Positions 1-64,000 of a stretch of 64,000 nt of DNA are shown here, in pieces. Every line of letters starts with the position of its first letter. Position 1 is the stretch's first letter. The DNA comes from an uncultured Bacteroidia bacterium (GTDB lineage: Bacteria; Bacteroidota; Bacteroidia; Bacteroidales; UBA932), in assembly GCA_902790635.1 (NCBI GenBank), contig CADASN010000003.1:151026-215025 (forward strand). Direction: 5' to 3'. The translations under genes were made by a program, and so were the position numbers. The notes beneath the pieces are model-generated. The model worked only from the letters and a program-made list of their open reading frames with translations, did not search any database and was not told the origin of the DNA.

Positions 1-114
1 AAGCGCCCGGCCTATTCGGTGCTGGACAAGACGAAGATCAAAGAAGCTTTCTGCGTGCAGGTGCCGTATTGGCTGGAGCCGCTGAAAACAGTGATAAATT
101 ATCTAACCCAATAA
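1..114 (+). CDS. rmlD: dTDP-4-dehydrorhamnose reductase, C-terminal end (partial)
   Basis: Only the last 37 codons and the stop are in the window; the gene enters from the left edge. The residues (RPAYSVLDKTKIKE and a following PYWLEPLK) match the conserved C-terminus of RmlD/RfbD, the NADPH-dependent reductase that completes dTDP-L-rhamnose synthesis. It stops 3 bases before the rfbF start, so it is the upstream member of the same operon and suggests rhamnose as one sugar of the polymer. The assignment rests on a short fragment but the pattern is distinctive. Confidence 0.82.
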   Translation, partial: KRPAYSVLDKTKIKEAFCVQVPYWLEPLKTVINYLTQ

Positions 115-117
115 GCC

Positions 118-897
118 ATGAAAGTCGTTATCCTTGCCGGCGGTTTCGGAACCCGCATCTCCGAAGAATCCGCTTTCAAGCCCAAGCCCATGATTGAGAT
201 TGGCGGGCAGCCAATCCTGTGGCACATCATGAAAGAGTATTCCTATTATGGATATAACGATTTCATCATTTGTGCAGGCTACCTGCAAGCATATATCAAG
301 AAATGGTTTGCGGATTATTTCCTTTGCAACAGCGATGTCACCTTCGATTTTCGTGACGGGAAAAATGAGATGACGGTTCATGCCAATCATTGCGAACCGT
401 GGAAGGTTTCCGTGATTGACACGGGCTTGCATACGATGACGGGCGGCCGTATCAAACGGATACAGCCTTATGTCGGGAACGAACCCTTCCTGATGACTTA
501 CGGCGACGGTGTCTGTGATGTCAATATCCAGGATTTGGTGGCGTTTCATCAGAGCCACGGAAAAATCGCTACGCTGACGGCCGTCATCCTGGAGCAGCAG
601 AAAGGTGTGCTGGATATTGGCGGAGATAACGCAGTAAAATCCTTCCGGGAAAAGAACCTGTCGGACGGAGCTCCGATCAATGCCGGCTATATGGTCCTCA
701 ATCCGGAGATTTTCGATTATCTGGAGGGCGACAAGACCGTATTTGAGCGGGATCCCCTGGAGCGGCTCGCTTCTGAAGGGCAACTGATGTCCTATATGCA
801 TCGGGGCTTCTGGCAGTGTATGGACAACCGCCGTGAGATGGAGATGCTGGAGAAACTGCTTGCTGCGGGAAAAGCTCCTTGGAAAAAATGGGATTAG
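118..897 (+). CDS. rfbF: Glucose-1-phosphate cytidylyltransferase
   Basis: Makes CDP-glucose from glucose 1-phosphate and CTP, the first step to CDP-3,6-dideoxyhexoses. The 259-residue protein is the usual family length. It opens with the nucleotidyltransferase signature LAGGFGTR (residues 6-13), followed by a KPKPM motif and a later YGDGVCDV metal-binding stretch. rfbH, a reductase and rfbG follow directly, so the product would be channelled to CDP-4-keto-3,6-dideoxyglucose. It starts 3 bases after the rmlD stop. Confidence 0.95.
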   Translation: MKVVILAGGFGTRISEESAFKPKPMIEIGGQPILWHIMKEYSYYGYNDFIICAGYLQAYIKKWFADYFLCNSDVTFDFRDGKNEMTVHANHCEPWKVSVIDTGLHTMTGGRIKRIQPYVGNEPFLMTYGDGVCDVNIQDLVAFHQSHGKIATLTAVILEQQKGVLDIGGDNAVKSFREKNLSDGAPINAGYMVLNPEIFDYLEGDKTVFERDPLERLASEGQLMSYMHRGFWQCMDNRREMEMLEKLLAAGKAPWKKWD

Positions 898-922
898 AAC
901 ATAGAAATGCAATAAACTGAAT

Positions 923-2236
923 ATGGCAGATCACAAAGAAATCAGAAAACAAATTGCCGCCTTGACGGCGGATTATTATAAGGCCCGGTTTGCAAGCAAG
1001 GAGTTTGTCCCGGGCAAAACCAAGGTTAACTATGCCGGTCGGGTTTTTGATGAGGAAGAACTCCAGAATGCGGTGAATGCTTCGTTGGATTTCTGGCTTA
1101 CGGAAGGTCGTTTTTCCGAGGAGTTTTCCAGCAAGATATCGGAGTTCCTGGGCGTAGAACACGTACTCCTCACCAATTCCGGCTCTTCGGCCAACCTCTT
1201 GGCCTTTTCGGCCCTCACGTCAGAAAAACTCGGCGACCGTCGGTTGAAGCCGGGCGACGAAGTGATTTCCGTCGCAGCCGGTTTCCCGGCTACAGTCACG
1301 CCGATTATCCAGAACGGCCTCGTACCGGTGTTCGTGGACCTGAGCATCCCTACCTACAACATCGACATCGAGATGCTGAAGAAGGCTATCACACCCAAGG
1401 TGAAATGCATCTTCCTCGCCCATACGCTGGGCAATCCGTTCGATATCGATGCAATCATGGCTCTTGCCAAAGAGCATGATCTCTGGGTGATCGAAGATAA
1501 CTGCGATGCCTTCGGATCGGAATATAAGGGCAGGAAGACCGGAACTTTCGGGCACCTGTCCACCATCTCTTTCTATCCGGCTCATCACATTACGACGGGA
1601 GAAGGCGGGGCCATCTGTACCAATGACCCGCAACTGGCCCGTATCGTACGCGCTTTCCGCGATTGGGGCCGCGACTGCTATTGCGCCGGAGGCGACAACA
1701 ACACCTGCGGTAAGCGCTTCTCCCAGCAGTTCGGAACACTGCCTTTCGGATTCGATCACAAATATGTCTATTCCGAGATCGGCTACAACCTCAAGATGAC
1801 GGATATCCAGGCTGCCATCGGTGCTGCCCAGATCGACAAGCTTCCGGACTTCTGCGTGAGCCGCAAGGCTCACTTCAAAGAATGGAAGCGGATCTTCAAC
1901 AAGTACCCTCAGTTTTTCATCACGCCGGAACCGACGGAAGGCGCGGATCCTTCCTGGTTCGCCTTTATCGTCACACTCAAGGAGGGATGTCCTTTCACGC
2001 GGGACGACTTGACCAGGTATCTCAACCAGAACCTCATCGAAACCCGCAACCTCTTTGCCGGCAACATGACCAAGCAACCTGCCTACATCGGAAAGAACTG
2101 GCGGATTGCAGATCACTTGAAACAGACGGACTACATCATGAACAATACGTTCTTCCTGGGTACCTATCCCGGGCTCACGGATGAAATGTTCCAATATGTA
2201 GAAGGCAAGCTCGACGAATTCGTTAAGCAGTTCTGA
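923..2236 (+). CDS. rfbH: CDP-4-keto-6-deoxyglucose-3-dehydrase (E1, RfbH/AscC type)
   Basis: PMP-dependent dehydrase that removes the C3 hydroxyl of CDP-4-keto-6-deoxyglucose together with a reductase. The 437 residues fit the family. In the aminotransferase fold the catalytic Lys is replaced by His in the motif YPAHHITTGEGG (His221/His222), the hallmark of this dehydrase subclass, which does not form an internal aldimine. A cysteine cluster further on (DCYC then TCG, near residues 250-262) fits the [2Fe-2S] site of E1 enzymes. It lies between rfbF and the reductase with very short gaps. Confidence 0.94.
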   Translation: MADHKEIRKQIAALTADYYKARFASKEFVPGKTKVNYAGRVFDEEELQNAVNASLDFWLTEGRFSEEFSSKISEFLGVEHVLLTNSGSSANLLAFSALTSEKLGDRRLKPGDEVISVAAGFPATVTPIIQNGLVPVFVDLSIPTYNIDIEMLKKAITPKVKCIFLAHTLGNPFDIDAIMALAKEHDLWVIEDNCDAFGSEYKGRKTGTFGHLSTISFYPAHHITTGEGGAICTNDPQLARIVRAFRDWGRDCYCAGGDNNTCGKRFSQQFGTLPFGFDHKYVYSEIGYNLKMTDIQAAIGAAQIDKLPDFCVSRKAHFKEWKRIFNKYPQFFITPEPTEGADPSWFAFIVTLKEGCPFTRDDLTRYLNQNLIETRNLFAGNMTKQPAYIGKNWRIADHLKQTDYIMNNTFFLGTYPGLTDEMFQYVEGKLDEFVKQF

Positions 2237-2237
2237 T

Positions 2238-2921
2238 ATGTTGGCCAGAAAGTATCTTTCCGAGGTTGTCTCGGTCAAGAACCCTTTCTCCGGGATTTAT
2301 ACCGTGGAATTCAAGTCCCTGGAGCGTCCGTACAAATACGATCCGGGGCAGTTCCTGCACATCGCTGTCGATGAAGACTATGATGGCATCGGCCAATGGC
2401 CGGAATCCCGCTGTTTCTCGATGCAGAGCGACCCTGCGGAGGAGGTAATCCGTATCACGTATGCAGTCAAGGGAGCCTTCACCCAGGAGATGGAACGGGT
2501 GCTGAAGCCGGGCCGCGAGGTCTGGTTGAAGCTGCCGTTCGGGGAGCTTTTCACACAGCCGCACAGCAAGGAGAATACGGTATTCATCGCCGGAGGTACG
2601 GGAGTCACCCCGTTCCTGTCCTTGTTCACGCACGAGTCTTTTCGGGACTATGTCAATCCGAGAATCTATCTGGGATACAAGAACGAGGACTATTTCATTT
2701 ACCAGAAAGAACTTGCTGCGATTAAGAACGACAATGCCCGCATCACTGTCTTTTTCGAGAATAAGGATGGAGTGATAGATATTGCCAGAATCCATGACGA
2801 GAACGGGAATGACAGCAATTATTTCATTTCCGGTCCGCCGGTGATGATCAAGATTTTCAAGAATAAACTTATCGAACTGGGCGTTCCGCAGGAAAACGTT
2901 TTGACAGACGATTGGGAATAA
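2238..2921 (+). CDS. FAD/NAD(P)H reductase for the RfbH dehydrase, lacking the ferredoxin domain
   Basis: Ferredoxin-NADP reductase fold of 227 residues with the flavin-binding motif RCFSMQS, the nicotinamide motif GGTGVTPFLSL and a terminal SGPPVMI element. By position between rfbH and rfbG it should be the E3 partner (AscD/DdhD/RfbI) that passes electrons to RfbH. Characterised E3 proteins are about 330 residues with an N-terminal plant-type [2Fe-2S] ferredoxin domain; that domain is absent here and the frame starts directly with the flavin domain. It overlaps the rfbG start by one base (TAATG). Role is inferred from context and fold. Confidence 0.85.
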   Translation: MLARKYLSEVVSVKNPFSGIYTVEFKSLERPYKYDPGQFLHIAVDEDYDGIGQWPESRCFSMQSDPAEEVIRITYAVKGAFTQEMERVLKPGREVWLKLPFGELFTQPHSKENTVFIAGGTGVTPFLSLFTHESFRDYVNPRIYLGYKNEDYFIYQKELAAIKNDNARITVFFENKDGVIDIARIHDENGNDSNYFISGPPVMIKIFKNKLIELGVPQENVLTDDWE

Positions 2922-4006
2922 TGGAAACGGCATTCAACGATTTCTATAAGGGCAAACGCGTCCTTGTGACCGGCCATACCGGTTTCAAGGGAAGCTGGCT
3001 CTCGATCTGGCTTCACGAAATGGGGGCGGAAGTGGTTGGTATCGGGTTGGATCCTTATTCGGAAAAAGATAATTTCGTGCTCTCCGGCATCGGGGAGAAG
3101 ATACTGGCCGATATCCGTGCCGATATCCGGGACGGGGAGAAGATAAAAGAGATCTTCGCCACGTACCGCCCGGAGATTGTTTTCCATCTGGCCGCCCAGC
3201 CGCTGGTGCGCCTGAGCTATGAGATTCCGGTCGAGACCTACGAGACGAACGTGATGGGTACCATCCATGTGATGGAAGCCATCCGGGCGACGGACAGTGT
3301 CCGGGTCGGCGTGATGATCACGACGGACAAGTGCTACGAGAACAAAGAACAGTTGACCGGCTACAAGGAAGATGACCCGTTCGGGGGATATGATCCCTAT
3401 TCTTCCAGCAAGGGTGCCTGCGAGATTGCTATCCAATCGTGGCGGCGGAGTTATTTCAATCCTGCGGATTACGGTACCAAGCACCATATGAGCCTGGCCA
3501 GTGTCCGTGCCGGCAACGTGATTGGCGGAGGCGACTGGGCGAAGGACCGCATCATCCCGGATTGTGTCCGTGCGCTGGAGGCCGGAAAACCGATTGAAAT
3601 TCGCAGTCCCAGGTCCGTTCGCCCCTGGCAGCATGTTCTGGAGCCGCTCAGTGGCTATATGCTTCTTGCACAGAAGATGTGGAAGGACCCGACCGGGTAT
3701 TGCGAAGGTTGGAACTTTGGGCCTGAGCCGGATTCCGTCTTGACGGTCTGGGAGATGGCTTCCGCGATGGTGGACAGATTCGGATATGGAGAGTTGAAAG
3801 ATGTTTCCGATCCCACGGCATGGCATGAGGCGAAACTCCTGATGCTGGATATCAACAAGGCGAAGACCCGCTTGGGCTGGAGGCCCCGGCTGGACGCCCG
3901 GCAGTGCGTGACCTTGACAGCGGACTGGTACAAGCGGTACCAGGGTGAGGATGTATATAGCCTCTGCGCGGAACAGATAAAGGATTTCTACAAGAACAGG
4001 ATATGA
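2921..4006 (+). CDS. rfbG: CDP-glucose 4,6-dehydratase
   Basis: Extended short-chain dehydrogenase that converts CDP-glucose to CDP-4-keto-6-deoxyglucose. Motifs are TGHTGFKG (residues 17-24) for NAD+, TTDKCY around the active site and YDPYSSSKG with the catalytic Tyr-x3-Lys. The ATG at 2921 overlaps the preceding TAA by one base and is preferred over an in-frame TTG at 2912. The 361-residue length is typical. With rfbF, rfbH and the reductase it completes a set for CDP-4-keto-3,6-dideoxyglucose, although no dedicated downstream epimerase/reductase such as RfbE, RfbS or RfbJ follows directly. Confidence 0.94.
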   Translation: METAFNDFYKGKRVLVTGHTGFKGSWLSIWLHEMGAEVVGIGLDPYSEKDNFVLSGIGEKILADIRADIRDGEKIKEIFATYRPEIVFHLAAQPLVRLSYEIPVETYETNVMGTIHVMEAIRATDSVRVGVMITTDKCYENKEQLTGYKEDDPFGGYDPYSSSKGACEIAIQSWRRSYFNPADYGTKHHMSLASVRAGNVIGGGDWAKDRIIPDCVRALEAGKPIEIRSPRSVRPWQHVLEPLSGYMLLAQKMWKDPTGYCEGWNFGPEPDSVLTVWEMASAMVDRFGYGELKDVSDPTAWHEAKLLMLDINKAKTRLGWRPRLDARQCVTLTADWYKRYQGEDVYSLCAEQIKDFYKNRI

Positions 4007-4542
4007 TTGTACTGCAGGATTACGGCGTCACGCTGAAGCAGTTGACTCACGATAAGATCGAGATGGTCCGCCGGTGGCGGAACGATCCGAAAATCCAGAA
4101 GTATATGGAGTTTCGTGATGAGATCACGCCGGAGATGCAGGAGAACTGGTTCCGGAAGATATCTTCCGGCAATACTGACTACTATTTTATCATCGAGGCG
4201 GAAGGACGTGAGATCGGGCTGATCAATATCCGGAGTATTGATTATGACAAGAAAGAAGGCGAGCCCGGGATTTTCATCTATGATGATGATTTCCTGAATT
4301 CCGATTATTCTTTCCGCAGCAGTCTTTGCCTCCTGGATTTTGTTTTCGGTGAATTGGGCTTGGACCGTGTAGTCAGCCACATCATGCGGGACAATAAGCG
4401 GGCGATTGACTTCAATTTGTTTTGGGGCTATGTTTTGAGCCCCGGGCAGGAAGATGTTTTCAATCAGGAATATGTCTTGCAGAAAGAAGCATATTACAAA
4501 AAACGGGATAAACTGTCACGATTGTTTAAGAAGAAACAGTAA
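4003..4542 (+). CDS. GNAT-family N-acetyltransferase (PseH/RimJ-like)
   Basis: A 179-residue GNAT-fold protein with the early motif VRRWRNDPKIQKYM, common to PseH-like acetyltransferases of nucleotide-activated amino sugars and to RimJ/RimL enzymes. It overlaps the rfbG stop by four bases (ATGA) and precedes an acyl carrier protein gene, so it belongs to the operon. The acceptor is unknown: it could acetylate the 4-amino sugar made by the WecE-like enzyme at 13916, or transfer an acyl group prepared on the neighbouring carrier proteins. Confidence 0.75.
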   Translation: MIVLQDYGVTLKQLTHDKIEMVRRWRNDPKIQKYMEFRDEITPEMQENWFRKISSGNTDYYFIIEAEGREIGLINIRSIDYDKKEGEPGIFIYDDDFLNSDYSFRSSLCLLDFVFGELGLDRVVSHIMRDNKRAIDFNLFWGYVLSPGQEDVFNQEYVLQKEAYYKKRDKLSRLFKKKQ

Positions 4543-4547
4543 TTTAT

Positions 4548-4778
4548 ATGGATTTAAACGATTTTATCAAGAATTTTGCGGAGCAGTTCGATGAGACGGA
4601 TCCATCCGAGATCCGTCCCGATACGGCCTTTCACGATCTCGAGGAGTATTCGTCCTTGATTGCTTTGTCTATCATTGCGATGATTGATGAAGAATATGAT
4701 GTGGTCCTGAAGGGCGACGACATGCGTTCTGCCGTGACCGTGGAGGATCTTTACAACATTGTCTGCAGTCGCGTTTAA
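4548..4778 (+). CDS. Acyl carrier protein-like (ACP 1)
   Basis: Small acidic protein of 76 residues with the four-helix acyl carrier pattern. The expected phosphopantetheine serine lies in EYSSLIAL (Ser36 by alignment with ACP 2). The Asp that normally precedes this Ser is replaced by Ser35, so it is a divergent carrier. It overlaps the next gene by one base (TAATG). A ketosynthase III and SDRs nearby suggest it carries a short acyl chain used to build or modify a sugar. Confidence 0.75.
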   Translation: MDLNDFIKNFAEQFDETDPSEIRPDTAFHDLEEYSSLIALSIIAMIDEEYDVVLKGDDMRSAVTVEDLYNIVCSRV

Positions 4779-5533
4779 TGGATCCGATGGTATCTCCTTT
4801 TTCTTTATCCGGCAAGACAATCCTGGTTACGGGCGCTTCGTCCGGCATCGGCCGGGCGGCGGCTGTTGAGTGCTCGAAGGCCGGGGCCAGGGTGGTGCTT
4901 ACCGCCCGGAACAGGGATCGTTTGCAGGAAAGCCTGGAAATGCTTTCCGGAGAAGGGCATTTGGTGCTCCCTTGCGATCTGGACAATGCAGAAGAGATTG
5001 CAGGCCTGGTCGCGGATCTCCCCGTCCTTCACGGTGTGATCAACAATGCCGGTTTTACCAAGATTTTACCCCTTCAGTTCATTGATGAGCAGTCATTCAA
5101 GGATATCCTGAGTGTCAATACGGTGGCGCCGGTCCTGTTGCTGAGGCTGTTGTTGAAGAAGAAGAAACTTGCGGCCGGTTCGTCCGTTGTGTTTACAAGT
5201 TCTCTTGCGGCTCTGGGACGGACTACGGTCGGGAATGGTATGTATACGGCCAGCAAAGGTGCAGTCAGTGCATTTGTCGCCTGTGCTGCCCTCGAGTTGT
5301 CCAAAAAAGGTATCCGCGTGAATGCTGTCTGTCCCGGGATGGTGGATACAGGAATCCTATCCAACGGGACCATCTCCGAAGAGCAGCTGGAGAAAGACAA
5401 AATGAATTATCCGCTTGGAAGATATGGAAAACCTGAGGAGATCGCTTGGGCAATGATTTACCTGTTGTCGGATGCGTCTTCCTGGGTGACCGGGACCAAT
5501 TTAATCATAGATGGAGGGTATTCCATCCGATAG
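4778..5533 (+). CDS. Short-chain dehydrogenase/reductase (FabG-like)
   Basis: Classical SDR of 251 residues: cofactor motif TGASSGIG (residues 18-25), NNAG motif, catalytic YTASK and a C-terminal GTNLIIDGGYS stretch. It most resembles 3-oxoacyl-ACP reductases. Between ACP 1 and a ketosynthase III it may reduce a 3-ketoacyl thioester, but a sugar substrate is also possible. Base composition is like the upstream genes; the more AT-rich segment begins just after this gene. Confidence 0.85.
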   Translation: MDPMVSPFSLSGKTILVTGASSGIGRAAAVECSKAGARVVLTARNRDRLQESLEMLSGEGHLVLPCDLDNAEEIAGLVADLPVLHGVINNAGFTKILPLQFIDEQSFKDILSVNTVAPVLLLRLLLKKKKLAAGSSVVFTSSLAALGRTTVGNGMYTASKGAVSAFVACAALELSKKGIRVNAVCPGMVDTGILSNGTISEEQLEKDKMNYPLGRYGKPEEIAWAMIYLLSDASSWVTGTNLIIDGGYSIR

Positions 5534-5538
5534 ATCCT

Positions 5539-6603
5539 ATGGCATTCTTACAAGTAAAGAACGTAGAGATTAAAGGCATAGCTACCTGTGTGCCCAAACA
5601 GGTTAAGGTTGCTAAGAAAATGCCTTACTTTACTGAGGTCGAGGCTGATAACTTTACCAATGTGACAGGCGTTGTGAGTTCGCATGTGGCTCCGGCAGAG
5701 ATGACCCTGTCTGATCTTTGTCAAGCTGCATCAGAGAAGTTGCTGGCAGAGTCTGGCTGGGAACGTGAGTCGATTGACTTAATAATGTTTGTCAGCACAT
5801 CACGTGACTTTTACATTTGTCCAAATACGTCAAATATCCTGCAAGATAAACTGGGGCTTCGCACAGAATGTGTGGCACTTGACTTGCCATTTGCCTGCTC
5901 AGGCTATGTATATGGTCTATCAGTCGCAGGAATGATGATGCAAAGCGGCCAGATTAAACGAGCATTGCTTTGTGTGGGTGAGATGACAAGCAAGAATCAA
6001 TCCCATTTAGATAAGACGGTTTGGTCATTGCATGGCGATGCCGGTTCTGCCACATTATTGGAGTATAACCCTAAAGCTAAGCATCCGATGCAATTTAATC
6101 TGGGTGGAGATGGCAGTGGTTGGGAAGCTATAATTTGTCGTGAGATGGGTGTCCGCAATATGACTACTGAGGAATCCCTCAAATATAAGAAGTATGAAGA
6201 AGGTGTAGAGCGTAACGCTACTCAATGCGCCATGGACGGCATGAGCGTGTTCTCATTTGCCATTACCCGACCGGGACAATGTATTAAAGGCCTTTGTGAA
6301 CATTTCGAGTTTGACCTTACCCAGATCGACTTTCTTCTGATTCATCAGGCCAATAAGATGATTGACGAGAAGATACGACACAAACTAAAATTGGCGCCAG
6401 AGCAGGTGCCGTATAGTATGACCTACTATGGTAATACCAGTTCCTGTACTATTCCTATCACCATGACGTCTAAGATTCGTGAACAGCTTTCTGCAAGAGA
6501 GAATGAGTTGGTTATGTGTGGTTTTGGTTCGGGTCTTTCTTGGGGCTCTGCCCATGTGTTTACGGATAGAATTATAAGCTTAGAACCCATTGAACTTGGT
6601 TGA
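5539..6603 (+). CDS. 3-oxoacyl-ACP synthase III (FabH-like ketosynthase)
   Basis: Thiolase-fold condensing enzyme of 354 residues. The catalytic triad is visible: Cys120 in LPFACSGY, His269 in LLIHQANK and Asn299 in YYGNTSS. FabH-type enzymes start chains by condensing an acyl-CoA with malonyl-ACP. The ATG at 5539 is chosen because it follows the previous stop closely and gives a normal FabH N-terminus; the frame is open further upstream inside the SDR. The DNA is clearly more AT-rich than the flanking genes. A role in making a short acyl group for the polysaccharide is inferred. Confidence 0.9.
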   Translation: MAFLQVKNVEIKGIATCVPKQVKVAKKMPYFTEVEADNFTNVTGVVSSHVAPAEMTLSDLCQAASEKLLAESGWERESIDLIMFVSTSRDFYICPNTSNILQDKLGLRTECVALDLPFACSGYVYGLSVAGMMMQSGQIKRALLCVGEMTSKNQSHLDKTVWSLHGDAGSATLLEYNPKAKHPMQFNLGGDGSGWEAIICREMGVRNMTTEESLKYKKYEEGVERNATQCAMDGMSVFSFAITRPGQCIKGLCEHFEFDLTQIDFLLIHQANKMIDEKIRHKLKLAPEQVPYSMTYYGNTSSCTIPITMTSKIREQLSARENELVMCGFGSGLSWGSAHVFTDRIISLEPIELG

Positions 6604-7370
6604 TGAAAGATCTAGAGAATAAAAATGCCATCGTTACAGGTGCTCGCACAGGTATCTGCCGTGCCGTTGTAGAGGCATATGCAGAGGCTGGTTGCAATGT
6701 ATGGGCGGTTGTACATCGCGATGACGATGCTTTCCTTGCTGATATGGAGGCACTTGCCAAGCGATGTGACGTGTGGATTAAAGTAGTTCATATTAATCTT
6801 GAAGACGAAGAGGATATCAAACGCGGAATGCGCGAGATAACCTCCGAGAAACTGCCTATCGACATCTTAGTTAATGGGGCAGGAGTAACCAGTCCAAGCA
6901 GATTGATTCTGATAACCTCTTTGAAGGATATGCACCGCGTGATGCAGGTCAATTTCTTTGCTGCTGTGCAAATGGCTCAACTTACTTTTAAAGTAATGAT
7001 GAGACAGAAGAGAGGAAGCATTATAAACATAGCAAGTATTGCAGGTATTGATGGCGATCTTTCTCAGCTTGAATATGGCGCAAGTAAAGCAGCCCTAATA
7101 TGTGCCACAAAGAAAATGGCTTACGAATGGGGCGACTTTGGGATCCGGGTTAATGCTATTGCACCGGGTATTATTGATACTAAAATGTTGGATGAAATGG
7201 AGACTCACGTTATTGAGGAACTTATCCGCAAGACTTCGCTTCATAGAGCAGGTAAACCTGGAGAGATTGCTCAACTGTGTGTGTTCTTGGGAAGCGATAA
7301 ATCCTCATATATCTCTTCAGAAACTATTCGCATAGATGGAGGGGGTTACAAATTTCGTTTCCACCTTTAA
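6603..7370 (+). CDS. Short-chain dehydrogenase/reductase
   Basis: SDR of 255 residues with cofactor motif TGARTGIC (residues 12-19; the third glycine of TGxxxGxG is Cys19), NGAG, catalytic YGASK and C-terminal ETIRIDGGG. The start at 6603 overlaps the ketosynthase stop by one base (TGATG), indicating translational coupling. It is a candidate ketoreductase acting after the ketosynthase. It shares the AT-rich composition of its neighbours and differs from the SDR at 4778, so the two are unlikely to be a recent duplication. Confidence 0.87.
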   Translation: MKDLENKNAIVTGARTGICRAVVEAYAEAGCNVWAVVHRDDDAFLADMEALAKRCDVWIKVVHINLEDEEDIKRGMREITSEKLPIDILVNGAGVTSPSRLILITSLKDMHRVMQVNFFAAVQMAQLTFKVMMRQKRGSIINIASIAGIDGDLSQLEYGASKAALICATKKMAYEWGDFGIRVNAIAPGIIDTKMLDEMETHVIEELIRKTSLHRAGKPGEIAQLCVFLGSDKSSYISSETIRIDGGGYKFRFHL

Positions 7371-7390
7371 GCATACAGAATTAAACCTTT

Positions 7391-8203
7391 ATGGAAGAAG
7401 CAAGGATCAAACAGAATGTCCTTGAGATGAAGCTCAAGGCTCTTGATATGGCGCTGAGCACCAGTTTTGGTGCGCATATCGGGGGCGGTTTCTCTGCTAT
7501 GGAGTTGATGGCTTGTCTCTATGAAGTGGCCAGTATTCCTTCCATGGCAGAGGAAAAGAGAGACAGAATCATTTTGAGTAAAGGTCACGGTGTGTTAGCT
7601 CTCTATACCGCTTTATGGCAAAAGGGCCTGATGACAGAAGAAGATCTGGCGACCTTTGAAACAGATGGAACACGGTTTCACGGTCATCCCCACCGCAATT
7701 TAGAGAAGGGTATTGAGTTCTCTGGTGGTAGCCTTGGTCTTGGCATTTCGTATGCGGTTGGAGTTGCCAAAGCTTGTAAGGATAAAGGCTTGAACAATAG
7801 AATCTATGTGATTCTGGGTGATGGCGAGATGGATGAGGGAATTGTTTGGGAAGCTTTAATGGCTATCACTAACTTTGGCTTGAATAATGTGACAGTTATT
7901 ATTGACCGCAACCAGTATCAGTTGGATGGTCCCACTTCAGATATTATGAATCTTCTTTCTATCGAAGACAAGATGAAAGCGTTCGGTTATGAAGTTGAGA
8001 CCGTGAACGGACATTCTATACCCGAACTGCTTGATACCCTCGGTAAGACATTTGATAAACCACATGCGGTCGTAGCCAATACAATCAAGGCCAACGGAAT
8101 ATCCTTCTTGATGAACAATAAGATTTCTCACCAGTGCGTATTACCCAGAAAGAAATACGAACTTGCCGTTGAAGAAATTAAAAAAGCTTACAATGGGGAA
8201 TAA
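7391..8203 (+). CDS. Transketolase-like, N-terminal (ThDP-binding) subunit
   Basis: The 270 residues correspond to the N-terminal third of transketolase. SKGHG (the early catalytic-region His) and the ThDP motif GDGEMDEG ending at a conserved Asn (IIDRN) are present. The remaining transketolase domains are encoded by the next gene, whose start overlaps this one by 11 bases, as in other split transketolases. Such pairs transfer two-carbon ketol units, and some occur in branched or extended sugar pathways. The partner aldehyde here is unknown. Confidence 0.92.
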   Translation: MEEARIKQNVLEMKLKALDMALSTSFGAHIGGGFSAMELMACLYEVASIPSMAEEKRDRIILSKGHGVLALYTALWQKGLMTEEDLATFETDGTRFHGHPHRNLEKGIEFSGGSLGLGISYAVGVAKACKDKGLNNRIYVILGDGEMDEGIVWEALMAITNFGLNNVTVIIDRNQYQLDGPTSDIMNLLSIEDKMKAFGYEVETVNGHSIPELLDTLGKTFDKPHAVVANTIKANGISFLMNNKISHQCVLPRKKYELAVEEIKKAYNGE

Positions 8204-9146
8204 TGTGAATTTCAAATTGATGTCAATGGCTGGCCAGGGGGGCAGTGTATTTGGAATCTCCCTCATTGAATTGATGAATCTGCGCAACGATCTGATGGTG
8301 CTGTCTAGTGATATGTCAACACCTGCTGGTCTTGACAGATTCAAAGCAGCATACCCGGAGCATTTTATGAATATGGGTATTGCGGAGCAGAATATGATAG
8401 GAACTGCTGCCGGACTTGCAGAAGAAGGGTATAAACCTATTTGCGTAGCCCAAGCCTGCTTTATCACCATGCGAAGTTTCGAACAGGTGAGACAGTATTG
8501 CGGCTATATGCAGATACCGATGGTAATCATTGGTATTGGTTCCGGTGTTTCTCTTCAGTATATGGGAAACACCCATTATGCCATTGAGGACTTGGCCTTG
8601 ATGCGCACGATTCCGGGGATGGAGGTGATTGCTCCATGCGATTCATACGAGGCTGTTTTGGCATTTGAATATGCAGTGAATAGCAAACATCCTGTGTATA
8701 TTCGTCTCTATGGTGGCCCCGCTATTCCTGGTATGTTTGACGAGGAGGTTACTTTTGAGTGTGGAAAAGCCATCAAGAAGAAAGAGGGCGCTGATGTGCA
8801 AATCATCGCAACAGGAAGCATGGTGGGTAACGCTCTGAAAGTGGCTGAAGATCTCGCTGCCGAAGGCATCTCGACCGAAGTATTGGATATGCATACCATC
8901 AAACCTCTGGATGCAGAGGCAATTGACATAAACAAGAAACTGATTGTTACCCTTGAGGAACACAATATAATAGGCGGTCTTGGGAGTGCGGTTGCTGATG
9001 TTTTGAGTCAGTACACCAACCATCCTAATCTGTTGAAGTTGGGAATCAACGACCATTTCATACCTGTGGGCAGTTATAAGTATCTGCTCCAACGGTGTGG
9101 GCTTGACATTGAAAGCGTTAAAAATGCAATAATCAATAATCTATAG
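8193..9146 (+). CDS. Transketolase-like, C-terminal subunit
   Basis: The 317-residue protein contains the pyrimidine-binding domain with the catalytic Glu in MGIAEQNMIG and the transketolase C-terminal domain. The ATG at 8193 overlaps the N-subunit gene by 11 bases; an in-frame TTG at 8163 would give a charged extension and is less likely. With the preceding subunit it should form a complete heteromeric enzyme. Its location between a ketosynthase/SDR pair and an ACP/ligase pair suggests specialised rather than pentose-phosphate use. Confidence 0.92.
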   Translation: MGNNVNFKLMSMAGQGGSVFGISLIELMNLRNDLMVLSSDMSTPAGLDRFKAAYPEHFMNMGIAEQNMIGTAAGLAEEGYKPICVAQACFITMRSFEQVRQYCGYMQIPMVIIGIGSGVSLQYMGNTHYAIEDLALMRTIPGMEVIAPCDSYEAVLAFEYAVNSKHPVYIRLYGGPAIPGMFDEEVTFECGKAIKKKEGADVQIIATGSMVGNALKVAEDLAAEGISTEVLDMHTIKPLDAEAIDINKKLIVTLEEHNIIGGLGSAVADVLSQYTNHPNLLKLGINDHFIPVGSYKYLLQRCGLDIESVKNAIINNL

Positions 9147-9155
9147 TATATTCAT

Positions 9156-9389
9156 ATGGATACCTTAGAAAAAGTCATTGAAATTGTCGCTATCACTTGC
9201 GACGTTGATAAGAGTGAAGTAACCGAAAGCAGCACGGTGGGTGATTTCCCTGCTTGGGATTCTGTAGGTCATCTCGGAATCTTGAGCAAAGTTGAGGAAG
9301 CGTTCGATATCAGTTTCGAGCCCGAGGAGATGATGGAGATTGAAGATGTAAAGGATATTGTTGATGCTGTAAACAATAAGCTTGCATAA
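9156..9389 (+). CDS. Acyl carrier protein (ACP 2)
   Basis: A 77-residue carrier protein with the canonical phosphopantetheine site AWDSVGHL (Ser36) and an acidic helix II. The stop overlaps the ligase start by one base (TAATG), so carrier and ligase are probably made in equal amounts. The ACP-ligase-LuxE/LuxC order parallels the tetronate genes rfbK-rfbL-rfbN of Vibrio cholerae O1 as I recall them. The AT-rich segment ends about here. Confidence 0.88.
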   Translation: MDTLEKVIEIVAITCDVDKSEVTESSTVGDFPAWDSVGHLGILSKVEEAFDISFEPEEMMEIEDVKDIVDAVNNKLA

Positions 9390-10837
9390 TGACAATCGAG
9401 GAGCAAATCTGTCAGAACGCAATCCGGCATCCGGCGAGTATTGCGTTGATTACACCGGAAGAGCAGGTGACGTATGCCCAGCTCTGGGAGCGTTGCTTGT
9501 TGGCCGCAACCAATGTGCGGCGGAAATACGGTTTGCAAAAGGGAGACAGGATCATCCTCGCCGCTTCCGCCAATATTGATTTCATCTACGCATATTTTGG
9601 TATCCATATGGCGGGCGGGGTCTGTGCCCCTATCGATCCGGACACCAACGAGACCCGATTCGAGCTCATCAAGAATTCGACGAAGCCGGTCTGCACGATG
9701 GGCGTGCTCCATAAAGTGGCGGGGACGCAGACGGCCCCTTTCAGCGAAGTGCTGACCCCTTGCGACAAGATAGATCCATATCAAACGCCCGATCCGGAGC
9801 AGATAGCCGATATCTTGTTCACTACAGGTACTACGGGAGCACCCAAGGGCGTTGCCTTGAATCATAAAAACCTGACAGCAGCCGCGCTCAACATCAATAC
9901 TTTCATCAAGAATACCGCTGAAGATGTGGAATTGTTGGCGTTGCCTGTAAGCCATTCGTTTGGTTTGGGACGCGTGCGCTGTGTCCTGTCAAAGGGGGGC
10001 TCCCTGGTTCTGCTCGGATCGTTTGCCAACATGAAGAAATTCTTCGAACAAATGGAGCGCTTCCATTGCACGGGCTTCGGCATGGTCCCTGCCAGCTGGG
10101 CTTACATCAAGAAGATGAGCGGAAGGAAGATCGGCGAATTCGCCGGGCAGCTGCGCTATATTGAGATCGGTAGTTCTTTTATGCCGATTCCCGACAAGGA
10201 GCTTCTTTGTGAGTTGTTGCCTGATACACGCATCTGCATGCACTATGGCCTGACCGAGGCCTCCCGCTCTGCCTTTATGGAGTTCCATTCTGAGCATGAC
10301 TACCTGAATACGGCCGGCAAGGCTTCACCCAATGTGGAGGTGAAAATCTTTGACACGGAAGGTAACGTGCTGCCGACAGGAGCAGAAGGAGAAGTCTGTG
10401 TCAAGGGTGAACACGTGACGTGCAGCTATTGGAATGAGACCCCGGAAAGATTTGCGAAAGACTTCTATGACGGCTATTTCCGTACCGGAGACTGTGGCTA
10501 TCTGGACGCCGAAGGCTATATCCATCTGAAGAGCCGCATCAAGGAAATGATCAACGTGGGTGGCAAGAAGGTGAGCCCGATGGAGGTGGAGGATATCCTG
10601 AATACGATCCCCGGCATTGAGGACTGTGCGTGTGTAGCCATGCCTGACCCGGAAGGGGTGATGGGCGAACTGGTGAAAGCTTTCATCGTAAGCAAAGACG
10701 GGAGCCTTACTGATGCTGCCATCATTGAGGCCCTGAGACCCAAGTTGGAAGCGTATAAACTTCCTGCCAGGATAGAACGCATTGACGCGATCCCCAAAAC
10801 CGCATCCGGGAAGGTTCAACGTCTTAAATTGAAATAA
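9389..10837 (+). CDS. Acyl-activating enzyme (AMP-forming acyl-ACP/CoA ligase)
   Basis: ANL-superfamily adenylating enzyme of 482 residues. Motifs in order: FTTGTTGAPKGV (phosphate loop), HYGLTEAS (adenine region), YFRTGDCGY (ribose-binding Asp), MINVGGKKVSP hinge and the C-terminal catalytic Lys in KTASGKVQRLK. It should activate a carboxylic acid as acyl-AMP and load ACP 2 or CoA. The coupled ACP gene upstream and the LuxE-LuxC gene five bases downstream suggest acid to acyl-ACP to aldehyde. The acid cannot be identified from sequence. Confidence 0.9.
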   Translation: MTIEEQICQNAIRHPASIALITPEEQVTYAQLWERCLLAATNVRRKYGLQKGDRIILAASANIDFIYAYFGIHMAGGVCAPIDPDTNETRFELIKNSTKPVCTMGVLHKVAGTQTAPFSEVLTPCDKIDPYQTPDPEQIADILFTTGTTGAPKGVALNHKNLTAAALNINTFIKNTAEDVELLALPVSHSFGLGRVRCVLSKGGSLVLLGSFANMKKFFEQMERFHCTGFGMVPASWAYIKKMSGRKIGEFAGQLRYIEIGSSFMPIPDKELLCELLPDTRICMHYGLTEASRSAFMEFHSEHDYLNTAGKASPNVEVKIFDTEGNVLPTGAEGEVCVKGEHVTCSYWNETPERFAKDFYDGYFRTGDCGYLDAEGYIHLKSRIKEMINVGGKKVSPMEVEDILNTIPGIEDCACVAMPDPEGVMGELVKAFIVSKDGSLTDAAIIEALRPKLEAYKLPARIERIDAIPKTASGKVQRLKLK

Positions 10838-10841
10838 AGAT

Positions 10842-13310
10842 ATGGAAGAGCAGATTTCCTACATGGATGAACTGTTCAGTTTGCCGGCGTATTCCGACAA
10901 TGAAGAGCAGCAAAGCCTGTATCTGAAAGCCTTGCAGGAGGAACTGGTGTTTCACTATGAGCATAATGAAATGTACCGTCAGTTCTGCGATCGTAAAGGC
11001 TTTGATCCCCGTAAGGAGATATCATCCCTGGAGGAAATCCCGCCGGTCGCCGTGAGCGTGTTCAAGGACTTGGGAATGGGACTGGCTTCCGTACCCAAGG
11101 AAGACATCAAACTGCGGCTTCAATCTTCCGCAACATCCGGAACTCCCAGCACCATCGTGGTAGATAAAATCACCTCCAAGCGTCAGGCCAAGGCCATGGT
11201 GAAGGTGATTCAGGAGGCCATTGGCCGGGAGCGCAAACCTTTTCTGGTGATGGATATTGATCCCCGGTCAGAATTCCGTGCGCTGCTGGGTGCCCGTTTC
11301 GCCGCCATCACCGGTTACCTGAATTTTGCGAGCAAGGCAGGTTATTTCCTCAAGGCAAAAGACGGCATATCGTACTTCGATGTGGAGGCCATGCAGGAAT
11401 ACGTGGCTTCGATCCCGGCGGACCAGCCTGTGGTCGTATTCGGCTTCACTTACATTCTCTATAGCAATGTGCTGAAAGCCATTCAGGAAAAGGGGATTGC
11501 AATCGCGCTGCCCAAAGGCTCCAAGATCATCCACATCGGTGGCTGGAAGAAACTGGAAAGCGAGAAGATCAGCAAGGAACTGTTCAACAAACAACTCGCA
11601 GCTTGTTTCGGCATCGATCCGGTGGATGTGATAGATATCTATGGCTTCACCGAACAGATGGGATTGAACTATCCCGACTGCCCTTGCGGTTGCAAGCATG
11701 AGTCCAGCTATGTGAAGGTGCTGGTGCGTGATGTCGTCACGAACAAAGTGCTTCCTGCGGGCGAAGAAGGTAAACTGGAGTTTATCACGCCTGTCCCGCA
11801 CAGTTATCCCGGCAATGTAGTGCTGACCGATGACCTGGGAATGATCATGGATGGTGAGTGCCCGTATGGCCGGCCCGGCAAACGGTTCAAGATCCTGGGC
11901 CGTTTGAAGAAAGCCGAGGTCAGAGGTTGCGGTGATATCCTTTCCAACAAACTCACTTTCCAGAAGCGTTCCACCGGGTCCGTAAGTGATGATAAACTGG
12001 AGATTCAGTACTTCCGGAATGAGATTGTAGAGGGGGAGACCCCGGAGAAGACCCTCCAAGGTATGATTGACACCTTGAAGGGTCAGTTGCCCTGGCTCCG
12101 CAAGCAGCCAATCGAGGCTTTGATCGGGCTCATCGATGCCGCAGCCCAGCGCTGGGCAAGCGATCCGAAGTACCAGTTCTTGAAAGACAAGGGCCTGCAT
12201 TTTCTGGCTGCATGGTGCGGCGAGCGCCATCTGAAAGAGATTGCGGAGTTCGGCCTGCGGGGCAATGTGGGGTATGCAGATGCGTACAGCCCGTTCCCGG
12301 ATTCTGCAAAACATCTGTTGAAAGCGAACTCACGTGGCCTCTGCTGCCACTGGATGGCGGGTAACGTGCAGATTCTGGGTCTTTTTGCATTGGTACAGTG
12401 CATCATGACCAAAAATGTGAACCTGCTGAAGGTGTCTTCTCACGATGATGGTGTATTTGCCAGTTTGTTGAGTGCCTTCGAGGGTTTGAGCTGTACCACG
12501 CCAAACGGCTCCACCATTGAGGGCAATGACCTGCTCAAGACCATGGGGGTGGTTTATTTCTCCCGGAATGCCGTGAAACTGGGTGAGCAAATGTCCCGGA
12601 ATGCTGATGTGCGGATTGCCTGGGGAGGGCGTGAAGCAGTAGAAACCGTTGCAGGTTATCCTTCCAGATATGATTGTGAGACGGTCATCTTCGGGCCGAA
12701 GCTTTCGTTCGCAGTTGTAAGCAAAGAAATGCTCACGGATGAGCAGGCTGCCAAGAAACTGGCCCGCCGTGTTTCCGTGGATGTTTCCGTATTTGACCAG
12801 ACCGGTTGCGCCTCTGCCCACAATCTCTTTGTGGAGAAGGGTGGCGCAGTAAGTCCCGGGAAGTTCTGTGAGATCCTGAATGAATCCATGGCGAAGACCG
12901 AGATTCAGATTCCGAAGCCTGCGATGTCTCCCGAACAGGTCTCTGCTATCCATTCCATCCGGGGTGTCTATGACTTCTGCGGAACAGCCATTGGCAGCGA
13001 AACCATGTCATACTCCATTTTGCTTGATGACAAAGACGAATTGCACAAGCCTGTTTATTCCCGTGTGCTGTTTGTGCACGCCGTAGATAGTATCATGCAG
13101 GCGGTCAAGCACGTCACCGATGACATTCAAACCATCGGCGTCGAAGCCCTGCCTGAGCAGGCTGTTGCCTTTGCGGAGGCCGCCACGCCGAAGGGTGCCG
13201 TACGCTTCCCGCAGATCGGCCGGATGCTCAACTTTGAGATGCCGTGGGATGGTATCGTTCTGATTGACAGGTTGGTAAAATGGAACACCCTGATGGGGCC
13301 CCTTTGCTAG
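10842..13310 (+). CDS. LuxE-LuxC fusion: acyl-protein synthetase / acyl-CoA reductase
   Basis: The 822 residues contain two fused halves of the bacterial fatty-acid reductase complex. Residues about 1-395 are LuxE/PaaK-like, with SSATSGTPSTIV near residue 95. Residues about 400-822 are LuxC-like, with the nucleophilic Cys656 in FDQTGCASAHN. Such complexes reduce an activated acyl group to an aldehyde with NADPH. No luciferase is nearby, so bioluminescence is excluded. The V. cholerae O1 O-antigen protein RfbN, involved in tetronate synthesis, has the same fusion as I recall. Here the aldehyde could feed the transketolase or be reduced further; this is inference. Confidence 0.88.
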   Translation: MEEQISYMDELFSLPAYSDNEEQQSLYLKALQEELVFHYEHNEMYRQFCDRKGFDPRKEISSLEEIPPVAVSVFKDLGMGLASVPKEDIKLRLQSSATSGTPSTIVVDKITSKRQAKAMVKVIQEAIGRERKPFLVMDIDPRSEFRALLGARFAAITGYLNFASKAGYFLKAKDGISYFDVEAMQEYVASIPADQPVVVFGFTYILYSNVLKAIQEKGIAIALPKGSKIIHIGGWKKLESEKISKELFNKQLAACFGIDPVDVIDIYGFTEQMGLNYPDCPCGCKHESSYVKVLVRDVVTNKVLPAGEEGKLEFITPVPHSYPGNVVLTDDLGMIMDGECPYGRPGKRFKILGRLKKAEVRGCGDILSNKLTFQKRSTGSVSDDKLEIQYFRNEIVEGETPEKTLQGMIDTLKGQLPWLRKQPIEALIGLIDAAAQRWASDPKYQFLKDKGLHFLAAWCGERHLKEIAEFGLRGNVGYADAYSPFPDSAKHLLKANSRGLCCHWMAGNVQILGLFALVQCIMTKNVNLLKVSSHDDGVFASLLSAFEGLSCTTPNGSTIEGNDLLKTMGVVYFSRNAVKLGEQMSRNADVRIAWGGREAVETVAGYPSRYDCETVIFGPKLSFAVVSKEMLTDEQAAKKLARRVSVDVSVFDQTGCASAHNLFVEKGGAVSPGKFCEILNESMAKTEIQIPKPAMSPEQVSAIHSIRGVYDFCGTAIGSETMSYSILLDDKDELHKPVYSRVLFVHAVDSIMQAVKHVTDDIQTIGVEALPEQAVAFAEAATPKGAVRFPQIGRMLNFEMPWDGIVLIDRLVKWNTLMGPLC

Positions 13311-13904
13311 ATGATCGTAGAGAGAGTAATAAACAGCGTTTTTACTTCCAATACCTATATTCTGCACGAAGAAGGAGGGTTGGATTATTGGCTGGTTGAT
13401 ATCGGTGATGTGGAGCCCGTATCCGCCTTGCTTCCGGAAGGTGCCAGACTGCGCGGACTGTTGCTGACCCATACGCATTACGACCATATGTACGGAATCA
13501 ACCGTTTGGTTTCCCTCTTTCCGGATTGTGTCGTTTATACTTCGGAGCATGGCCGGGAAGGCCTGTATTCGGATAAGTTAAATAACTCCCGATACCATTA
13601 CGATAAGTTGATTTACGCGCGGGAAGACAATGTCCGTGTCCTGCATGAGGGAGACCTTGTCCCTTTGTGGGCTGGATGTGAAGCGGAAGTTTTTGAGACG
13701 CCAGGGCACGATTGGAGTTGTCTGGTTTATCGGATTGGCACCAGAGTCTTTTCCGGGGATTCCTTCATTCCCGGCATTAAAGTGAAGGCCACTTTCCCAA
13801 AAAGTGACAAGACCGAAGCCGCCGAATCAGAACAGAGAATCCGGGAACTGGCCTCAGGGCTGACGGTATATCCCGGGCATGGTGAGTCAAGCATGATCGA
13901 TTAA
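13311..13904 (+). CDS. MBL-fold metallo-hydrolase
   Basis: Metallo-beta-lactamase-fold protein of 197 residues with the metal motif HTHYDH and further ligands in GHDWS, FSGDSF and YPGHGES, the pattern of glyoxalase II-like thioesterases. It starts immediately after the LuxE-LuxC stop. A thioesterase that clears misloaded acyl-ACP or releases a product would fit, but the substrate is not shown. It is the last gene of the acyl module. Confidence 0.85.
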   Translation: MIVERVINSVFTSNTYILHEEGGLDYWLVDIGDVEPVSALLPEGARLRGLLLTHTHYDHMYGINRLVSLFPDCVVYTSEHGREGLYSDKLNNSRYHYDKLIYAREDNVRVLHEGDLVPLWAGCEAEVFETPGHDWSCLVYRIGTRVFSGDSFIPGIKVKATFPKSDKTEAAESEQRIRELASGLTVYPGHGESSMID

Positions 13905-13915
13905 ATAATAAACCT

Positions 13916-15052
13916 ATGTTTATCCCCTTCAATAAACCGTTCCTCACCGGAAAAGAGGCGCACTATATGTACCAGGCCGTCTATACCGGGAAACTGTCCG
14001 GAAACGGTGTATTTACCAAGAGATGCCAGCAGTTCTTCGAAGAACGCTATGGCCTCAGGAAATGCCTGATGACAACCTCCGGAACAGATGCGTTGGAGAT
14101 GGCTGCCATTCTGTGCGATGTCCGTCCTGGCGATGAGGTCATCGTCCCTTCCTATACTTTCGTGTCAACGGCGTTGGCATTTGTCCGGCAAGGTGCAAAG
14201 ATCGTTTTTGCAGACAGTTGCGAAGACAATCCCAACATCGACCCCGGGAAGCTGGAGGCTTTGATTACGGAGCGGACCAAGGTGATCGTTCCGGTCCATT
14301 ATGCGGGCGTGGCGTGCGATATGGACGTGATCATGGACATTGCCGACCGTCATCACCTGTTTGTGGTCGAGGATGCTGCGCAGGCGATAGATTCTTATTA
14401 TAAAGGACGTCCGCTTGGCGGAATCGGCCATTTCGGCTGTTTCTCTTTCCATGAGACCAAGAATGTTACGGCCGGTGGCGAAGGAGGCCTTCTGGCCATC
14501 AATGACGAGCGTTTCATCCGCCGTGCGGAGATCATTTGGGAGAAAGGTACCAACCGGGCTGAGTTTTTCCGGGGGATGGTGAACAAATACGGGTGGGTGG
14601 ATACCGGATCCTCATTCCTCCCGTCCGAGATCAATAGCGCTTTCCTCTGGGCCCAGTTGGAGAGCCTGACAGAGATCCAGGCCTGCCGTAAGGCTTTGTG
14701 GAAGCAGTATCATGAAGGGTTGAAGGACTTGGCGGAATCCGGTTATTTCCAGATGCCGGTCATTCCCGGGTATGCTACCAACAACGCCCATATGTTCTAC
14801 CTGGTTTGCCGGAGTCTCGAGGAGCGGACACGGTTGATTGCTTTCCTGAAAGAAAACGAAGTCAATGCCGTCTTCCACTATTTGAGTCTGCACAAGAGTG
14901 ACTATTACCGTTCTATTTCAGAATCAATCCCGGATCTTCCGAATTGCGACCGCTATGCTGACTGCCTGGTCCGGTTGCCGATGTTTTTCGATCTTAAGAC
15001 GGAAGAAGTGGGGCGTATCATAGATTTGATTCGGAAGTTTTATGTCGGATAA
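13916..15052 (+). CDS. wecE: dTDP-4-amino-4,6-dideoxygalactose transaminase (WecE-like)
   Basis: DegT/DnrJ/EryC1 aminotransferase of 378 residues, closely resembling WecE/RffA: the N-terminus FIPFNKPFLTGKE is characteristic and the PLP lysine is Lys182 in HETKNVTAGGEGG. It would convert dTDP-4-keto-6-deoxyglucose to dTDP-4-amino-4,6-dideoxygalactose. The keto sugar is also the RmlB product, and rmlD just outside implies it is available. Its 3' end overlaps the ArnC-like glycosyltransferase by 11 bases. Confidence 0.92.
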   Translation: MFIPFNKPFLTGKEAHYMYQAVYTGKLSGNGVFTKRCQQFFEERYGLRKCLMTTSGTDALEMAAILCDVRPGDEVIVPSYTFVSTALAFVRQGAKIVFADSCEDNPNIDPGKLEALITERTKVIVPVHYAGVACDMDVIMDIADRHHLFVVEDAAQAIDSYYKGRPLGGIGHFGCFSFHETKNVTAGGEGGLLAINDERFIRRAEIIWEKGTNRAEFFRGMVNKYGWVDTGSSFLPSEINSAFLWAQLESLTEIQACRKALWKQYHEGLKDLAESGYFQMPVIPGYATNNAHMFYLVCRSLEERTRLIAFLKENEVNAVFHYLSLHKSDYYRSISESIPDLPNCDRYADCLVRLPMFFDLKTEEVGRIIDLIRKFYVG

Positions 15053-15995
15053 GCAGCATCAGCATCCGCACATCTCCATCGTCTCTCCGGTCTATATGGG
15101 GGAGAAAATGGTGCATGAATTGGTCTCGCGGATCCGGGAGAGTGTGTCCGGGATTACGGAAGATTTCGATATTATCCTGGTCAATGATTGTTCTCCCGAC
15201 GATTCCTGGACGATGGTCCTCAAGGAATGTGCGGAAGACAAACGGGTGAAAGGTATTAATCTCAGTCGCAATTTCGGGCAGCACAAGGCTATCCGGGCCG
15301 GGTTGGAATTCGCTTTTGGAGACTGGGTAGTTGTGATGGATTGCGATCTGCAGGACCGGCCGGAGGAGATTGTCAAGATGTACGAAAAAGCCCAGGAGGG
15401 ATATGATATCGTGCAGGGAGAAAGGATGGAGCGCAAGGACAAGTTCTTCAAGAGACTCTCATCCCGGCTTTTCAATGCATTCTTCAGCAGTCTGAGTGGA
15501 GTAAAGACGAACAACAAAATTGCCAATTTCGGGGTTTACCGGCAGAGTGCCATCGAGGCGGTCCGCAGGATTCCGGAACGGGACAGTTCTTTCGGCTCTT
15601 TGCTCAACCAGGTTGGTTTCAAGACGGTTTCAATCCCTATTGAACATGGTTCCCGGGCAGAGGGGCGGTCATCTTACTCTTTGCGGAAGCTCCTGGACCT
15701 GGCCTCCGGCTTCATTATCACGAACTCCAACAAACCGCTTCGTGTGATGGTCGGAATCGGTTTTGCCCTGTCCCTGGTCTCTATCCTGGTGGCTTTGTAT
15801 AATGTGATTGCCTATTTCTTTGGATTAATCAAGGTGCCGGGATATACCACGACCGTTTTTTCTATCTGGTTGCTGGGAGGATTGATAATGATGCAGTTGG
15901 GTATTGTGGGCATCTATATCGGAAGGGTCTTCGATCAGGTGAAGGGCCGGCCGTTGTATGTTGTCCGGGACAAAGTCAATGTGGAGGATGAATAA
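15042..15995 (+). CDS. Polyprenyl-phosphate glycosyltransferase (ArnC/GtrB-like GT2)
   Basis: GT2 enzyme of 317 residues: N-terminal GT-A domain with VNDCSPDDSW and the metal motif MDCDLQD, an amphipathic region, and two C-terminal membrane helices (about 230-300). This is the layout of DPM1/GtrB/ArnC, which attach a sugar to undecaprenyl phosphate at the cytoplasmic face. The WecE-like gene before it and the ArnE/ArnF-like pair after it suggest that a 4-amino-4,6-dideoxy sugar is linked to the lipid for export. Confidence 0.9.
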   Translation: MSDKQHQHPHISIVSPVYMGEKMVHELVSRIRESVSGITEDFDIILVNDCSPDDSWTMVLKECAEDKRVKGINLSRNFGQHKAIRAGLEFAFGDWVVVMDCDLQDRPEEIVKMYEKAQEGYDIVQGERMERKDKFFKRLSSRLFNAFFSSLSGVKTNNKIANFGVYRQSAIEAVRRIPERDSSFGSLLNQVGFKTVSIPIEHGSRAEGRSSYSLRKLLDLASGFIITNSNKPLRVMVGIGFALSLVSILVALYNVIAYFFGLIKVPGYTTTVFSIWLLGGLIMMQLGIVGIYIGRVFDQVKGRPLYVVRDKVNVEDE

Positions 15996-16356
15996 GACGG
16001 ATACTTCTGCAGGATGGCGTTGGTCGTCAATTCTATTGTTGGTGACGGCCTTCCTGATTTATTCTTCTACCGGTGTTTTTTCCAAACTGGCATCTGCAGA
16101 AGAATTCCTGTCCATGGGATATCTGTTGCGCTTCGGTCTGGTTATCCTGGCGCTTGGTGTGTATGCAGTCCTCTGGCAAATCATCCTGAAACGGTTTCCG
16201 CTTTCCCGGGCATACCTTTACAAAAGCATGACGGTCATCTTCTCATTGGCTTTTGCATTCTTCTTTTTTGGAGAACAGATTACAGTGCAGAATATCCTGG
16301 GGGCGGTGTTGATCATTTGCGGGATTATTGTCAACTCTACAGGGAGGAACGTATGA
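15988..16356 (+). CDS. ArnE/ArnF-like (EamA/SMR fold) membrane protein, subunit 1
   Basis: About 122 residues with four predicted membrane helices, one half of an EamA/DMT fold, like the ArnE and ArnF subunits that flip undecaprenyl-phosphate-aminoarabinose. The ATG at 15988 overlaps the preceding gene; an in-frame ATG at 15958 would put a polar extension before the first helix. The next gene is a second protein of the same kind, overlapping by four bases, so the two probably form a heterodimeric flippase. Confidence 0.8.
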   Translation: MNKTDTSAGWRWSSILLLVTAFLIYSSTGVFSKLASAEEFLSMGYLLRFGLVILALGVYAVLWQIILKRFPLSRAYLYKSMTVIFSLAFAFFFFGEQITVQNILGAVLIICGIIVNSTGRNV

Positions 16357-16688
16357 TCTTCTACCTTATCGTGATTCTGGGCGTCCTGGCCAGTTCCGCT
16401 TCACAGCTTTTACTCAAGAAGAGTGCTTCCGTGGAGCATCGTTCTCCCGTTTTCACGCTGTTGAACTGGCGGGTCATCCTGGCGTATTCCGTGATGGCAA
16501 TAGTCCTTGTGACGAATATTTTCGCCATGAGCAAGGGCGTCCAGCTGAAGGATATGCCGATCCTGGAGGCCACCGGGTATATATTCGTGCCGCTCCTGAC
16601 CTGGCTGATCCTTCATGAACGGATTGACAGGAGGACGCTGGCTTCAATTGGGCTCATTTTGGCAGGTATTGTGGTTTTTTATCTATAG
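16353..16688 (+). CDS. ArnE/ArnF-like (EamA/SMR fold) membrane protein, subunit 2
   Basis: A 111-residue, four-helix membrane protein starting MIFYLIVILGVLASSASQ and coupled to subunit 1 through ATGA. The pairing of two half-size EamA proteins beside an ArnC-like transferase is the ArnC-ArnE-ArnF arrangement without ArnA, ArnB or ArnT. Likely role is moving the undecaprenyl-linked amino sugar to the periplasmic side. Evidence is hydropathy and gene order. Confidence 0.8.
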   Translation: MIFYLIVILGVLASSASQLLLKKSASVEHRSPVFTLLNWRVILAYSVMAIVLVTNIFAMSKGVQLKDMPILEATGYIFVPLLTWLILHERIDRRTLASIGLILAGIVVFYL

Positions 16689-16703
16689 CATCATTTTTCT
16701 TCG

Positions 16704-17825
16704 ATGATAAACAATAGCACTTGTATCAATGTGTTGAAGGTTCTGGCTGCCGCTATGGTTTTTGGCTGCCATGCCTGGATTGTTTGTCATGATGCTTACG
16801 GATTGGTTTTCAGTGATTGGAAAAGGTTGTTGGTTACGCCGGCCTGGGCTGGTGTATGGATTTTTTTGATCCTGGGCGGGTACCTGGCCGCCTCCGGCTT
16901 TTTCGGAGACCGGTACGGACTTAACCCGAAGGGCATCCGTGCATACTATTACGGGAGATTGGTAAAAATCCTTTTGCCTACATGGATTTTCATTTCCCTT
17001 GAGTATCTCCTGGTCTATCCGGATGTCACAATCAATTTCGACAGTATCCTGCTTGCTCTGACTTGTACATACTTCGGCACTGCAGATGTCTATATGCCCG
17101 GAATCGGAGCATCATGGTATGTTTTTATCGTGTTTATACTATACTTGCTGGCTCCTTGGGTAGTTCTTTTGCTGAAACGGCTGGAGCGATGCTGGCAGGG
17201 GAAGGAAGCCCGCTCCTATCTGTTCTTGATGATAGGAATTTGTCTTGCTGGCGGGCTTTATCGGGTTTTGGGTTATTTCCTCCATTGGGATTGGTACAGC
17301 AGGACTTATGCAAATGTGCTGGGTTGCGCGGATCTGTTTTTCGCCGGCATTTGTGCCTATAGGATCAAGGCTTTTCTGCCGGAATGGAAAGAGAGGGTTG
17401 TGATTATGGTCAGAAGAGCGACCATAGCGTGTTTGACTCTGCTTGTAATTGTTTGCCTGGATTTTGGTTCGATGGTCCCATATGGTGAGATCCTTTACCA
17501 GTATGTATGGCCCAGTGCGTTCATGGTTTTGATCTGCCTATTGCTGGTGGCGTACGATTTCACAACAGGCAGGGACCAGAAAAGAGCTGAAGGAAGCAAG
17601 CCGCAAGGCCGCTTCTTCAATATAGTCGCCCCGTATACTTTCATGTTTTATCTATGGCATTCCTCCCTTTTGGGATATGTGGCCTCGAAAGTACAGGTTG
17701 AGGGTGAGTTTGCCCATTATATTCTGACGTTTGTTTTGGGCTTGGTCCTGACTTCTTATGTGGCATTCCTGATGACAATAATGAGTAACGGAATTACAAA
17801 AAGCCTTTTGAAACAAGGAAAATGA
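16704..17825 (+). CDS. Membrane O-acyltransferase (acyltransferase family 3)
   Basis: A 373-residue polytopic protein with the Acyl_transf_3 pattern: first helix containing FGCHAW (the conserved His of this family), WIFLILGGYLAASGFF in the second segment, and about ten helices in total. Members O-acetylate or O-acylate exported polysaccharides. Its four-base overlap with the next membrane protein (ATGA at 17822) and its place after the flippase pair suggest modification of the exported or lipid-linked sugar. Confidence 0.82.
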   Translation: MINNSTCINVLKVLAAAMVFGCHAWIVCHDAYGLVFSDWKRLLVTPAWAGVWIFLILGGYLAASGFFGDRYGLNPKGIRAYYYGRLVKILLPTWIFISLEYLLVYPDVTINFDSILLALTCTYFGTADVYMPGIGASWYVFIVFILYLLAPWVVLLLKRLERCWQGKEARSYLFLMIGICLAGGLYRVLGYFLHWDWYSRTYANVLGCADLFFAGICAYRIKAFLPEWKERVVIMVRRATIACLTLLVIVCLDFGSMVPYGEILYQYVWPSAFMVLICLLLVAYDFTTGRDQKRAEGSKPQGRFFNIVAPYTFMFYLWHSSLLGYVASKVQVEGEFAHYILTFVLGLVLTSYVAFLMTIMSNGITKSLLKQGK

Positions 17826-19093
17826 CGCAAAATTCTGACATTATGATAAATACCAGAAAATGTTTTATCGCTGTAATGGTGATCTTGTTTGTCGCATTTT
17901 TGACTTTACTGCTTTTCCCTCCAGCATCGGGGTTATTCGCTGCGCAAAAGACATTGTTTTTCCTCCAGGGCGGGGATATGTTTGCGGATTTCTTTAATGT
18001 AATGCGCTATTTGTCAGATGATGCCGGGTTCTATTTCAGTCAGATCAACGAACTTGACGGACATGGCGGTTTCCCTTTCGGCTGGATTTTCAGTTACCCT
18101 TATACCCTGCTTGTGGATTATTCCAACATGAGCCTTGCAGATTGCTATGTATCAAAAGGTGCGATGTTTTCCTGCATCATGAACATGGTATTCATGATCT
18201 TCTTTTTCTGGAGATCCTTGTCCCTGGTGTGCAGGAAGTACAATGTCCCCGATTATATCCTGATCCCGTTGCTTCTTTCCTCGGTTTTCCTGTTCTCGGT
18301 CGAGCGCGGTAACTTCGTTTTCATCTCTGCAACATGCGTTAACTATTATCTGGCTTTTTACGATGCCAAGGACCCTTTCCACAAATACTTTTCCCTGATC
18401 TGTATTTGCGTCGCAGCCACGCTGAAGGGCTTCCCTGTTCTTTTCGGGCTTTTGTTGTTGCAGGATAAGCGTTATAAGGATATCATATTCTGTGTCATTT
18501 TCACTTTGATCATCGCTTTCGTCCCCTTCTTCTTCCTGGATGGAGGTTTTGCGAATCTTACCAAAATGATGGAGAATGTCTCTTTGAACAACGAAGCGTA
18601 TCTTCATAATTATGATTACATGTTCGGCTTGCATAAGCTGGTGTTCCTGGGCAGTATTTTCGCACACCTGTCCGAATCTGCTACAGACAACGTCGTGGGA
18701 GTGACCCGGATTGTAGAGGCTGTGATGATGTTGTTGAGTATCATATTGGCACTCCTGGATAACAAGCGCTGGCGCCAGCTGATCCTGATTGCGTGTGCTG
18801 TTTTGTTATATCCGATCAATTCCGGTTTCTATTGCGCCCTGTTCCTGTTCCCCGTTTTGATCTTATTTTTCCAGGACAGGGAGACCGGCTGGTTGGATTA
18901 TATCATTATGCTTCTTTTCTGCGCAATCATGAATCCTTTGCAGATCAATTATACAAATGCTTCTACTTGGGTTCTCACACCGCTTCTGTCAAATGCGAGT
19001 GTCATTGCCCTTTGGGTAGTCGTAGCGGTTTGGGCCGTATGTGATTTTGTCAAAAGGACAAAGAAAGGTGGTTTATCTGTGGTAAAAAAATAA
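17822..19093 (+). CDS. Polytopic membrane protein, possible GT-C glycosyltransferase
   Basis: A 423-residue protein with about ten to twelve hydrophobic segments and a hydrophilic loop rich in acidic residues after the first helix (near residues 55-85). I do not recognise a specific family, but the plan resembles GT-C / DUF2029-like glycosyltransferases that use polyprenyl-phosphate sugars at the periplasmic face. The ArnC-like enzyme and flippase pair just upstream lack a transferase that would take the lipid-linked sugar, and this gene is the only candidate. The function is inferred from context. Confidence 0.55.
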   Translation: MTQNSDIMINTRKCFIAVMVILFVAFLTLLLFPPASGLFAAQKTLFFLQGGDMFADFFNVMRYLSDDAGFYFSQINELDGHGGFPFGWIFSYPYTLLVDYSNMSLADCYVSKGAMFSCIMNMVFMIFFFWRSLSLVCRKYNVPDYILIPLLLSSVFLFSVERGNFVFISATCVNYYLAFYDAKDPFHKYFSLICICVAATLKGFPVLFGLLLLQDKRYKDIIFCVIFTLIIAFVPFFFLDGGFANLTKMMENVSLNNEAYLHNYDYMFGLHKLVFLGSIFAHLSESATDNVVGVTRIVEAVMMLLSIILALLDNKRWRQLILIACAVLLYPINSGFYCALFLFPVLILFFQDRETGWLDYIIMLLFCAIMNPLQINYTNASTWVLTPLLSNASVIALWVVVAVWAVCDFVKRTKKGGLSVVKK

Positions 19094-19117
19094 GTATTAA
19101 GTGTTCATAACTTCATT

Positions 19118-20725
19118 ATGCAAATAGAGCTTTTAGACTGTACGCTTCGTGACGGGGCCTATATCGTCGAATCCAAATTCGGATCTGCCCCGATGAAGGG
19201 CATCATCAGTCATTTGCAAGACGCGAATATCGATATCATTGAGATTGGCTGGTTGAAGGATAAGCCTCATCAGGAAGGGTCATCATTCTATCACGTTCCG
19301 TCGGATGCTGAGCCATATATCCTGAAGAAGAAGCCCAACTGCCTGTACGTGACGATGATTGACTGGGACCGATATGATGATTCGGTGCTTCCTGAATATG
19401 ACGGAAAATCTATTGATGCCGTCCGTGTCGTTTTCCCGCACGGGAAGCACCGGGAGGGCATCAAGATTGGTATGAGGATACGGCAAAAGGGGTACACGGT
19501 GATGTTTCAGGCGGCCAACACGCTGGCGTATTCTGACGAAGACCTAATTACCATGGCGGAGGATATGAACAAGGTTCTCCCGTCATCCTTGTCGGTGGTG
19601 GATACATTTGGCGCGATGTATCCGGAAGACCTTGAACGGATTGTCAGATGCCTGGATACGCATTTGGATAAACGCATCAAGATGGGCATGCACACCCATA
19701 ACAACCAGCAGATGGCATTTGCTCTTTGCCAGGATTTTATCAAAACGTTGAAAGAATCCGGCCGGGGCCTCGTGATTGATGCCAGTCTGTGTGGAATGGG
19801 GCGGGGCGCGGGCAATGCGACTACGGAACTGGTTGCTAGCTATCTGAACCGAAAGTGTGGATGCCACTATAATATTGATGCCGTTATGGATGCCATTGAC
19901 GTCTATATGGGTTACTATCAGGAGAATTATGAATGGGGCTATTCCACACCTTATTGCATCGCCGGCATGTATTGCTGTCATGTCAACAATATCGCCTACC
20001 TCTTGAAGAATCACCGGACCAGCGCGAAAGATATGCGTCTGATCATTGAGTCCCTCTCTCCGGCGGATCGGAGAAAGTATGATTATGACCTGTTGGAGGA
20101 GAAGTACCTTCAGAACCGGAGCCTCTATGTGGACGATTCCGAAGCCGTATCCAGAATTAGGGCGGAACTGGACGGGAAGACGGTCCTGTTGGTTGCTCCC
20201 GGTAAGTCTTCTATAGAGAACCAGGAAACAGTGTTGCAATACATTCGGGTCAACAAGCCTGTCGTTATAGCCGTTAATGCCATAATTCCTGGCTATCAAT
20301 ACGATTACCTCTTTTTTGTGAATCCTGCCCGGTATGAATATGCCAGGAATAGTCATCCGGAGGTGTTTGGAACAACGAAGAGAATCGTGCTGTCCAATAT
20401 CAAGAATCAGGCGGATCCGGACGAATCGGTTATCGGTTTCAATAATGTCATCAAGCGCGGATGGGCGCATTACGACAATGCTATGATCTGTGCACTTCGT
20501 TTCCTTGATAAGGTAGGGGTAGAGAATGTTGCGATCGCTGGTTTCGACGGATTCAAGCACAAGTACAATGAGAGCTATGCGGATGCTTATCTTCCGTCAC
20601 TCAATCCTGATAATCAATGGGATGCATTGAATGAAGAGATTTCTGAAATGTTTGTGGACTTCAAAAAGAACGCTGAGACGTGCACGAGCATCTATTTCGT
20701 AACGGACAGCCTTTTCAACCAGTAA
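19118..20725 (+). CDS. DRE-TIM aldolase/lyase (HMGL-like) with extra C-terminal domain
   Basis: The N-terminal part, residues about 1-300, is a DRE-TIM metallolyase barrel: LLDCTLRDG (residues 5-13, catalytic Arg-Asp) and the metal-binding GMHTHNNQ, as in 4-hydroxy-2-oxovalerate aldolase and homocitrate synthase relatives. Residues about 340-535 form a second alpha/beta domain starting LLVAPGKSS that I cannot name confidently. A ThDP enzyme of the acetolactate synthase family starts 4 bases downstream; together they could handle a 2-oxo acid for carbon-branch addition to a keto sugar. Confidence 0.75.
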   Translation: MQIELLDCTLRDGAYIVESKFGSAPMKGIISHLQDANIDIIEIGWLKDKPHQEGSSFYHVPSDAEPYILKKKPNCLYVTMIDWDRYDDSVLPEYDGKSIDAVRVVFPHGKHREGIKIGMRIRQKGYTVMFQAANTLAYSDEDLITMAEDMNKVLPSSLSVVDTFGAMYPEDLERIVRCLDTHLDKRIKMGMHTHNNQQMAFALCQDFIKTLKESGRGLVIDASLCGMGRGAGNATTELVASYLNRKCGCHYNIDAVMDAIDVYMGYYQENYEWGYSTPYCIAGMYCCHVNNIAYLLKNHRTSAKDMRLIIESLSPADRRKYDYDLLEEKYLQNRSLYVDDSEAVSRIRAELDGKTVLLVAPGKSSIENQETVLQYIRVNKPVVIAVNAIIPGYQYDYLFFVNPARYEYARNSHPEVFGTTKRIVLSNIKNQADPDESVIGFNNVIKRGWAHYDNAMICALRFLDKVGVENVAIAGFDGFKHKYNESYADAYLPSLNPDNQWDALNEEISEMFVDFKKNAETCTSIYFVTDSLFNQ

Positions 20726-20729
20726 TACC

Positions 20730-22505
20730 ATGAAAGTTTCAGATTTTGTTTTTGATTATATCTCCGGCTTGGGTGTCCGGCACGTGTTTTATTTACCCGG
20801 TGGCGGCGCTATGCACTTGGATGATTCTCTGGGACACCATCCTCGCCTGACCCCGGTATGTATGCTTCACGAGCAGCCTTGCGCCATTGCGGCGGAAGCA
20901 TACGCCCGGATCAGTGAAGGATTCGGGGTCTGTGTCGTAACATCGGGTCCCGGAGCGACGAATACCATTACCGGCCTTGCCGGAGCGTGGCTGGATGCAA
21001 CTCCGGTGATTTTCCTTTCCGGTCAGGCCAAAAGGGCGGACTTGGTGAACGGACAGGGTATCCGCCAGTTTGGTATCCAGGAAATCGGTATTGTGGAGAT
21101 TGTCAAATCAATCACAAAATACGCCGTCCAACTGCGGGATGCGAACGATATCCTGTATGAGTTGGAGAAAGCGACAGCGCTTGCAAAGTCCGGGAAACCC
21201 GGACCGGTTTGGCTGGATATACCGCTCGATATCCAAGCCTCACAGGTGGAGCCGGAGAAATTGCGCCACTATGAGGAGCCCCGAGAAGAGTTTGTTTGTT
21301 CAGACAAGGACGCTCTGGCAACGATAGATATGCTGAATGCCGCCAGACGTCCCTTGGTCTTGCTTGGACATGGCATCCGACTGGCTGGGGCTATTCCTGA
21401 GATGGAGACCTTGATCCGGAAGATGGGAGTTCCGGTAATGACCACATGGAATGGCGTTGACCTGATTGAGGATGATCACCCGCTGTTTTTTGGCCGTCCC
21501 GGGGCGGTAGGACACCGGCATGCCAATTTCATCCAGCAAAATGCAGACTTCGTCTTGACCATCGGAACACGTCTGAACCTTCTTTCCACAGGATATGACT
21601 TCGACAGTTTCCTTCGCAATGCCAAACACGTGATGGTCGAGATTGATGAGAACGAGATGAAAAAGATCAGTGTCCATCCGACTTTGGCGATTCACGCCGA
21701 TGCGAAGTCTTTCCTGCAGAAGATGCTTTCTTTCCAAGATCGAATCAAAGATACCCCGCGGAAGGAATGGTGGGATTACTGCCGGCGAATCAAAGAAAAA
21801 TATCCTTTGTATATCGAGGCGCAGCGGCCAGAAGGGGATGGAATAAATACTTATTCGCTGGTGAATTCTCTCACGACGCAAATGACCGGTGATGATATTT
21901 TTCAGTTCACCAGCTCCGGAACAGGGGCGGATATCTCCATGTATGGCTTCCGGATAAAGAAGGGACAACGTGCTTTCCTGACCAAAGGCTTGGCATCCAT
22001 GGGTTTTGATATGTCGGCCTGTATTGGATCCTGTCTTGCGTCGGGAGGACGCCGGGTTGTCTGTATTACAGGAGACGGAGGGTTTATGATGAACGTACAG
22101 GAACTGGCAACCTTGCAGGCACTTGCTCTCCCGATAAAACTGTTCATCCTGTGCAATGAAGGGTATGGGATGATTTATAACTCTCAGGCCGGTAATTTCA
22201 AACGTCTGACGGGATGCACCAGGGAGAGTGGACTTGGAATGCCGGATTTAGAGAGAGTCGTGAATGCTTTCGGCATCCGGTGCGTCCAACTCCGGACAGA
22301 ATCGGAGATTGATAGTACGGTCGGCCAGGTACTGGCATCCGATGGACCGGTCGTATGTCTGGTCCATGTGTATATCGGCCAGAAAATCCTTCCGCGTCAG
22401 ACCAATTACATGAAAGCGGATGGCCAAATGGCATCCCGGCCTCTGGAGGATATGTCTCCGCTACTGTCCAGGGATGAGTTTGAAAAGAATATGTTGTCAA
22501 AATGA
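20730..22505 (+). CDS. ThDP-dependent enzyme, acetolactate synthase family (possible sugar-branching enzyme)
   Basis: The 591 residues have the three-domain pyruvate oxidase/acetolactate synthase plan: catalytic Glu48 in HEQPCAIAAEAYAR, SGPGATN, a central Rossmann domain, and the ThDP motif beginning GDGGFMMN at residue 448. An ordinary isoleucine-pathway role is unlikely in this operon. YerE of yersiniose synthesis belongs to the same family and adds a two-carbon unit from pyruvate to CDP-4-keto-3,6-dideoxyglucose, the compound the first genes here should make. Assignment to that reaction is inference. Confidence 0.8.
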   Translation: MKVSDFVFDYISGLGVRHVFYLPGGGAMHLDDSLGHHPRLTPVCMLHEQPCAIAAEAYARISEGFGVCVVTSGPGATNTITGLAGAWLDATPVIFLSGQAKRADLVNGQGIRQFGIQEIGIVEIVKSITKYAVQLRDANDILYELEKATALAKSGKPGPVWLDIPLDIQASQVEPEKLRHYEEPREEFVCSDKDALATIDMLNAARRPLVLLGHGIRLAGAIPEMETLIRKMGVPVMTTWNGVDLIEDDHPLFFGRPGAVGHRHANFIQQNADFVLTIGTRLNLLSTGYDFDSFLRNAKHVMVEIDENEMKKISVHPTLAIHADAKSFLQKMLSFQDRIKDTPRKEWWDYCRRIKEKYPLYIEAQRPEGDGINTYSLVNSLTTQMTGDDIFQFTSSGTGADISMYGFRIKKGQRAFLTKGLASMGFDMSACIGSCLASGGRRVVCITGDGGFMMNVQELATLQALALPIKLFILCNEGYGMIYNSQAGNFKRLTGCTRESGLGMPDLERVVNAFGIRCVQLRTESEIDSTVGQVLASDGPVVCLVHVYIGQKILPRQTNYMKADGQMASRPLEDMSPLLSRDEFEKNMLSK

Positions 22506-23170
22506 TGGATTCTCCCTTGCATCTGATCTGGGACCTGGATGGAACACTCGTCGATTCAGCGCCGGAGATTATCTCCACGATTGAAGAAGCGTTGAAGCGG
22601 TTCGGTGTACCGGCAAGATCGGCTGTCTCCCCTCTGCGGATCGGTCCGCCGGTGCGGGATGTTATCCGGAACTCATTCCCGTCTGAAGTGTTGCCAGATA
22701 CAGAGCTGGACGAGGTTGTGCATGCTTTCCGCGAGATATACGATTCTTCTGATTATGAGCGGACGATCCCTTTCCCGGGCATGGATGAATTGATTCACAA
22801 TCCGCATTTCGTCCACCATGTCATTACAAACAAACCCGCGTATGCCACGAACCGGATTTTGGACAAGAAGGGCTGGTGCGGGCAGATTATCGAAGTGCTG
22901 ACGCCAGATACGCTTTTGCACGAAGATGGAATGCCGTATAAGAAGCCGGAATTGTTCTGCCATTGCCGACAGGAATATCCTTCGGCGCGGATGATCGGCA
23001 TCGGGGATATGGCTCCGGATGCCCTGGCGGCATTGGCAGCCGGGATGATTCCGGTCGGTGTATTGTGGGGGACTGGTACTCGGGAAGAATTGAAGTCCGC
23101 AGGTTGCCGGTATCTGGTGCAGGACGGCGAAGAATTATTGGCATTGCTGAATTGGCTGGAATATGAGTAG
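22502..23170 (+). CDS. HAD-superfamily hydrolase (phosphoglycolate phosphatase-like)
   Basis: A 222-residue HAD phosphatase with motif I DLDGTLVDS (nucleophile Asp11, acid/base Asp13), an alpha-helical cap, a TNKP motif II region, KKPE motif III and GIGDMAPD motif IV. It overlaps the ThDP gene by four bases and the next gene by eight, so it is translationally coupled. It may remove a phosphate from an intermediate of the aldolase/ThDP pathway. Confidence 0.85.
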   Translation: MMDSPLHLIWDLDGTLVDSAPEIISTIEEALKRFGVPARSAVSPLRIGPPVRDVIRNSFPSEVLPDTELDEVVHAFREIYDSSDYERTIPFPGMDELIHNPHFVHHVITNKPAYATNRILDKKGWCGQIIEVLTPDTLLHEDGMPYKKPELFCHCRQEYPSARMIGIGDMAPDALAALAAGMIPVGVLWGTGTREELKSAGCRYLVQDGEELLALLNWLEYE

Positions 23171-24059
23171 GATTATCATTACCGGAGGTACCGGAGCCAT
23201 CGGAACTGCCCTGATCCGGCAGGCTTTGGAGCGCGGGGACGAGGTGTGTTGCATTGTCCATAAAGGATCCCGGCGGGTGTCAAACCTGCCGAGCCATCCG
23301 CGGCTGGCCATTCTCGGGTGTGATTTGTCTGATTATGGTGGATTGATGCTTGAAGGCCGCTTCGATGTGCTGATACACTTGGCATGGGAAAAGACCTTCG
23401 GGGCATCCCGGGATGATGCAGAAGTGCAGACGCGCAATATCCAATATACGCTTGATGCCGTGCGTCTGGCTGAACGTTGCGGTTGCAAGGCATTTATCGG
23501 CGCCGGTTCCCAGGCGGAATACGGCATCCAGACCGTACCCCTGACGCCAGACCTTCCTGTCCGGCCTGAGAGTGGATACGGGATCGCGAAATATGCCGCC
23601 GGTAAATTGTCTGCGATGCTTTGCAAACAACTGGGTATACGGCACAACTGGATTCGGGTGTTAAGTATTTATGGACCGCACGACGGGGAGAACAGTTTGA
23701 TCAGTTATCTGATCCGGGAACTGAAGGCCGGGAACTCACCGCAACTGACCCGATGTGAACAGATCTGGGATTATTTATACGCCGATGATGCCGCAGATGC
23801 TTTCCTGGCTGTAGCAGACCGGGGCGTGGATGGAAAGGTCTATCCACTGGGGTGCGGTTCCGGCCGTCCCTTGTCGGCCTATGTTGAGGAATTGCGGGAT
23901 ACGGTCAATCCCGGTGTCCCGGTCAATTTTGGCGCAAGGGAGTACTATCCGCATCAACCGATGTACCTGGTAGCGGATATCCGTACATTGACGGAAGATA
24001 CGGGATGGCAACCGGTGATTCCTTTTTCGGAGGGAATCCGAATGATAACAAAAGAATGA
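23163..24059 (+). CDS. NAD-dependent epimerase/dehydratase-family reductase
   Basis: Extended SDR of 298 residues with the cofactor motif GGTGAIG (residues 8-14) and the catalytic YGIAK. It ends the four-gene aldolase-ThDP-HAD-SDR block. In yersiniose synthesis the acetyl branch added by YerE is reduced by a following dehydrogenase (YerI), and this protein could play that part; alternatively it is a 4-keto sugar reductase or epimerase. Substrate specificity is not visible. Confidence 0.78.
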   Translation: MSRIIITGGTGAIGTALIRQALERGDEVCCIVHKGSRRVSNLPSHPRLAILGCDLSDYGGLMLEGRFDVLIHLAWEKTFGASRDDAEVQTRNIQYTLDAVRLAERCGCKAFIGAGSQAEYGIQTVPLTPDLPVRPESGYGIAKYAAGKLSAMLCKQLGIRHNWIRVLSIYGPHDGENSLISYLIRELKAGNSPQLTRCEQIWDYLYADDAADAFLAVADRGVDGKVYPLGCGSGRPLSAYVEELRDTVNPGVPVNFGAREYYPHQPMYLVADIRTLTEDTGWQPVIPFSEGIRMITKE

Positions 24060-25447
24060 AATCAGGGATTCTTCGGACCATAGCCGGGAAACTGGGCATA
24101 GACAAAGCCATCGCATACTCGTCTGGGGCGCGGATATTCCAGGCGTTAGCCGGAGTCGTGTCCATTTTCTTCATCGCCGCATTCTTGACGGGAGACGAGC
24201 AGGGTTACTATTATACCTTTGCCAGTATCCTGGCTATCCAGATATTCTTCGAACTGGGTTTTACGGATATCATGACCCAGTATGTCGCGCATGAAGCAGC
24301 ACATTTGAAACTGAACGGGGATCTGCGTTATGAAGGGGAAGAACGATACCGCTCGCGCTTGACATATCTGATCCACTTCTGCCTGAAATGGTATTTGGTG
24401 ATTGCCATAGCTTTCTTTATCGTTGTCAACATCGTCGGCTTCGTCTTTTTCAGTTCGTATGGGACCGAAGGCGCGGAGATCAATTGGAAGATGCCGTGGC
24501 TTTTGCTCTCATTCAGTACTTCGATCAAGTTGCTGCAATCTCCTTTTACTGCTATTTTCAGTGGCTTGGGGAAGGTTAAGGAGATGATGCAAATCTCTTT
24601 TTACCAGCAACTGGTCATCCCGGTATCACAGTGGGTTCTGTTTGCCTGCGGACTCAAGCTGTATGTTGTCGGTATCGGATCCATGCTGGGAGCCTTGATT
24701 TGGTTTGTCTTTATCCTCAGGTCGGAACTGAAAGATCTTTTCCTGAATCTTTTCAGGGAAAAGGTGACCGAGAAGATAAGTTATTTCAAGGAAATCTTCC
24801 CGTATCAATGGCGGATTGCGGTCAGTTGGATCAGCGGGTATTTTATCTTCCAGCTGTTTAATCCCGTACTGTTTGCTACAGAAGGTCCAGTCGTCGCCGG
24901 CCAAATGGGCATGACATTGAATGTCATGAATGCTATCCAGGCTTTGGTCCTGAGTTGGCAGAACACAAAGGTTCCAGCATATTCTGCATGGATTGAGATG
25001 AAGCAATATAAGCAGCTGGACAAGGTTTTTAATCAGACGACCCGGCAAGTGATGCTGATCTGCTCTTCACTGCTGGCTATTATGTTTGCCGGTGTATGGT
25101 TCCTGCGCGTGACCCATATGGGCTTCAGGGATAGCGAATTGGGGTCGCGTTTCCTGGATTATGTACCCATGGCGATCCTGTTCATTCCGTATTTAGTGAA
25201 TCAGATGGTCAATTCATGGGCCATTTATCTCCGCTGTCACAAGCAGGAGCCCTATCTGATTACTTCTATAGCAGGGGGTGTTTTGCAGTGTCTGTCCGTG
25301 TTTACCGTGGGGAAGATTTTTGGGCTGTATGGCATCGTGATAGGATATGCGACCATCGCCATGGTACTGTTCCCGGTGAACTATTTTATTTTCAAAAGAA
25401 AAAAGCATGAGTGGCATCAAGACGGGGTCTCCCTTGCTGGCAATTAA
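24056..25447 (+). CDS. wzx: Wzx-type polysaccharide flippase
   Basis: A 463-residue membrane protein with about twelve helices and MOP/PST-family character, probably moving lipid-linked repeat units across the inner membrane. The ATG at 24056 overlaps the previous stop (ATGA); an in-frame upstream start at 24005 lies inside the epimerase gene and is less likely. A Wzy-like polymerase at 32972 completes a Wzx/Wzy pair. The protein's 3' end overlaps the following glycosyltransferase by 41 bases. Confidence 0.85.
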   Translation: MKSGILRTIAGKLGIDKAIAYSSGARIFQALAGVVSIFFIAAFLTGDEQGYYYTFASILAIQIFFELGFTDIMTQYVAHEAAHLKLNGDLRYEGEERYRSRLTYLIHFCLKWYLVIAIAFFIVVNIVGFVFFSSYGTEGAEINWKMPWLLLSFSTSIKLLQSPFTAIFSGLGKVKEMMQISFYQQLVIPVSQWVLFACGLKLYVVGIGSMLGALIWFVFILRSELKDLFLNLFREKVTEKISYFKEIFPYQWRIAVSWISGYFIFQLFNPVLFATEGPVVAGQMGMTLNVMNAIQALVLSWQNTKVPAYSAWIEMKQYKQLDKVFNQTTRQVMLICSSLLAIMFAGVWFLRVTHMGFRDSELGSRFLDYVPMAILFIPYLVNQMVNSWAIYLRCHKQEPYLITSIAGGVLQCLSVFTVGKIFGLYGIVIGYATIAMVLFPVNYFIFKRKKHEWHQDGVSLAGN

Positions 25448-26345
25448 TATCCCGATTTACAACCGGAGCGTATTTCTTGACAAGATGTTGTCCTCCTTTC
25501 TGGCGGACCAGGATTTGTTTGAAGACAAAGTCTCCTTGTTTATTTCGGACAATTGCTCTAGCGAACCTCTGGCGGACATCGTTGAACGCTATCGGGAAAA
25601 AGGGTTGTGTGTCAGATACAGTCGCAACGAAAGCAATATAGGCGGTGACGGTAATATCCGAAAGTGCTTCAGGCAGATGGGCGGCAAGTATGTCTGGGCT
25701 CTTGGCAGTGATGACATCCCCGCACCGGGTGTCCTGCGACGGATCATCGGGATTTTGGAAAACGGAGATTATGGGTTGCTGCATCTGGACAATCATTCCG
25801 GCAATAACGGTTTCACCGAATTTGATTCTGCAGATGATTTCTTCCTCAAGGTACATGTATGGATGACTTTTATCAGCGGTAATATCGTGGCGGCCCGGTT
25901 CATACAGGACATCCCTCTGGAACAATATGAGCAGACTTCCCTGCAGCAGATACCTTTGTTCCTGGCGGCCGGCTATGGTTCGGAACGGAATGCCATCCTG
26001 AGTTGCGATTATTTATCCCCCGATTCGGATGCCTCCAACAACGGCGGTTACAATCTTTTCAAGGTCTTCTGTGACAATTTTCTCTCAATGCTGGAATCGG
26101 CGGTCAACGCCGGGACCATGTCGCCAAAGACATTCCGGGAGATCAAGAGAGTGACATTCAGAGATTTTCTGGCAGAGAATTTCATCATTCCCTTGCTCAT
26201 ACTGCGCAAGGACAGCGGGTTTAACGTTGCAGGTGCGTGGGGTATGGTCTTCCGTCATTACGGAAGCTGCCCTTATAGTTATTATTATCTGGCCAGAAAA
26301 CTGGCTGGAGCTTTCGTCAACAAGTTTTTCCGGAGGAGCAAATGA
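25407..26345 (+). CDS. Glycosyltransferase family 2
   Basis: A 312-residue GT-A enzyme: early INIPIYNRS, SDNCSSE, and the metal-binding motif WALGSDDIP near residue 95. No membrane helix is evident, so it probably acts in the cytoplasm adding a sugar to the lipid-linked repeat. It overlaps wzx by 41 bases and the next acetyltransferase by four. Donor and acceptor are unknown. Confidence 0.85.
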   Translation: MSGIKTGSPLLAINIPIYNRSVFLDKMLSSFLADQDLFEDKVSLFISDNCSSEPLADIVERYREKGLCVRYSRNESNIGGDGNIRKCFRQMGGKYVWALGSDDIPAPGVLRRIIGILENGDYGLLHLDNHSGNNGFTEFDSADDFFLKVHVWMTFISGNIVAARFIQDIPLEQYEQTSLQQIPLFLAAGYGSERNAILSCDYLSPDSDASNNGGYNLFKVFCDNFLSMLESAVNAGTMSPKTFREIKRVTFRDFLAENFIIPLLILRKDSGFNVAGAWGMVFRHYGSCPYSYYYLARKLAGAFVNKFFRRSK

Positions 26346-26995
26346 AAGCAATCAAGCAGACATTGATGATCCTTGCTTCGGGGATTCACCACTTCTTTTG
26401 GCCGTACCGGCGGAAAGCACGTTGGATGGAGTTCGTCAGTTTCCTTCGGGGCGAGTGGCTTCGCAGGGATTTCAATTCTTGCGGAAAGGGTGTTTACTTC
26501 GCCCGCATCCATCAACTTGTCGGTCAGAAATATATTTCAATTGGGGATGATACCGGGTTTGATCAGGACGTTTGCCTGACGGCCTGGGATTGTTATCCCG
26601 TTGATGGCGGAACTCAAGGGCATACGCCTTCCATAGACATCGGCAGCAATTGCCATTTTGGTGCCTGGAATCATATTACCGCCATCGACAGGGTTGTTAT
26701 CGGCGATGGATGCCTGACCGGGAAGTGGGTGACGATCAGTGATAACAATCATGGCGAGATGAGCCTCGAAGATATGCAGAAACGGCCCTCGGAAAGGAAA
26801 CTGACCTCCAAAGGATCGGTCGTTATCGGCAAGAATGTCTGGATAGGAGATAAGGCGACGATTCTGTCCGGGGTGGAGATTGGTGACGGTGCCGTCGTCG
26901 CTGCCAACGCGGTGGTGACGAAAAGCATTCCTGGATATTGTGTGGCTGCAGGCAATCCTGCGAGAATTATCAAGAAAGTATTAGAAGATGAATAA
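26342..26995 (+). CDS. Hexapeptide-repeat acyltransferase
   Basis: A 217-residue left-handed beta-helix protein. Hexapeptide-like turns (for example IDIGSNCHFG, VVIGKNVWIGD, VEIGDGAVVAA) fill residues 60-210, ending with the usual AAGNPARIIKK. Members acetylate sugars or nucleotide sugars using acetyl-CoA. It could be the N-acetyltransferase for one of the amino sugars or an O-acetyltransferase. It overlaps both neighbours (four and eight bases). Confidence 0.87.
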   Translation: MKAIKQTLMILASGIHHFFWPYRRKARWMEFVSFLRGEWLRRDFNSCGKGVYFARIHQLVGQKYISIGDDTGFDQDVCLTAWDCYPVDGGTQGHTPSIDIGSNCHFGAWNHITAIDRVVIGDGCLTGKWVTISDNNHGEMSLEDMQKRPSERKLTSKGSVVIGKNVWIGDKATILSGVEIGDGAVVAANAVVTKSIPGYCVAAGNPARIIKKVLEDE

Positions 26996-28061
26996 GAAAA
27001 TCAGGGCAATAGCTTTATATCTTCCCCAGTTCCATCCTATTCCTGAAAATGACGAATGGTGGGGAAAAGGCTTCACAGAGTGGACGAATGTCGGAAAGGC
27101 GAAAAGTCTTTTCCCGGGCCATTATCAACCCAGGATCCCCTCCGAGTTGGGCTATTATGATTTGCGTGTTCCGGAGACCCGGGAGGCGCAGGCGCAGCTT
27201 GCCCGTGAAGCCGGAATAGAGGGCTTCGCCTATTGGCATTATTGGTTTGGAAATGGAAGGATGCTACTGGAGCGGCCTTTCCGGGAGGTGCTCGCAAGCG
27301 GAAAACCGGATTTCCCTTTCTGCCTCTCCTGGGCCAATCATTCATGGTACGACAAGACCTGGAACAACAAGGGGTCGGACCGTCTGCTGATAGAGCAATT
27401 ATATCCGGGACAGGAAGATTATGACCGCCATTTTGAATATGTCCTGCCCGCCTTCAAAGACCCCAGATACATTACGGTTGACGGAAAACCGTTGTTTTGC
27501 ATCTATGCACCGTTCGCTACGGAAGAGATCAAGACATTCATGTCCAGATGGAGAGAACTTGCTTTGAAAAATGGGCTGAAAGGAATCTATTTCCTGGCAT
27601 TGGCGCATGGTATGGACGAACTTTCCAAGGAAAAGGATTTCCCGTATGATGCGGTCTCGTATGATCCGTTATCCGATTTCCGTTATGGCAGGCGCGGTAT
27701 CTCGGACTATCTCTCTGCTGCCGCACATCATCTGTTCGGAATCCCCAAGATTCAGTCCTATTCGGCGTATGTGGATTATTTCAAGAAACGGTTTCCGTGC
27801 GGGAAAGGATATGTGCCTGTCGTGAATCCGAACTTCGACCATACACCCAGAAGCGGCAAACAAGCCGTGACACTGGTCGGATCCACCCCGGAGCGTTTCA
27901 GGGACCTTGTCGAAACGGCTGGAACCGAACCGTATCTGCCGGATAGCGGCTTGCTGATCTTGCGTTCCTGGAATGAATGGGCAGAAGGTAACTATCTGGA
28001 GCCGGATATGCGATTTGGCCGGAGGTACTTGGATGCGGTCGCAGATGTTTTGAAAAAATAA
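26988..28061 (+). CDS. WbsX-like protein with GH99-like domain
   Basis: The 357 residues begin with AIALYLPQFHPIPEND and GKGFTEWTNV, the signature of WbsX proteins in O-antigen clusters, which contain a glycoside hydrolase 99-like TIM-barrel domain. HYWFGNGR and SWNEWAEGNYLEPD further on are also typical. The family is often listed as putative glycosyltransferase or lipopolysaccharide biosynthesis protein; its catalytic role is not settled. It is coupled to the acetyltransferase by an eight-base overlap. Confidence 0.87.
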   Translation: MNKKIRAIALYLPQFHPIPENDEWWGKGFTEWTNVGKAKSLFPGHYQPRIPSELGYYDLRVPETREAQAQLAREAGIEGFAYWHYWFGNGRMLLERPFREVLASGKPDFPFCLSWANHSWYDKTWNNKGSDRLLIEQLYPGQEDYDRHFEYVLPAFKDPRYITVDGKPLFCIYAPFATEEIKTFMSRWRELALKNGLKGIYFLALAHGMDELSKEKDFPYDAVSYDPLSDFRYGRRGISDYLSAAAHHLFGIPKIQSYSAYVDYFKKRFPCGKGYVPVVNPNFDHTPRSGKQAVTLVGSTPERFRDLVETAGTEPYLPDSGLLILRSWNEWAEGNYLEPDMRFGRRYLDAVADVLKK

Positions 28062-28065
28062 GAGC

Positions 28066-28638
28066 ATGTGGCAGAGATTCATCGTACTGCTTAATCTTCT
28101 CCGCTTCAAGGTTCGGGGTGTTGTCCATGGTAGCAGCATGCGCATCAGGGGTTTTGTGGGCCTTGAACTCATGAAAGGCGGAAGGATGTCCATTGGGGAC
28201 GGCTTTGTCTGCAGTAGTGGCAACATGAGTAATCCCATGGGCCGCAACGTCCGGAGTTTCTTCCGCATTCATCCGGGAGCGGAGTTGCGGATCGGCAACA
28301 ACGTCGGCATCTCATCTTCCTGTCTTTGGTGCCGGGAGCGGATCGTGATCGAAGACAATGTCAAGATCGGGGCGATGTGCATCATCACGGACACGGATTG
28401 CCACGCGATGGATCCAGTGCTGCGGGCGGATGTGGCGACTGACGCCGCGAATGCCGCGCACGCACCGGTCACCATCAAGGAGAATGCTTTTATCGGTGCT
28501 TCATCCCTGATCGGGAAAGGGGTGACGATCGGGCGGAACTCAGTCGTCGGGATGGGTTCCGTGGTCACACGTGACATCCCCGACAATCAGGTGTGGGCAG
28601 GCAATCCTGCCAAGTTTATCCGTGAAATAACAGCATGA
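28066..28638 (+). CDS. Hexapeptide-repeat acetyltransferase (WbbJ-like)
   Basis: A 190-residue beta-helix acyltransferase with repeats around LRIGNNVGIS, IVIEDNVKIG, VTIGRNSVVG and the ending VWAGNPAKFIRE. It overlaps the first FdtA-like gene by four bases (ATGA), which makes it the best candidate for the N-acetyltransferase (FdtC/QdtC role) acting on the dTDP-3-amino sugar made by the following genes. This is context inference; an O-acetyl transfer is equally compatible with the fold. Confidence 0.85.
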   Translation: MWQRFIVLLNLLRFKVRGVVHGSSMRIRGFVGLELMKGGRMSIGDGFVCSSGNMSNPMGRNVRSFFRIHPGAELRIGNNVGISSSCLWCRERIVIEDNVKIGAMCIITDTDCHAMDPVLRADVATDAANAAHAPVTIKENAFIGASSLIGKGVTIGRNSVVGMGSVVTRDIPDNQVWAGNPAKFIREITA

Positions 28639-29054
28639 TGACGATTCAGGATGTAAAACTGCTGGATCTCCCCAAGATTTGCGATTCGCGCGGAAACCTG
28701 TCTTTCCTGGAGAACAACGCCCAGATCCCGTTCGAAATCAAACGGGTTTACTGGATCTATGACGTTCCGGGAGGGGAGGACCGCGAAGCGCATGCTTTCC
28801 GGGAGAATCAGGAACTGATCATTGCTTTGTCAGGGGCGTTCGACATTTTGGTCGATGATGGCTTGAGCCGGAAGAAATATACCCTCAACAGGTCGCATTA
28901 TGGCTTGTACATCCCCCAGGGAATCTGGCGCGTGATGGATAATTTCTCGACCAATGCCCTGGCGCTTGAATTGGCATCGACCAAATATAATACGGCGGAT
29001 TATATTATTGATTATGAAGAATACAGACGACTCCGGGAAGCCGGGGAGATTTAG
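28635..29054 (+). CDS. FdtA/QdtA-like sugar 3,4-ketoisomerase, paralogue 1
   Basis: Cupin-fold protein of 139 residues in the family that isomerises dTDP-4-keto-6-deoxyglucose to the 3-keto form. Typical elements are DSRGNLSFLE, IKRVYWIYDVPGG and GLYIPQGIWR. The histidine motif usually written HAH reads HAF here (residues 53-55), unlike the adjacent paralogue, so its activity may differ. It overlaps the upstream acetyltransferase by four bases and the second paralogue by 41. Confidence 0.85.
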   Translation: MMTIQDVKLLDLPKICDSRGNLSFLENNAQIPFEIKRVYWIYDVPGGEDREAHAFRENQELIIALSGAFDILVDDGLSRKKYTLNRSHYGLYIPQGIWRVMDNFSTNALALELASTKYNTADYIIDYEEYRRLREAGEI

Positions 29055-29472
29055 TGTCTCCGACTGCAGGATCCTGGAGTTTGACAAACACCACAGCGAT
29101 CGGAAAGGCAACCTCACCGTGATCGAGAACGGGGAGACGCTCCCGTTTGACGTCAAGCGTGTCTATTATCTTTATGACGTCCCGGCCGGAGAAGCCCGTG
29201 GTTCCCATGCCCACCGTTCGCTGGAGCAACTGATGGTCGCTGCAGCGGGCTCGTTTTCCGTTACCCTGGACGATGGAAGGGAGAAAAAGACATTCTTCCT
29301 CAATCGTCCGAATCAGGGACTGTATATCAAGCCCGGGATGTGGCGCGATCTGTCAGACTTCTGCTCTGGAGCCGTTTGCATGGTCCTGGCGTCTGAGGTT
29401 TATCAAGAAGAAGATTATATCCGGGATTACCAAGAATTCCTGGAGTTTGTAAATAGTAAAGAAACAAAATGA
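29014..29472 (+). CDS. fdtA: FdtA/QdtA-like sugar 3,4-ketoisomerase, paralogue 2
   Basis: A 152-residue cupin with the complete motif GSHAHRSLEQ (His65, His67), VKRVYYLYDVPAG and GLYIKPGMWR. The ATG at 29014 is chosen because upstream residues in this frame read through paralogue 1 and look noncoding. Its product should be the dTDP-3-keto-6-deoxyhexose used by the FdtB-like aminotransferase at 30720. The stop overlaps the ATP-grasp start by four bases. Confidence 0.85.
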   Translation: MKNTDDSGKPGRFSVSDCRILEFDKHHSDRKGNLTVIENGETLPFDVKRVYYLYDVPAGEARGSHAHRSLEQLMVAAAGSFSVTLDDGREKKTFFLNRPNQGLYIKPGMWRDLSDFCSGAVCMVLASEVYQEEDYIRDYQEFLEFVNSKETK

Positions 29473-30707
29473 AAGAACAATATTTCGTATTGCTTGGCGG
29501 CAACAAGCTCCTTTGGGGGCAGGTTTGCAAATTGCGTGAATTCGGATACAAGGTAATCGTGGTGGCCTGGAACGACCAACCGGACATCACCGGGGATCTC
29601 TTTATCCAGATGGACGTGAAAGATGCTCCAGGCATCGTGGCGCGGCTGGAGGAAATGGGCCTGCGCGGAAAAGTAGGTGGAGCGCTTTCCAGCATCGACC
29701 TCGCAGCGCCGACCGTGAACGCCATCAACCGCTGGTGCGGCAACAAGACGATGCCGGAGAAATTTGACCGCGTCCTGTCCAAGAACGAGATGCGGGATGC
29801 CTGGATGGCGGCCGGCGTCTTCAACCGGATATCCAGGATGGATGATGAGATGAGCCTGGATGAGATCTTCGAGGCGTCTTCCCGGATGAAGCTGATCTGC
29901 AAACCGGATGTTTCTGCCAGTTCCCGTGGTATCACGATCCTGGAGAAAGGACAGACGCGCGAGGCCCTGGCAGAAGCTGTCAAAAAGGCGAAGGAAACTT
30001 CTTTCAATCATCGCTGCCTGATCGAAGAATTCGTTGAAGGAGAAGAGTTTACGGTGGACATGCTGGGCGATGCCTACGGTCATGTCAACTGTTACGGCAG
30101 TTCGATCCAACACCATTCCCTGTATGCATTGAACAATCATGTCACCGTGATCCACCACTGGAACTCCCGCAAATACGACGACGCGACTTGGAACCGGATT
30201 GCCGATTTCGGTATCCAGTGCTACAAGGCGCTCGGCCTGCACAGCATGTTCGGGCATCTGGAGATCATCATGAAGGAAGACGGGTCTTTCACGCCGGTTG
30301 AGATGGGGGCCCGCTCCAGCGGCTTTATCTGCAGCCATACGGTCAGTGCGGCTTCCGGGCATGACTATCTGGGAGATTACGTCAAAATGCTGCACGGAGG
30401 TGAGATCGAGCCGGGCAATTACCTCAACGGCCCCAATGCATCGATGTGGTTCGGCTACGACATCCCGTCGAATTCTTATTCCGTCAAGGAGACCGATATC
30501 ACCAAATTCCTGGACCCGCGCATTACCGTTCTGTATGAGAACCATGCCGGGCTCAAGGTGCATGAACATTACGGCGACTACATCAACGACGGCGACCGCG
30601 ACAAGTTCGGCTACGCCATTCTCTGCGGTCCGCGGGACATCTTGACCTACGAGAGTGTTTCCGAATCCAACGAACGTTTCCTGGATGAATTTCTGGGCAG
30701 AAAATAA
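29469..30707 (+). CDS. ATP-grasp ligase
   Basis: The 412 residues match ATP-grasp enzymes: an N-terminal Rossmann-like part (VLLGGNKLLWGQ), the ATP-binding central region with LICKPDVSASSRGI, the hinge EEFVEGEEFTVD, and metal-ligand residues late in the domain (GHLEI then VEMGARSSG). Such enzymes join a carboxylate to an amine or thiol. It lies inside the 3-amino-sugar block between the isomerases and the aminotransferase, so it may attach an amino acid or other acid to the sugar amine. The substrate is inferred. Confidence 0.83.
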   Translation: MKEQYFVLLGGNKLLWGQVCKLREFGYKVIVVAWNDQPDITGDLFIQMDVKDAPGIVARLEEMGLRGKVGGALSSIDLAAPTVNAINRWCGNKTMPEKFDRVLSKNEMRDAWMAAGVFNRISRMDDEMSLDEIFEASSRMKLICKPDVSASSRGITILEKGQTREALAEAVKKAKETSFNHRCLIEEFVEGEEFTVDMLGDAYGHVNCYGSSIQHHSLYALNNHVTVIHHWNSRKYDDATWNRIADFGIQCYKALGLHSMFGHLEIIMKEDGSFTPVEMGARSSGFICSHTVSAASGHDYLGDYVKMLHGGEIEPGNYLNGPNASMWFGYDIPSNSYSVKETDITKFLDPRITVLYENHAGLKVHEHYGDYINDGDRDKFGYAILCGPRDILTYESVSESNERFLDEFLGRK

Positions 30708-30719
30708 GAACGAATCAAT

Positions 30720-31820
30720 ATGATCCCTTTTCTTTCATTAAAGGATGTTACCGGACTTCATGGAGAAGAGATTCGGGAAGCAGTCCGCCGTGTCGTGGAC
30801 AGTGGCTGGTATCTTCAGGGTGCGGAAAATGAAAAGTTTGAGCAGGATTATTCCCGGTTTATCGGGACGGAATATACGATCGGCTGCGCCAATGGACTGG
30901 ATGCTTTGATCTGGATTTTCCGGGCATACATCGAGATGGGGGTGATGCAACCCGGGGACGAGGTGATCGTTCCGGCCAATACTTTCATCGCTACGATTCT
31001 CGCGATCACCGAGAATGGTCTGGTCCCCGTGCTTTGTGAACCGCGTCCGGATACCCTGGAACTCGATGACAGCCTGGTGGAGGCACTGATTGGCCCGAAG
31101 ACGAAGGCCATTGCGCTGGTCCACCTGTATGGCCGGATCGCCTATACCGAAAAGATCGGCGCCTTGTGCCGGAAATACGGCTTGAAACTGATTGAGGACA
31201 ATGCCCAGGCTCACGGATGCCTCTATTCTGACGGTCGGATGACTGGCAGCCTCGGAGATGCGGCCGGACATAGTTTTTATCCGGGCAAGAATCTGGGCGC
31301 TTTGGGTGACGGTGGCGCTGTGACGACAAGCGACGGGGAGTTGGCAAAGACAGTCCGTGCCCTGGCGAATTATGGTAGCTACAAGAAATATGTATTTGGC
31401 TATTGTGGACGGAACAGTCGCCTGGATGAGATCCAGGCCGCAGTCCTGAATGTCAAATTGAAGTATCTGGTGGAGGACAACCTTCATCGCAAGGAAGTGG
31501 CGAATTATTACTATGACCATCTGGACAACCCGTCCATCACCCTTCCGGCCAGGCTTCCGGATGCGCAGAACGCCTATCATCTTTTCCCCATCTTGTGCAC
31601 CCGTCGGGATGAACTGCAGAAATACCTTTCTGATCAAGGTGTCGGGACCATTATCCATTACCCGATTCCGCCGCACAAGCAGGAATGCTACCGGGAGTGG
31701 AACCATCTTTCTTTCCCTGTGACGGAGCAGATCGCTGCGCAGGAACTGAGCCTGCCGATCGGCCCTTCCATCCGGATGGAAGAAGTGCAGGAAGTCGTTT
31801 CCCTGATCAACCGTTTTTAG
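30720..31820 (+). CDS. fdtB: dTDP-3-amino-3,6-dideoxyhexose transaminase (FdtB/QdtB-like)
   Basis: DegT/DnrJ/EryC1 aminotransferase of 366 residues with the PLP lysine Lys190 in [15 protein letters not shown], a motif typical of FdtB/QdtB and DesV-type 3-aminotransferases. It begins with IPFLSLKDV, also usual for that group. With the two ketoisomerases and a hexapeptide acetyltransferase it gives the enzymes for dTDP-Fuc3NAc or dTDP-Qui3NAc starting from the RmlB product; sequence alone does not separate the two. Confidence 0.88.
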
Positions 31821-31838
31821 CTCGCAGACAGCGTCTTG

Positions 31839-32975
31839 ATGACATACCTGATTTACGCTCCCGGAATCTCCGGTCACAATATTGAGTACCTCGGCCATAT
31901 ATGGAAGCATATTTGTGTGGGGCGTCCGGAGGATTCATTCGTATTCGTCACCCCGGGGCGTTTCCCGTCTGTTGTGGCTGAGCTGGGCTGGCCCGAATTG
32001 CCGAATGTGCGTTTCGATTGCTATTCGGACGAAGAGGCCGAAGTCCTGGACTCTGACCGCAAGCTGGCCCGCTCAAGGATGATCTGCCGGGTACTGCGCG
32101 CGCGGATCCGGCGGCACCAGGCCGATATGGTTTATGTTCAATTCTTGATCGAGACGCTTCCGCTGGCTCCGTTCCTGTTGCCCCGGAAAGCGCGAATGAC
32201 CGGCATCATCTATAAGATTTACCTTTACGAGTGGAAAGAATCTTCCCGACTGCGCAAACTGGCACACGTGTGCAAATATTGGCTGTTTGCCCGTTCGAAG
32301 CGTTACGCCTCCGTCCTGCTGCTGAATGACCCGGTCAGCGCCCGGCTGCTTTGCAAGTTGTATCGGACAGACAAATTCCGGCCCATCACCGATCCCTTTA
32401 TGGAATTGCAGCGAAAAGGGGAGTCCTTCCGGTCATTGCACGGAATCGCCGGTGACGCAGTGGTCCTTTCGCATTTCGGGACGCTTCAACGCCGCAAGGG
32501 CACGATGGCTATTGTAGAGTCACTCAAGTTGTTGGATGCACAGGAGCGCAGCAGGTATGTCTTTGTCTTTGCCGGTAAGGTGATGGAGGATATCAAAGAG
32601 GAGTTTTATCGGAAGATGGATGGCATCCGGGAGGTGCGGACCGTCGTGCTGGACGGATTCCTTCCGTACGATGAATTGGCAGATCTGATCGTGGCCTCGG
32701 ATGCCCTGCTGATCCCCTATCTGGAGACTGGCCAGAGTTCCGGACTGGTGGCTTATGCCTCGGAATTCGGTGTTCCGGTAGTCGCACCGGCCTCCGGGAT
32801 GATCGGAAAGCTGGTCCGGCGTTACCATCTGGGACTCACCATTTCTGAAGTGTCTCCGGACGCCTTGCATGCAGCCTATGGGAAGATTCAGGACGCCGGA
32901 CGTCCCGGTACCGCTTATTGTGAAAGTCATACAGTCACGGAATTTACATCCGTGCTCTCTGATGCTTTGCGATGA
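31839..32975 (+). CDS. Glycosyltransferase family 4-like
   Basis: A 378-residue GT-B protein. The C-terminal half shows the GT4 pattern: SHFGTLQRRKG, then DALLIPYLETGQSSG and ASEFGVPVVAPASG for nucleotide-sugar binding. The start at 31839 (ATG after an in-frame TTG) follows fdtB by 18 bases, and the end overlaps wzy by four. It probably transfers one sugar of the repeat in the cytoplasm. Confidence 0.84.
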   Translation: MTYLIYAPGISGHNIEYLGHIWKHICVGRPEDSFVFVTPGRFPSVVAELGWPELPNVRFDCYSDEEAEVLDSDRKLARSRMICRVLRARIRRHQADMVYVQFLIETLPLAPFLLPRKARMTGIIYKIYLYEWKESSRLRKLAHVCKYWLFARSKRYASVLLLNDPVSARLLCKLYRTDKFRPITDPFMELQRKGESFRSLHGIAGDAVVLSHFGTLQRRKGTMAIVESLKLLDAQERSRYVFVFAGKVMEDIKEEFYRKMDGIREVRTVVLDGFLPYDELADLIVASDALLIPYLETGQSSGLVAYASEFGVPVVAPASGMIGKLVRRYHLGLTISEVSPDALHAAYGKIQDAGRPGTAYCESHTVTEFTSVLSDALR

Positions 32976-34171
32976 AAGTCAGACAGAAAACCATAGAAAA
33001 GTGGATTGTTTATGCCGTATTGTGCCAGCCGGTGCTGGTGCTGCTTCAGCATATTATGATTTCCGTGCTGGGTATGTCGGAGTCGTCGACGACCATTTAC
33101 CGTGTCATGGGTACGGCGGGACTGGTGCTGCCAGCCATCATCTATTGCTTCATGCGGCGCCCCCGCGCTTTTTTCCTTATCTATGTCGGCTTTTTGGCTT
33201 TGTGCCTGTCCACATCGCTCTTGTTCCCGGACAATAGCGAATACCTATGGCCGGAAGCGCTGAAATTCACGATCCCGATGGTCATATCGACGATTCTCTG
33301 CCTATGGGCGATAGGAGATGTGGAGTTGTGTGACAGGTGTATGTATCGTGTCTCATGGGCGGTTGTTTGGTTGACTTTACTATATGTCGCGAACTTGTTG
33401 CGGGGGACTTTTTCTTTTGAGCAATATGATATGTCCTTTTCGTATGCATTGTTGCTCCCGAGTCTGGTATTGTATGCCAAGAAGACATGGTTATCGGTCC
33501 CTGCTGCATTTTTCTTGATATTTGTGGTCCTGGCCATCGGATCCAGGGGTGTTGTGGTCGCCTTTTTCCTATATATCCTGTATGACGCTTTCTTTTATGA
33601 CCACCGTGTCTTGATTCCTTTGGGAATCATCATGGGCTTGGCCATCATAATGATACCGATTTTCATGGCGTTTTTGAATGATTTCGGAATCAGTTCCCGT
33701 ACCCTTGAACTGCTCCTTAGTGGACAAGGTGGTACCCTTTCTGACCGGGATATTCTTTATTCGATCGGTTTGGATGCCTTGCAACAGCATCCGTTGTTCG
33801 GGCTTGGGATTTATGGCGATCGTCCGTTGACAGGTGGTTTTTATGTTCACAATTTCTTCCTGGAGGTCTGTGTTCATTTTGGTTTTTTGTTAGGACCGCT
33901 GATTCTGATAATCATCGCGTCGGCATTTATGCTTGTTTGGTATAAACTGGACAGGCGTAACCGCGCTCTGCTTGTGAAATATTTTTGTGCGGGATTTGTT
34001 CCGATGATGGCTTCAGGGTCATATCTGAGCGAAAACAATTTCGGGATATTTGCCGGTGTGTTCCTTATGCTGGCACAGACGATCATTGTTTTCAAGAAAA
34101 CAAATCCTTCGCCTGAGAAGAAGAATGAAAAAGATCCTGCTGATATCAACCATTTACCCGATACCGTCTAA
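32972..34171 (+). CDS. wzy: O-antigen polymerase (Wzy-like)
   Basis: A 399-residue polytopic membrane protein with about eleven helices and one larger periplasmic loop around residues 245-300 containing DALQQHPLFGLGIYGD and HNFFLEVCVHFG, the H-N-x-F-L pattern of Wzy and O-antigen ligases. With wzx it indicates a Wzx/Wzy-dependent polymer. The DNA here is more AT-rich, as usual for wzy. Its last 47 bases overlap the next glycosyltransferase gene. A ligase role (WaaL) is the alternative. Confidence 0.82.
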   Translation: MKVRQKTIEKWIVYAVLCQPVLVLLQHIMISVLGMSESSTTIYRVMGTAGLVLPAIIYCFMRRPRAFFLIYVGFLALCLSTSLLFPDNSEYLWPEALKFTIPMVISTILCLWAIGDVELCDRCMYRVSWAVVWLTLLYVANLLRGTFSFEQYDMSFSYALLLPSLVLYAKKTWLSVPAAFFLIFVVLAIGSRGVVVAFFLYILYDAFFYDHRVLIPLGIIMGLAIIMIPIFMAFLNDFGISSRTLELLLSGQGGTLSDRDILYSIGLDALQQHPLFGLGIYGDRPLTGGFYVHNFFLEVCVHFGFLLGPLILIIIASAFMLVWYKLDRRNRALLVKYFCAGFVPMMASGSYLSENNFGIFAGVFLMLAQTIIVFKKTNPSPEKKNEKDPADINHLPDTV

Positions 34172-35342
34172 AGACAACAAGGGAACGGCAGTCTGCCATT
34201 TCTTTGCCCGGGAGTGGCTGAAAATGGGCTACGAAGTCCGTGTCGTGCATATCCAGGCGGTTTATCCGGAGATTTTGTATCGGCTGGCACGTCTGGCGCG
34301 CAGCCGGATTGCTTCCTTGACGGGCGCTGTGGTCTATACCGAAGCCCAGAAAGAAATCGTCCGATACGAGATGGACGAGGTGCCGGTGATGCGGGTGCCT
34401 GTTTTCAAGCCCATTCCGCACGGGGCATTCCAGGCAAAATCCTTGCGGAACGCCCTCGATGCCATCTGCGCGGACCTGGCGGCAGCCGGTTTCGTCCCGG
34501 ATCTGGCGGTCGGGCATTTCCCGAATCCCCAGATCGGAATCCTTAATGAACTGAAGCAGCGCTTTGCCGGCCTTTCGACCTGTTGCGTCCTGCACCTGGA
34601 GTCGGAACTCGGACAAATCGCGTCAGTTTATAGGAAGGATTTCAAGGAGCTGATGGCCGGTATCGATGTCTGGGGCTTCCGGTATAAGCATTTGCAGGCA
34701 CTGTTCACAGAACGTTTCGGCGCTCCCGAGAGGTCGTTCATCTGTTATTCCGGAGTCCCGGACGGGTATATTGCGACGGAAAACAACCATACATACGGGC
34801 AGCCGTTGCGAGAATTTGTTTTCGTCGGGGAGATGATTGCCCGAAAGCACCCGGCCAAAGTGTTGGAAGCGCTGGAAGAGGCATATCCTTCAGGGGATTA
34901 TCATTTGACCTATATCGGGGATGGACAGCAGTTGGAGATCATCCGGGAGCAGGCGCGGACGGCCGGAGCGTCTGACAGGGTGGATTTTCTCGGGAAGATT
35001 CCCCGCGATGCCATCAAATCCCGTTATGATGCGGCCGACTGCATGGTGATGATCAGCGAAGGAGAAGCCTACGGCCTGGTCTATCTGGAAGCGATGGCCC
35101 GGGGTTGCATCGTGATTGCCTCCCGGGATGAGGGTTTTGACGGCGTCATCATCGATGGTGTCAACGGTTTTCTCTGCAGAGCAGGGGATGCCGGGGAGTT
35201 GGCCGGCATCATCAGGAAGATCAATGCGATGTCTCCGGAGGAGAAACGGAAGATTTCCCGGAATGCCTGGGAGACGGCTCGGGGGCTGACGGATCACCTG
35301 GCGGCAAAAAGATATATTGAGGACGTTCTATCCTCATTGTAA
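34125..35342 (+). CDS. Glycosyltransferase family 4
   Basis: A 405-residue GT-B enzyme beginning MKKILLISTIYPIPSKDNKG; the C-terminal half has FVGEMIARKHPAKVLEAL and the GT4 nucleotide-binding stretch ISEGEAYGLVYLEAMARG. The ATG at 34125 is preferred because the upstream extension in this frame overlaps wzy and does not look like protein. It overlaps wzy by 47 bases. Donor sugar unknown. Confidence 0.87.
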   Translation: MKKILLISTIYPIPSKDNKGTAVCHFFAREWLKMGYEVRVVHIQAVYPEILYRLARLARSRIASLTGAVVYTEAQKEIVRYEMDEVPVMRVPVFKPIPHGAFQAKSLRNALDAICADLAAAGFVPDLAVGHFPNPQIGILNELKQRFAGLSTCCVLHLESELGQIASVYRKDFKELMAGIDVWGFRYKHLQALFTERFGAPERSFICYSGVPDGYIATENNHTYGQPLREFVFVGEMIARKHPAKVLEALEEAYPSGDYHLTYIGDGQQLEIIREQARTAGASDRVDFLGKIPRDAIKSRYDAADCMVMISEGEAYGLVYLEAMARGCIVIASRDEGFDGVIIDGVNGFLCRAGDAGELAGIIRKINAMSPEEKRKISRNAWETARGLTDHLAAKRYIEDVLSSL

Positions 35343-35352
35343 ATAACTTACT

Positions 35353-36618
35353 ATGTCCAAAAAACAAACCATCTGGTTCATCAATAAAGATGCAGGCCCG
35401 CTCAGCGAGTATGGGACGCATCTCCGTACGGTCAAACAGGCCCAGTTCTTCCAGGATCGTGGCTATGACGTGCGGCTCGTCTGCTCGGGACGCGTCCATA
35501 ATACGGAGATCAACCATGTTGAGGAAGGCCTCTACAAGGAAGAGATGCATGATGACATTCCTTACCTGTTCATCTCCTCTCCCGCTTATGGCGAAAGTGG
35601 TGTCAAGCGCATCCTGGCCTATATGGCCTTTGCCCGCAATGTCCGCAAGGCTGCCCGTGACTTTACGAAGCCGGACATTATCGTCCATACATCCCGAATT
35701 CCCTTCGATTATGCCATATACCGTTTTGCCAGGCGGATCAAGGCCAAGTATATCCTGGACGTGACGGATCTGTGGCCGATGGAATTCGAGCATTTCGGCT
35801 ACCTGAAGAAAGGCAATCCGGTCCTGAACCTGTTCTATGCTGTCGAGCGGCATCTGTATGCTAGGGCGGACCATACCGTCATGTCCATGGAAGGTTGCCA
35901 TGACTACATCAAGGAGAAGAAGTGGGACCGTGCCCAGGGTGGCCCGGTGGATCTGGACAAGGTGCACTATGTCAATAACGGTGTGGATCTGGCGGAATAC
36001 CACAAAAACCTGGATACATACTCCCTGGATGATCCGGACCTGCTGGATCCGGCGACTTTCAAGTTTATCTATCTGGGGAGCATCCGGAAGGCGAACCATC
36101 TGGACAGCCTGATCGATGCGGCGAAGTATCTGCAGGATTATCCCCAGATCAAGATCCTGCTTTATGGCAACGGGGATGAGCGTCCGCAGTTGGAGAAGCG
36201 CTGCGCCCAGGAGGGCATCACCAATGTCCTGTTCAAGGCCGGATGGACGGAACCGCAATATGTCCCGTTCCTGCTGGGGTGCGCTTCTGTCAACCTCCTG
36301 AATTATGCTCCGGACTGGGCTCCTTACGGCGGATCGATGAACAAGATGTTCATGGCACTGGCGGCCGGAAAACCCATCTTGTGCAATGTCGGGATGAAGT
36401 ATTCCCCGATCCGGGACGCGAACCTGGGCATCGATGAGCGCCTCGCGACACCGCAGGCCTATGCAGACGCCATGATTCGTTTATACCGGATGACCGAACA
36501 GGAGCGGGAGGCAATCCGGCTTCGTACGCAGGAGGTTGTGAAGCAATACGATACGGATGTACTGGACCATCAGTATGCCCGGTACTGCGGCATCCCTTCC
36601 CTTAACGGAAAACAATAG
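35353..36618 (+). CDS. Glycosyltransferase family 4 (WbuB-like)
   Basis: A 421-residue GT-B protein resembling WbuB-type transferases: N-terminal WFINKDAGPLSEYGTH and LDVTDLWPMEFEHFG, then YLGSIRKANHLDSLIDA and NKMFMALAAGKPILCN near the C-terminus. It sits at the end of the transferase block, next to an epimerase and ahead of the WecA-like initiator, a position where the second sugar of the repeat is often added. This placement is inference. Confidence 0.85.
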   Translation: MSKKQTIWFINKDAGPLSEYGTHLRTVKQAQFFQDRGYDVRLVCSGRVHNTEINHVEEGLYKEEMHDDIPYLFISSPAYGESGVKRILAYMAFARNVRKAARDFTKPDIIVHTSRIPFDYAIYRFARRIKAKYILDVTDLWPMEFEHFGYLKKGNPVLNLFYAVERHLYARADHTVMSMEGCHDYIKEKKWDRAQGGPVDLDKVHYVNNGVDLAEYHKNLDTYSLDDPDLLDPATFKFIYLGSIRKANHLDSLIDAAKYLQDYPQIKILLYGNGDERPQLEKRCAQEGITNVLFKAGWTEPQYVPFLLGCASVNLLNYAPDWAPYGGSMNKMFMALAAGKPILCNVGMKYSPIRDANLGIDERLATPQAYADAMIRLYRMTEQEREAIRLRTQEVVKQYDTDVLDHQYARYCGIPSLNGKQ

Positions 36619-36629
36619 AAATACACGAT

Positions 36630-37625
36630 ATGACAAAGATTAAACTGATCGGCGCCAGCGGCTTCGTGGGAACGAGGTTGCTGGACCTGTTGAAAGACTA
36701 CCCGGAATACGAACTCCAGAACATAGACCTGCAGCCCAGTCATTTCTTCAATGACCTGACGGTCATCGGGGACGTGCGGGAGCAGGAGCAGATGGACCGG
36801 ATGCTGGCAGGAGGGGATCTCGTCGTCCTGCTTGCTGCGCAGCACCGCGATGATGTGACCCCCATCTCTCTCTATTACGACACGAATGTGGAGGGTATGA
36901 AGGTGACACTCAAAGCGATGGAGAAGAATGGCATCAAACGGCTCGTCTTCTTCTCTTCCGTGGCCGTTTACGGACTGAACAAGAAGAATCCGGACGAGAA
37001 CCATCCCGCCGACCCGTTCAACCACTATGGCAAGAGCAAGTGGCAGGCCGAGCAGGTCCTGCAGGAGTGGTACAAGACCCACCCGGACTGGAACATCGAC
37101 ATTGTCCGCCCGACCGTCATCTTCGGAGAGCGCAACCGGGGCAACGTGTATAATCTCCTGCACCAGATCTCCAGCGGGAAATTCCTGATGGTCGGTCCCG
37201 GTACGAACGTCAAGTCGATGGCCTATGTGGGCAACATCGTGGCTTTCGTGAAATTCATGATCGAACAGGTGACGACCGGCTACAACGTGTTCAACTACAT
37301 AGACAAACCGGACGTGAACATGAACGATCTGGTGGCACATGTCGAAAAAGTGCTGAACAAGCGTATCCCCTCCACCCACTATCCTTACTGGCTGGGGATG
37401 TTCGGGGGTTATTGCTTCGACCTGCTGGCGATGATTACCGGCAAGAAATTGGCTGTCAGTTCCGTGCGCGTCAAGAAATTCTGCTCGACGACCCAGTTCG
37501 ATTCGACCAAGGCGATGAACTCCGGCTTTGTCCCGCCCTATACCCTCAAAGAAGGTCTGGCCCGTACGCTCGAGTTCGAGTTCGTGCATCCGAAGCCGGA
37601 TGAGATAGAATTCAAATCGGAATAG
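36630..37625 (+). CDS. NAD-dependent sugar epimerase/4-ketoreductase
   Basis: Extended SDR of 331 residues with a somewhat shortened cofactor motif GASGFVG (residues 8-14), a FSSVAVYG active-site strand and the catalytic pair in [10 protein letters not shown]. An unusual hydrophobic stretch ([16 protein letters not shown], near 251-266) suggests membrane association. Similar genes in Bacteroidales loci lie between a WbuB-like transferase and a WecA-like initiator and may make UDP-FucNAc/QuiNAc, but the 4,6-dehydratase for that route is not in the window. Confidence 0.78.
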
Positions 37626-37629
37626 AGCC

Positions 37630-38718
37630 ATGAAAACAGCCTTGATCACCGGCGTGACCGGCCAGGACGGGTCCTACCTGTCCGAGTTCCTTTTGGAGAA
37701 AGGCTACGATGTCCACGGCATCATCCGCCGCAGCAGCGTGGATTTCCGTGAGCGCATTGCGCACCTGGAAGGCAAGCCGCATTTCCACCTGCATTATGCA
37801 GATATGGGCGACTCGATGTCCATCGTGAAGGTGGTGGACAAGGTCAAGCCGGACGAGATCTACAACCTGGCGGCACAGAGCCATGTGCAGGTGAGTTTTG
37901 ACTCGCCTGAATTCACGGCGGATGTAGATGCCACGGGTGTCTTAAGAGTCCTTGAAGCCGTGCGCGCGTGCCACTTGGAGAAGACCTGCCGCATTTACCA
38001 GGCATCAACCTCCGAACTTTACGGCAAGGTGGAGGAAGTGCCTCAGAATGAGAATACTCCGTTCCATCCGTACAGCCCGTACGCGGTGGCGAAGCTCTAT
38101 GGCTACTGGATCGTCAAGGAGTACCGCGAGGCGTACGGGATGTACTGCTGCAGCGGCATCCTCTTCAACCATGAGTCCGAGCGTCGCGGGGAGACCTTCG
38201 TGACGCGCAAGATCACTCTGGCGGCCGCGCGGATCGCACAGGGCCTGCAGGAGAAATTGTACCTCGGCAACCTGAGTTCGCTGCGCGACTGGGGCTACGC
38301 CAAGGACTACGTGGAATGCATGTGGCTGCTGCTCCAGCAGGAGGAACCGGACGATTTCGTGATCGCGACGGGAGTCCAGCACACGGTGCGCGAATTCGCG
38401 ACGCTGGCGTTCCACCACGTGGGGATCGAACTGCGCTGGGAAGGCAAGGGGGCTGACGAGAAAGGCATTGACACCAAGACAGGCAAGGTGCTCGTGGAAG
38501 TCAGTCCGGACTTCTACCGTCCGACGGACGTGGTGAACCTATGGGGTGACCCCACGAAAGCCAAGGCCAAACTGGGCTGGGATCCGGGGAAGACTTCCTT
38601 CGAGCAGCTGGTGAAGCTGATGGTGGACCACGACATGGCAAAAGTGGCCGGCGAAGGTGCGGCGATGAAGGTCCGCACGAACCTGGCGGAGTATTTGGAG
38701 AAAGGAATTGTGAAGTAA
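37630..38718 (+). CDS. gmd: GDP-mannose 4,6-dehydratase
   Basis: A 362-residue extended SDR with the GMD cofactor motif [11 protein letters not shown] (about residues 7-17), NLAAQSHV, the active-site STSELYGKV and [13 protein letters not shown] with the catalytic Tyr-x3-Lys, plus FNHESERRG. It converts GDP-mannose to GDP-4-keto-6-deoxymannose. fcl follows with a one-base overlap (TAATG), so together they make GDP-L-fucose. Confidence 0.96.
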
Positions 38719-39659
38719 TGGAAAAAGGCAGCAAGATCTATGTAGCCGGTCACCGCGGCATGGTAGGTTCGGCGATTGTGCGCGAACTGCAGCGTCAGGG
38801 CTACACGAATATCATCACCCGCACCCACAAGGAACTGGACCTGACACGGCAGGATGCCGTGGAGGCTTTTTTCGCCGCGGAGCGGCCGGAGTATGTGTTT
38901 CTTGCGGCAGCGAAGGTGGGTGGGATCGTCGCGAACCAGAGCGCGTTGGCGGACTTCATGTACGACAACATGATCCTGGAGATGAACGTAATCCACGCCG
39001 CCTGGCAGAACGGCTGCAAGAAGCTGGAGTTCCTGGGCAGCAGCTGCATCTATCCGCGTCTGGCGCCGCAGCCGATGCCGGAGAGCTGCCTGCTGACGGG
39101 TGCGCTGGAGAAGACCAACGAGGCCTACGCCCTGGCCAAGATCAGCGGCTTGAAATACTGCGAGTTCCTGAACCGCCAGTACGGCACGGACTACATCAGC
39201 GTGATGCCGACGAACCTCTACGGGCCCAATGACAACTACCATCCGGAGCACAGCCACGTGCTGCCGGCGCTGATCCGCCGCTTCCATGAAGCGAAGGAGG
39301 CCGGCCTGGAGTCCGTGACCTGCTGGGGCGACGGCTCTCCGCTGCGCGAGTTCCTCTACGTGGACGACCTGGCCAACCTCTGCGTGTTCCTGATGAACAA
39401 TTACAGCGGCAATGAGACGGTCAATGCCGGAACGGGCAAGGAGCTGACCATCAAGGCCCTCACCGAGCTGGTCGCAAAGGTGGTCGGCTACCGCGGCCGG
39501 ATCGAGTGGGACACCACGCGTCCCAACGGTACGCCCCGCAAGCTCCTCGATGTCAGCAAGGCGACCGCCCTGGGCTGGACCTACAAGACGGAACTGGAAG
39601 ACGGCATCCGCCTGGCGTATCAGGACTTCCTGAATAATCCGATGAGAGCGGAACGATAA
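38718..39659 (+). CDS. fcl: GDP-L-fucose synthase
   Basis: A 313-residue extended SDR with [28 protein letters not shown] and the catalytic YALAKISG. It epimerises and reduces GDP-4-keto-6-deoxymannose to GDP-L-fucose. It is coupled to gmd and followed by a 38-base gap holding a short perfect inverted repeat. Confidence 0.96.
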
Positions 39660-39667
39660 AGTAGTTC

Positions 39668-39683
39668 GACAGGCAAGCCTGTC
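39668..39683. repeat. Short perfect inverted repeat between fcl and the fusion gene
   Basis: GACAGGC (39668-39674), two-base spacer AA, then GCCTGTC (39677-39683). It lies in one of the few gaps of the operon, just before the start at 39698. No T-run follows, so it is not a typical intrinsic terminator. It may be an RNA-processing hairpin or the remnant of a dispersed repeat. Confidence 0.6.
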
Positions 39684-39697
39684 TGACGGACTGCAAA

Positions 39698-40879
39698 ATG
39701 AATATGGCAAAAAAGGTATTCGTATCCGGTTGTTACGACCTGCTTCACAGCGGACATGTGGAGTTCTTCAAGCAGGCAGCGGCGTATGGCGACCTGTATG
39801 TCGGGATCGGCAGCGACGCGACTTACCTGGGCTACAAGCACCGCAAGACGGTGTACAGCGAACAGGAGCGACTGTTCATGGTGAAGGCCATCCGTTATGT
39901 GAAGGACGCTTACATCAACGCCGGCAGCGGGATCATGGACTTCGTGCCGACGCTGGACATCGTCCATCCGGACGTGTTCGTGGTCAATGAAGACGGCTCC
40001 TGCGAGGAGAAGCGGCTGGAGTGCGAGCGCCGGGGGATCGAGTATGTCGTCCTCAAGCGTGAGCCGGAACCGGGCCTGACGGCGCGCAGTTCGACCGACC
40101 TGAAAAAGACAGGCAGCCAGATCCCGACGCGCCTCGACCTGGCAGGGACCTGGATCGACCAGCCCTATGTGAGCTGCCTGGCTCCGGGCTGGGCGATAAC
40201 GATCTCCCTGGAGCCGAACTTTGAGATCCGGGAGCGTTGCGGGCTCAGCACCAGCACGCGCAACATCATCCGGAAGATCTGGCCCTATCAGCTGCCGAAC
40301 ATGGATCCGGAGATGTTGGCACGCCTGGTCTTCTGCTTCGAGAATCATCCGGAGCGGGAGGACGGGATCATCAGCGGTGCGCAGGATGCCATCGGCATCT
40401 GCGTGCCCGGCCTGTGCCGGCACCACTATGACAATCATTTCTGGCCTGACCAGCTGGAGATCTGCAGCGACGAGACGATCCTCAGCTGGTTGGAAGCGCA
40501 CTTGTGCATGGTGCCGATGGAGCCGCGTCAGCCGGGGTGCTCGGTCGTCGAAGGCAAAGACATCACCGAGGCGAAAGTGAAGACCCTGGCGGCAGCGGCG
40601 GATGTCTGCTGGACCGCCATCATGGCCCGGGACCTGGCCGGTTTCGCCCAGGGCTACCGGGATTCTTTTGACGCCCAGGTCGCCCTGTTCCCGGCGATGA
40701 TCCAGGGGACCGTCCAGTCGCATATCGACCGCTGGAGCCAGGAAAAAGACGTGCTGGCCTGGAAAATGCCTGGTGCTGGCGGTGGGGGCTATCTGGCTAT
40801 GGTTGTGGAAGATACTCCGATGTTTTGTGCGAAGCACCCGGAAGCAATTGCACTGACGATTAGGAGAATTGGGATGTAA
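39698..40879 (+). CDS. Nucleotidyltransferase-GHMP sugar kinase fusion
   Basis: Two domains can be read in the 393 residues. Residues about 6-140 are a cytidylyltransferase-like domain with LLHSGHVEF (the HxGH motif). From about 145 to the end is a compact GHMP kinase-like domain: RLDLAGTWIDQPY, a divergent substrate/ATP loop GLSTSTRN, GIISGAQDAIG and a late GAGGGGYLAMV. Kinase plus nucleotidyltransferase suggests salvage of a free sugar to its nucleotide form, in analogy with Bacteroides Fkp but with different, smaller domains. Being next to gmd/fcl hints at fucose or a related sugar. An in-frame ATG at 39704 is the alternative start. Confidence 0.78.
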   Translation: MNMAKKVFVSGCYDLLHSGHVEFFKQAAAYGDLYVGIGSDATYLGYKHRKTVYSEQERLFMVKAIRYVKDAYINAGSGIMDFVPTLDIVHPDVFVVNEDGSCEEKRLECERRGIEYVVLKREPEPGLTARSSTDLKKTGSQIPTRLDLAGTWIDQPYVSCLAPGWAITISLEPNFEIRERCGLSTSTRNIIRKIWPYQLPNMDPEMLARLVFCFENHPEREDGIISGAQDAIGICVPGLCRHHYDNHFWPDQLEICSDETILSWLEAHLCMVPMEPRQPGCSVVEGKDITEAKVKTLAAAADVCWTAIMARDLAGFAQGYRDSFDAQVALFPAMIQGTVQSHIDRWSQEKDVLAWKMPGAGGGGYLAMVVEDTPMFCAKHPEAIALTIRRIGM

Positions 40880-40883
40880 GCAC

Positions 40884-40891
40884 TATTTTTG
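40884..40891 (+). promoter_or_regulatory. Possible internal -7 promoter element upstream of wecA-like gene
   Basis: TATTTTTG fits the Bacteroides -7 consensus TAnnTTTG, 33 bases before the start at 40924. The nearest TTG upstream is only 12 bases away, so the -33 spacing is wrong. Weak candidate for an internal promoter. Confidence 0.3.
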
Positions 40892-40923
40892 CAGCAGAAA
40901 AGCCCAGTTGATTTTTTGAACGT

Positions 40924-42114
40924 ATGAACGAAACTTGGATCGCTGTCATTCTGTGCCTGGTGGCACTGGTCGTGACGGCAGTTGTGTACCCGTTTGTGCT
41001 GCGCTTTGCCAAGAAGCACAATTTCGTGGACAACCCCAATGCCCGGAAGTTGCAGCGCGTACCGGTGCCGGTCCTCGGAGGCACGGCGGTCTTTATCGGC
41101 TTTGCCGTGGCCCTGGGCATCGCGATCATGGTGTTCCACCTCCGCTTCATGGGTGTGGCGCTTGCGGCGACGGGCCTGATGTGGCTGCTGGGGACCTGGG
41201 ACGATATGAAGGACATGCCGCCCAATGTCCGTTTCCTCATCGAGAGCCTGGTCTTGTGGGGGCTGATCTCCATCGGGGAGACCTGTGTGGATGATTTCCA
41301 CGGGATGTGGGGGACCCACCAGATCTCGCTTTATGTGGCGGTCCCGCTCTCGATTTTCACAGGCGTGGGCATCATGAATGCCGTCAACATGATTGACGGT
41401 GTGGACGGATATTGCTCCGGCTTCGGCATCCTGTCCTCGCTGCTGTTCTCCATCGCTTTCTTCATTGCGAAGGATGTGGAAATGGCGAGTTTCGCGCTGA
41501 TTTGCGCCGGTGCCCTCTTGCCTTTCTTCATGCACAATGTGTTCGGCAAGCGGACCAAGATGTTCCTCGGTGACGGCGGATCCCTGATGATCGGCATGTT
41601 GATGACGATCTTCGTATTCCGCATGATGTCCAAGAACACGGCTTTCGAAAGCTTCGCGACGGAGGACGGCATGGGGATCGCCGCGTTCGTGCTGGCCGTC
41701 ATGTGCATCCCGGTAGCGGATACGCTGCGCGTGATGACCGCCCGCATCCTCAAAGGCGGCTCTCCTTTCGCCCCGGACAAGACACACCTCCATCATCTGT
41801 TCATCGAGATGGGCTTCACCCACGTGGGTACGTCGCTCTGCCTGTTGCTGCTTGACCTGATCATCGTGGCCCTCTGGTTCCTTTCCTGGAAGTTGGGTGC
41901 CTCATACGATCTGCAGCTTTACCTCGTCATCGCGATGGGCTTGATTGCCAGCAACGGCTTCTACCATTTCATGAAGATCCAGAAGAAGCAGAACAACGGT
42001 GAAGGTTCGCCGCTGTATAAGTGGTTCTGCAAGATGGGCGCGCTGACGCACATCGAGCGCGGGGGCCTCTGGCGGATGCTCAACCGGCTGGTGGACGGAA
42101 AGAAAGAAGAATAA
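40924..42114 (+). CDS. wecA: Undecaprenyl-phosphate sugar-1-phosphate transferase (WecA/TagO-like)
   Basis: A 396-residue polytopic member of the MraY/WecA family. Diagnostic motifs: NAVNMIDGVDGYCSG (catalytic Asp region), FLGDGGSLMIG and the cytoplasmic HLHHLF histidine motif. It transfers an N-acetylhexosamine 1-phosphate to undecaprenyl phosphate and so starts repeat-unit synthesis. It is the last gene of the polysaccharide operon; a strong terminator follows within 20 bases. Confidence 0.92.
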   Translation: MNETWIAVILCLVALVVTAVVYPFVLRFAKKHNFVDNPNARKLQRVPVPVLGGTAVFIGFAVALGIAIMVFHLRFMGVALAATGLMWLLGTWDDMKDMPPNVRFLIESLVLWGLISIGETCVDDFHGMWGTHQISLYVAVPLSIFTGVGIMNAVNMIDGVDGYCSGFGILSSLLFSIAFFIAKDVEMASFALICAGALLPFFMHNVFGKRTKMFLGDGGSLMIGMLMTIFVFRMMSKNTAFESFATEDGMGIAAFVLAVMCIPVADTLRVMTARILKGGSPFAPDKTHLHHLFIEMGFTHVGTSLCLLLLDLIIVALWFLSWKLGASYDLQLYLVIAMGLIASNGFYHFMKIQKKQNNGEGSPLYKWFCKMGALTHIERGGLWRMLNRLVDGKKEE

Positions 42115-42132
42115 ACCGAATCGTATCTCCGG

Positions 42133-42173
42133 AAAAGGCGGGTCGGCGCAGTTGTAGCCGTCCCGCCTTTTTT
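42133..42173 (+). terminator. Intrinsic terminator of the polysaccharide operon
   Basis: Stem GGCGGGTCGGC (42137-42147) pairs with GCCGTCCCGCC (42157-42167) with one T-T mismatch, a nine-base loop, a preceding A-run and a following T6 run (42168-42173). It lies 18 bases after the wecA stop. Confidence 0.9.
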
Positions 42174-42182
42174 GTATTTTTG
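42152..42182 (+). promoter_or_regulatory. xerD promoter
   Basis: TTG at 42152-42154 as the -33 element, a 20-base spacer and TATTTTTG at 42175-42182 as the -7 element match the Bacteroides primary sigma consensus. The -33 element lies in the loop of the operon terminator. The xerD ATG is at 42190, so the leader would be only a few bases long. Confidence 0.7.
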
Positions 42183-42189
42183 TACCGCT

Positions 42190-43074
42190 ATGCCTGCGCC
42201 CGACACCCGAATCATCCAGGACTACCGCTACCATCTGCGGATGGAGCGGCAGCTCTCGCCCAACACCGTGGCTGCCTACAGCCGGGACGCTTCCGAGTTC
42301 CTCGCCGCGGTGGAGCTGGAGCCGCGCGCGGTGCGGACGGATGACATCGAGCGCTATCTCGCGGCGCGCGCTGCGGAGCTCTCCAAACGCTCCCAGGCAC
42401 GCCTGCTGAGTTCCCTGCGATCGTTTTTCGACTGGCTGATCCTCGAAGGGGAGCGCAAGGACAACCCCTGCGACCGGGTGGACGCCCCCAAACTCGGGCG
42501 TTACCTCCCGGAGGTGCTTTCGGTGGAGGAGGTGACATCCATCCTCGAATCCGTGGACACGGCCGCCGGCTGGACGGGCCTGCGCGACCGCGCCATCCTC
42601 GAGATCCTCTACGGCTGCGGCCTGCGCGTCTCCGAAGCCTGCGGCCTGCAGATTTCGCACGTGTACCTCGCGGAAGGCTTCGTGCGCGTTGTGGGCAAGG
42701 GCGACAAGGAACGGCTGGTCCCCCTCGGGGAAATGGCGGCAGACGCTTTCGCGCAATACCTCCAGGCGCGTCCGGAAGCGGCGGAGCCGGCCTTCGACGA
42801 CATCGCATTTCTCAACAAAAACGGCCGCCCGCTGAGCCGGGTGGCCATCTTCAATCTGGTCAAAAAGCAGGCGCTGCTGGCAGGGGTTCGCAAAGAGATC
42901 TCCCCGCACACCTTCCGTCATTCATTCGCCACGCACCTGATCGAGAACGGTGCCGACCTGCGCGTAGTGCAGGAGATGCTGGGGCACGAGTCCATCCTCA
43001 CGACGGAGATCTACACGCACATCGATACCGCTACGTGGCAGGCGGCTATCTTGGCGCACCATCCTCGGCGATAG
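42190..43074 (+). CDS. xerD: Site-specific tyrosine recombinase XerD
   Basis: A 294-residue tyrosine recombinase with an N-terminal SAM-like DNA-binding domain ([19 protein letters not shown]) and the catalytic residues Arg in [13 protein letters not shown], His-x2-Arg in [11 protein letters not shown], His in MLGHES and the Tyr nucleophile in EIYTHI. It resolves chromosome dimers with XerC at dif. The ATG at 42190 gives the usual XerD length. Its last 29 bases overlap the tdk gene on the opposite strand. An integrase of a mobile element is unlikely, as no such element is around. Confidence 0.9.
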
Positions 43075-43627
43075 CCCGGTTGTAGCACGCGCGGCAGAGT
43101 GGTTCGTAGACATCTTTCTCACCCAGCAGCACGAGGTCCTTGCTCTTGCTGAGACGGTGGGAATGGTTGGCGAGGTTGCCGCATTTCACGCAGATGGCGT
43201 GTACCTTCTGGACGTCCTCCGCCACGGCCATCAGCCGCGGCATCGGGCCGAAGGGGAGTCCGAGGTAGTCCGTGTCCAGGCCCGCGACGATCACGCGGAT
43301 CCCGCGGTTGGCGAGCTGTTGGCACACATCGACGAGGCTCTCGTCGAAGAACTGCGCTTCATCGACCCCCACGACCTCTACGTCCGGTCCGACCTCCAGC
43401 ATCTTCTTCGGATCCTGGATGGGGGTGGAGGAGATCTTGTGGAAATCGTGCGATACGACCTCCACGTCCGAATATCGGTTGTCTACCGCGGGTTTGAAAA
43501 TGGCGATGACCTGGTTGGCGAACTGGGCACGGCGCAGGCGGCGGATGAGTTCTTCGGTCTTGCCGGAGAACATGGATCCGCAGACGACTTCGATGCAGCC
43601 GGTTTTTTTGTGATTCTCGGAAAACAT
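43046..43627 (-). CDS. tdk: Thymidine kinase
   Basis: Type II thymidine kinase of 193 residues: P-loop GSMFSGKT (residues 17-24), the Walker B-like [10 protein letters not shown] with the catalytic Glu, and a zinc site formed by CVKCG and CRAC. It phosphorylates thymidine for dTMP salvage. The gene converges on xerD with 29 bases of overlap at the 3' ends. Its start lies within the rsmI promoter region. Confidence 0.95.
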
Positions 43628-43639
43628 TGTTTAAATTTG
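43608..43639 (+). promoter_or_regulatory. rsmI promoter
   Basis: TTTG at 43608-43611, a 20-base spacer and TAAATTTG at 43632-43639 fit the Bacteroides -33/-7 consensus. The -33 element lies inside the first codons of tdk, so the divergent transcription units overlap. Confidence 0.65.
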
Positions 43640-43653
43640 TGGTTGCTGTCCTA

Positions 43654-43661
43654 CAAAGATA
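43654..43661 (-). promoter_or_regulatory. Possible tdk -7 element
   Basis: On the minus strand this reads TATCTTTG (TAnnTTTG), 26 bases before the tdk start codon. No good -33 TTG is found at the expected distance, so support is partial. Confidence 0.45.
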
Positions 43662-43676
43662 GCAAATTAAAGCTGG

Positions 43677-44408
43677 ATGAGCATGGGTGCAGCCGGAATT
43701 TTATACATTGTGCCGACACCGGTCGGAAACCTCGAAGACATGACCTTCAGGGCCGTCAAGGTACTGAAGGAGGCGGACTTGATCCTGGCGGAGGACACGC
43801 GCACGAGCGCAGTGCTGCTTCAGCATTTCGACATCCGGGGTAAGCTCCTCTCCCACCACAAGTTCAACGAACACCAGACCGTGGAGATGATCCGTGACCG
43901 CATCCTCTCCGGGGCAAACGTGGCGCTGGTCAGCGATGCAGGCACGCCGGGGATCTCCGATCCGGGCTTCCTGCTGGCGCGTACCTGCGCTGCGGAAGGG
44001 ATCGAGGTGCAGACGCTCCCGGGCGCGACGGCCTGCATCCCGGCCATCGTCTCTTCCGGCCTGCCCTGCGACCGCTTCTGCTTCGAGGGCTTCCTTCCCC
44101 AGAAGAAGGGCCGCCAGACCCTGCTCGCGCAATTGGCGCAGGAGCCGCGCACGATGGTCTTTTACGAGTCGCCGCGGCGGCTGGTGAAGACCCTGGATCA
44201 ATTCGCGGAGGCCTTCGGGCCGGAGCGCCCCTGCTCCGTGGCCCGGGAGATCTCCAAGCTCCACGAAGAGCATGTCCGCGGCACGCTTGCGGAGGTGCTG
44301 GCGCATTTCCAGGCGGTCGAGCCGAAAGGCGAGATCGTCGTGGTGGTCGGCGGCCTGCGCGACGAGGGGCCGCGCGAGCACCGCAACAAATACAAGGACG
44401 CGGAATAG
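43677..44408 (+). CDS. rsmI: 16S rRNA (cytidine-1402 2'-O)-methyltransferase
   Basis: A 243-residue SAM-dependent tetrapyrrole methylase-fold protein with the RsmI signatures YIVPTPVGNLEDMT, AEDTRTSAVLL, SDAGTPGISDPG and FEGFLPQKKGRQ. It methylates the 2'-OH of C1402 in 16S rRNA. The C-terminal extension found in some homologues is short here. It is a single gene converging on the minus-strand group that ends at 44426; the 17-base gap shows no obvious terminator. Confidence 0.95.
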   Translation: MSMGAAGILYIVPTPVGNLEDMTFRAVKVLKEADLILAEDTRTSAVLLQHFDIRGKLLSHHKFNEHQTVEMIRDRILSGANVALVSDAGTPGISDPGFLLARTCAAEGIEVQTLPGATACIPAIVSSGLPCDRFCFEGFLPQKKGRQTLLAQLAQEPRTMVFYESPRRLVKTLDQFAEAFGPERPCSVAREISKLHEEHVRGTLAEVLAHFQAVEPKGEIVVVVGGLRDEGPREHRNKYKDAE

Positions 44409-44425
44409 CCGGGGTATTGCCCCCT

Positions 44426-45415
44426 TTACGGATCTGCGATGCGGCAGCGGGCGAGTTTCCCCGCCCGGTCAGGCGGCAGGATGCCCGCGGCGGCGAGGGC
44501 TTCGACCGTGCAGCCTTCCGGCGGGGTGTGGTCCCGGAACAGGACGATGGCACGCGCCTCCTGCTTCGAACGGATGTAGGGGTGCCGGAGCAGATCCTCC
44601 GCCGGAAGGGACCACAGCGGGTAGGGTTCCGGTGGCGAACAGTACACCAGGTCGCTTAAAGCGTCGTATTTCTCCTGATCGAAATGATAGATATCCATCA
44701 GCTGCTCCGGACAGGAGTAGCCGCCGAGTTCGTCGCGGTAGCTGACGATGCGGGCTGCGAAGTACGGCCCGATGCCCGGCAGGGCGTCCAGGGCCGTGGA
44801 GTCCGCCCGGTTGAGGTCGAGCCGCGGGATGTCGATATAGCGCTCGAGGCGTTGATAGACGGAGTCGGCGACGACGAAGGATTTCGCAAAGTCGGATTTC
44901 CGGCGGAAGCGGCCGCCTTTCTGGCGGTAATGGTCAATCGCCTGCGCCTGCTTCTCGCTGAATCCCAGGCGGATGAGATCCTCGACGGAGACGGTGTTGG
45001 GGTTGAAGCGGAAGCTCTCTACCCGGCGCGTCGCGCGGCGGTAGTTCTCGACGTAGTCGGAATGGGGCGCATTGCGGCGAACCGTTTCCGCTGGAGCCCC
45101 TGCTGAGCCGGCCGGGAGCTCCTCCCTCCAACCGTCCGGCGATGCCGGACCCCTCCCACCGACTACGTCGGCGGGCCCCTCCCTCTTACGGAGCCGAGGG
45201 TGGCTACGGGTTGGCGGGAGGACTTCCGCGCCGGCTGATGCAGGGGCTCCGGCAGCGTAGATGTAAACCGTGTCAGGACGATCCCGGTTTGCCTCCAGCC
45301 GCAGGCGGGCGGCGCGGGTGGTGAAGAGGGCGGCCTGGTAGCCGAGGATGAGGAAGGCCAGCGCGATGGCGCCGACTTTGAATGAGGCGGAAGAGGGAGT
45401 TGAAGTCTTTTTCAT
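44426..45415 (-). CDS. Helix-hairpin-helix protein with membrane anchor (ComEA-like repeats)
   Basis: The 329 residues start with one membrane helix (about 14-33), followed by a low-complexity linker (about 50-125) and several helix-hairpin-helix segments, clearest at 200-233 (LNRADSTALDALPGIGPYFA), a weaker one at 137-182 and another near 267-310. HhH motifs of this kind bind DNA non-specifically, as in ComEA. Linker residues about 56-108 are encoded by a palindrome-rich stretch with inverted-repeat ends. It is the last gene of the minus-strand group after recX. Its function is unproven. Confidence 0.82.
   Translation of the reverse strand: MKKTSTPSSASFKVGAIALAFLILGYQAALFTTRAARLRLEANRDRPDTVYIYAAGAPASAGAEVLPPTRSHPRLRKREGPADVVGGRGPASPDGWREELPAGSAGAPAETVRRNAPHSDYVENYRRATRRVESFRFNPNTVSVEDLIRLGFSEKQAQAIDHYRQKGGRFRRKSDFAKSFVVADSVYQRLERYIDIPRLDLNRADSTALDALPGIGPYFAARIVSYRDELGGYSCPEQLMDIYHFDQEKYDALSDLVYCSPPEPYPLWSLPAEDLLRHPYIRSKQEARAIVLFRDHTPPEGCTVEALAAAGILPPDRAGKLARCRIADP
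45093..45250. repeat. Palindromic element with inverted ends inside the HhH gene
   Basis: Outer arms GGAGCCCCTGC (45093-45103) and GCAGGGGCTCC (45240-45250) are perfect complements, continued by AGCCGGC (45106-45112) with GCCGGCT (45230-45236). Inside are three hairpins: GTCCGGC/GCCGGAC (45134-45150), CCGAC/GTCGG extended by CCC/GGG (45155-45175) and CCCTC/GAGGG (45181-45200). The reading frame continues through all of it. Confidence 0.8.
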
Positions 45416-45463
45416 AGTTATGGAAGTAAATGATAATCAGAAAATAGGCAGACGGAGAACGGT

Positions 45464-45952
45464 TCAGGCGTCATCCGCTTCCGCGGCGGCCGGCGGCCGG
45501 GTGATGCGCTCGACCAGGGGCCGGATGGGATCGTAATCATAGCCGCGCGAGAGCGCGAAGCGGATGAGCTTCAGGCGGCCCTGCGGGTCATCCGCGAGCG
45601 TCCGCCATTTGGCCTCCAGCACCTTTTCGAGTTTGGCGGAAGCACGCTCCGGATCGATCTCCTCCAGCGCCGCGAGCGCAGCCTCCCGGGACACGCCGCG
45701 CCCCAGCAGGGTCGTGCGGATCTTGACGGGACCCCAGCCGGACAGGGCGGATTTCTCCCGCGCATAGGCCGCGGCGTAGCGGAAATCATCCACGAAGCCG
45801 CCGGCAAGCAGCGCGGAGACGACCTCCTCAGCGGCGCCGGCATCGTAGTCCAGCCGCTCCAGCGCCTTGCGCCGGATTTCAGCCGTACAGTACTCCCGCT
45901 TGGCGCATTGCGCTTCGAGCGCATCGAGCACGGATTTGCTTCTCTCGTCCAT
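45464..45952 (-). CDS. recX: RecX family regulatory protein
   Basis: A 162-residue RecX protein made of three-helix repeats; the family pattern FVDDFRYAAAYAREK followed by GWGPVKIRTTL is present. RecX modulates RecA filaments. Unlike many bacteria, where recX follows recA, it is here on the opposite strand in the rlmN-patatin group, about 3.6 kb from recA. It starts 2 bases after the patatin gene ends. Confidence 0.92.
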   Translation of the reverse strand: MDERSKSVLDALEAQCAKREYCTAEIRRKALERLDYDAGAAEEVVSALLAGGFVDDFRYAAAYAREKSALSGWGPVKIRTTLLGRGVSREAALAALEEIDPERASAKLEKVLEAKWRTLADDPQGRLKLIRFALSRGYDYDPIRPLVERITRPPAAAEADDA

Positions 45953-45954
45953 GA

Positions 45955-48384
45955 TCAGAAATCGAATCCCAGCGACAGATAGGCACCCCAGCCCTGGAAA
46001 CTGGACCAGTGCAGGTTGAACTTGAAGGGACCGACGATGGTGTCGTAAGCGGCTTCCGCACCGAGCGCCCAGCAGTCCGGGCGGAGCGTGGAGAGCAGGC
46101 CCCGGATGGTGTCGTCGTAGAAGAGGAAACCGGCCATGCCGGTGAAATGGAGCTTGTCCACGGGCGAAAAGCGCATCCCGGCGGTGGCATTGACGAGGTA
46201 ATCCCCGGTGGCCAGCACGTGGTTCAGGCCGAAGAAGGGGAGCTGGTCCTCGACATAACGCCCGGGGAGGGCGCCGCCGACGAAATTGGTGTGGATCAGG
46301 TCATCCCCCGACGGGTCCCCGAAATGCATGATGGCACGCAGCCGGATATCGGGCAGGAAAGTCAGCCGGGGCGCCACGGGGATGGCGGTCCGGAAATCCA
46401 GATCCGCGGACAGGATGGGGGAGAAGTTGCTGTCGCCCGGGTGCAGGAAGTCATAATCGACCCGCCAGGCCAGCGAGACCCCCTTGCGGGGGAAATAATA
46501 ATCATCCAGCGTGTAGAGGTTGCCCTTGAGCCAGGTGCCGATGAAATCGGCGGACAGTGAAGAACCGGCGGCTTCCATTTGTTGGGCAAACATGGTCTGG
46601 GGGGCCAGGGAATAGGCTTTGTTGCTGATGCCGGCCCGGATGTCCAGCCGCGTCCAGTCCAGTCCGGACACGTAGAAATCTTCCCGGTGGGTCCAGTAGG
46701 CGACATCGTAATTGAACAGGTTGGAGATGTCGTTGTTGAGTTTCCCGCGGTAGCGGGAGACGGAGACGGAGGCGTTGAGGGTCGGCATGTTGCCCAGGTC
46801 AAGGGCGTAATGCAGGCTGCCCCGGAGGTTCTGGCCGATCCGGGCGGTGAAGTCCAGTTTGGAGCCGGACAGGTGGTGTGTGCCCAGTCCGATCCGGAGC
46901 AGCAGCGACGCCCATTCCTCCGTATCGGCCCGCAGGCCCAGGGCGAAATCGTGGCTCGGGGCCGGGGTGCAGTGGAAGACCAGGCGATAAGGCTCCTGCT
47001 CACCGTAGAGCGAGTAGGTGACGGTCTCGAAAGCGCCGGTCGCCTGCAGGCGGCTCATCGCGTCATCGATGGTGGCGCGGTCCAGCGGCTTCGTGATGTC
47101 CAGTCCGGTCAGGCGGGCCATACGCAGCGCCCCGGCATCGTCCAGTCCCTGGTACTCGATGGCACCCAGGCGGACCGGTGTCCGGGAGATGTCCGTGGCC
47201 TTGTCCGTCAGTTCCCGGGTCTGCCGGCCGGTCCGCTGGCGGATGGCGAGCAGGCCGTCCTTTTCCGCCACGGCGGCATCATAGCCGCGGATCAGCATGG
47301 AATCGATGGCGCTCCGGTTGAAACTCAGCATGTTGAACTCCTTGAGCGAAGGCTTGATGAAGACGTCGCTCTTGCCGATGTTCTTGTTGAAGGAGTCCTT
47401 GCCCAGCATCGTGATGAACTGGCCGAGGATGTCGCCGATGTTGTTGATCTCGTCATAATCCGGCTGGGCGTCGGACAGCTCGATGCCGATCAGGTAGTCC
47501 GCGCCGACGGCCTTGGCGATGTCCGTGGGGAAGTTGTTGCGCACCCCGCCGTCCACCAGGACCATGCCCCCGGTCCGCACGGGATTGAAGAGTCCCGGGA
47601 TGGACATGGTGGAGCGCATCGCGGTCGTGATCGAACCGCTGCCCCAGATCTTGGCGTTCGAGCTGACCATGTCCCCGGCCACGCAGACGAATGGGATGGG
47701 CAGCCGGCTGAAGGAGATGCTGTCCTGGTAGCCTACCGACAGGCTGGAGAGCAGATTGTTGACATTGAACCCGTAGGCGTAGCCGGAGGGGAGGGAACGG
47801 ACCAGCGCGCTCCGCCCGGAACCCGGCTCGAACTCATCCTGCCGGGCGCGGCGCGGACGGTCCTTGAGGGTGTTGAAGGGGAAAGAGAGCAGGTAGGTCG
47901 CCTTGTCCATCTTGTCACCGTAGCTGATATAGGTGACATCGACCTTGTCGCTGAGGATCTTGCTCCAGTCCTGCGTGAGGAAAAGCTCGCGGATGTCCGC
48001 GGCGCGGTAGCCCATCGCGTAGCAGCCTCCCACGAGGCCGCCGATGCTGGTCCCGCAGACGAAGTCGATGGGGATGCCGAGCTCCTCGATGTACTGGATG
48101 GCGCCGACTTCGGCGGCCCCTTTCGCACCGCCGCCCGAGAGCACGAGGCCCACGGTCGGCCGGTTCTCCCGGGCGCGCACATTGTCGAGATGCCGGCGGA
48201 TCTGCCGGATGACGACGGCGTCCGTGCGCGGGTCCACGCTGTCGGTCGACAGCCCGTTGGGGTAGGTCTGGGCGCCCAGCGGGGCGCCTGCCAGCAGGGC
48301 CAGGAGGGCTATTCCGAATGCTGTCCGGCGAGCATCCCGCAAGCGGCCAGGATGTCTTCGCCCCTCGAAGAACGGATGGTGCAT
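45955..48384 (-). CDS. Patatin-like phospholipase with outer-membrane beta-barrel (PlpD-like)
   Basis: An 809-residue protein with an N-terminal signal sequence (about 21-39), a patatin lipase domain with oxyanion motif GGGAKG (84-89), nucleophile Ser113 in CGTSIGG and the catalytic Asp in VDGGVRNNFP, then POTRA-like sequence and a BamA/Omp85-type barrel that ends in Phe (LSLGFDF). This is the type Vd secretion layout. The ATG at 48384 overlaps rlmN; a TTG at 48342 would give a cleaner signal peptide and is a real alternative. It is coupled to rlmN upstream and recX downstream. Confidence 0.9.
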   Translation of the reverse strand: MHHPFFEGRRHPGRLRDARRTAFGIALLALLAGAPLGAQTYPNGLSTDSVDPRTDAVVIRQIRRHLDNVRARENRPTVGLVLSGGGAKGAAEVGAIQYIEELGIPIDFVCGTSIGGLVGGCYAMGYRAADIRELFLTQDWSKILSDKVDVTYISYGDKMDKATYLLSFPFNTLKDRPRRARQDEFEPGSGRSALVRSLPSGYAYGFNVNNLLSSLSVGYQDSISFSRLPIPFVCVAGDMVSSNAKIWGSGSITTAMRSTMSIPGLFNPVRTGGMVLVDGGVRNNFPTDIAKAVGADYLIGIELSDAQPDYDEINNIGDILGQFITMLGKDSFNKNIGKSDVFIKPSLKEFNMLSFNRSAIDSMLIRGYDAAVAEKDGLLAIRQRTGRQTRELTDKATDISRTPVRLGAIEYQGLDDAGALRMARLTGLDITKPLDRATIDDAMSRLQATGAFETVTYSLYGEQEPYRLVFHCTPAPSHDFALGLRADTEEWASLLLRIGLGTHHLSGSKLDFTARIGQNLRGSLHYALDLGNMPTLNASVSVSRYRGKLNNDISNLFNYDVAYWTHREDFYVSGLDWTRLDIRAGISNKAYSLAPQTMFAQQMEAAGSSLSADFIGTWLKGNLYTLDDYYFPRKGVSLAWRVDYDFLHPGDSNFSPILSADLDFRTAIPVAPRLTFLPDIRLRAIMHFGDPSGDDLIHTNFVGGALPGRYVEDQLPFFGLNHVLATGDYLVNATAGMRFSPVDKLHFTGMAGFLFYDDTIRGLLSTLRPDCWALGAEAAYDTIVGPFKFNLHWSSFQGWGAYLSLGFDF

Positions 48385-49424
48385 AGGATCTGGTGGTTGT
48401 TGAGCCGGTCGCGGAAGGCTTCCATCGCGCTGTCGGAGGCGCATCCCCAGGGGAAATCGGGAATCTGGTGGAAGCGGATCAGGTTGACGCGGCACTCCAG
48501 TCCGCGCAGCAGGCGGATCAGGGCGTCGGCGTGGCGCTTGTCGTCGTTGAACCCGGCAAACATCGTATACTCGAAACTGACGCGGCGCTGGCCGCTGAAA
48601 TCATACTGGCGGATCAGGTCGATCACCTCCCGGATGTCCCAGGCCTTCTGGGCGGGCATGATCGAGAGCCGCTCCTCCGGGAAAGGATTGTGCAGGCTCA
48701 CCGCCAGGTGGCAGCGCTCCCCGTCGAGGAAGCGCCGAAGGGCAGGCAGCACGCCGATGGTGCTCAGCGTGATGCGCTTGGGGCTCCAGCCGAAGCCCCA
48801 GTCGGCCGTCAGTACCGCGATGACGCGGCTGACGGTATCGTAGTTGTCCAGAGGCTCACCCATCCCCATGAAGACGGCGTTGGTGAGGCCTTCGGACTCT
48901 TCGATGCTGATGAACTGGTTGAGGATATCCGCGGCGTCGAGCTGCCCGTGGTAGCCGCCGCGCCCGGTCATGCAGAACTTGCAGCCCATCCGGCAGCCCG
49001 CCTGCGAACTGACGCAGAGCGTTTTACGCTCTGCGTCAGGGATGACCACAGATTCTACAAATCTGTGGTCATCCCTTTCTGCCTTCACCCCCTGCACCCC
49101 CTCAAGGGGGATGGCCGGATGATCGTTGTCGCGATCCGGCGCCCACGCGCGGCAACTCGCGGAAACGGTACCAACGGGAAAAAGATACTTGCGGGTGCCG
49201 TCGGAGGATTGGGCGGTGCCGACGGGGTCGGAGGTGCCGAGCTCAAAACGGTCGGCGAGCGCTTCGCGTCCGGCCTTGGAGATGTTGACCATCCGGTCCC
49301 AGGAGCGGACGCGTTTGGCGTACAGCCAGTCTGCCAGCTGTTTGCCGACAAATGGCTTCAGCCCGCAAGCTTCTGCCGCCGCCTGCAGCTCCGTCAGATT
49401 CTTTCCCAACAACTTTTCTTTCAT
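48309..49424 (-). CDS. rlmN: 23S rRNA (adenine-2503-C2)-methyltransferase with an in-frame insertion
   Basis: Radical SAM enzyme of 371 residues that methylates A2503 of 23S rRNA and A37 of some tRNAs. The iron-sulfur cluster cysteines are Cys144, Cys148 and Cys151 (AGCRMGCKFC); Cys137 (LCVSSQ) and the mechanistic Cys near the C-terminus in AACGMLAG are present. Between KYLFPVG (79-85) and HRFVESVVIP (from 120) there are about 34 residues absent from usual homologues, encoded by palindrome-rich DNA. All catalytic residues remain, so the gene is probably functional. Confidence 0.92.
   Translation of the reverse strand: MKEKLLGKNLTELQAAAEACGLKPFVGKQLADWLYAKRVRSWDRMVNISKAGREALADRFELGTSDPVGTAQSSDGTRKYLFPVGTVSASCRAWAPDRDNDHPAIPLEGVQGVKAERDDHRFVESVVIPDAERKTLCVSSQAGCRMGCKFCMTGRGGYHGQLDAADILNQFISIEESEGLTNAVFMGMGEPLDNYDTVSRVIAVLTADWGFGWSPKRITLSTIGVLPALRRFLDGERCHLAVSLHNPFPEERLSIMPAQKAWDIREVIDLIRQYDFSGQRRVSFEYTMFAGFNDDKRHADALIRLLRGLECRVNLIRFHQIPDFPWGCASDSAMEAFRDRLNNHQILCTIRSSRGEDILAACGMLAGQHSE
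49009..49140. repeat. Cluster of palindromes inside rlmN
   Basis: Four inverted repeats lie close together: a 13-base stem CTGACGCAGAGCG (49009-49021) with its complement at 49027-49039; a perfect 17-base stem at 49038-49054 with 49060-49076 (core GATGACCACAGATT); CCCCCT/AGGGGG at 49097-49110; and GCCGGAT/ATCCGGC at 49114-49140. The first two encode conserved RlmN residues 117-138; the other two lie in the insertion. Confidence 0.85.
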
Positions 49425-49429
49425 TACTG

Positions 49430-49437
49430 CAAAAATA
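49430..49437 (-). promoter_or_regulatory. Possible rlmN -7 element
   Basis: The minus strand reads TATTTTTG (TAnnTTTG) only five bases before the rlmN start codon, which would give a leaderless or nearly leaderless transcript. No matching -33 element was found. Confidence 0.4.
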
Positions 49438-49449
49438 ACTAAAATTTGC

Positions 49450-49457
49450 TATATTTG
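49450..49457 (+). promoter_or_regulatory. Probable recA -7 promoter element
   Basis: TATATTTG matches TAnnTTTG, 67 bases before the recA ATG. The -33 position is not clearly conserved. The longer string ATTTGCTATATTTGC recurs upstream of the gene at 59656. A small hairpin CCGGCT/AGCCGG (49465-49479) lies in the leader. Confidence 0.55.
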
Positions 49458-49524
49458 CTTTTCACCGGCTATAAGCCGGAAGACTTAACTATCAAAAACT
49501 GTTAAACTACTAAAGACCACCACT

Positions 49525-51707
<2,183 letters not shown>

Positions 51708-51734
51708 ACACAGAACAGACAGAACTAATATACC

Positions 51735-53294
51735 ATGCGAATCCACAAGTTGTTAGCAACCGTCCTGGCTGCCGGTTTATTATTTTCCGGCTGCCTCCAA
51801 GACGAGGACTATGTGTTGCCCAATCTCGTAGTCGGGGAGGAATTCCTTGATTTCTCGGACGATACAGAGTTGAAAATCAACCTCACCGCCACACGGGACT
51901 GGCAGGTACGGAGCAAGCCGGACTGGGTGGCCGTCGATCCTGACCACGGCACCGCCTCGGCCAAGGCACAACGCGTGGTCGTATCGGTCCTGCCCAACAG
52001 CGACTACAACCGCACCGGGGAGGTCTTGTTCTCCATCGGCCTGGTCAAGGTCGCCGTCGCGGTCAAGCAGCCCGGGGCCAAGGGCGAGAAGCCTCGCGGT
52101 TCGGGTACGCTGGAGGATCCCTACACCGTGGGCGGGGCCGTAGAGTTCGTATCCGGCCTTGCCGCGGACACGCCCACGACGGACAATGTCTACATCAAGG
52201 GCAAGATCTCGCAGGTCACGGAAGAGTATTCCGCCCAATACGGCAACGGTACCTTCTATATCGCGGACGACGAGGGGACGTCGTTCTATGTCTTCCGCGC
52301 CATGTACCTGGGCAACAAGAAATGGACGGCCAGCGACACCCAGATCAAGGTCGGAGACGAGGTCGTCATCTGCGGCCAGGTGGTCAATTTCAAGGGCAAT
52401 ACGCCTGAGACCGTCGCCAACAAGGGCTTCATCTATTCGCTCAACGGCAAGGTTGTAGAACCCAGCGGCAGCGGCAGCGGTGGTGGCACCGGCACGCCTT
52501 CCGGCACCGGTACGCAGGCGGATCCGTACAATGCGGCAGGGGCTAACGCCTTTATCAAAACGTTGGCAGACAACGCCGAAAGTGACAAAGACATATACGT
52601 CAAGGGCAAAATCAGCAAGATTGCCAACAATGGAGAGTTTGGCAGCTACGGCAATGCTACTTTCTATATTACTGACGATGGCTCTACGGGTGGCGAAGAT
52701 TTCTACTGCTATCGGGTTCTCTATTTGGGAAACAGAGATTGGAAGACTGGTGACACCCAGATCAAGGTTGGCGACGAAGTGGTTATCTGCGGCCGGGTTG
52801 TAAAATATGTCAACAACTCCAGCACCACGCTTGAGACAGCTCAGAAGAAAGCTTACATCTATTCCCTGAACGGGACGATCGGTGACAGCGGCGGTGGCTC
52901 CGGAACGACCCCGGGTACTACGCCAGGTACGACTCCAGGCACTACGCCAGGCGGCAGTGGTGGAACCACAAGCGAAGTGCAGACCGTGACGGTTGCCCAA
53001 TTTATTGCAGCAGAGGTTTCCCAGACTCAGAAGTATCAATTGACTGGCAAAATAACCGGTACGATTAATACTACTTACGGTAACTTTGACTTGGAGGATT
53101 CGACGGGTTCGGTTTATGTCTATGGCCTTACCAAGACGGAGCTTGGCTATGGCGCGACCAACGATAAGAGCTATGCTAGCTTGAACTTGAAGGCTGGCGA
53201 TGTCGTTACGATTATAGGTTACCGTGGTGTTTTTAACGATAAGATAGAAGTTTTAAATGCCTATTATGTCAGCCATACCTCCGGATCAAATTGA
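51735..53294 (+). CDS. Lipoprotein with BACON domain and three OB-fold-like (DUF6359-type) domains
   Basis: A 519-residue lipoprotein: signal peptide with lipobox FSGC (Cys20), a BACON-type domain (about 32-115), then two similar domains (about 125-240 and 260-375) that share YVKGKIS/YIKGKIS and KVGDEVVICG, and a third, more distant OB-fold-like domain (about 415-515). A Thr-Pro-Gly linker separates the last two. Such OB-type domains often bind nucleic acids or glycans. A secreted nuclease gene starts 15 bases downstream, which favours nucleic acid. Composition shifts toward AT from about 52550. Confidence 0.75.
   Translation: MRIHKLLATVLAAGLLFSGCLQDEDYVLPNLVVGEEFLDFSDDTELKINLTATRDWQVRSKPDWVAVDPDHGTASAKAQRVVVSVLPNSDYNRTGEVLFSIGLVKVAVAVKQPGAKGEKPRGSGTLEDPYTVGGAVEFVSGLAADTPTTDNVYIKGKISQVTEEYSAQYGNGTFYIADDEGTSFYVFRAMYLGNKKWTASDTQIKVGDEVVICGQVVNFKGNTPETVANKGFIYSLNGKVVEPSGSGSGGGTGTPSGTGTQADPYNAAGANAFIKTLADNAESDKDIYVKGKISKIANNGEFGSYGNATFYITDDGSTGGEDFYCYRVLYLGNRDWKTGDTQIKVGDEVVICGRVVKYVNNSSTTLETAQKKAYIYSLNGTIGDSGGGSGTTPGTTPGTTPGTTPGGSGGTTSEVQTVTVAQFIAAEVSQTQKYQLTGKITGTINTTYGNFDLEDSTGSVYVYGLTKTELGYGATNDKSYASLNLKAGDVVTIIGYRGVFNDKIEVLNAYYVSHTSGSN
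52905..52952 (+). repeat. Four 12-base tandem units encoding a TTPG linker
   Basis: Imperfect 12-base repeats (unit like ACGCCAGGTACT) encode four Thr-Thr-Pro-Gly units from residue 391 of the OB-fold lipoprotein. Synonymous differences between units show it is not a very recent expansion, but length variation between strains is possible. Confidence 0.8.
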
Positions 53295-53309
53295 TAGATG
53301 ATTTGTCCA

Positions 53310-54512
53310 ATGAGAATCCGTTTCAAGAAATACCTCCTGGCCCTGCTGCTCCCTGCGGTGCTCCTGCTGCCGTCCTGTTCGGACGGCCTGGACCTCGCGC
53401 AGCAGCCGGCCTCGCTGGAGGTTGCCCGGACGGAACTGGACGGGGGAGACGGCAACCTTTTCCTCGCCATCAAGGCGAAGGGGAAGTGGACCCTCTCCGT
53501 CGAGCAGGGGACGGCCTGGCTCAGTCTCTCCACGACAGTTGGCAGCGGCGACCGCAACAACGTCGTCATCTACTACGACGCGAACCCCCGCACCGAACCC
53601 CGCACGGGCATCATCGTTCTGGAGACGGAGTCCCAGACGGTCCGGATCCAGCTGATCCAGTCCGGCGCAGTCAGCTCCGGCGGCGCCCCTGGCTCCTCCT
53701 TCGGCTTCGGCTTCCTCCAGTATGCCCCGCAGCACTGGCTGGAACTGCCCCAGACTTCCGTGGCGGACGGATACGATTTCTTCTATCGCAACTGCTCGCT
53801 CGGCGGCGTGTCCGCGCGCAACTATGCTTTCTACTGGAACTACTCTGACCGCGTCTCGATGTGGGTGGCCTATCCGCTGACCAACGCCTACATGGGTTCT
53901 TCCGGGCGAACGGAAGCATGGGGCTACGACCCGTTCCTGCCGGCTTCGAAGCAGCAGAACGTATCCGGCGGCTACAAGATCGGCAACAATCCCGGCATCA
54001 ACTACGCTCGAGGACACCAGTTGCCTTCCGCCGACCGTACGGCCAGCAAGGAACTGAATGCCACGACCTTCTACGGCACCAACATGACTCCGCAGGACAA
54101 CGACTTCAACAGCGGCATCTGGGCGACGCTCGAAGGAAAGGTCCGTGACTGGGCGGGCAAGTCCGATACCCTCTATGTCGTCACCGGATGTGTCGTGAAG
54201 GACGCTCCCTACTACGTCACGGACCGTTCCGGGGCCCGCATTACGGTGCCGACCGCTTATTTCAAGGCGGTGCTCCGCTACCAGAAGAACTCGACCATCG
54301 GCCACGGCAATTACATGGCGGCTGGCTTCTGGTTCGAGCACAAGAATTACGCGAATACCCGCGACGTGAGAAGCCAGGCCGTGAGCATCAGCGAGTTGGA
54401 GACCCGCCTGGGCTACTCCCTGTTCGTCAATCTCCCGGACAAGGCATCCGCGGATATCGTCCACATAATCAAGACAGAGAATCCCGCCAATGTCAACTGG
54501 TGGTGGCAATGA
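53310..54512 (+). CDS. Secreted DNA/RNA non-specific endonuclease with BACON domain (lipoprotein)
   Basis: A 400-residue lipoprotein: signal sequence ending in LLPSC, a BACON-like domain (about 25-110), then a NUC (endonuclease G/Serratia nuclease) domain with YARGHQLPSADR, a variant of the DRGH catalytic motif that keeps Arg-Gly-His, and the metal-site region TNMTPQDNDFNSGIW. It should cleave DNA and RNA at the cell surface or periplasm. The ATG at 53310 gives a standard signal peptide; an in-frame ATG at 53298 adds four residues. Confidence 0.88.
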   Translation: MRIRFKKYLLALLLPAVLLLPSCSDGLDLAQQPASLEVARTELDGGDGNLFLAIKAKGKWTLSVEQGTAWLSLSTTVGSGDRNNVVIYYDANPRTEPRTGIIVLETESQTVRIQLIQSGAVSSGGAPGSSFGFGFLQYAPQHWLELPQTSVADGYDFFYRNCSLGGVSARNYAFYWNYSDRVSMWVAYPLTNAYMGSSGRTEAWGYDPFLPASKQQNVSGGYKIGNNPGINYARGHQLPSADRTASKELNATTFYGTNMTPQDNDFNSGIWATLEGKVRDWAGKSDTLYVVTGCVVKDAPYYVTDRSGARITVPTAYFKAVLRYQKNSTIGHGNYMAAGFWFEHKNYANTRDVRSQAVSISELETRLGYSLFVNLPDKASADIVHIIKTENPANVNWWWQ

Positions 54513-54519
54513 TATGCTT

Positions 54520-55614
54520 ATGAAAAGGATAACTGCATACTTGATAACCGGCCTGGTCCTCGGGCTCCTGACAGCGACGCCCCTGCCGGCGCAGTCCGCC
54601 CGGAGCTATGTGATCGGCTTCTACAATCTGGAGAACCTCTTCGACACCTACCACGACGAGGGCAAGAACGACTATGAGTATCTTCCCGAAGGAGAAAACA
54701 AGTGGACCGAGGTCAAGTACCGGAAGAAGCTTCACAACATGGCCACGGTCATCCAGGCGATGAAGGAAGACAACAAGGTCTGGCATGCGGTGCTGGGTGT
54801 CAGCGAGATCGAGAACCGCCATGTGCTCGAAGACCTGGTCAACCAGCCTGAACTCCTCGAGGCGAATTTCCAGATCGTCCACTACGACGGGCCCGACCGG
54901 CGCGGCGTGGATGTAGCCCTGCTGTACCGTCCGAGCGTTTTCGAGGTGCTGGGCAGCAAGTCCATCCCATTTACCTTCGACAGCAGCAACATCCGGTTCG
55001 ATATGACCGACGAAGAGAAGGCGGATTTCCGTACGCGCGACATCCTGATGGTACGCGGCCTGCTGGGCGGCGAGATGTTCGCCTTTTTCGTGGCGCACCT
55101 GCCCTCGCGTGTCGGCGGCAAGGGCGGTGACCTGCGCTCGCGGGGTGCCGAGATCATCTACGAGGAGGCCATGAAACTGATGGATGCGTTCCCGGACATC
55201 AAGATCGTGGTGATGGGCGACATGAACGACAACCCCACCGACCTCAGCATGGTCAAGTACCTTCGTGCCAAGGGCAATATCGCCGAGGTCGGGCGCAAGG
55301 ACTTCTTCTCCCCGTTCCTGCCGATGCTCAAGGCCGGATACGGCTCGCTTGCCTACCAGGGAGAGTGGAACATCTACGACATCATCGTGGTCAACCACAA
55401 CCTTGTGGACTGCCCCCGCGGCCGGCTGGGCATCATCCCCATCATCAAGAAAAAATACTACGGCCGCGTATTCCACAAACCGTTCATGACCCAGCAGGAA
55501 GGCGACTACAAGGGCACGCCTTTCCGCACCTCGTCGGGCGGGGCGTTCATCAATGGTTACAGCGACCACTATCCTACCTATATCGTTGTCAGTACTAATC
55601 ACGAAGAGCTATGA
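54520..55614 (+). CDS. Secreted endonuclease/exonuclease/phosphatase-family protein
   Basis: About 364 residues with a signal peptide (ending near PLPAQS) and an EEP (DNase I-like) domain: GFYNLENLFD, the catalytic Glu in GVSEIENR, GDMNDNPTD and the catalytic His in YSDHYPTY. Such enzymes are metal-dependent phosphodiesterases or nucleases. It follows the NUC nuclease with only a few bases between and overlaps the TonB receptor start by four (ATGA). An ATG at 54514 is an alternative start. Confidence 0.87.
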   Translation: MKRITAYLITGLVLGLLTATPLPAQSARSYVIGFYNLENLFDTYHDEGKNDYEYLPEGENKWTEVKYRKKLHNMATVIQAMKEDNKVWHAVLGVSEIENRHVLEDLVNQPELLEANFQIVHYDGPDRRGVDVALLYRPSVFEVLGSKSIPFTFDSSNIRFDMTDEEKADFRTRDILMVRGLLGGEMFAFFVAHLPSRVGGKGGDLRSRGAEIIYEEAMKLMDAFPDIKIVVMGDMNDNPTDLSMVKYLRAKGNIAEVGRKDFFSPFLPMLKAGYGSLAYQGEWNIYDIIVVNHNLVDCPRGRLGIIPIIKKKYYGRVFHKPFMTQQEGDYKGTPFRTSSGGAFINGYSDHYPTYIVVSTNHEEL

Positions 55615-58544
55615 CCAGATCCCTGACAGCGACGCTTGTCGCCCTCTTTTTCTCGCTCGTACTGGCTGCCCAGCCTTCGGGCGGGGTCATGGGTACGGTC
55701 ATCGCCCGGGGCGACCGCACCCCCGTGCCAGACGCCTCCGTGATGCTGACGCGGGGCACCCTGGAGATTGGCAATACCGTCACGGACCGCGAAGGGCGTT
55801 TCTATATCGGCGCTCTCCCGGACGGCAATTATGACCTTCTCATCGAGGCCACGCAGTTCCTGGAGACCCGGATCCACCTGACCGTGCTCGACGGCGCCGT
55901 CCGCAACCTTTTCGAGATCTCCCTGACCCAGTCCCGTCCCGACATCTACGAAGAGATGGCCGAAGAGTACGACATGGAAGGCTCCGGCTACAACGACCGC
56001 CCGACCGTCCTCTTCGACCAGAACGACGTCTTCAACAGCCTGGCGGGATACAATTTCAGTTCCGTGCGCTTCAATGTCCGCGGCTACACCTCCGAGACGC
56101 AGGATGTTTACCTGGCTGGCGTCAAGCTCAACGACGCCATCACCGGCTATTCTCCTTTCTCCCTCTGGAGCGGACTCAATGAAGCCACGCGCAACAAAAC
56201 CTCCGTCACCGGCGCCGAGGTCTCCGACTATGGCCTGGGCGGCTACAACGGCCTGACAAACATCTACGCGGATGCACCGAACGTCCGTACCGGCCTGCGC
56301 GGCAGCGTGTTGACCAACAGTGCGCTGTACCGGCTCCGCCTGATGCTGACATACGGTACCGGCGTGCGTGACAAGGGCTGGTCGTTCGCCTTCTCCGCCT
56401 CCGCGCGCCTGGGTGGCAACGACTGGGTGAACGGCATCTATTACCGCTCTTTCGCCTATTATGCCTCCGTCTCCAAATCGTGGGACCGGGGGACCCGCCT
56501 GAGCTTCACCATCCTGGGTGCGCCGGGCAGCAGGGGCGCCCAAAATGCCTCCACGCAGGAAGTCTATGACCTCACGGGAGACTATATGTACAACTCCAAC
56601 TGGGGCTACCAGGCCGGCCGCGTGCGCAACTCCCGTGTGCGCAACACCCACGAGCCGATCGCCTTCCTGAAATACGACTTCAACACTTCCGACGTTTTCT
56701 CGGGCTCCATGACCGTCCTGTACCGTTTCGGCACGAACGGCTATACGGCCATCGACTGGAACGACGCCCAGGACCCGCGTCCGGACTACTACCGCAACCT
56801 GCCGAGCTACTTCTGGAAGGATGATCCCGACTATGGCCGCACGAGCCTCTACAAATACGCCGCGGCCCGCGAGGCCTGGGAGCATCCTTCGCATTTCCCC
56901 TCGATCACCCAGCTCAACTGGGACCGCCTCTACGATGTCAATCGCGCGAACATCGAGAGCGGCGGCATGGCGCGCTCCAAATACATCCAGGAGGAGCGCC
57001 ACACCGACCAGCGGGAACTGAACTTCGCGGCCCGGTTCAAGTGGCGCGTGGATGAACAGACCACGTTCACCGGCGGTTTCTCCGCCAAGGCGAACCGCAC
57101 CGAATTCTACAAGAAAGTCGTTGACCTGCTCGGCGGCGATTACTACCTCGACGTGGACTCTTTCGCGGAGCGCGAATACGGCTCCGTGGAGGCCAAGATC
57201 CAGAACGACCTCGACTACTGGCTCACCCAGGGCAGTGCCCGGAGCCTGAAGGTCGGCGACAAGTTCGGGTATGACTATTATGCGCAGATCCGTCGTGGAG
57301 AAGCCTGGCTCAACGGCCGCTTCGCGCTGGGCAGCTTCAGCATGAACCTCGGCGGGACGGCCGGCTACACCGCCTTCTGGCGGGAAGGCCTGACGCGCAA
57401 GGGCTTGTTCCCGGGCCTTCGCCCGGACGGCAGCGACTTCATCGTGGACGGGGTCAACCTCAGCCGTGACGCCAGCGGCAAGCTGCTGCCTTCCTCCTTC
57501 GGCAAATCCGAGGCGCAGAAGTTCCTGACCTGGTCCGGCAAATTGTCCATCAACTGGGTGATCGGCGGCAAGGCCCGCTTCTACGCCAATGCTGCCGTTT
57601 TCAACGATGCGCCCAATTTCTCCGTGGCTTATCTCTCCCCGCGTACCCGCGACTCCGTCGTGGAAGGGCTCAAGCCCGTGCGGACCTATACGGCTGATGC
57701 GAATTTCCAGTTCTCCGGCAACGGCTACAACGTCCGCCTGACCGGATACTACACGAAGATTTTCGACCAGACGGATGTCATGAGCGCTTTCGACGACCTG
57801 CAGAACGCTTTCTCCAATTTCGCGCTGAGCGGCATCGACCAGCAGCACTATGGCGTCGAGCTGGGCTTCAAGCTGCCTTTCTTCGTGCCGAACCTCTACC
57901 TGCAGGGCGCGCTCAGCGCGGGACGCTATGAGTACACTTCCAACCCCACGATGGTGCAGACGGTGGACAACAGCGCCGCGCCGGTCGAATACGGCGGCAA
58001 CACCACGGTGCTCATCCCGTACTGGAAGAGCCACCCGGTCTTCAAGCGCGACATCAATGGCGACATCACCTCCGAGATCGACCATTTCCAGAAGCACTAC
58101 GTGCCCGATTCGCCGCAGCTGGCCAGCAGCGTCGGCCTCTCCTGGAACCACAACTACTGGTTCATCGAAGGGGACTTCGAATATTTCGCCGAGACCTATC
58201 TCAGCATGAACCCGCTGTACCGCACCGACTATGCGACGGCGGGTCCGGACGGGACCGTGACCCCGACGGAAGTCGAATACATGGCTTCCCAGGAGCGCTT
58301 CGCCCCTTACTACCTGGTCAATTTCAGCATCGGCAAGAGCTGGTACATCGACCGCAAGTACCAGATCGGCTTCTCGCTGAATGCCAAGAACCTTCTCAAC
58401 CGCAAGGACGTCCGTACCGGCGGCTACGAGCAGACCCGCATCGTGGACAATACCACCAGCGGCGAACGCTACTACCGCTTCGACTCCAAGTATTTCTACA
58501 TGAGCGGATTCAATTATATGTTGAACATCTATTTCAGATTCTAG
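55611..58544 (+). CDS. TonB-dependent outer-membrane receptor
   Basis: A 977-residue receptor: signal peptide, a carboxypeptidase-regulatory-like domain (about 24-112), a plug domain (FNVRGYTSETQDVYLAGVKLND region) and a 22-strand barrel rich in alternating aromatic residues, ending in Phe (MLNIYFRF). There is no SusD partner. It is coupled to the nuclease-like gene before it and followed 4 bases later by a DUF5689 lipoprotein, so it probably imports the product of surface nucleic-acid breakdown; the ligand is inferred. Confidence 0.9.
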   Translation: MTRSLTATLVALFFSLVLAAQPSGGVMGTVIARGDRTPVPDASVMLTRGTLEIGNTVTDREGRFYIGALPDGNYDLLIEATQFLETRIHLTVLDGAVRNLFEISLTQSRPDIYEEMAEEYDMEGSGYNDRPTVLFDQNDVFNSLAGYNFSSVRFNVRGYTSETQDVYLAGVKLNDAITGYSPFSLWSGLNEATRNKTSVTGAEVSDYGLGGYNGLTNIYADAPNVRTGLRGSVLTNSALYRLRLMLTYGTGVRDKGWSFAFSASARLGGNDWVNGIYYRSFAYYASVSKSWDRGTRLSFTILGAPGSRGAQNASTQEVYDLTGDYMYNSNWGYQAGRVRNSRVRNTHEPIAFLKYDFNTSDVFSGSMTVLYRFGTNGYTAIDWNDAQDPRPDYYRNLPSYFWKDDPDYGRTSLYKYAAAREAWEHPSHFPSITQLNWDRLYDVNRANIESGGMARSKYIQEERHTDQRELNFAARFKWRVDEQTTFTGGFSAKANRTEFYKKVVDLLGGDYYLDVDSFAEREYGSVEAKIQNDLDYWLTQGSARSLKVGDKFGYDYYAQIRRGEAWLNGRFALGSFSMNLGGTAGYTAFWREGLTRKGLFPGLRPDGSDFIVDGVNLSRDASGKLLPSSFGKSEAQKFLTWSGKLSINWVIGGKARFYANAAVFNDAPNFSVAYLSPRTRDSVVEGLKPVRTYTADANFQFSGNGYNVRLTGYYTKIFDQTDVMSAFDDLQNAFSNFALSGIDQQHYGVELGFKLPFFVPNLYLQGALSAGRYEYTSNPTMVQTVDNSAAPVEYGGNTTVLIPYWKSHPVFKRDINGDITSEIDHFQKHYVPDSPQLASSVGLSWNHNYWFIEGDFEYFAETYLSMNPLYRTDYATAGPDGTVTPTEVEYMASQERFAPYYLVNFSIGKSWYIDRKYQIGFSLNAKNLLNRKDVRTGGYEQTRIVDNTTSGERYYRFDSKYFYMSGFNYMLNIYFRF

Positions 58545-58548
58545 GCCT

Positions 58549-59625
58549 ATGAAAAAGATCCTTTCGCTCTGCATGCTGCTGACCCTGGCCTTCTCCTGCC
58601 GCGAGTGGGAGCCCGTCCTAACCCTCACGTACCCCGAGCCCGGGGAGCGTGAGCCGGTGATGATGGAAGTCAATACGACCATCGCGGCGCTCAAGCAGCT
58701 CTATCTCGACAACGGCGGCAAGGCTGTCGAGATCTTCTCGCACGTGGTCATCGGCGGGCAGGTCATCTCCAGCGACCGCAGCGGCAACATCTACCGCGAC
58801 CTCTATATCCAGGACGAGACCGGTGCCATCTGCGTCAAGGTCGGCAAGTCCGCCCTCTACAGCGACTACAAGCTCGGGCAGTGGGTCTATATCGACTGCT
58901 GCGGCCTCAAGATCGGCAGCTACAACGGGATGCCCCAGCTCGGGGTGGAGGACGAGTCCGATTCCGGCTATGACACGGCCTACATCGACGCCCAGTACCT
59001 GATCGACACCCACATCTACCGGGGGCGTGTCGCTCCGCTTCCCGATCCGCGCGAACTGACGGCTGCCGAGATCACGACAGCCCTGGCCGAAGGCGGCTTC
59101 AAGAACAATGTATGGGGAAGCCTGGTGACGCTCAAGGGTGTCAGGTATGGTGCCAAGACAGACTATGACACGGACAGCTACAAGCGCATCTTCGCCATCC
59201 TGTACCCTGACGACAGCAGCGAGAACCGCGTCTTCCTCAGCGACAAGACCTACGGCGTGACCACCTGGGCCATGTCCAAGGCCAAACTTCTGGAGAACAT
59301 CGCTGCGGGCAAGTTCGCGGGAGTCACGACTTCGGGCGGCGCCCCGCTGGAAGGCGAACTGCTGCAGGCCCTGATCGACAATGCCGCGCCCGTGACGATG
59401 AGCCAGTACTTCTCGCTTGGGACCGTGCCCGTGCAGATCCGCACCAGCGGCTATGCCAAGTTCGCCGATGCGGAGATCGATCCCGAGGTGATCGGCGACC
59501 CCGCGTCCAAGACGGCGGACGGCCGTGCGATCGACGTGACGGGTCTGATGACCCTGTACAACGGGGCGGCCCAATTCACTTTGATAGACCTGGACGGCAT
59601 CAGCCTGAGTGCCGGAAACAATTGA
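58549..59625 (+). CDS. DUF5689 lipoprotein (OB-fold-like)
   Basis: A 358-residue lipoprotein with lipobox LAFSC (Cys17) and a DUF5689-type OB-fold region (about 40-200; VVIGGQVISSDRSGN and YIQDETGAICVKVG). DUF5689 proteins are commonly next to TonB receptors in Bacteroidota and their job is unknown. As a surface lipoprotein beside the receptor it may take the SusD-like role of presenting the ligand. Confidence 0.8.
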   Translation: MKKILSLCMLLTLAFSCREWEPVLTLTYPEPGEREPVMMEVNTTIAALKQLYLDNGGKAVEIFSHVVIGGQVISSDRSGNIYRDLYIQDETGAICVKVGKSALYSDYKLGQWVYIDCCGLKIGSYNGMPQLGVEDESDSGYDTAYIDAQYLIDTHIYRGRVAPLPDPRELTAAEITTALAEGGFKNNVWGSLVTLKGVRYGAKTDYDTDSYKRIFAILYPDDSSENRVFLSDKTYGVTTWAMSKAKLLENIAAGKFAGVTTSGGAPLEGELLQALIDNAAPVTMSQYFSLGTVPVQIRTSGYAKFADAEIDPEVIGDPASKTADGRAIDVTGLMTLYNGAAQFTLIDLDGISLSAGNN

Positions 59626-59636
59626 TACTTATTTGC

Positions 59637-59644
59637 TATATTTG
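59637..59644 (+). promoter_or_regulatory. Probable -7 promoter element for the OmpA/DUF3575 gene
   Basis: TATATTTG matches TAnnTTTG, 11 bases before the ATG at 59656, within ATTTGCTATATTTGC, identical to the recA upstream string. The nearest TTG is 12 bases upstream, so the -33 is uncertain. It separates the receptor cluster from the fimbria-like genes. Confidence 0.5.
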
Positions 59645-59655
59645 CAATAACGCTT

Positions 59656-60873
59656 ATGAAAAAGATCCGATTCTATCTGCTGACCACGATGGCACTGACC
59701 CTTTCAGCCCTGGCTTCCGGCCAGGTCCTGAGGGACTCGGTCGTCGTATATTTCGCGCAGGGCAAATCCGCTTTCGACCCGTTCTATGAAGGCAACGCCC
59801 GCCGTTTGATGGAATTCACCAACAAGGCCAAGTCCCTGCAGCGCTCGGCGGACCTGGTGCTCGACCGCGTGGTCGTCGTAGCGCGGGCTTCACCGGAAGG
59901 TTCGTTGGAAGTCAACGAACGGCTGGCCTATAACCGTGCCCAGAACATCGCAGCCTACCTCCACCAGAACATCCGTTTCGACGAGAATGCGTTCGAGGTG
60001 TCCTTCAAGGACATGGACTGGGCCCTGTTCGAGCGTCTGGTCCGCGAGGACCCGTATGTGCCGAAACGGCGCGAACTGCTGCCGTTGATCGAGGACCGGG
60101 ACTTGACCCGGATCAAGGTCGTGCGTTTCCAGCATACCTGGGACTACCTGTTGGAGAACATCTTCCCGGAGATGCGCACCACCGTGGTCTATTTCGAATA
60201 CAAGGGCGCTCCTGCCGAGCCGGAGCCGGTCGTCGTGACGCCGCCCGAGCCGGAGAAGGAGCCCGAGACCGAGGTCAGGCCGCCCGTGGTGTTGCCGCCT
60301 CCGATGCCCGATGACGAAGAGGATTTCTTCATTCCCGAGATTGTCGAAAGGCGTCCCTGGAGCATGTACATCAAGACCAATTTCCTGCCCTGGGCGCTTC
60401 TGGACGCCAACCTCGCCCTGGAGTTCGAGATGGGCCGCCATGCTTCCCTGAGCATTCCGTTCTACTATTCGGCTGCGGATTGGTTCCGTCCGCGCAACAA
60501 ATTCCGTGTGATCGGCACGCAGCCTGAGCTCCGCCTCTGGTTCCGTGACAACTTCAGCGGTCCCTTCTTTGCCCTGCATGGCACGGCCGGCTACTACAAC
60601 ATCGCTTTGGAGACCAAGGAGTTCCGCATCCAGGACCGCGACGGCCGCACGCCGGCTTACGGCGGCGGCATCAACTTCGGCTGGAAGTTCCGGCTCGATC
60701 CCAAGGGGGCCGACCGCTGGGGACTTGAACTCAGTGTCGGTGCAGGCTACCTGCGTCTGGACTATGACCTCTTCTACAATGTGGAGAACGGTCGTTACTC
60801 GACCTCCAAGGTCCAGGACTATTTCGGTCCGGACCACGCTGCTTTGACCTTGACCTACAGGATTGGACGATGA
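59656..60873 (+). CDS. OmpA-like/DUF3575 outer-membrane protein of a fimbria-like cluster
   Basis: The 405 residues have a signal peptide, an N-terminal OmpA-like part (about 28-180, with YFAQGKSAFDPFY and ASPEGSLEVNERLAYNRAQ), a Pro/Glu-rich linker (about 190-230) and a C-terminal DUF3575-type beta-barrel (about 235-405). Proteins of this kind precede FimB/Mfa2-like and fimbrillin-like genes in Bacteroidales and are thought to anchor the structure. It overlaps the next lipoprotein gene by four bases. Confidence 0.8.
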   Translation: MKKIRFYLLTTMALTLSALASGQVLRDSVVVYFAQGKSAFDPFYEGNARRLMEFTNKAKSLQRSADLVLDRVVVVARASPEGSLEVNERLAYNRAQNIAAYLHQNIRFDENAFEVSFKDMDWALFERLVREDPYVPKRRELLPLIEDRDLTRIKVVRFQHTWDYLLENIFPEMRTTVVYFEYKGAPAEPEPVVVTPPEPEKEPETEVRPPVVLPPPMPDDEEDFFIPEIVERRPWSMYIKTNFLPWALLDANLALEFEMGRHASLSIPFYYSAADWFRPRNKFRVIGTQPELRLWFRDNFSGPFFALHGTAGYYNIALETKEFRIQDRDGRTPAYGGGINFGWKFRLDPKGADRWGLELSVGAGYLRLDYDLFYNVENGRYSTSKVQDYFGPDHAALTLTYRIGR

Positions 60874-61862
60874 CCTGGCGGATTCAATATGCAGGCTTGT
60901 GCGGTGGCATCCTGGCGATGCTGCTGCTGGGCGCCTGCAGTCCCCACGAATTCCCGACGAGCGAAGGGGGAGACCCCGGTAAGGATTTCTCCGTCCGTTT
61001 GCAGTTCGTGGACGATTTGCCCGTGCTTCGTACGATTTCCGCTGATACGAAAGCAACGGCCCAGGCAGGCGCATATCGCTATTCCGTGGAGCTGCTGCGC
61101 TATGTGGACGACGTCGCCTACAAACTCACCCCCGACTACGTCTACAGCTTCACGCGCAGCGAGCGCATCTCCGTGCTGGATACGACGGTTTACCTGCCCA
61201 TCGACCCGGCCCGCTACCGGGTGGTGGCCTGGGTCGACCGGCTGGATGCCGACGCGGAAGCGGGCTACGACGTGTCCGATTTCGAGTTTATCTCGGTGGC
61301 TGAAGGCTACGACCTCCGGAAGGGGACGCGGGATGCTTTCACCGGTACGCGGGTGCTCGACCTGGAGGGCTACAACACGGCGGGTGAAGTGGTGCAGGAG
61401 ACGCTCAAACTGACGCGTCCTGTCGCGCGGATCCGTTTCTACGCGCCGGAGGCGCTGACCTTCCTGGGGCGCGTCGGGGTGGATGCCGCGTCCATGAAGG
61501 TGAGCCTGCGCTACACTACGCCCATCGCCGAAGGCTATAACGTCCTGCGGGACGTGACCATGAGCACCCTCAAGGATGTCTCCCTCACTGCCGTTCCCGA
61601 GATGAACACCGACGGCGAACTCGAATTCATCACGGACCATCTCTTCACCCCTGCGGAAGGGACCACGGTCAATGTTGACTTCCGCATTACGGGCCCCAAG
61701 GACCAGGTCCTCTGTTCCTATGTAGGCGCAGTGCCGGTACAGCGTGGCAAGGAGACCCGGATCACCTTCACCGGCTCCGGCGGAGGTGGTGGCGGGACCT
61801 CCGGCGGCATCGGCATCAACCCCGGTTTCGACAGCGAGATCGAGGTGCCGATTTCCTTCTGA
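60870..61862 (+). CDS. DUF6562-like lipoprotein, probable fimbrial subunit or anchor
   Basis: A 330-residue lipoprotein with lipobox LLGAC near residue 22. Its beta-rich body includes LKLTRPVARIRFYAPEAL, the pattern (hydroxy/basic-R-P-x-A-R) of Mfa/FimB/DUF6562 fimbrillin-like domains, and it ends with a Gly-rich segment and VPISF. It probably belongs to the cell-surface appendage formed with its neighbours. Evidence is family resemblance and context. Confidence 0.7.
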   Translation: MTWRIQYAGLCGGILAMLLLGACSPHEFPTSEGGDPGKDFSVRLQFVDDLPVLRTISADTKATAQAGAYRYSVELLRYVDDVAYKLTPDYVYSFTRSERISVLDTTVYLPIDPARYRVVAWVDRLDADAEAGYDVSDFEFISVAEGYDLRKGTRDAFTGTRVLDLEGYNTAGEVVQETLKLTRPVARIRFYAPEALTFLGRVGVDAASMKVSLRYTTPIAEGYNVLRDVTMSTLKDVSLTAVPEMNTDGELEFITDHLFTPAEGTTVNVDFRITGPKDQVLCSYVGAVPVQRGKETRITFTGSGGGGGGTSGGIGINPGFDSEIEVPISF

Positions 61863-61868
61863 CCCTCC

Positions 61869-61895
61869 TGTCATTCTGAACGAAGTGAAGAATCT
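61869..61895. repeat. Intergenic repeat-like sequence (TGTCATTCTGAACGAAG type)
   Basis: The 27-base string beginning TGTCATTCTGAACGAAGTGA and ending GAATCT is a form of a short element I have often seen scattered between genes in Bacteroidota and other bacteria. It is the only copy I noticed in this window. Confidence 0.5.
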
Positions 61896-61918
61896 ATTAA
61901 CATATTAATCAAATATTT

Positions 61919-64000
61919 ATGAAAAAATTACTCTATTCCTTGTTGACGCTTGCGGCCGCCCTGACCGTGACGTCCTGCTTGAAGGAGGTCGAAGGCGGTG
62001 CCGTGTATGACGATGGCACTTTCGTCGATGCTACCTTCTCTGTCGTCCTCGGTCCGCAGACCAAGGCGTTTGCGGATGGTACGACGGTGGACAAACTCTA
62101 CGCTGGTATCTATGAAATCGGCGCGAACGATGCTTACACCTGGAAGGCGGACAACGCCGATGCGCCTGCCGCGATCAGCGGAAAGGCCGCGACCGTGGAA
62201 TTCACCGGCAAAATCCAGCTTGGCAAGTCCTATAAGGTCGTTTTCTGGGCCCAGAAGGAAGGTGCTCCGTACGCCATTGATTGGGCGAAGAGCGCCACCA
62301 CCGGCCCGGCCGTCACGGCTACCGCCACTGGCGCCGCCAACGACGAGTCCCGCGACGCATTCTTCGGAACGTATGAGACGGGCATCGTCACCGGTAGCAT
62401 CGACCTGACCGGCTCGCCTGTCACGCTCAAGCGTCCCTTCGCGCAGGTCAACGTGCTTGTCCCTTTGGCCAACTTCGTCGACGCTACGGCCGCGGTCACC
62501 TCTTCGATGACCGTCGCACAGGCTCCGACCGTGCTCAACCTGGCCACCAAGGCGACTTCCGACCCTGCGGACTGGACCTTCAGCTCTGCCGCCATCGGCG
62601 AGGCTGCCTTCGGTTCCTATTCCAGCACGCACAAGTATGTCGCGATGAACTACGTCCTGGTGGACCAGAGCGCCGCCGGCGCGCAGTATGACGTCACGTT
62701 CTCCGTGACCGCCGGCACGCAGGTCGCCGCCGACAAGCAGGTGAAGAACGCTCCGCTCAAGGTCAACGGCCGCACCAACATCGTCGGCAACGTCTTCGCC
62801 GAAGACTTCAATATCACCATTCCGATCATCATCGATCCGGAGCACGGCTCCGACCAGGTCCTGACCACGGTCACCGTGGCCGTCGGCCAGACCGCTGCCG
62901 AGGCTGTCGAGCTGGCCTACAACCCGGCCAGTCCTGCCGCCACCTCGATCGAGGTCGCCGTCAGCCACCCCGTTGAGGTGGAGGCTGACAAGCCGCAGAT
63001 TACCGTCGATCCGGCAAACGTCGCCACCGCCGAGTGGAACCTCACCACCGGCAAGCTGGACGTCACCCCGCTGGTGGCCAACGGCAACGCCGTCATCACC
63101 CTCGTCTTCCCGGCCGTCACCAAGACCGAGTATTCCTCCGCCACCGTGCAGGTCTACGTCAAGGTCGGCAATGGCCAGAACGAGGAGCTGGAGCAGGTCG
63201 CCGCCCCGACCTTCACGCCGGCCGCCGGTGAATACACCGCCGCCCAGAGCGTGGAGATCGCCTGTGCGACCGACGGCGCTTCGATCTACTACACGACTGA
63301 CGGCACTGATCCGACCGCTGCGAGCTCGGCCTATACCGACGCCATCGCCGTCGGCGAGGCCATGACCATCAAGGCCATCGCCGTCAAGGAAGGCTGGACG
63401 GACAGCGAGATCGCTACCGCCGCCTATACCATCAACATCCCTGCGAAGCCGGACTTCACCTCCGTCGCCGATCTCAAGGCCCTCCTGGGCGCGGAATCCG
63501 CCACCCTTTCCGGCACGCTGACCGATGCGGTCGTCTCCTTCATCGCCGGCACGTCCGATGCTATAATCAAGGACGCCACGGGCTCCATCCTCTATCACAA
63601 GGAGAGCGGCCACGGCCTGCTGCAGGGCCAGACCATCTCCGGCGACGTCATCGTCGATGCGGTGCTCTACAACGGCATCAAGGAGATCACGGATCTCGCC
63701 GCCACGGTCGAGGGTGAAGAGAGCAACGTCGAGCCTGAGGTCGTCAACTTCGCCCAGCTCGCCGCCAACTATGCCACATATGAGAGCGCCTATGTCAAGG
63801 TGGTCGGTGTCACCTCCAATACCACCACGACGAAGAAGGGCAACATCGAGGCTACCCAGGATGGCACGAACTATGTCGTCTACACGAACGTGGCCATCCC
63901 TGTCAACACCGGCGACGTCTTCACGGCCGAAGGCACCGTGACGAAGTACAACACGACCGAGGAACTCAAGGTCTGGAAGGCCGCTGACCTGACCGTCACG
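61919..64000 (+). CDS. Large modular lipoprotein with fimbrillin-like and chitobiase C-terminal-like domains (partial)
   Basis: The frame is open from the ATG at 61919 to the window edge (694 codons, no stop). It has a lipoprotein signal with VTSC (Cys20), a DUF6562/Mfa-like N-terminal region (about 35-300) with LKRPFAQVNVLVPLA, then a chitobiase/beta-hexosaminidase C-terminal-type domain (about 430-505; IYYTTDGTDPTAASSAY) and OB-fold-like repeats after about 515. The length and modular end suggest a tip or adhesin component rather than a simple shaft subunit. The 3' end is missing. Confidence 0.78.
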   Translation, partial: MKKLLYSLLTLAAALTVTSCLKEVEGGAVYDDGTFVDATFSVVLGPQTKAFADGTTVDKLYAGIYEIGANDAYTWKADNADAPAAISGKAATVEFTGKIQLGKSYKVVFWAQKEGAPYAIDWAKSATTGPAVTATATGAANDESRDAFFGTYETGIVTGSIDLTGSPVTLKRPFAQVNVLVPLANFVDATAAVTSSMTVAQAPTVLNLATKATSDPADWTFSSAAIGEAAFGSYSSTHKYVAMNYVLVDQSAAGAQYDVTFSVTAGTQVAADKQVKNAPLKVNGRTNIVGNVFAEDFNITIPIIIDPEHGSDQVLTTVTVAVGQTAAEAVELAYNPASPAATSIEVAVSHPVEVEADKPQITVDPANVATAEWNLTTGKLDVTPLVANGNAVITLVFPAVTKTEYSSATVQVYVKVGNGQNEELEQVAAPTFTPAAGEYTAAQSVEIACATDGASIYYTTDGTDPTAASSAYTDAIAVGEAMTIKAIAVKEGWTDSEIATAAYTINIPAKPDFTSVADLKALLGAESATLSGTLTDAVVSFIAGTSDAIIKDATGSILYHKESGHGLLQGQTISGDVIVDAVLYNGIKEITDLAATVEGEESNVEPEVVNFAQLAANYATYESAYVKVVGVTSNTTTTKKGNIEATQDGTNYVVYTNVAIPVNTGDVFTAEGTVTKYNTTEELKVWKAADLTVT

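Follow-up and report, generated by a model that had tools for sequence, protein, structure and literature searches.

A ten-gene block at 4548-13904 of the 64,000-nt window (the whole stretch of DNA that was analyzed, in which the coordinates of the block and its neighbors are counted) could well make an unusual acyl group with which an amino sugar in a surface polysaccharide is decorated, by way of an acid that is reduced to an aldehyde and then extended by a ketol unit. We give this reading, which was drawn from sequence, about an even chance of being right. It is built on the gene set, the intact catalytic residues, a transketolase (TK) whose acceptor pocket appears rewritten, the modular gain and loss of genes in other genomes, and the neighboring genes. 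The TK most likely extends the aldehyde, as had been surmised in an earlier note on this DNA, since its pocket is altered, it abuts the acid-to-aldehyde core in many genomes, and in the loci compared it did not occur with a near Fe-alcohol dehydrogenase (Fe-ADH).

The ten-gene block and its neighbors

All ten genes lie on the plus strand, and with refined starts the gaps between them range from -11 to +20 bp (Table 1), which bears out the near-zero gaps described earlier. The most likely starts of the ketosynthase (KSIII) and of the TK C subunit (TK-C) are ATG 5539 (354 aa) and ATG 8193 (317 aa); the scans of Pfam families and PDB chains were run with later starts at 5572 and 8217, respectively. 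The N subunit (TK-N) is 270 aa, and both subunits have transketolase domains only. Active-site residues of LuxE, LuxC, KSIII and the MBL hydrolase look intact. Cys363 of LuxE and one Cys of LuxC align with Cys in 7xc6, and we take these aligned residues to be catalytic. The 4 solved-structure matches listed for the MBL hydrolase were all hydroxyacylglutathione hydrolase/glyoxalase II types; in other clusters, a PF00975 thioesterase adjoins LuxE.

Table 1. Genes of the block and the genes directly beside it, with positions in the window
Feature	Position	Strand	Basis
GNAT acyltransferase, PseH-like	4003..4542	+	PF13302; TIGR03585 71.8 bits, below cut-off of 93.1
ACP1	4548..4778	+	PF00550; Ser motif EYSSL, common to most homologues
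SDR1, FabG-like 3-oxoacyl reductase	4778..5533	+	PF13561
KSIII, FabH-like	5539..6603	+	PF08545/PF08541; Cys-His-Asn intact; Cys at FabH Phe87 position
SDR2, putative reductase	6600..7370	+	Pfam SDR family; placed in SDR2 tree
Split transketolase N subunit (ThDP diphosphate domain)	7391..8203	+	PF00456; nearest solved chain 6yak
Split transketolase C subunit	8193..9146	+	PF02779+PF02780
ACP2	9156..9389	+	PF00550; motif WDSVGHL
AMP-forming acyl ligase, candidate ACP2 loader	9389..10837	+	PF00501+PF13193
LuxE-LuxC fusion	10842..13310	+	PF04443 (371.8 bits) + PF05893 (251.7 bits)
GloB-like MBL hydrolase, putative thioesterase or editing enzyme	13311..13904	+	PF00753; motif HTHYDH
WecE-type sugar 4-aminotransferase	13916..15052	+	NF008687 567.9 bits, cut-off 375

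An ACP, the ligase and the LuxE-LuxC fusion stand in one run with the layout of the V. cholerae O1 tetronate genes (VC0248-VC0252, rfbKLMN...), whose individual products are assigned here as we presume them to be. This likeness had been pointed out in the earlier note; it was borne out, and the layout supports a tetronate-type acid-to-aldehyde core. Proteins of Vibrio fortis (L073), 38-46% identical to those of the window, served as a proxy for the V. cholerae genes. In the Vibrio layout, Fe-ADH lies between the ligase and LuxE-LuxC, and V. fortis has it as well, whereas the gap there is 4 bp in the window and holds no Fe-ADH; the window has SDR2 and the split TK instead. The available text of PMC3441752 has the V. 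cholerae genes serving the N-acyl group of perosamine, an N-acyl on a 4-amino-4,6-dideoxy sugar, and we propose a product of the same type for the window. Bioluminescence-type lux genes were rejected, the fusion being only distantly like LuxE (E 1.1e-20) and LuxC (E 6.8e-17), and no luciferase family was found among the 30 window proteins scanned.

Directly upstream of the block, at 118-4006, are CDP-3,6-dideoxyhexose genes; models for rfbF, rfbH and CDP-glucose 4,6-dehydratase (TIGR02623, NF011936 and TIGR02622) score over their cut-offs. Such genes could offer the TK a different acceptor, namely a keto sugar such as the CDP-4-keto-3,6-dideoxyhexose of this pathway, to which the enzyme would add a C2 branch as YerE does for yersiniose. 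For miharamycin and amipurimycin, keto-sugar branching by split TKs has been proposed, according to the accessible part of PMC12247030. However, YerE is a decarboxylase-type enzyme and not a TK, and no such enzyme was found beside the CDP-3,6-dideoxyhexose genes: the enzyme of the block is TK-type, and of the window genes scanned (to 30.7 kb) just one, at 20730-22505, encodes a decarboxylase-type ThDP enzyme. Moreover, the matches listed for 26 TK loci (described below) included no homologue of rfbF or of an FNR-like reductase, and those to rfbH and rfbG were just 24-31% identical. A keto-sugar branch, which would also leave the link to LuxE-LuxC unexplained, is in our judgment very unlikely.

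Immediately 3' of the block, the WecE-type aminotransferase is followed by glycosyltransferase and acyltransferase genes. The stretch at 15042-19090 resembles a lipid-linked sugar decoration branch: it encodes an ArnC/PgfS-like GT2, an EamA/ArnE-like small membrane protein (below cut-off), an acyltransferase 3 and a GT87-type glycosyltransferase. An HMGL-type aldolase, a decarboxylase-type ThDP enzyme, a HAD phosphatase and an epimerase stand in a row at 19118-24059; homologues of this ThDP enzyme and epimerase (50% and 40% identical, respectively) are present near LuxE-LuxC in Roseburia faecis (L111).

The earlier note proposed a new polyol or higher sugar as the product; in such a scheme, it would arise in free form by reduction of the ketol product and be built into the polymer unchanged. 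TK and SDR2 chemistry would, judging from the enzyme families, give a polyol. Nevertheless, no polyol kinase or nucleotidyltransferase was recognized inside the block, the related Vibrio module makes an N-acyl group (PMC3441752, text available in part), and the neighbors of the TK are of another kind. Among the matches listed, N-acyltransferase candidates (GNAT, WecD-like, PglD-like or hexapeptide) were present at 15 of the 18 TK loci for which 8 kb of sequence was available to either side, and DegT aminotransferases at 12 of these 18; neither was found at any of 7 ordinary-TK loci, the sole control set. Homologues of the WecE-type aminotransferase (65-74% identical) lie near LuxE in L087, L109 and L162, and a GNAT homologue 53% identical to that of the window lies directly 5' of acp1 in L163. 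With neighbors of these two kinds, N-acyltransferase candidates and sugar aminotransferases, a modified acyl group is the better fit and would be expected rather than a polyol or higher sugar, which was not supported and which we regard as unlikely.

Active site of the split transketolase

For both TK chains, the best solved match was the Carboxydothermus split transketolase (6yaj/6yak). With residues numbered as in E. coli TktA, the window enzyme has the ThDP/Mg motif GDG...N, the catalytic Glu (E411), and equivalents of H26, H66, H100, H261 and H473, the His residues that we take to position ThDP and the donor hydroxyketone. In contrast, the phosphate/hydroxyaldehyde residues H461, D469 and R520 are replaced in TK-C by G, M and G. 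In the phmmer alignment, GEDG and RLGR of the Carboxydothermus enzyme correspond to QYMG and RLYG of the window at the D469 and R520 regions; the R358 equivalent is variable and falls at the edge of the alignment.

The same pattern was found in the LuxE-linked TKs among the matches listed, counted as one TK per locus with the second TKs of L107 and L119 set aside. E411 was kept in 27 of 27 TK-C sequences and H473 in 26, H461 and D469 were lost in all 27, and 25 had no Arg at R520 or in the next column. The 2 exceptions, L107 and L119, have an Arg in the column after R520, as do ordinary split TKs, in which the R520-equivalent Arg falls one column on in the alignment. Among the LuxE-linked TK-N sequences listed, leaving out L101 with its short TK-N (160 aa), H26, H66 and H261 were kept in 26/26 and H100 in 25/26. 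The comparison set comprised 29 TKs from the best-scoring loci of a split-TK search, and H461 and D469 were kept in 27 of them; L038 and L044, the exceptions, are altered TKs in loci of about 4 kb without Lux genes.

These data suggest an enzyme that is like TK in fold and catalysis and that, since the H461, D469 and R520 equivalents are lost, would not be a pentose-phosphate TK. Its donor end looks TK-like and its acceptor/phosphate end does not, as if the acceptor pocket had been rewritten. E. coli TK has been engineered at S385, D469 and R520 to move from phosphorylated to unphosphorylated aldehydes, as described in the available portion of PMC5073344. If our reading is true, nature altered TK at sites that were also picked in enzyme engineering to fit unphosphorylated aldehydes.

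Two other assignments of the enzyme were considered. A pentose-phosphate TK displaced into the operon was rejected on account of the lost acceptor-side residues. A pyruvate donor, as for DXS, is disfavored, H100 and H261 being kept; E. coli DXS has Phe aligned at both positions, and H100L has been used for pyruvate donors (PMC10787763, in the part of the text available).

A profile of the LuxE-linked TK-C was run on 393 Bacteroidales genomes, and 6 others scored above 400 bits, followed by a gap down to 335 bits. Four of the 6 had LuxE-LuxC, and one, L161, was the L052 genome again. L165 and L166 had no LuxE-LuxC within about 9 kb, so the trio of sdr2 and the 2 TK genes also occurs without LuxC. 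In L166, the trio stands with ACPs, two ligases, a GNAT and an MBOAT. In L165, the trio (7051-11364), with altered pocket, lies beside an FkbH-type protein, and an MBOAT acyltransferase is present at 4946-6397. No Lux genes were found in 7 lower-scoring TK loci (335 bits or below), which were taken from many, not in strict rank order, one of them from a 4.7-kb contig.

That L165 and L166 have the altered TK together with acyl genes and lack a LuxC nearby would also suit loading of the naphthyridinomycin/dnacin type, in which the C2 unit is glycolyl. Here, the two-component TK would pass its C2 unit to ACP1 with KSIII, and no aldehyde acceptor would be involved. As far as the available text of PMC7570522 goes, the clusters of dnacin and naphthyridinomycin both contain a two-component TK along with an ACP and a KASIII, the DinS component is 754 aa, and the unit comes from pentulose phosphate. 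However, no TK component of about 750 aa is present in the window, whose two subunits together are 270 + 317 aa, and the window TK has lost its phosphate-side residues. Among the matches listed, KSIII was near just 9 of 26 TK loci, some of which are cut short, while the TK abuts LuxE, the ligase or ACP2 in 21 of 26. We therefore view C2 loading as quite unlikely and favor extension of an aldehyde.

Distribution and modular exchange

The earlier note had suggested a search for conservation of the whole block, and the block was conserved in distant genomes and not in near ones. No comparable LuxE-LuxC was found in the 60 genomes closest to that of the window; weak matches were present in 17 of them, the best at E 2.5e-10. 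At E 1e-20, LuxE-LuxC matched in 5 of 395 genomes of the phylum, the window's own included. The other 4 have a separate LuxE, with LuxC beside it in 3, and the fourth locus ends there. L062 and L072 carry acp1-sdr1-ksIII-sdr2-tkN-tkC-acp2-lig-luxEC in the same order as the window, L052, L057 and L163 have similar runs, and in the Bacillota locus L055 parts of the block are present in changed order. A second LuxE lineage, with separate LuxE and LuxC and about 35% identity in LuxE, occurs in both Bacteroidota and Bacillota and carries tkN-tkC with a ligase, often with sdr2 and an ACP. Because the block is found almost entire and in the same order in distant Bacteroidota, in part or rearranged in Bacillota, and not in the 60 nearest genomes, it looks horizontally spread and modular. 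Many source genomes of the loci are titled as gut or rumen.

Two of these loci differ in small features. A glyoxalase-fold (VOC) protein lies between tkC and sdr2 in L049 (7140-7553) and L055 (7135-7554), with Pfam run on the L055 copy only. No MBL hydrolase was found in either locus, the L055 contig ending soon after luxEC. The sdr1 of L049 (3605-4304) consists of two overlapping open frames and may be broken or a sequence error.

Gene content near LuxE was compared in the best 80 of at least 594 pattern matches from a LuxE-alignment scan of named genomes, and the following counts refer to this set. Fe-ADH was within 1.5 kb of LuxE in 18 of the 80 loci and a split TK within 6 kb in 26, and no locus had a near Fe-ADH and a TK together. 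L050 departs from this in part: along with its TK, it has an Fe-ADH, though at a distance of 5.2 kb from LuxE, where it lies beside a LicD gene. SDR2 was found with TK in 18/26 and with near Fe-ADH in 0/18; TK had no SDR2 within 6 kb in 8 loci. SDR2 alone was present in 13, a decarboxylase-type ThDP enzyme in 6, and none of TK, Fe-ADH, SDR2 or decarboxylase-type ThDP enzyme in 17. At 21 of the 26 TK loci, no more than 150 bp separated the TK from an ACP, ligase or Lux gene, which argues that its linkage to the core is more than chance. Among the named strains, Hallella seregens ATCC 51272 (L110) has a TK in its locus, and Bacteroides luti DSM 26991 (L059) has none. The Fisher p for exclusion between Fe-ADH and TK was 3.7e-4, a value that overstates independence because the Fe-ADH loci form almost a single clade on the LuxE-LuxC tree (2 changes).

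That tree was made from 31 loci with LuxE-LuxC of at least 780 aa, the window being entered as its first 400 residues, and a locus was labeled as lacking TK when none lay within 8 kb. The TK label changed 7 times, at least 6 of them forced by well-supported branches, and 10 TK and 6 SDR2-only proteins were intermixed in one group. The repeated changes and this intermixing suggest that the TK supplements a single type of aldehyde-making system. The SDR2 tree, from which L051 was omitted for its length, tracked TK presence, with 3 changes compared to 10.3 in shuffles.

L052 and L053 show such an exchange most clearly. At the DNA level, both flanks are 90-95% identical, whereas the sequence that separates the end of acp1 from acp2 has been exchanged, and TK is present in L052 alone. 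Within the swapped stretch, sdr1, sdr2 and two ksIII share just 47-58% identity, and their order has partly changed. Outside it, the proteins are 96% (aminotransferase), 86% (GNAT), 82% (ACP1), 91% (ACP2), 88% (ligase) and 97% (LuxE-LuxC) identical, and five downstream proteins are 92-94% identical. The 2 loci also differ in a short stretch 3' of luxEC, where L052 has remnants of MBL and dehydrogenase genes.

Polysaccharide loci are recombination hot spots, and unrelated acyl, aldehyde and sugar modules could simply have come to stand side by side. The loci are indeed mosaics, and DNA-level similarity between the window and L049 is confined to acp2-lig-luxEC. Yet genes of these modules are neighbors again and again, in two LuxE lineages and in two phyla, the SDR2 tree agrees with TK presence as described, and the boundaries of the L052/L053 swap fall at the two ACP genes. 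Chance juxtaposition is, in light of these findings, highly improbable, and we prefer modules that work in one pathway.

Proposed route and precedents

The acid, donor, step order and product of this pathway are what we infer. The closest relatives point to the acid. In L048, L049 and L050, whose LuxE-LuxC are 87-89% identical to that of the window, a malate dehydrogenase adjoins luxEC or mbl; each passes TIGR01763 and is the sole such match in its assembly, for which completeness was not given. L052 has a decayed copy after luxEC and an intact copy elsewhere. L068, as close to the window, has none within 8 kb, and the window block has none either, its genome having one over-cut-off LDH/MDH match elsewhere. 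Because malate dehydrogenase stands beside the block in the closest relatives, the acid is most likely malate or another 2-hydroxy acid. Lactate was also considered. Lactate dehydrogenases have Gln at a site at which malate dehydrogenases have Arg, and the LDH/MDH proteins near LuxE whose motif was compared have Arg (L048-L050, L092, L099, L100, L102 and L120; L127 is cut off), which disfavors lactate. Yet the related dehydrogenase of L100 passes the L-LDH cut-off, and different loci may therefore use different acids.

We propose that the ligase would load this acid on ACP2, from which the acyl group would pass to LuxE Cys363 and be reduced to the aldehyde by LuxC. The split TK would add a two-carbon ketol unit, the donor probably being hydroxypyruvate or another unphosphorylated compound, and SDR2 would reduce the new ketone or, in clusters without TK, the aldehyde. 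After renewed activation of the remaining carboxyl, the chain may grow on ACP1 by an optional Claisen extension with KSIII and SDR1, and the GNAT would move the acyl group from ACP1 to the 4-amino sugar from the WecE-type aminotransferase, an N-acylation.

The Cys-His-Asn of KSIII was kept in 18 of 18 sequences (the window and 17 loci, one per locus), and none of the 18 has Phe at the FabH Phe87 position. With no Phe there, KSIII would suit starters other than acetyl. According to the text available from PMC6519341, Flavobacterium psychrophilum has been proposed to make a 3,5-dihydroxyhexanoyl group and put it in place by means of an ACP, two KAS, one reductase and PglD. Likened by that description, wfpC-G and the window share an ACP, a 3-ketoacyl-ACP synthase, a ketoacyl reductase and an N-acyltransferase nearby: in the window, the ACP, KASIII with Cys-His-Asn and reductase lie beside the GNAT. 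The window differs in having a GNAT and not PglD, one KSIII, and a coupling to LuxE-LuxC and TK. The earlier note had called the ketosynthase an addition to the tetronate-type genes. This was half right, as ACP, KAS, reductase and N-acyltransferase together form a described O-antigen acyl module (PMC6519341, same portion).

Azinomycin offers a precedent for the extension. The accessible part of PMC9570651 describes a transketolase, AziC5/C6, that extends a semialdehyde by two carbons; we read it as a split TK from the two-gene name. As in the proposed route, a carboxyl is activated, reduced to a semialdehyde and extended by a C2 TK reaction. The likeness is at the level of chemistry: azinomycin uses an N-acetylglutamyl phosphate route toward an antibiotic amino acid, whereas the window has an ACP and LuxE-LuxC in a polysaccharide locus. 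The earlier statement that no described pathway was known with this exact gene set held for that set, of which no description was found in the literature searched, a weak negative with most subscription journals outside its scope; C2 extension of a semialdehyde by a transketolase, in contrast, is described for azinomycin. The core chemistry would thus be known, and the gene combination seems, tentatively, to differ from described systems.

We also consider a more elaborate scheme, which is possible but doubtful. The two ACPs would bracket a hybrid line of reduction, ThDP ketol transfer, re-activation and FabH-type condensation that gives a polyhydroxylated acyl group of about 6-8 carbons on the amino sugar, and the surface type would change by swaps of the cassette between the ACPs. 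Two complete split-TK pairs lie near one LuxE-LuxC in L107 (3090-7573) and in L119 (12279-15916), as if two ketol units were added. If the route is true, gut and rumen bacteria diversify surface acyl groups by modular C-C chemistry (carboxyl to aldehyde to ketol transfer), O-antigen structures could be predicted and tested for loci of this kind, and the enzymes would serve as natural biocatalysts.

A different set was seen in L102, L109, L116 and L126, in which a decarboxylase-type ThDP enzyme, a NeuB-type synthase, an ACP, a ligase and LuxE-LuxC stand in a row, with a thioesterase in 3 of the 4. This is possibly another aldehyde-extension route, with PEP or pyruvate.
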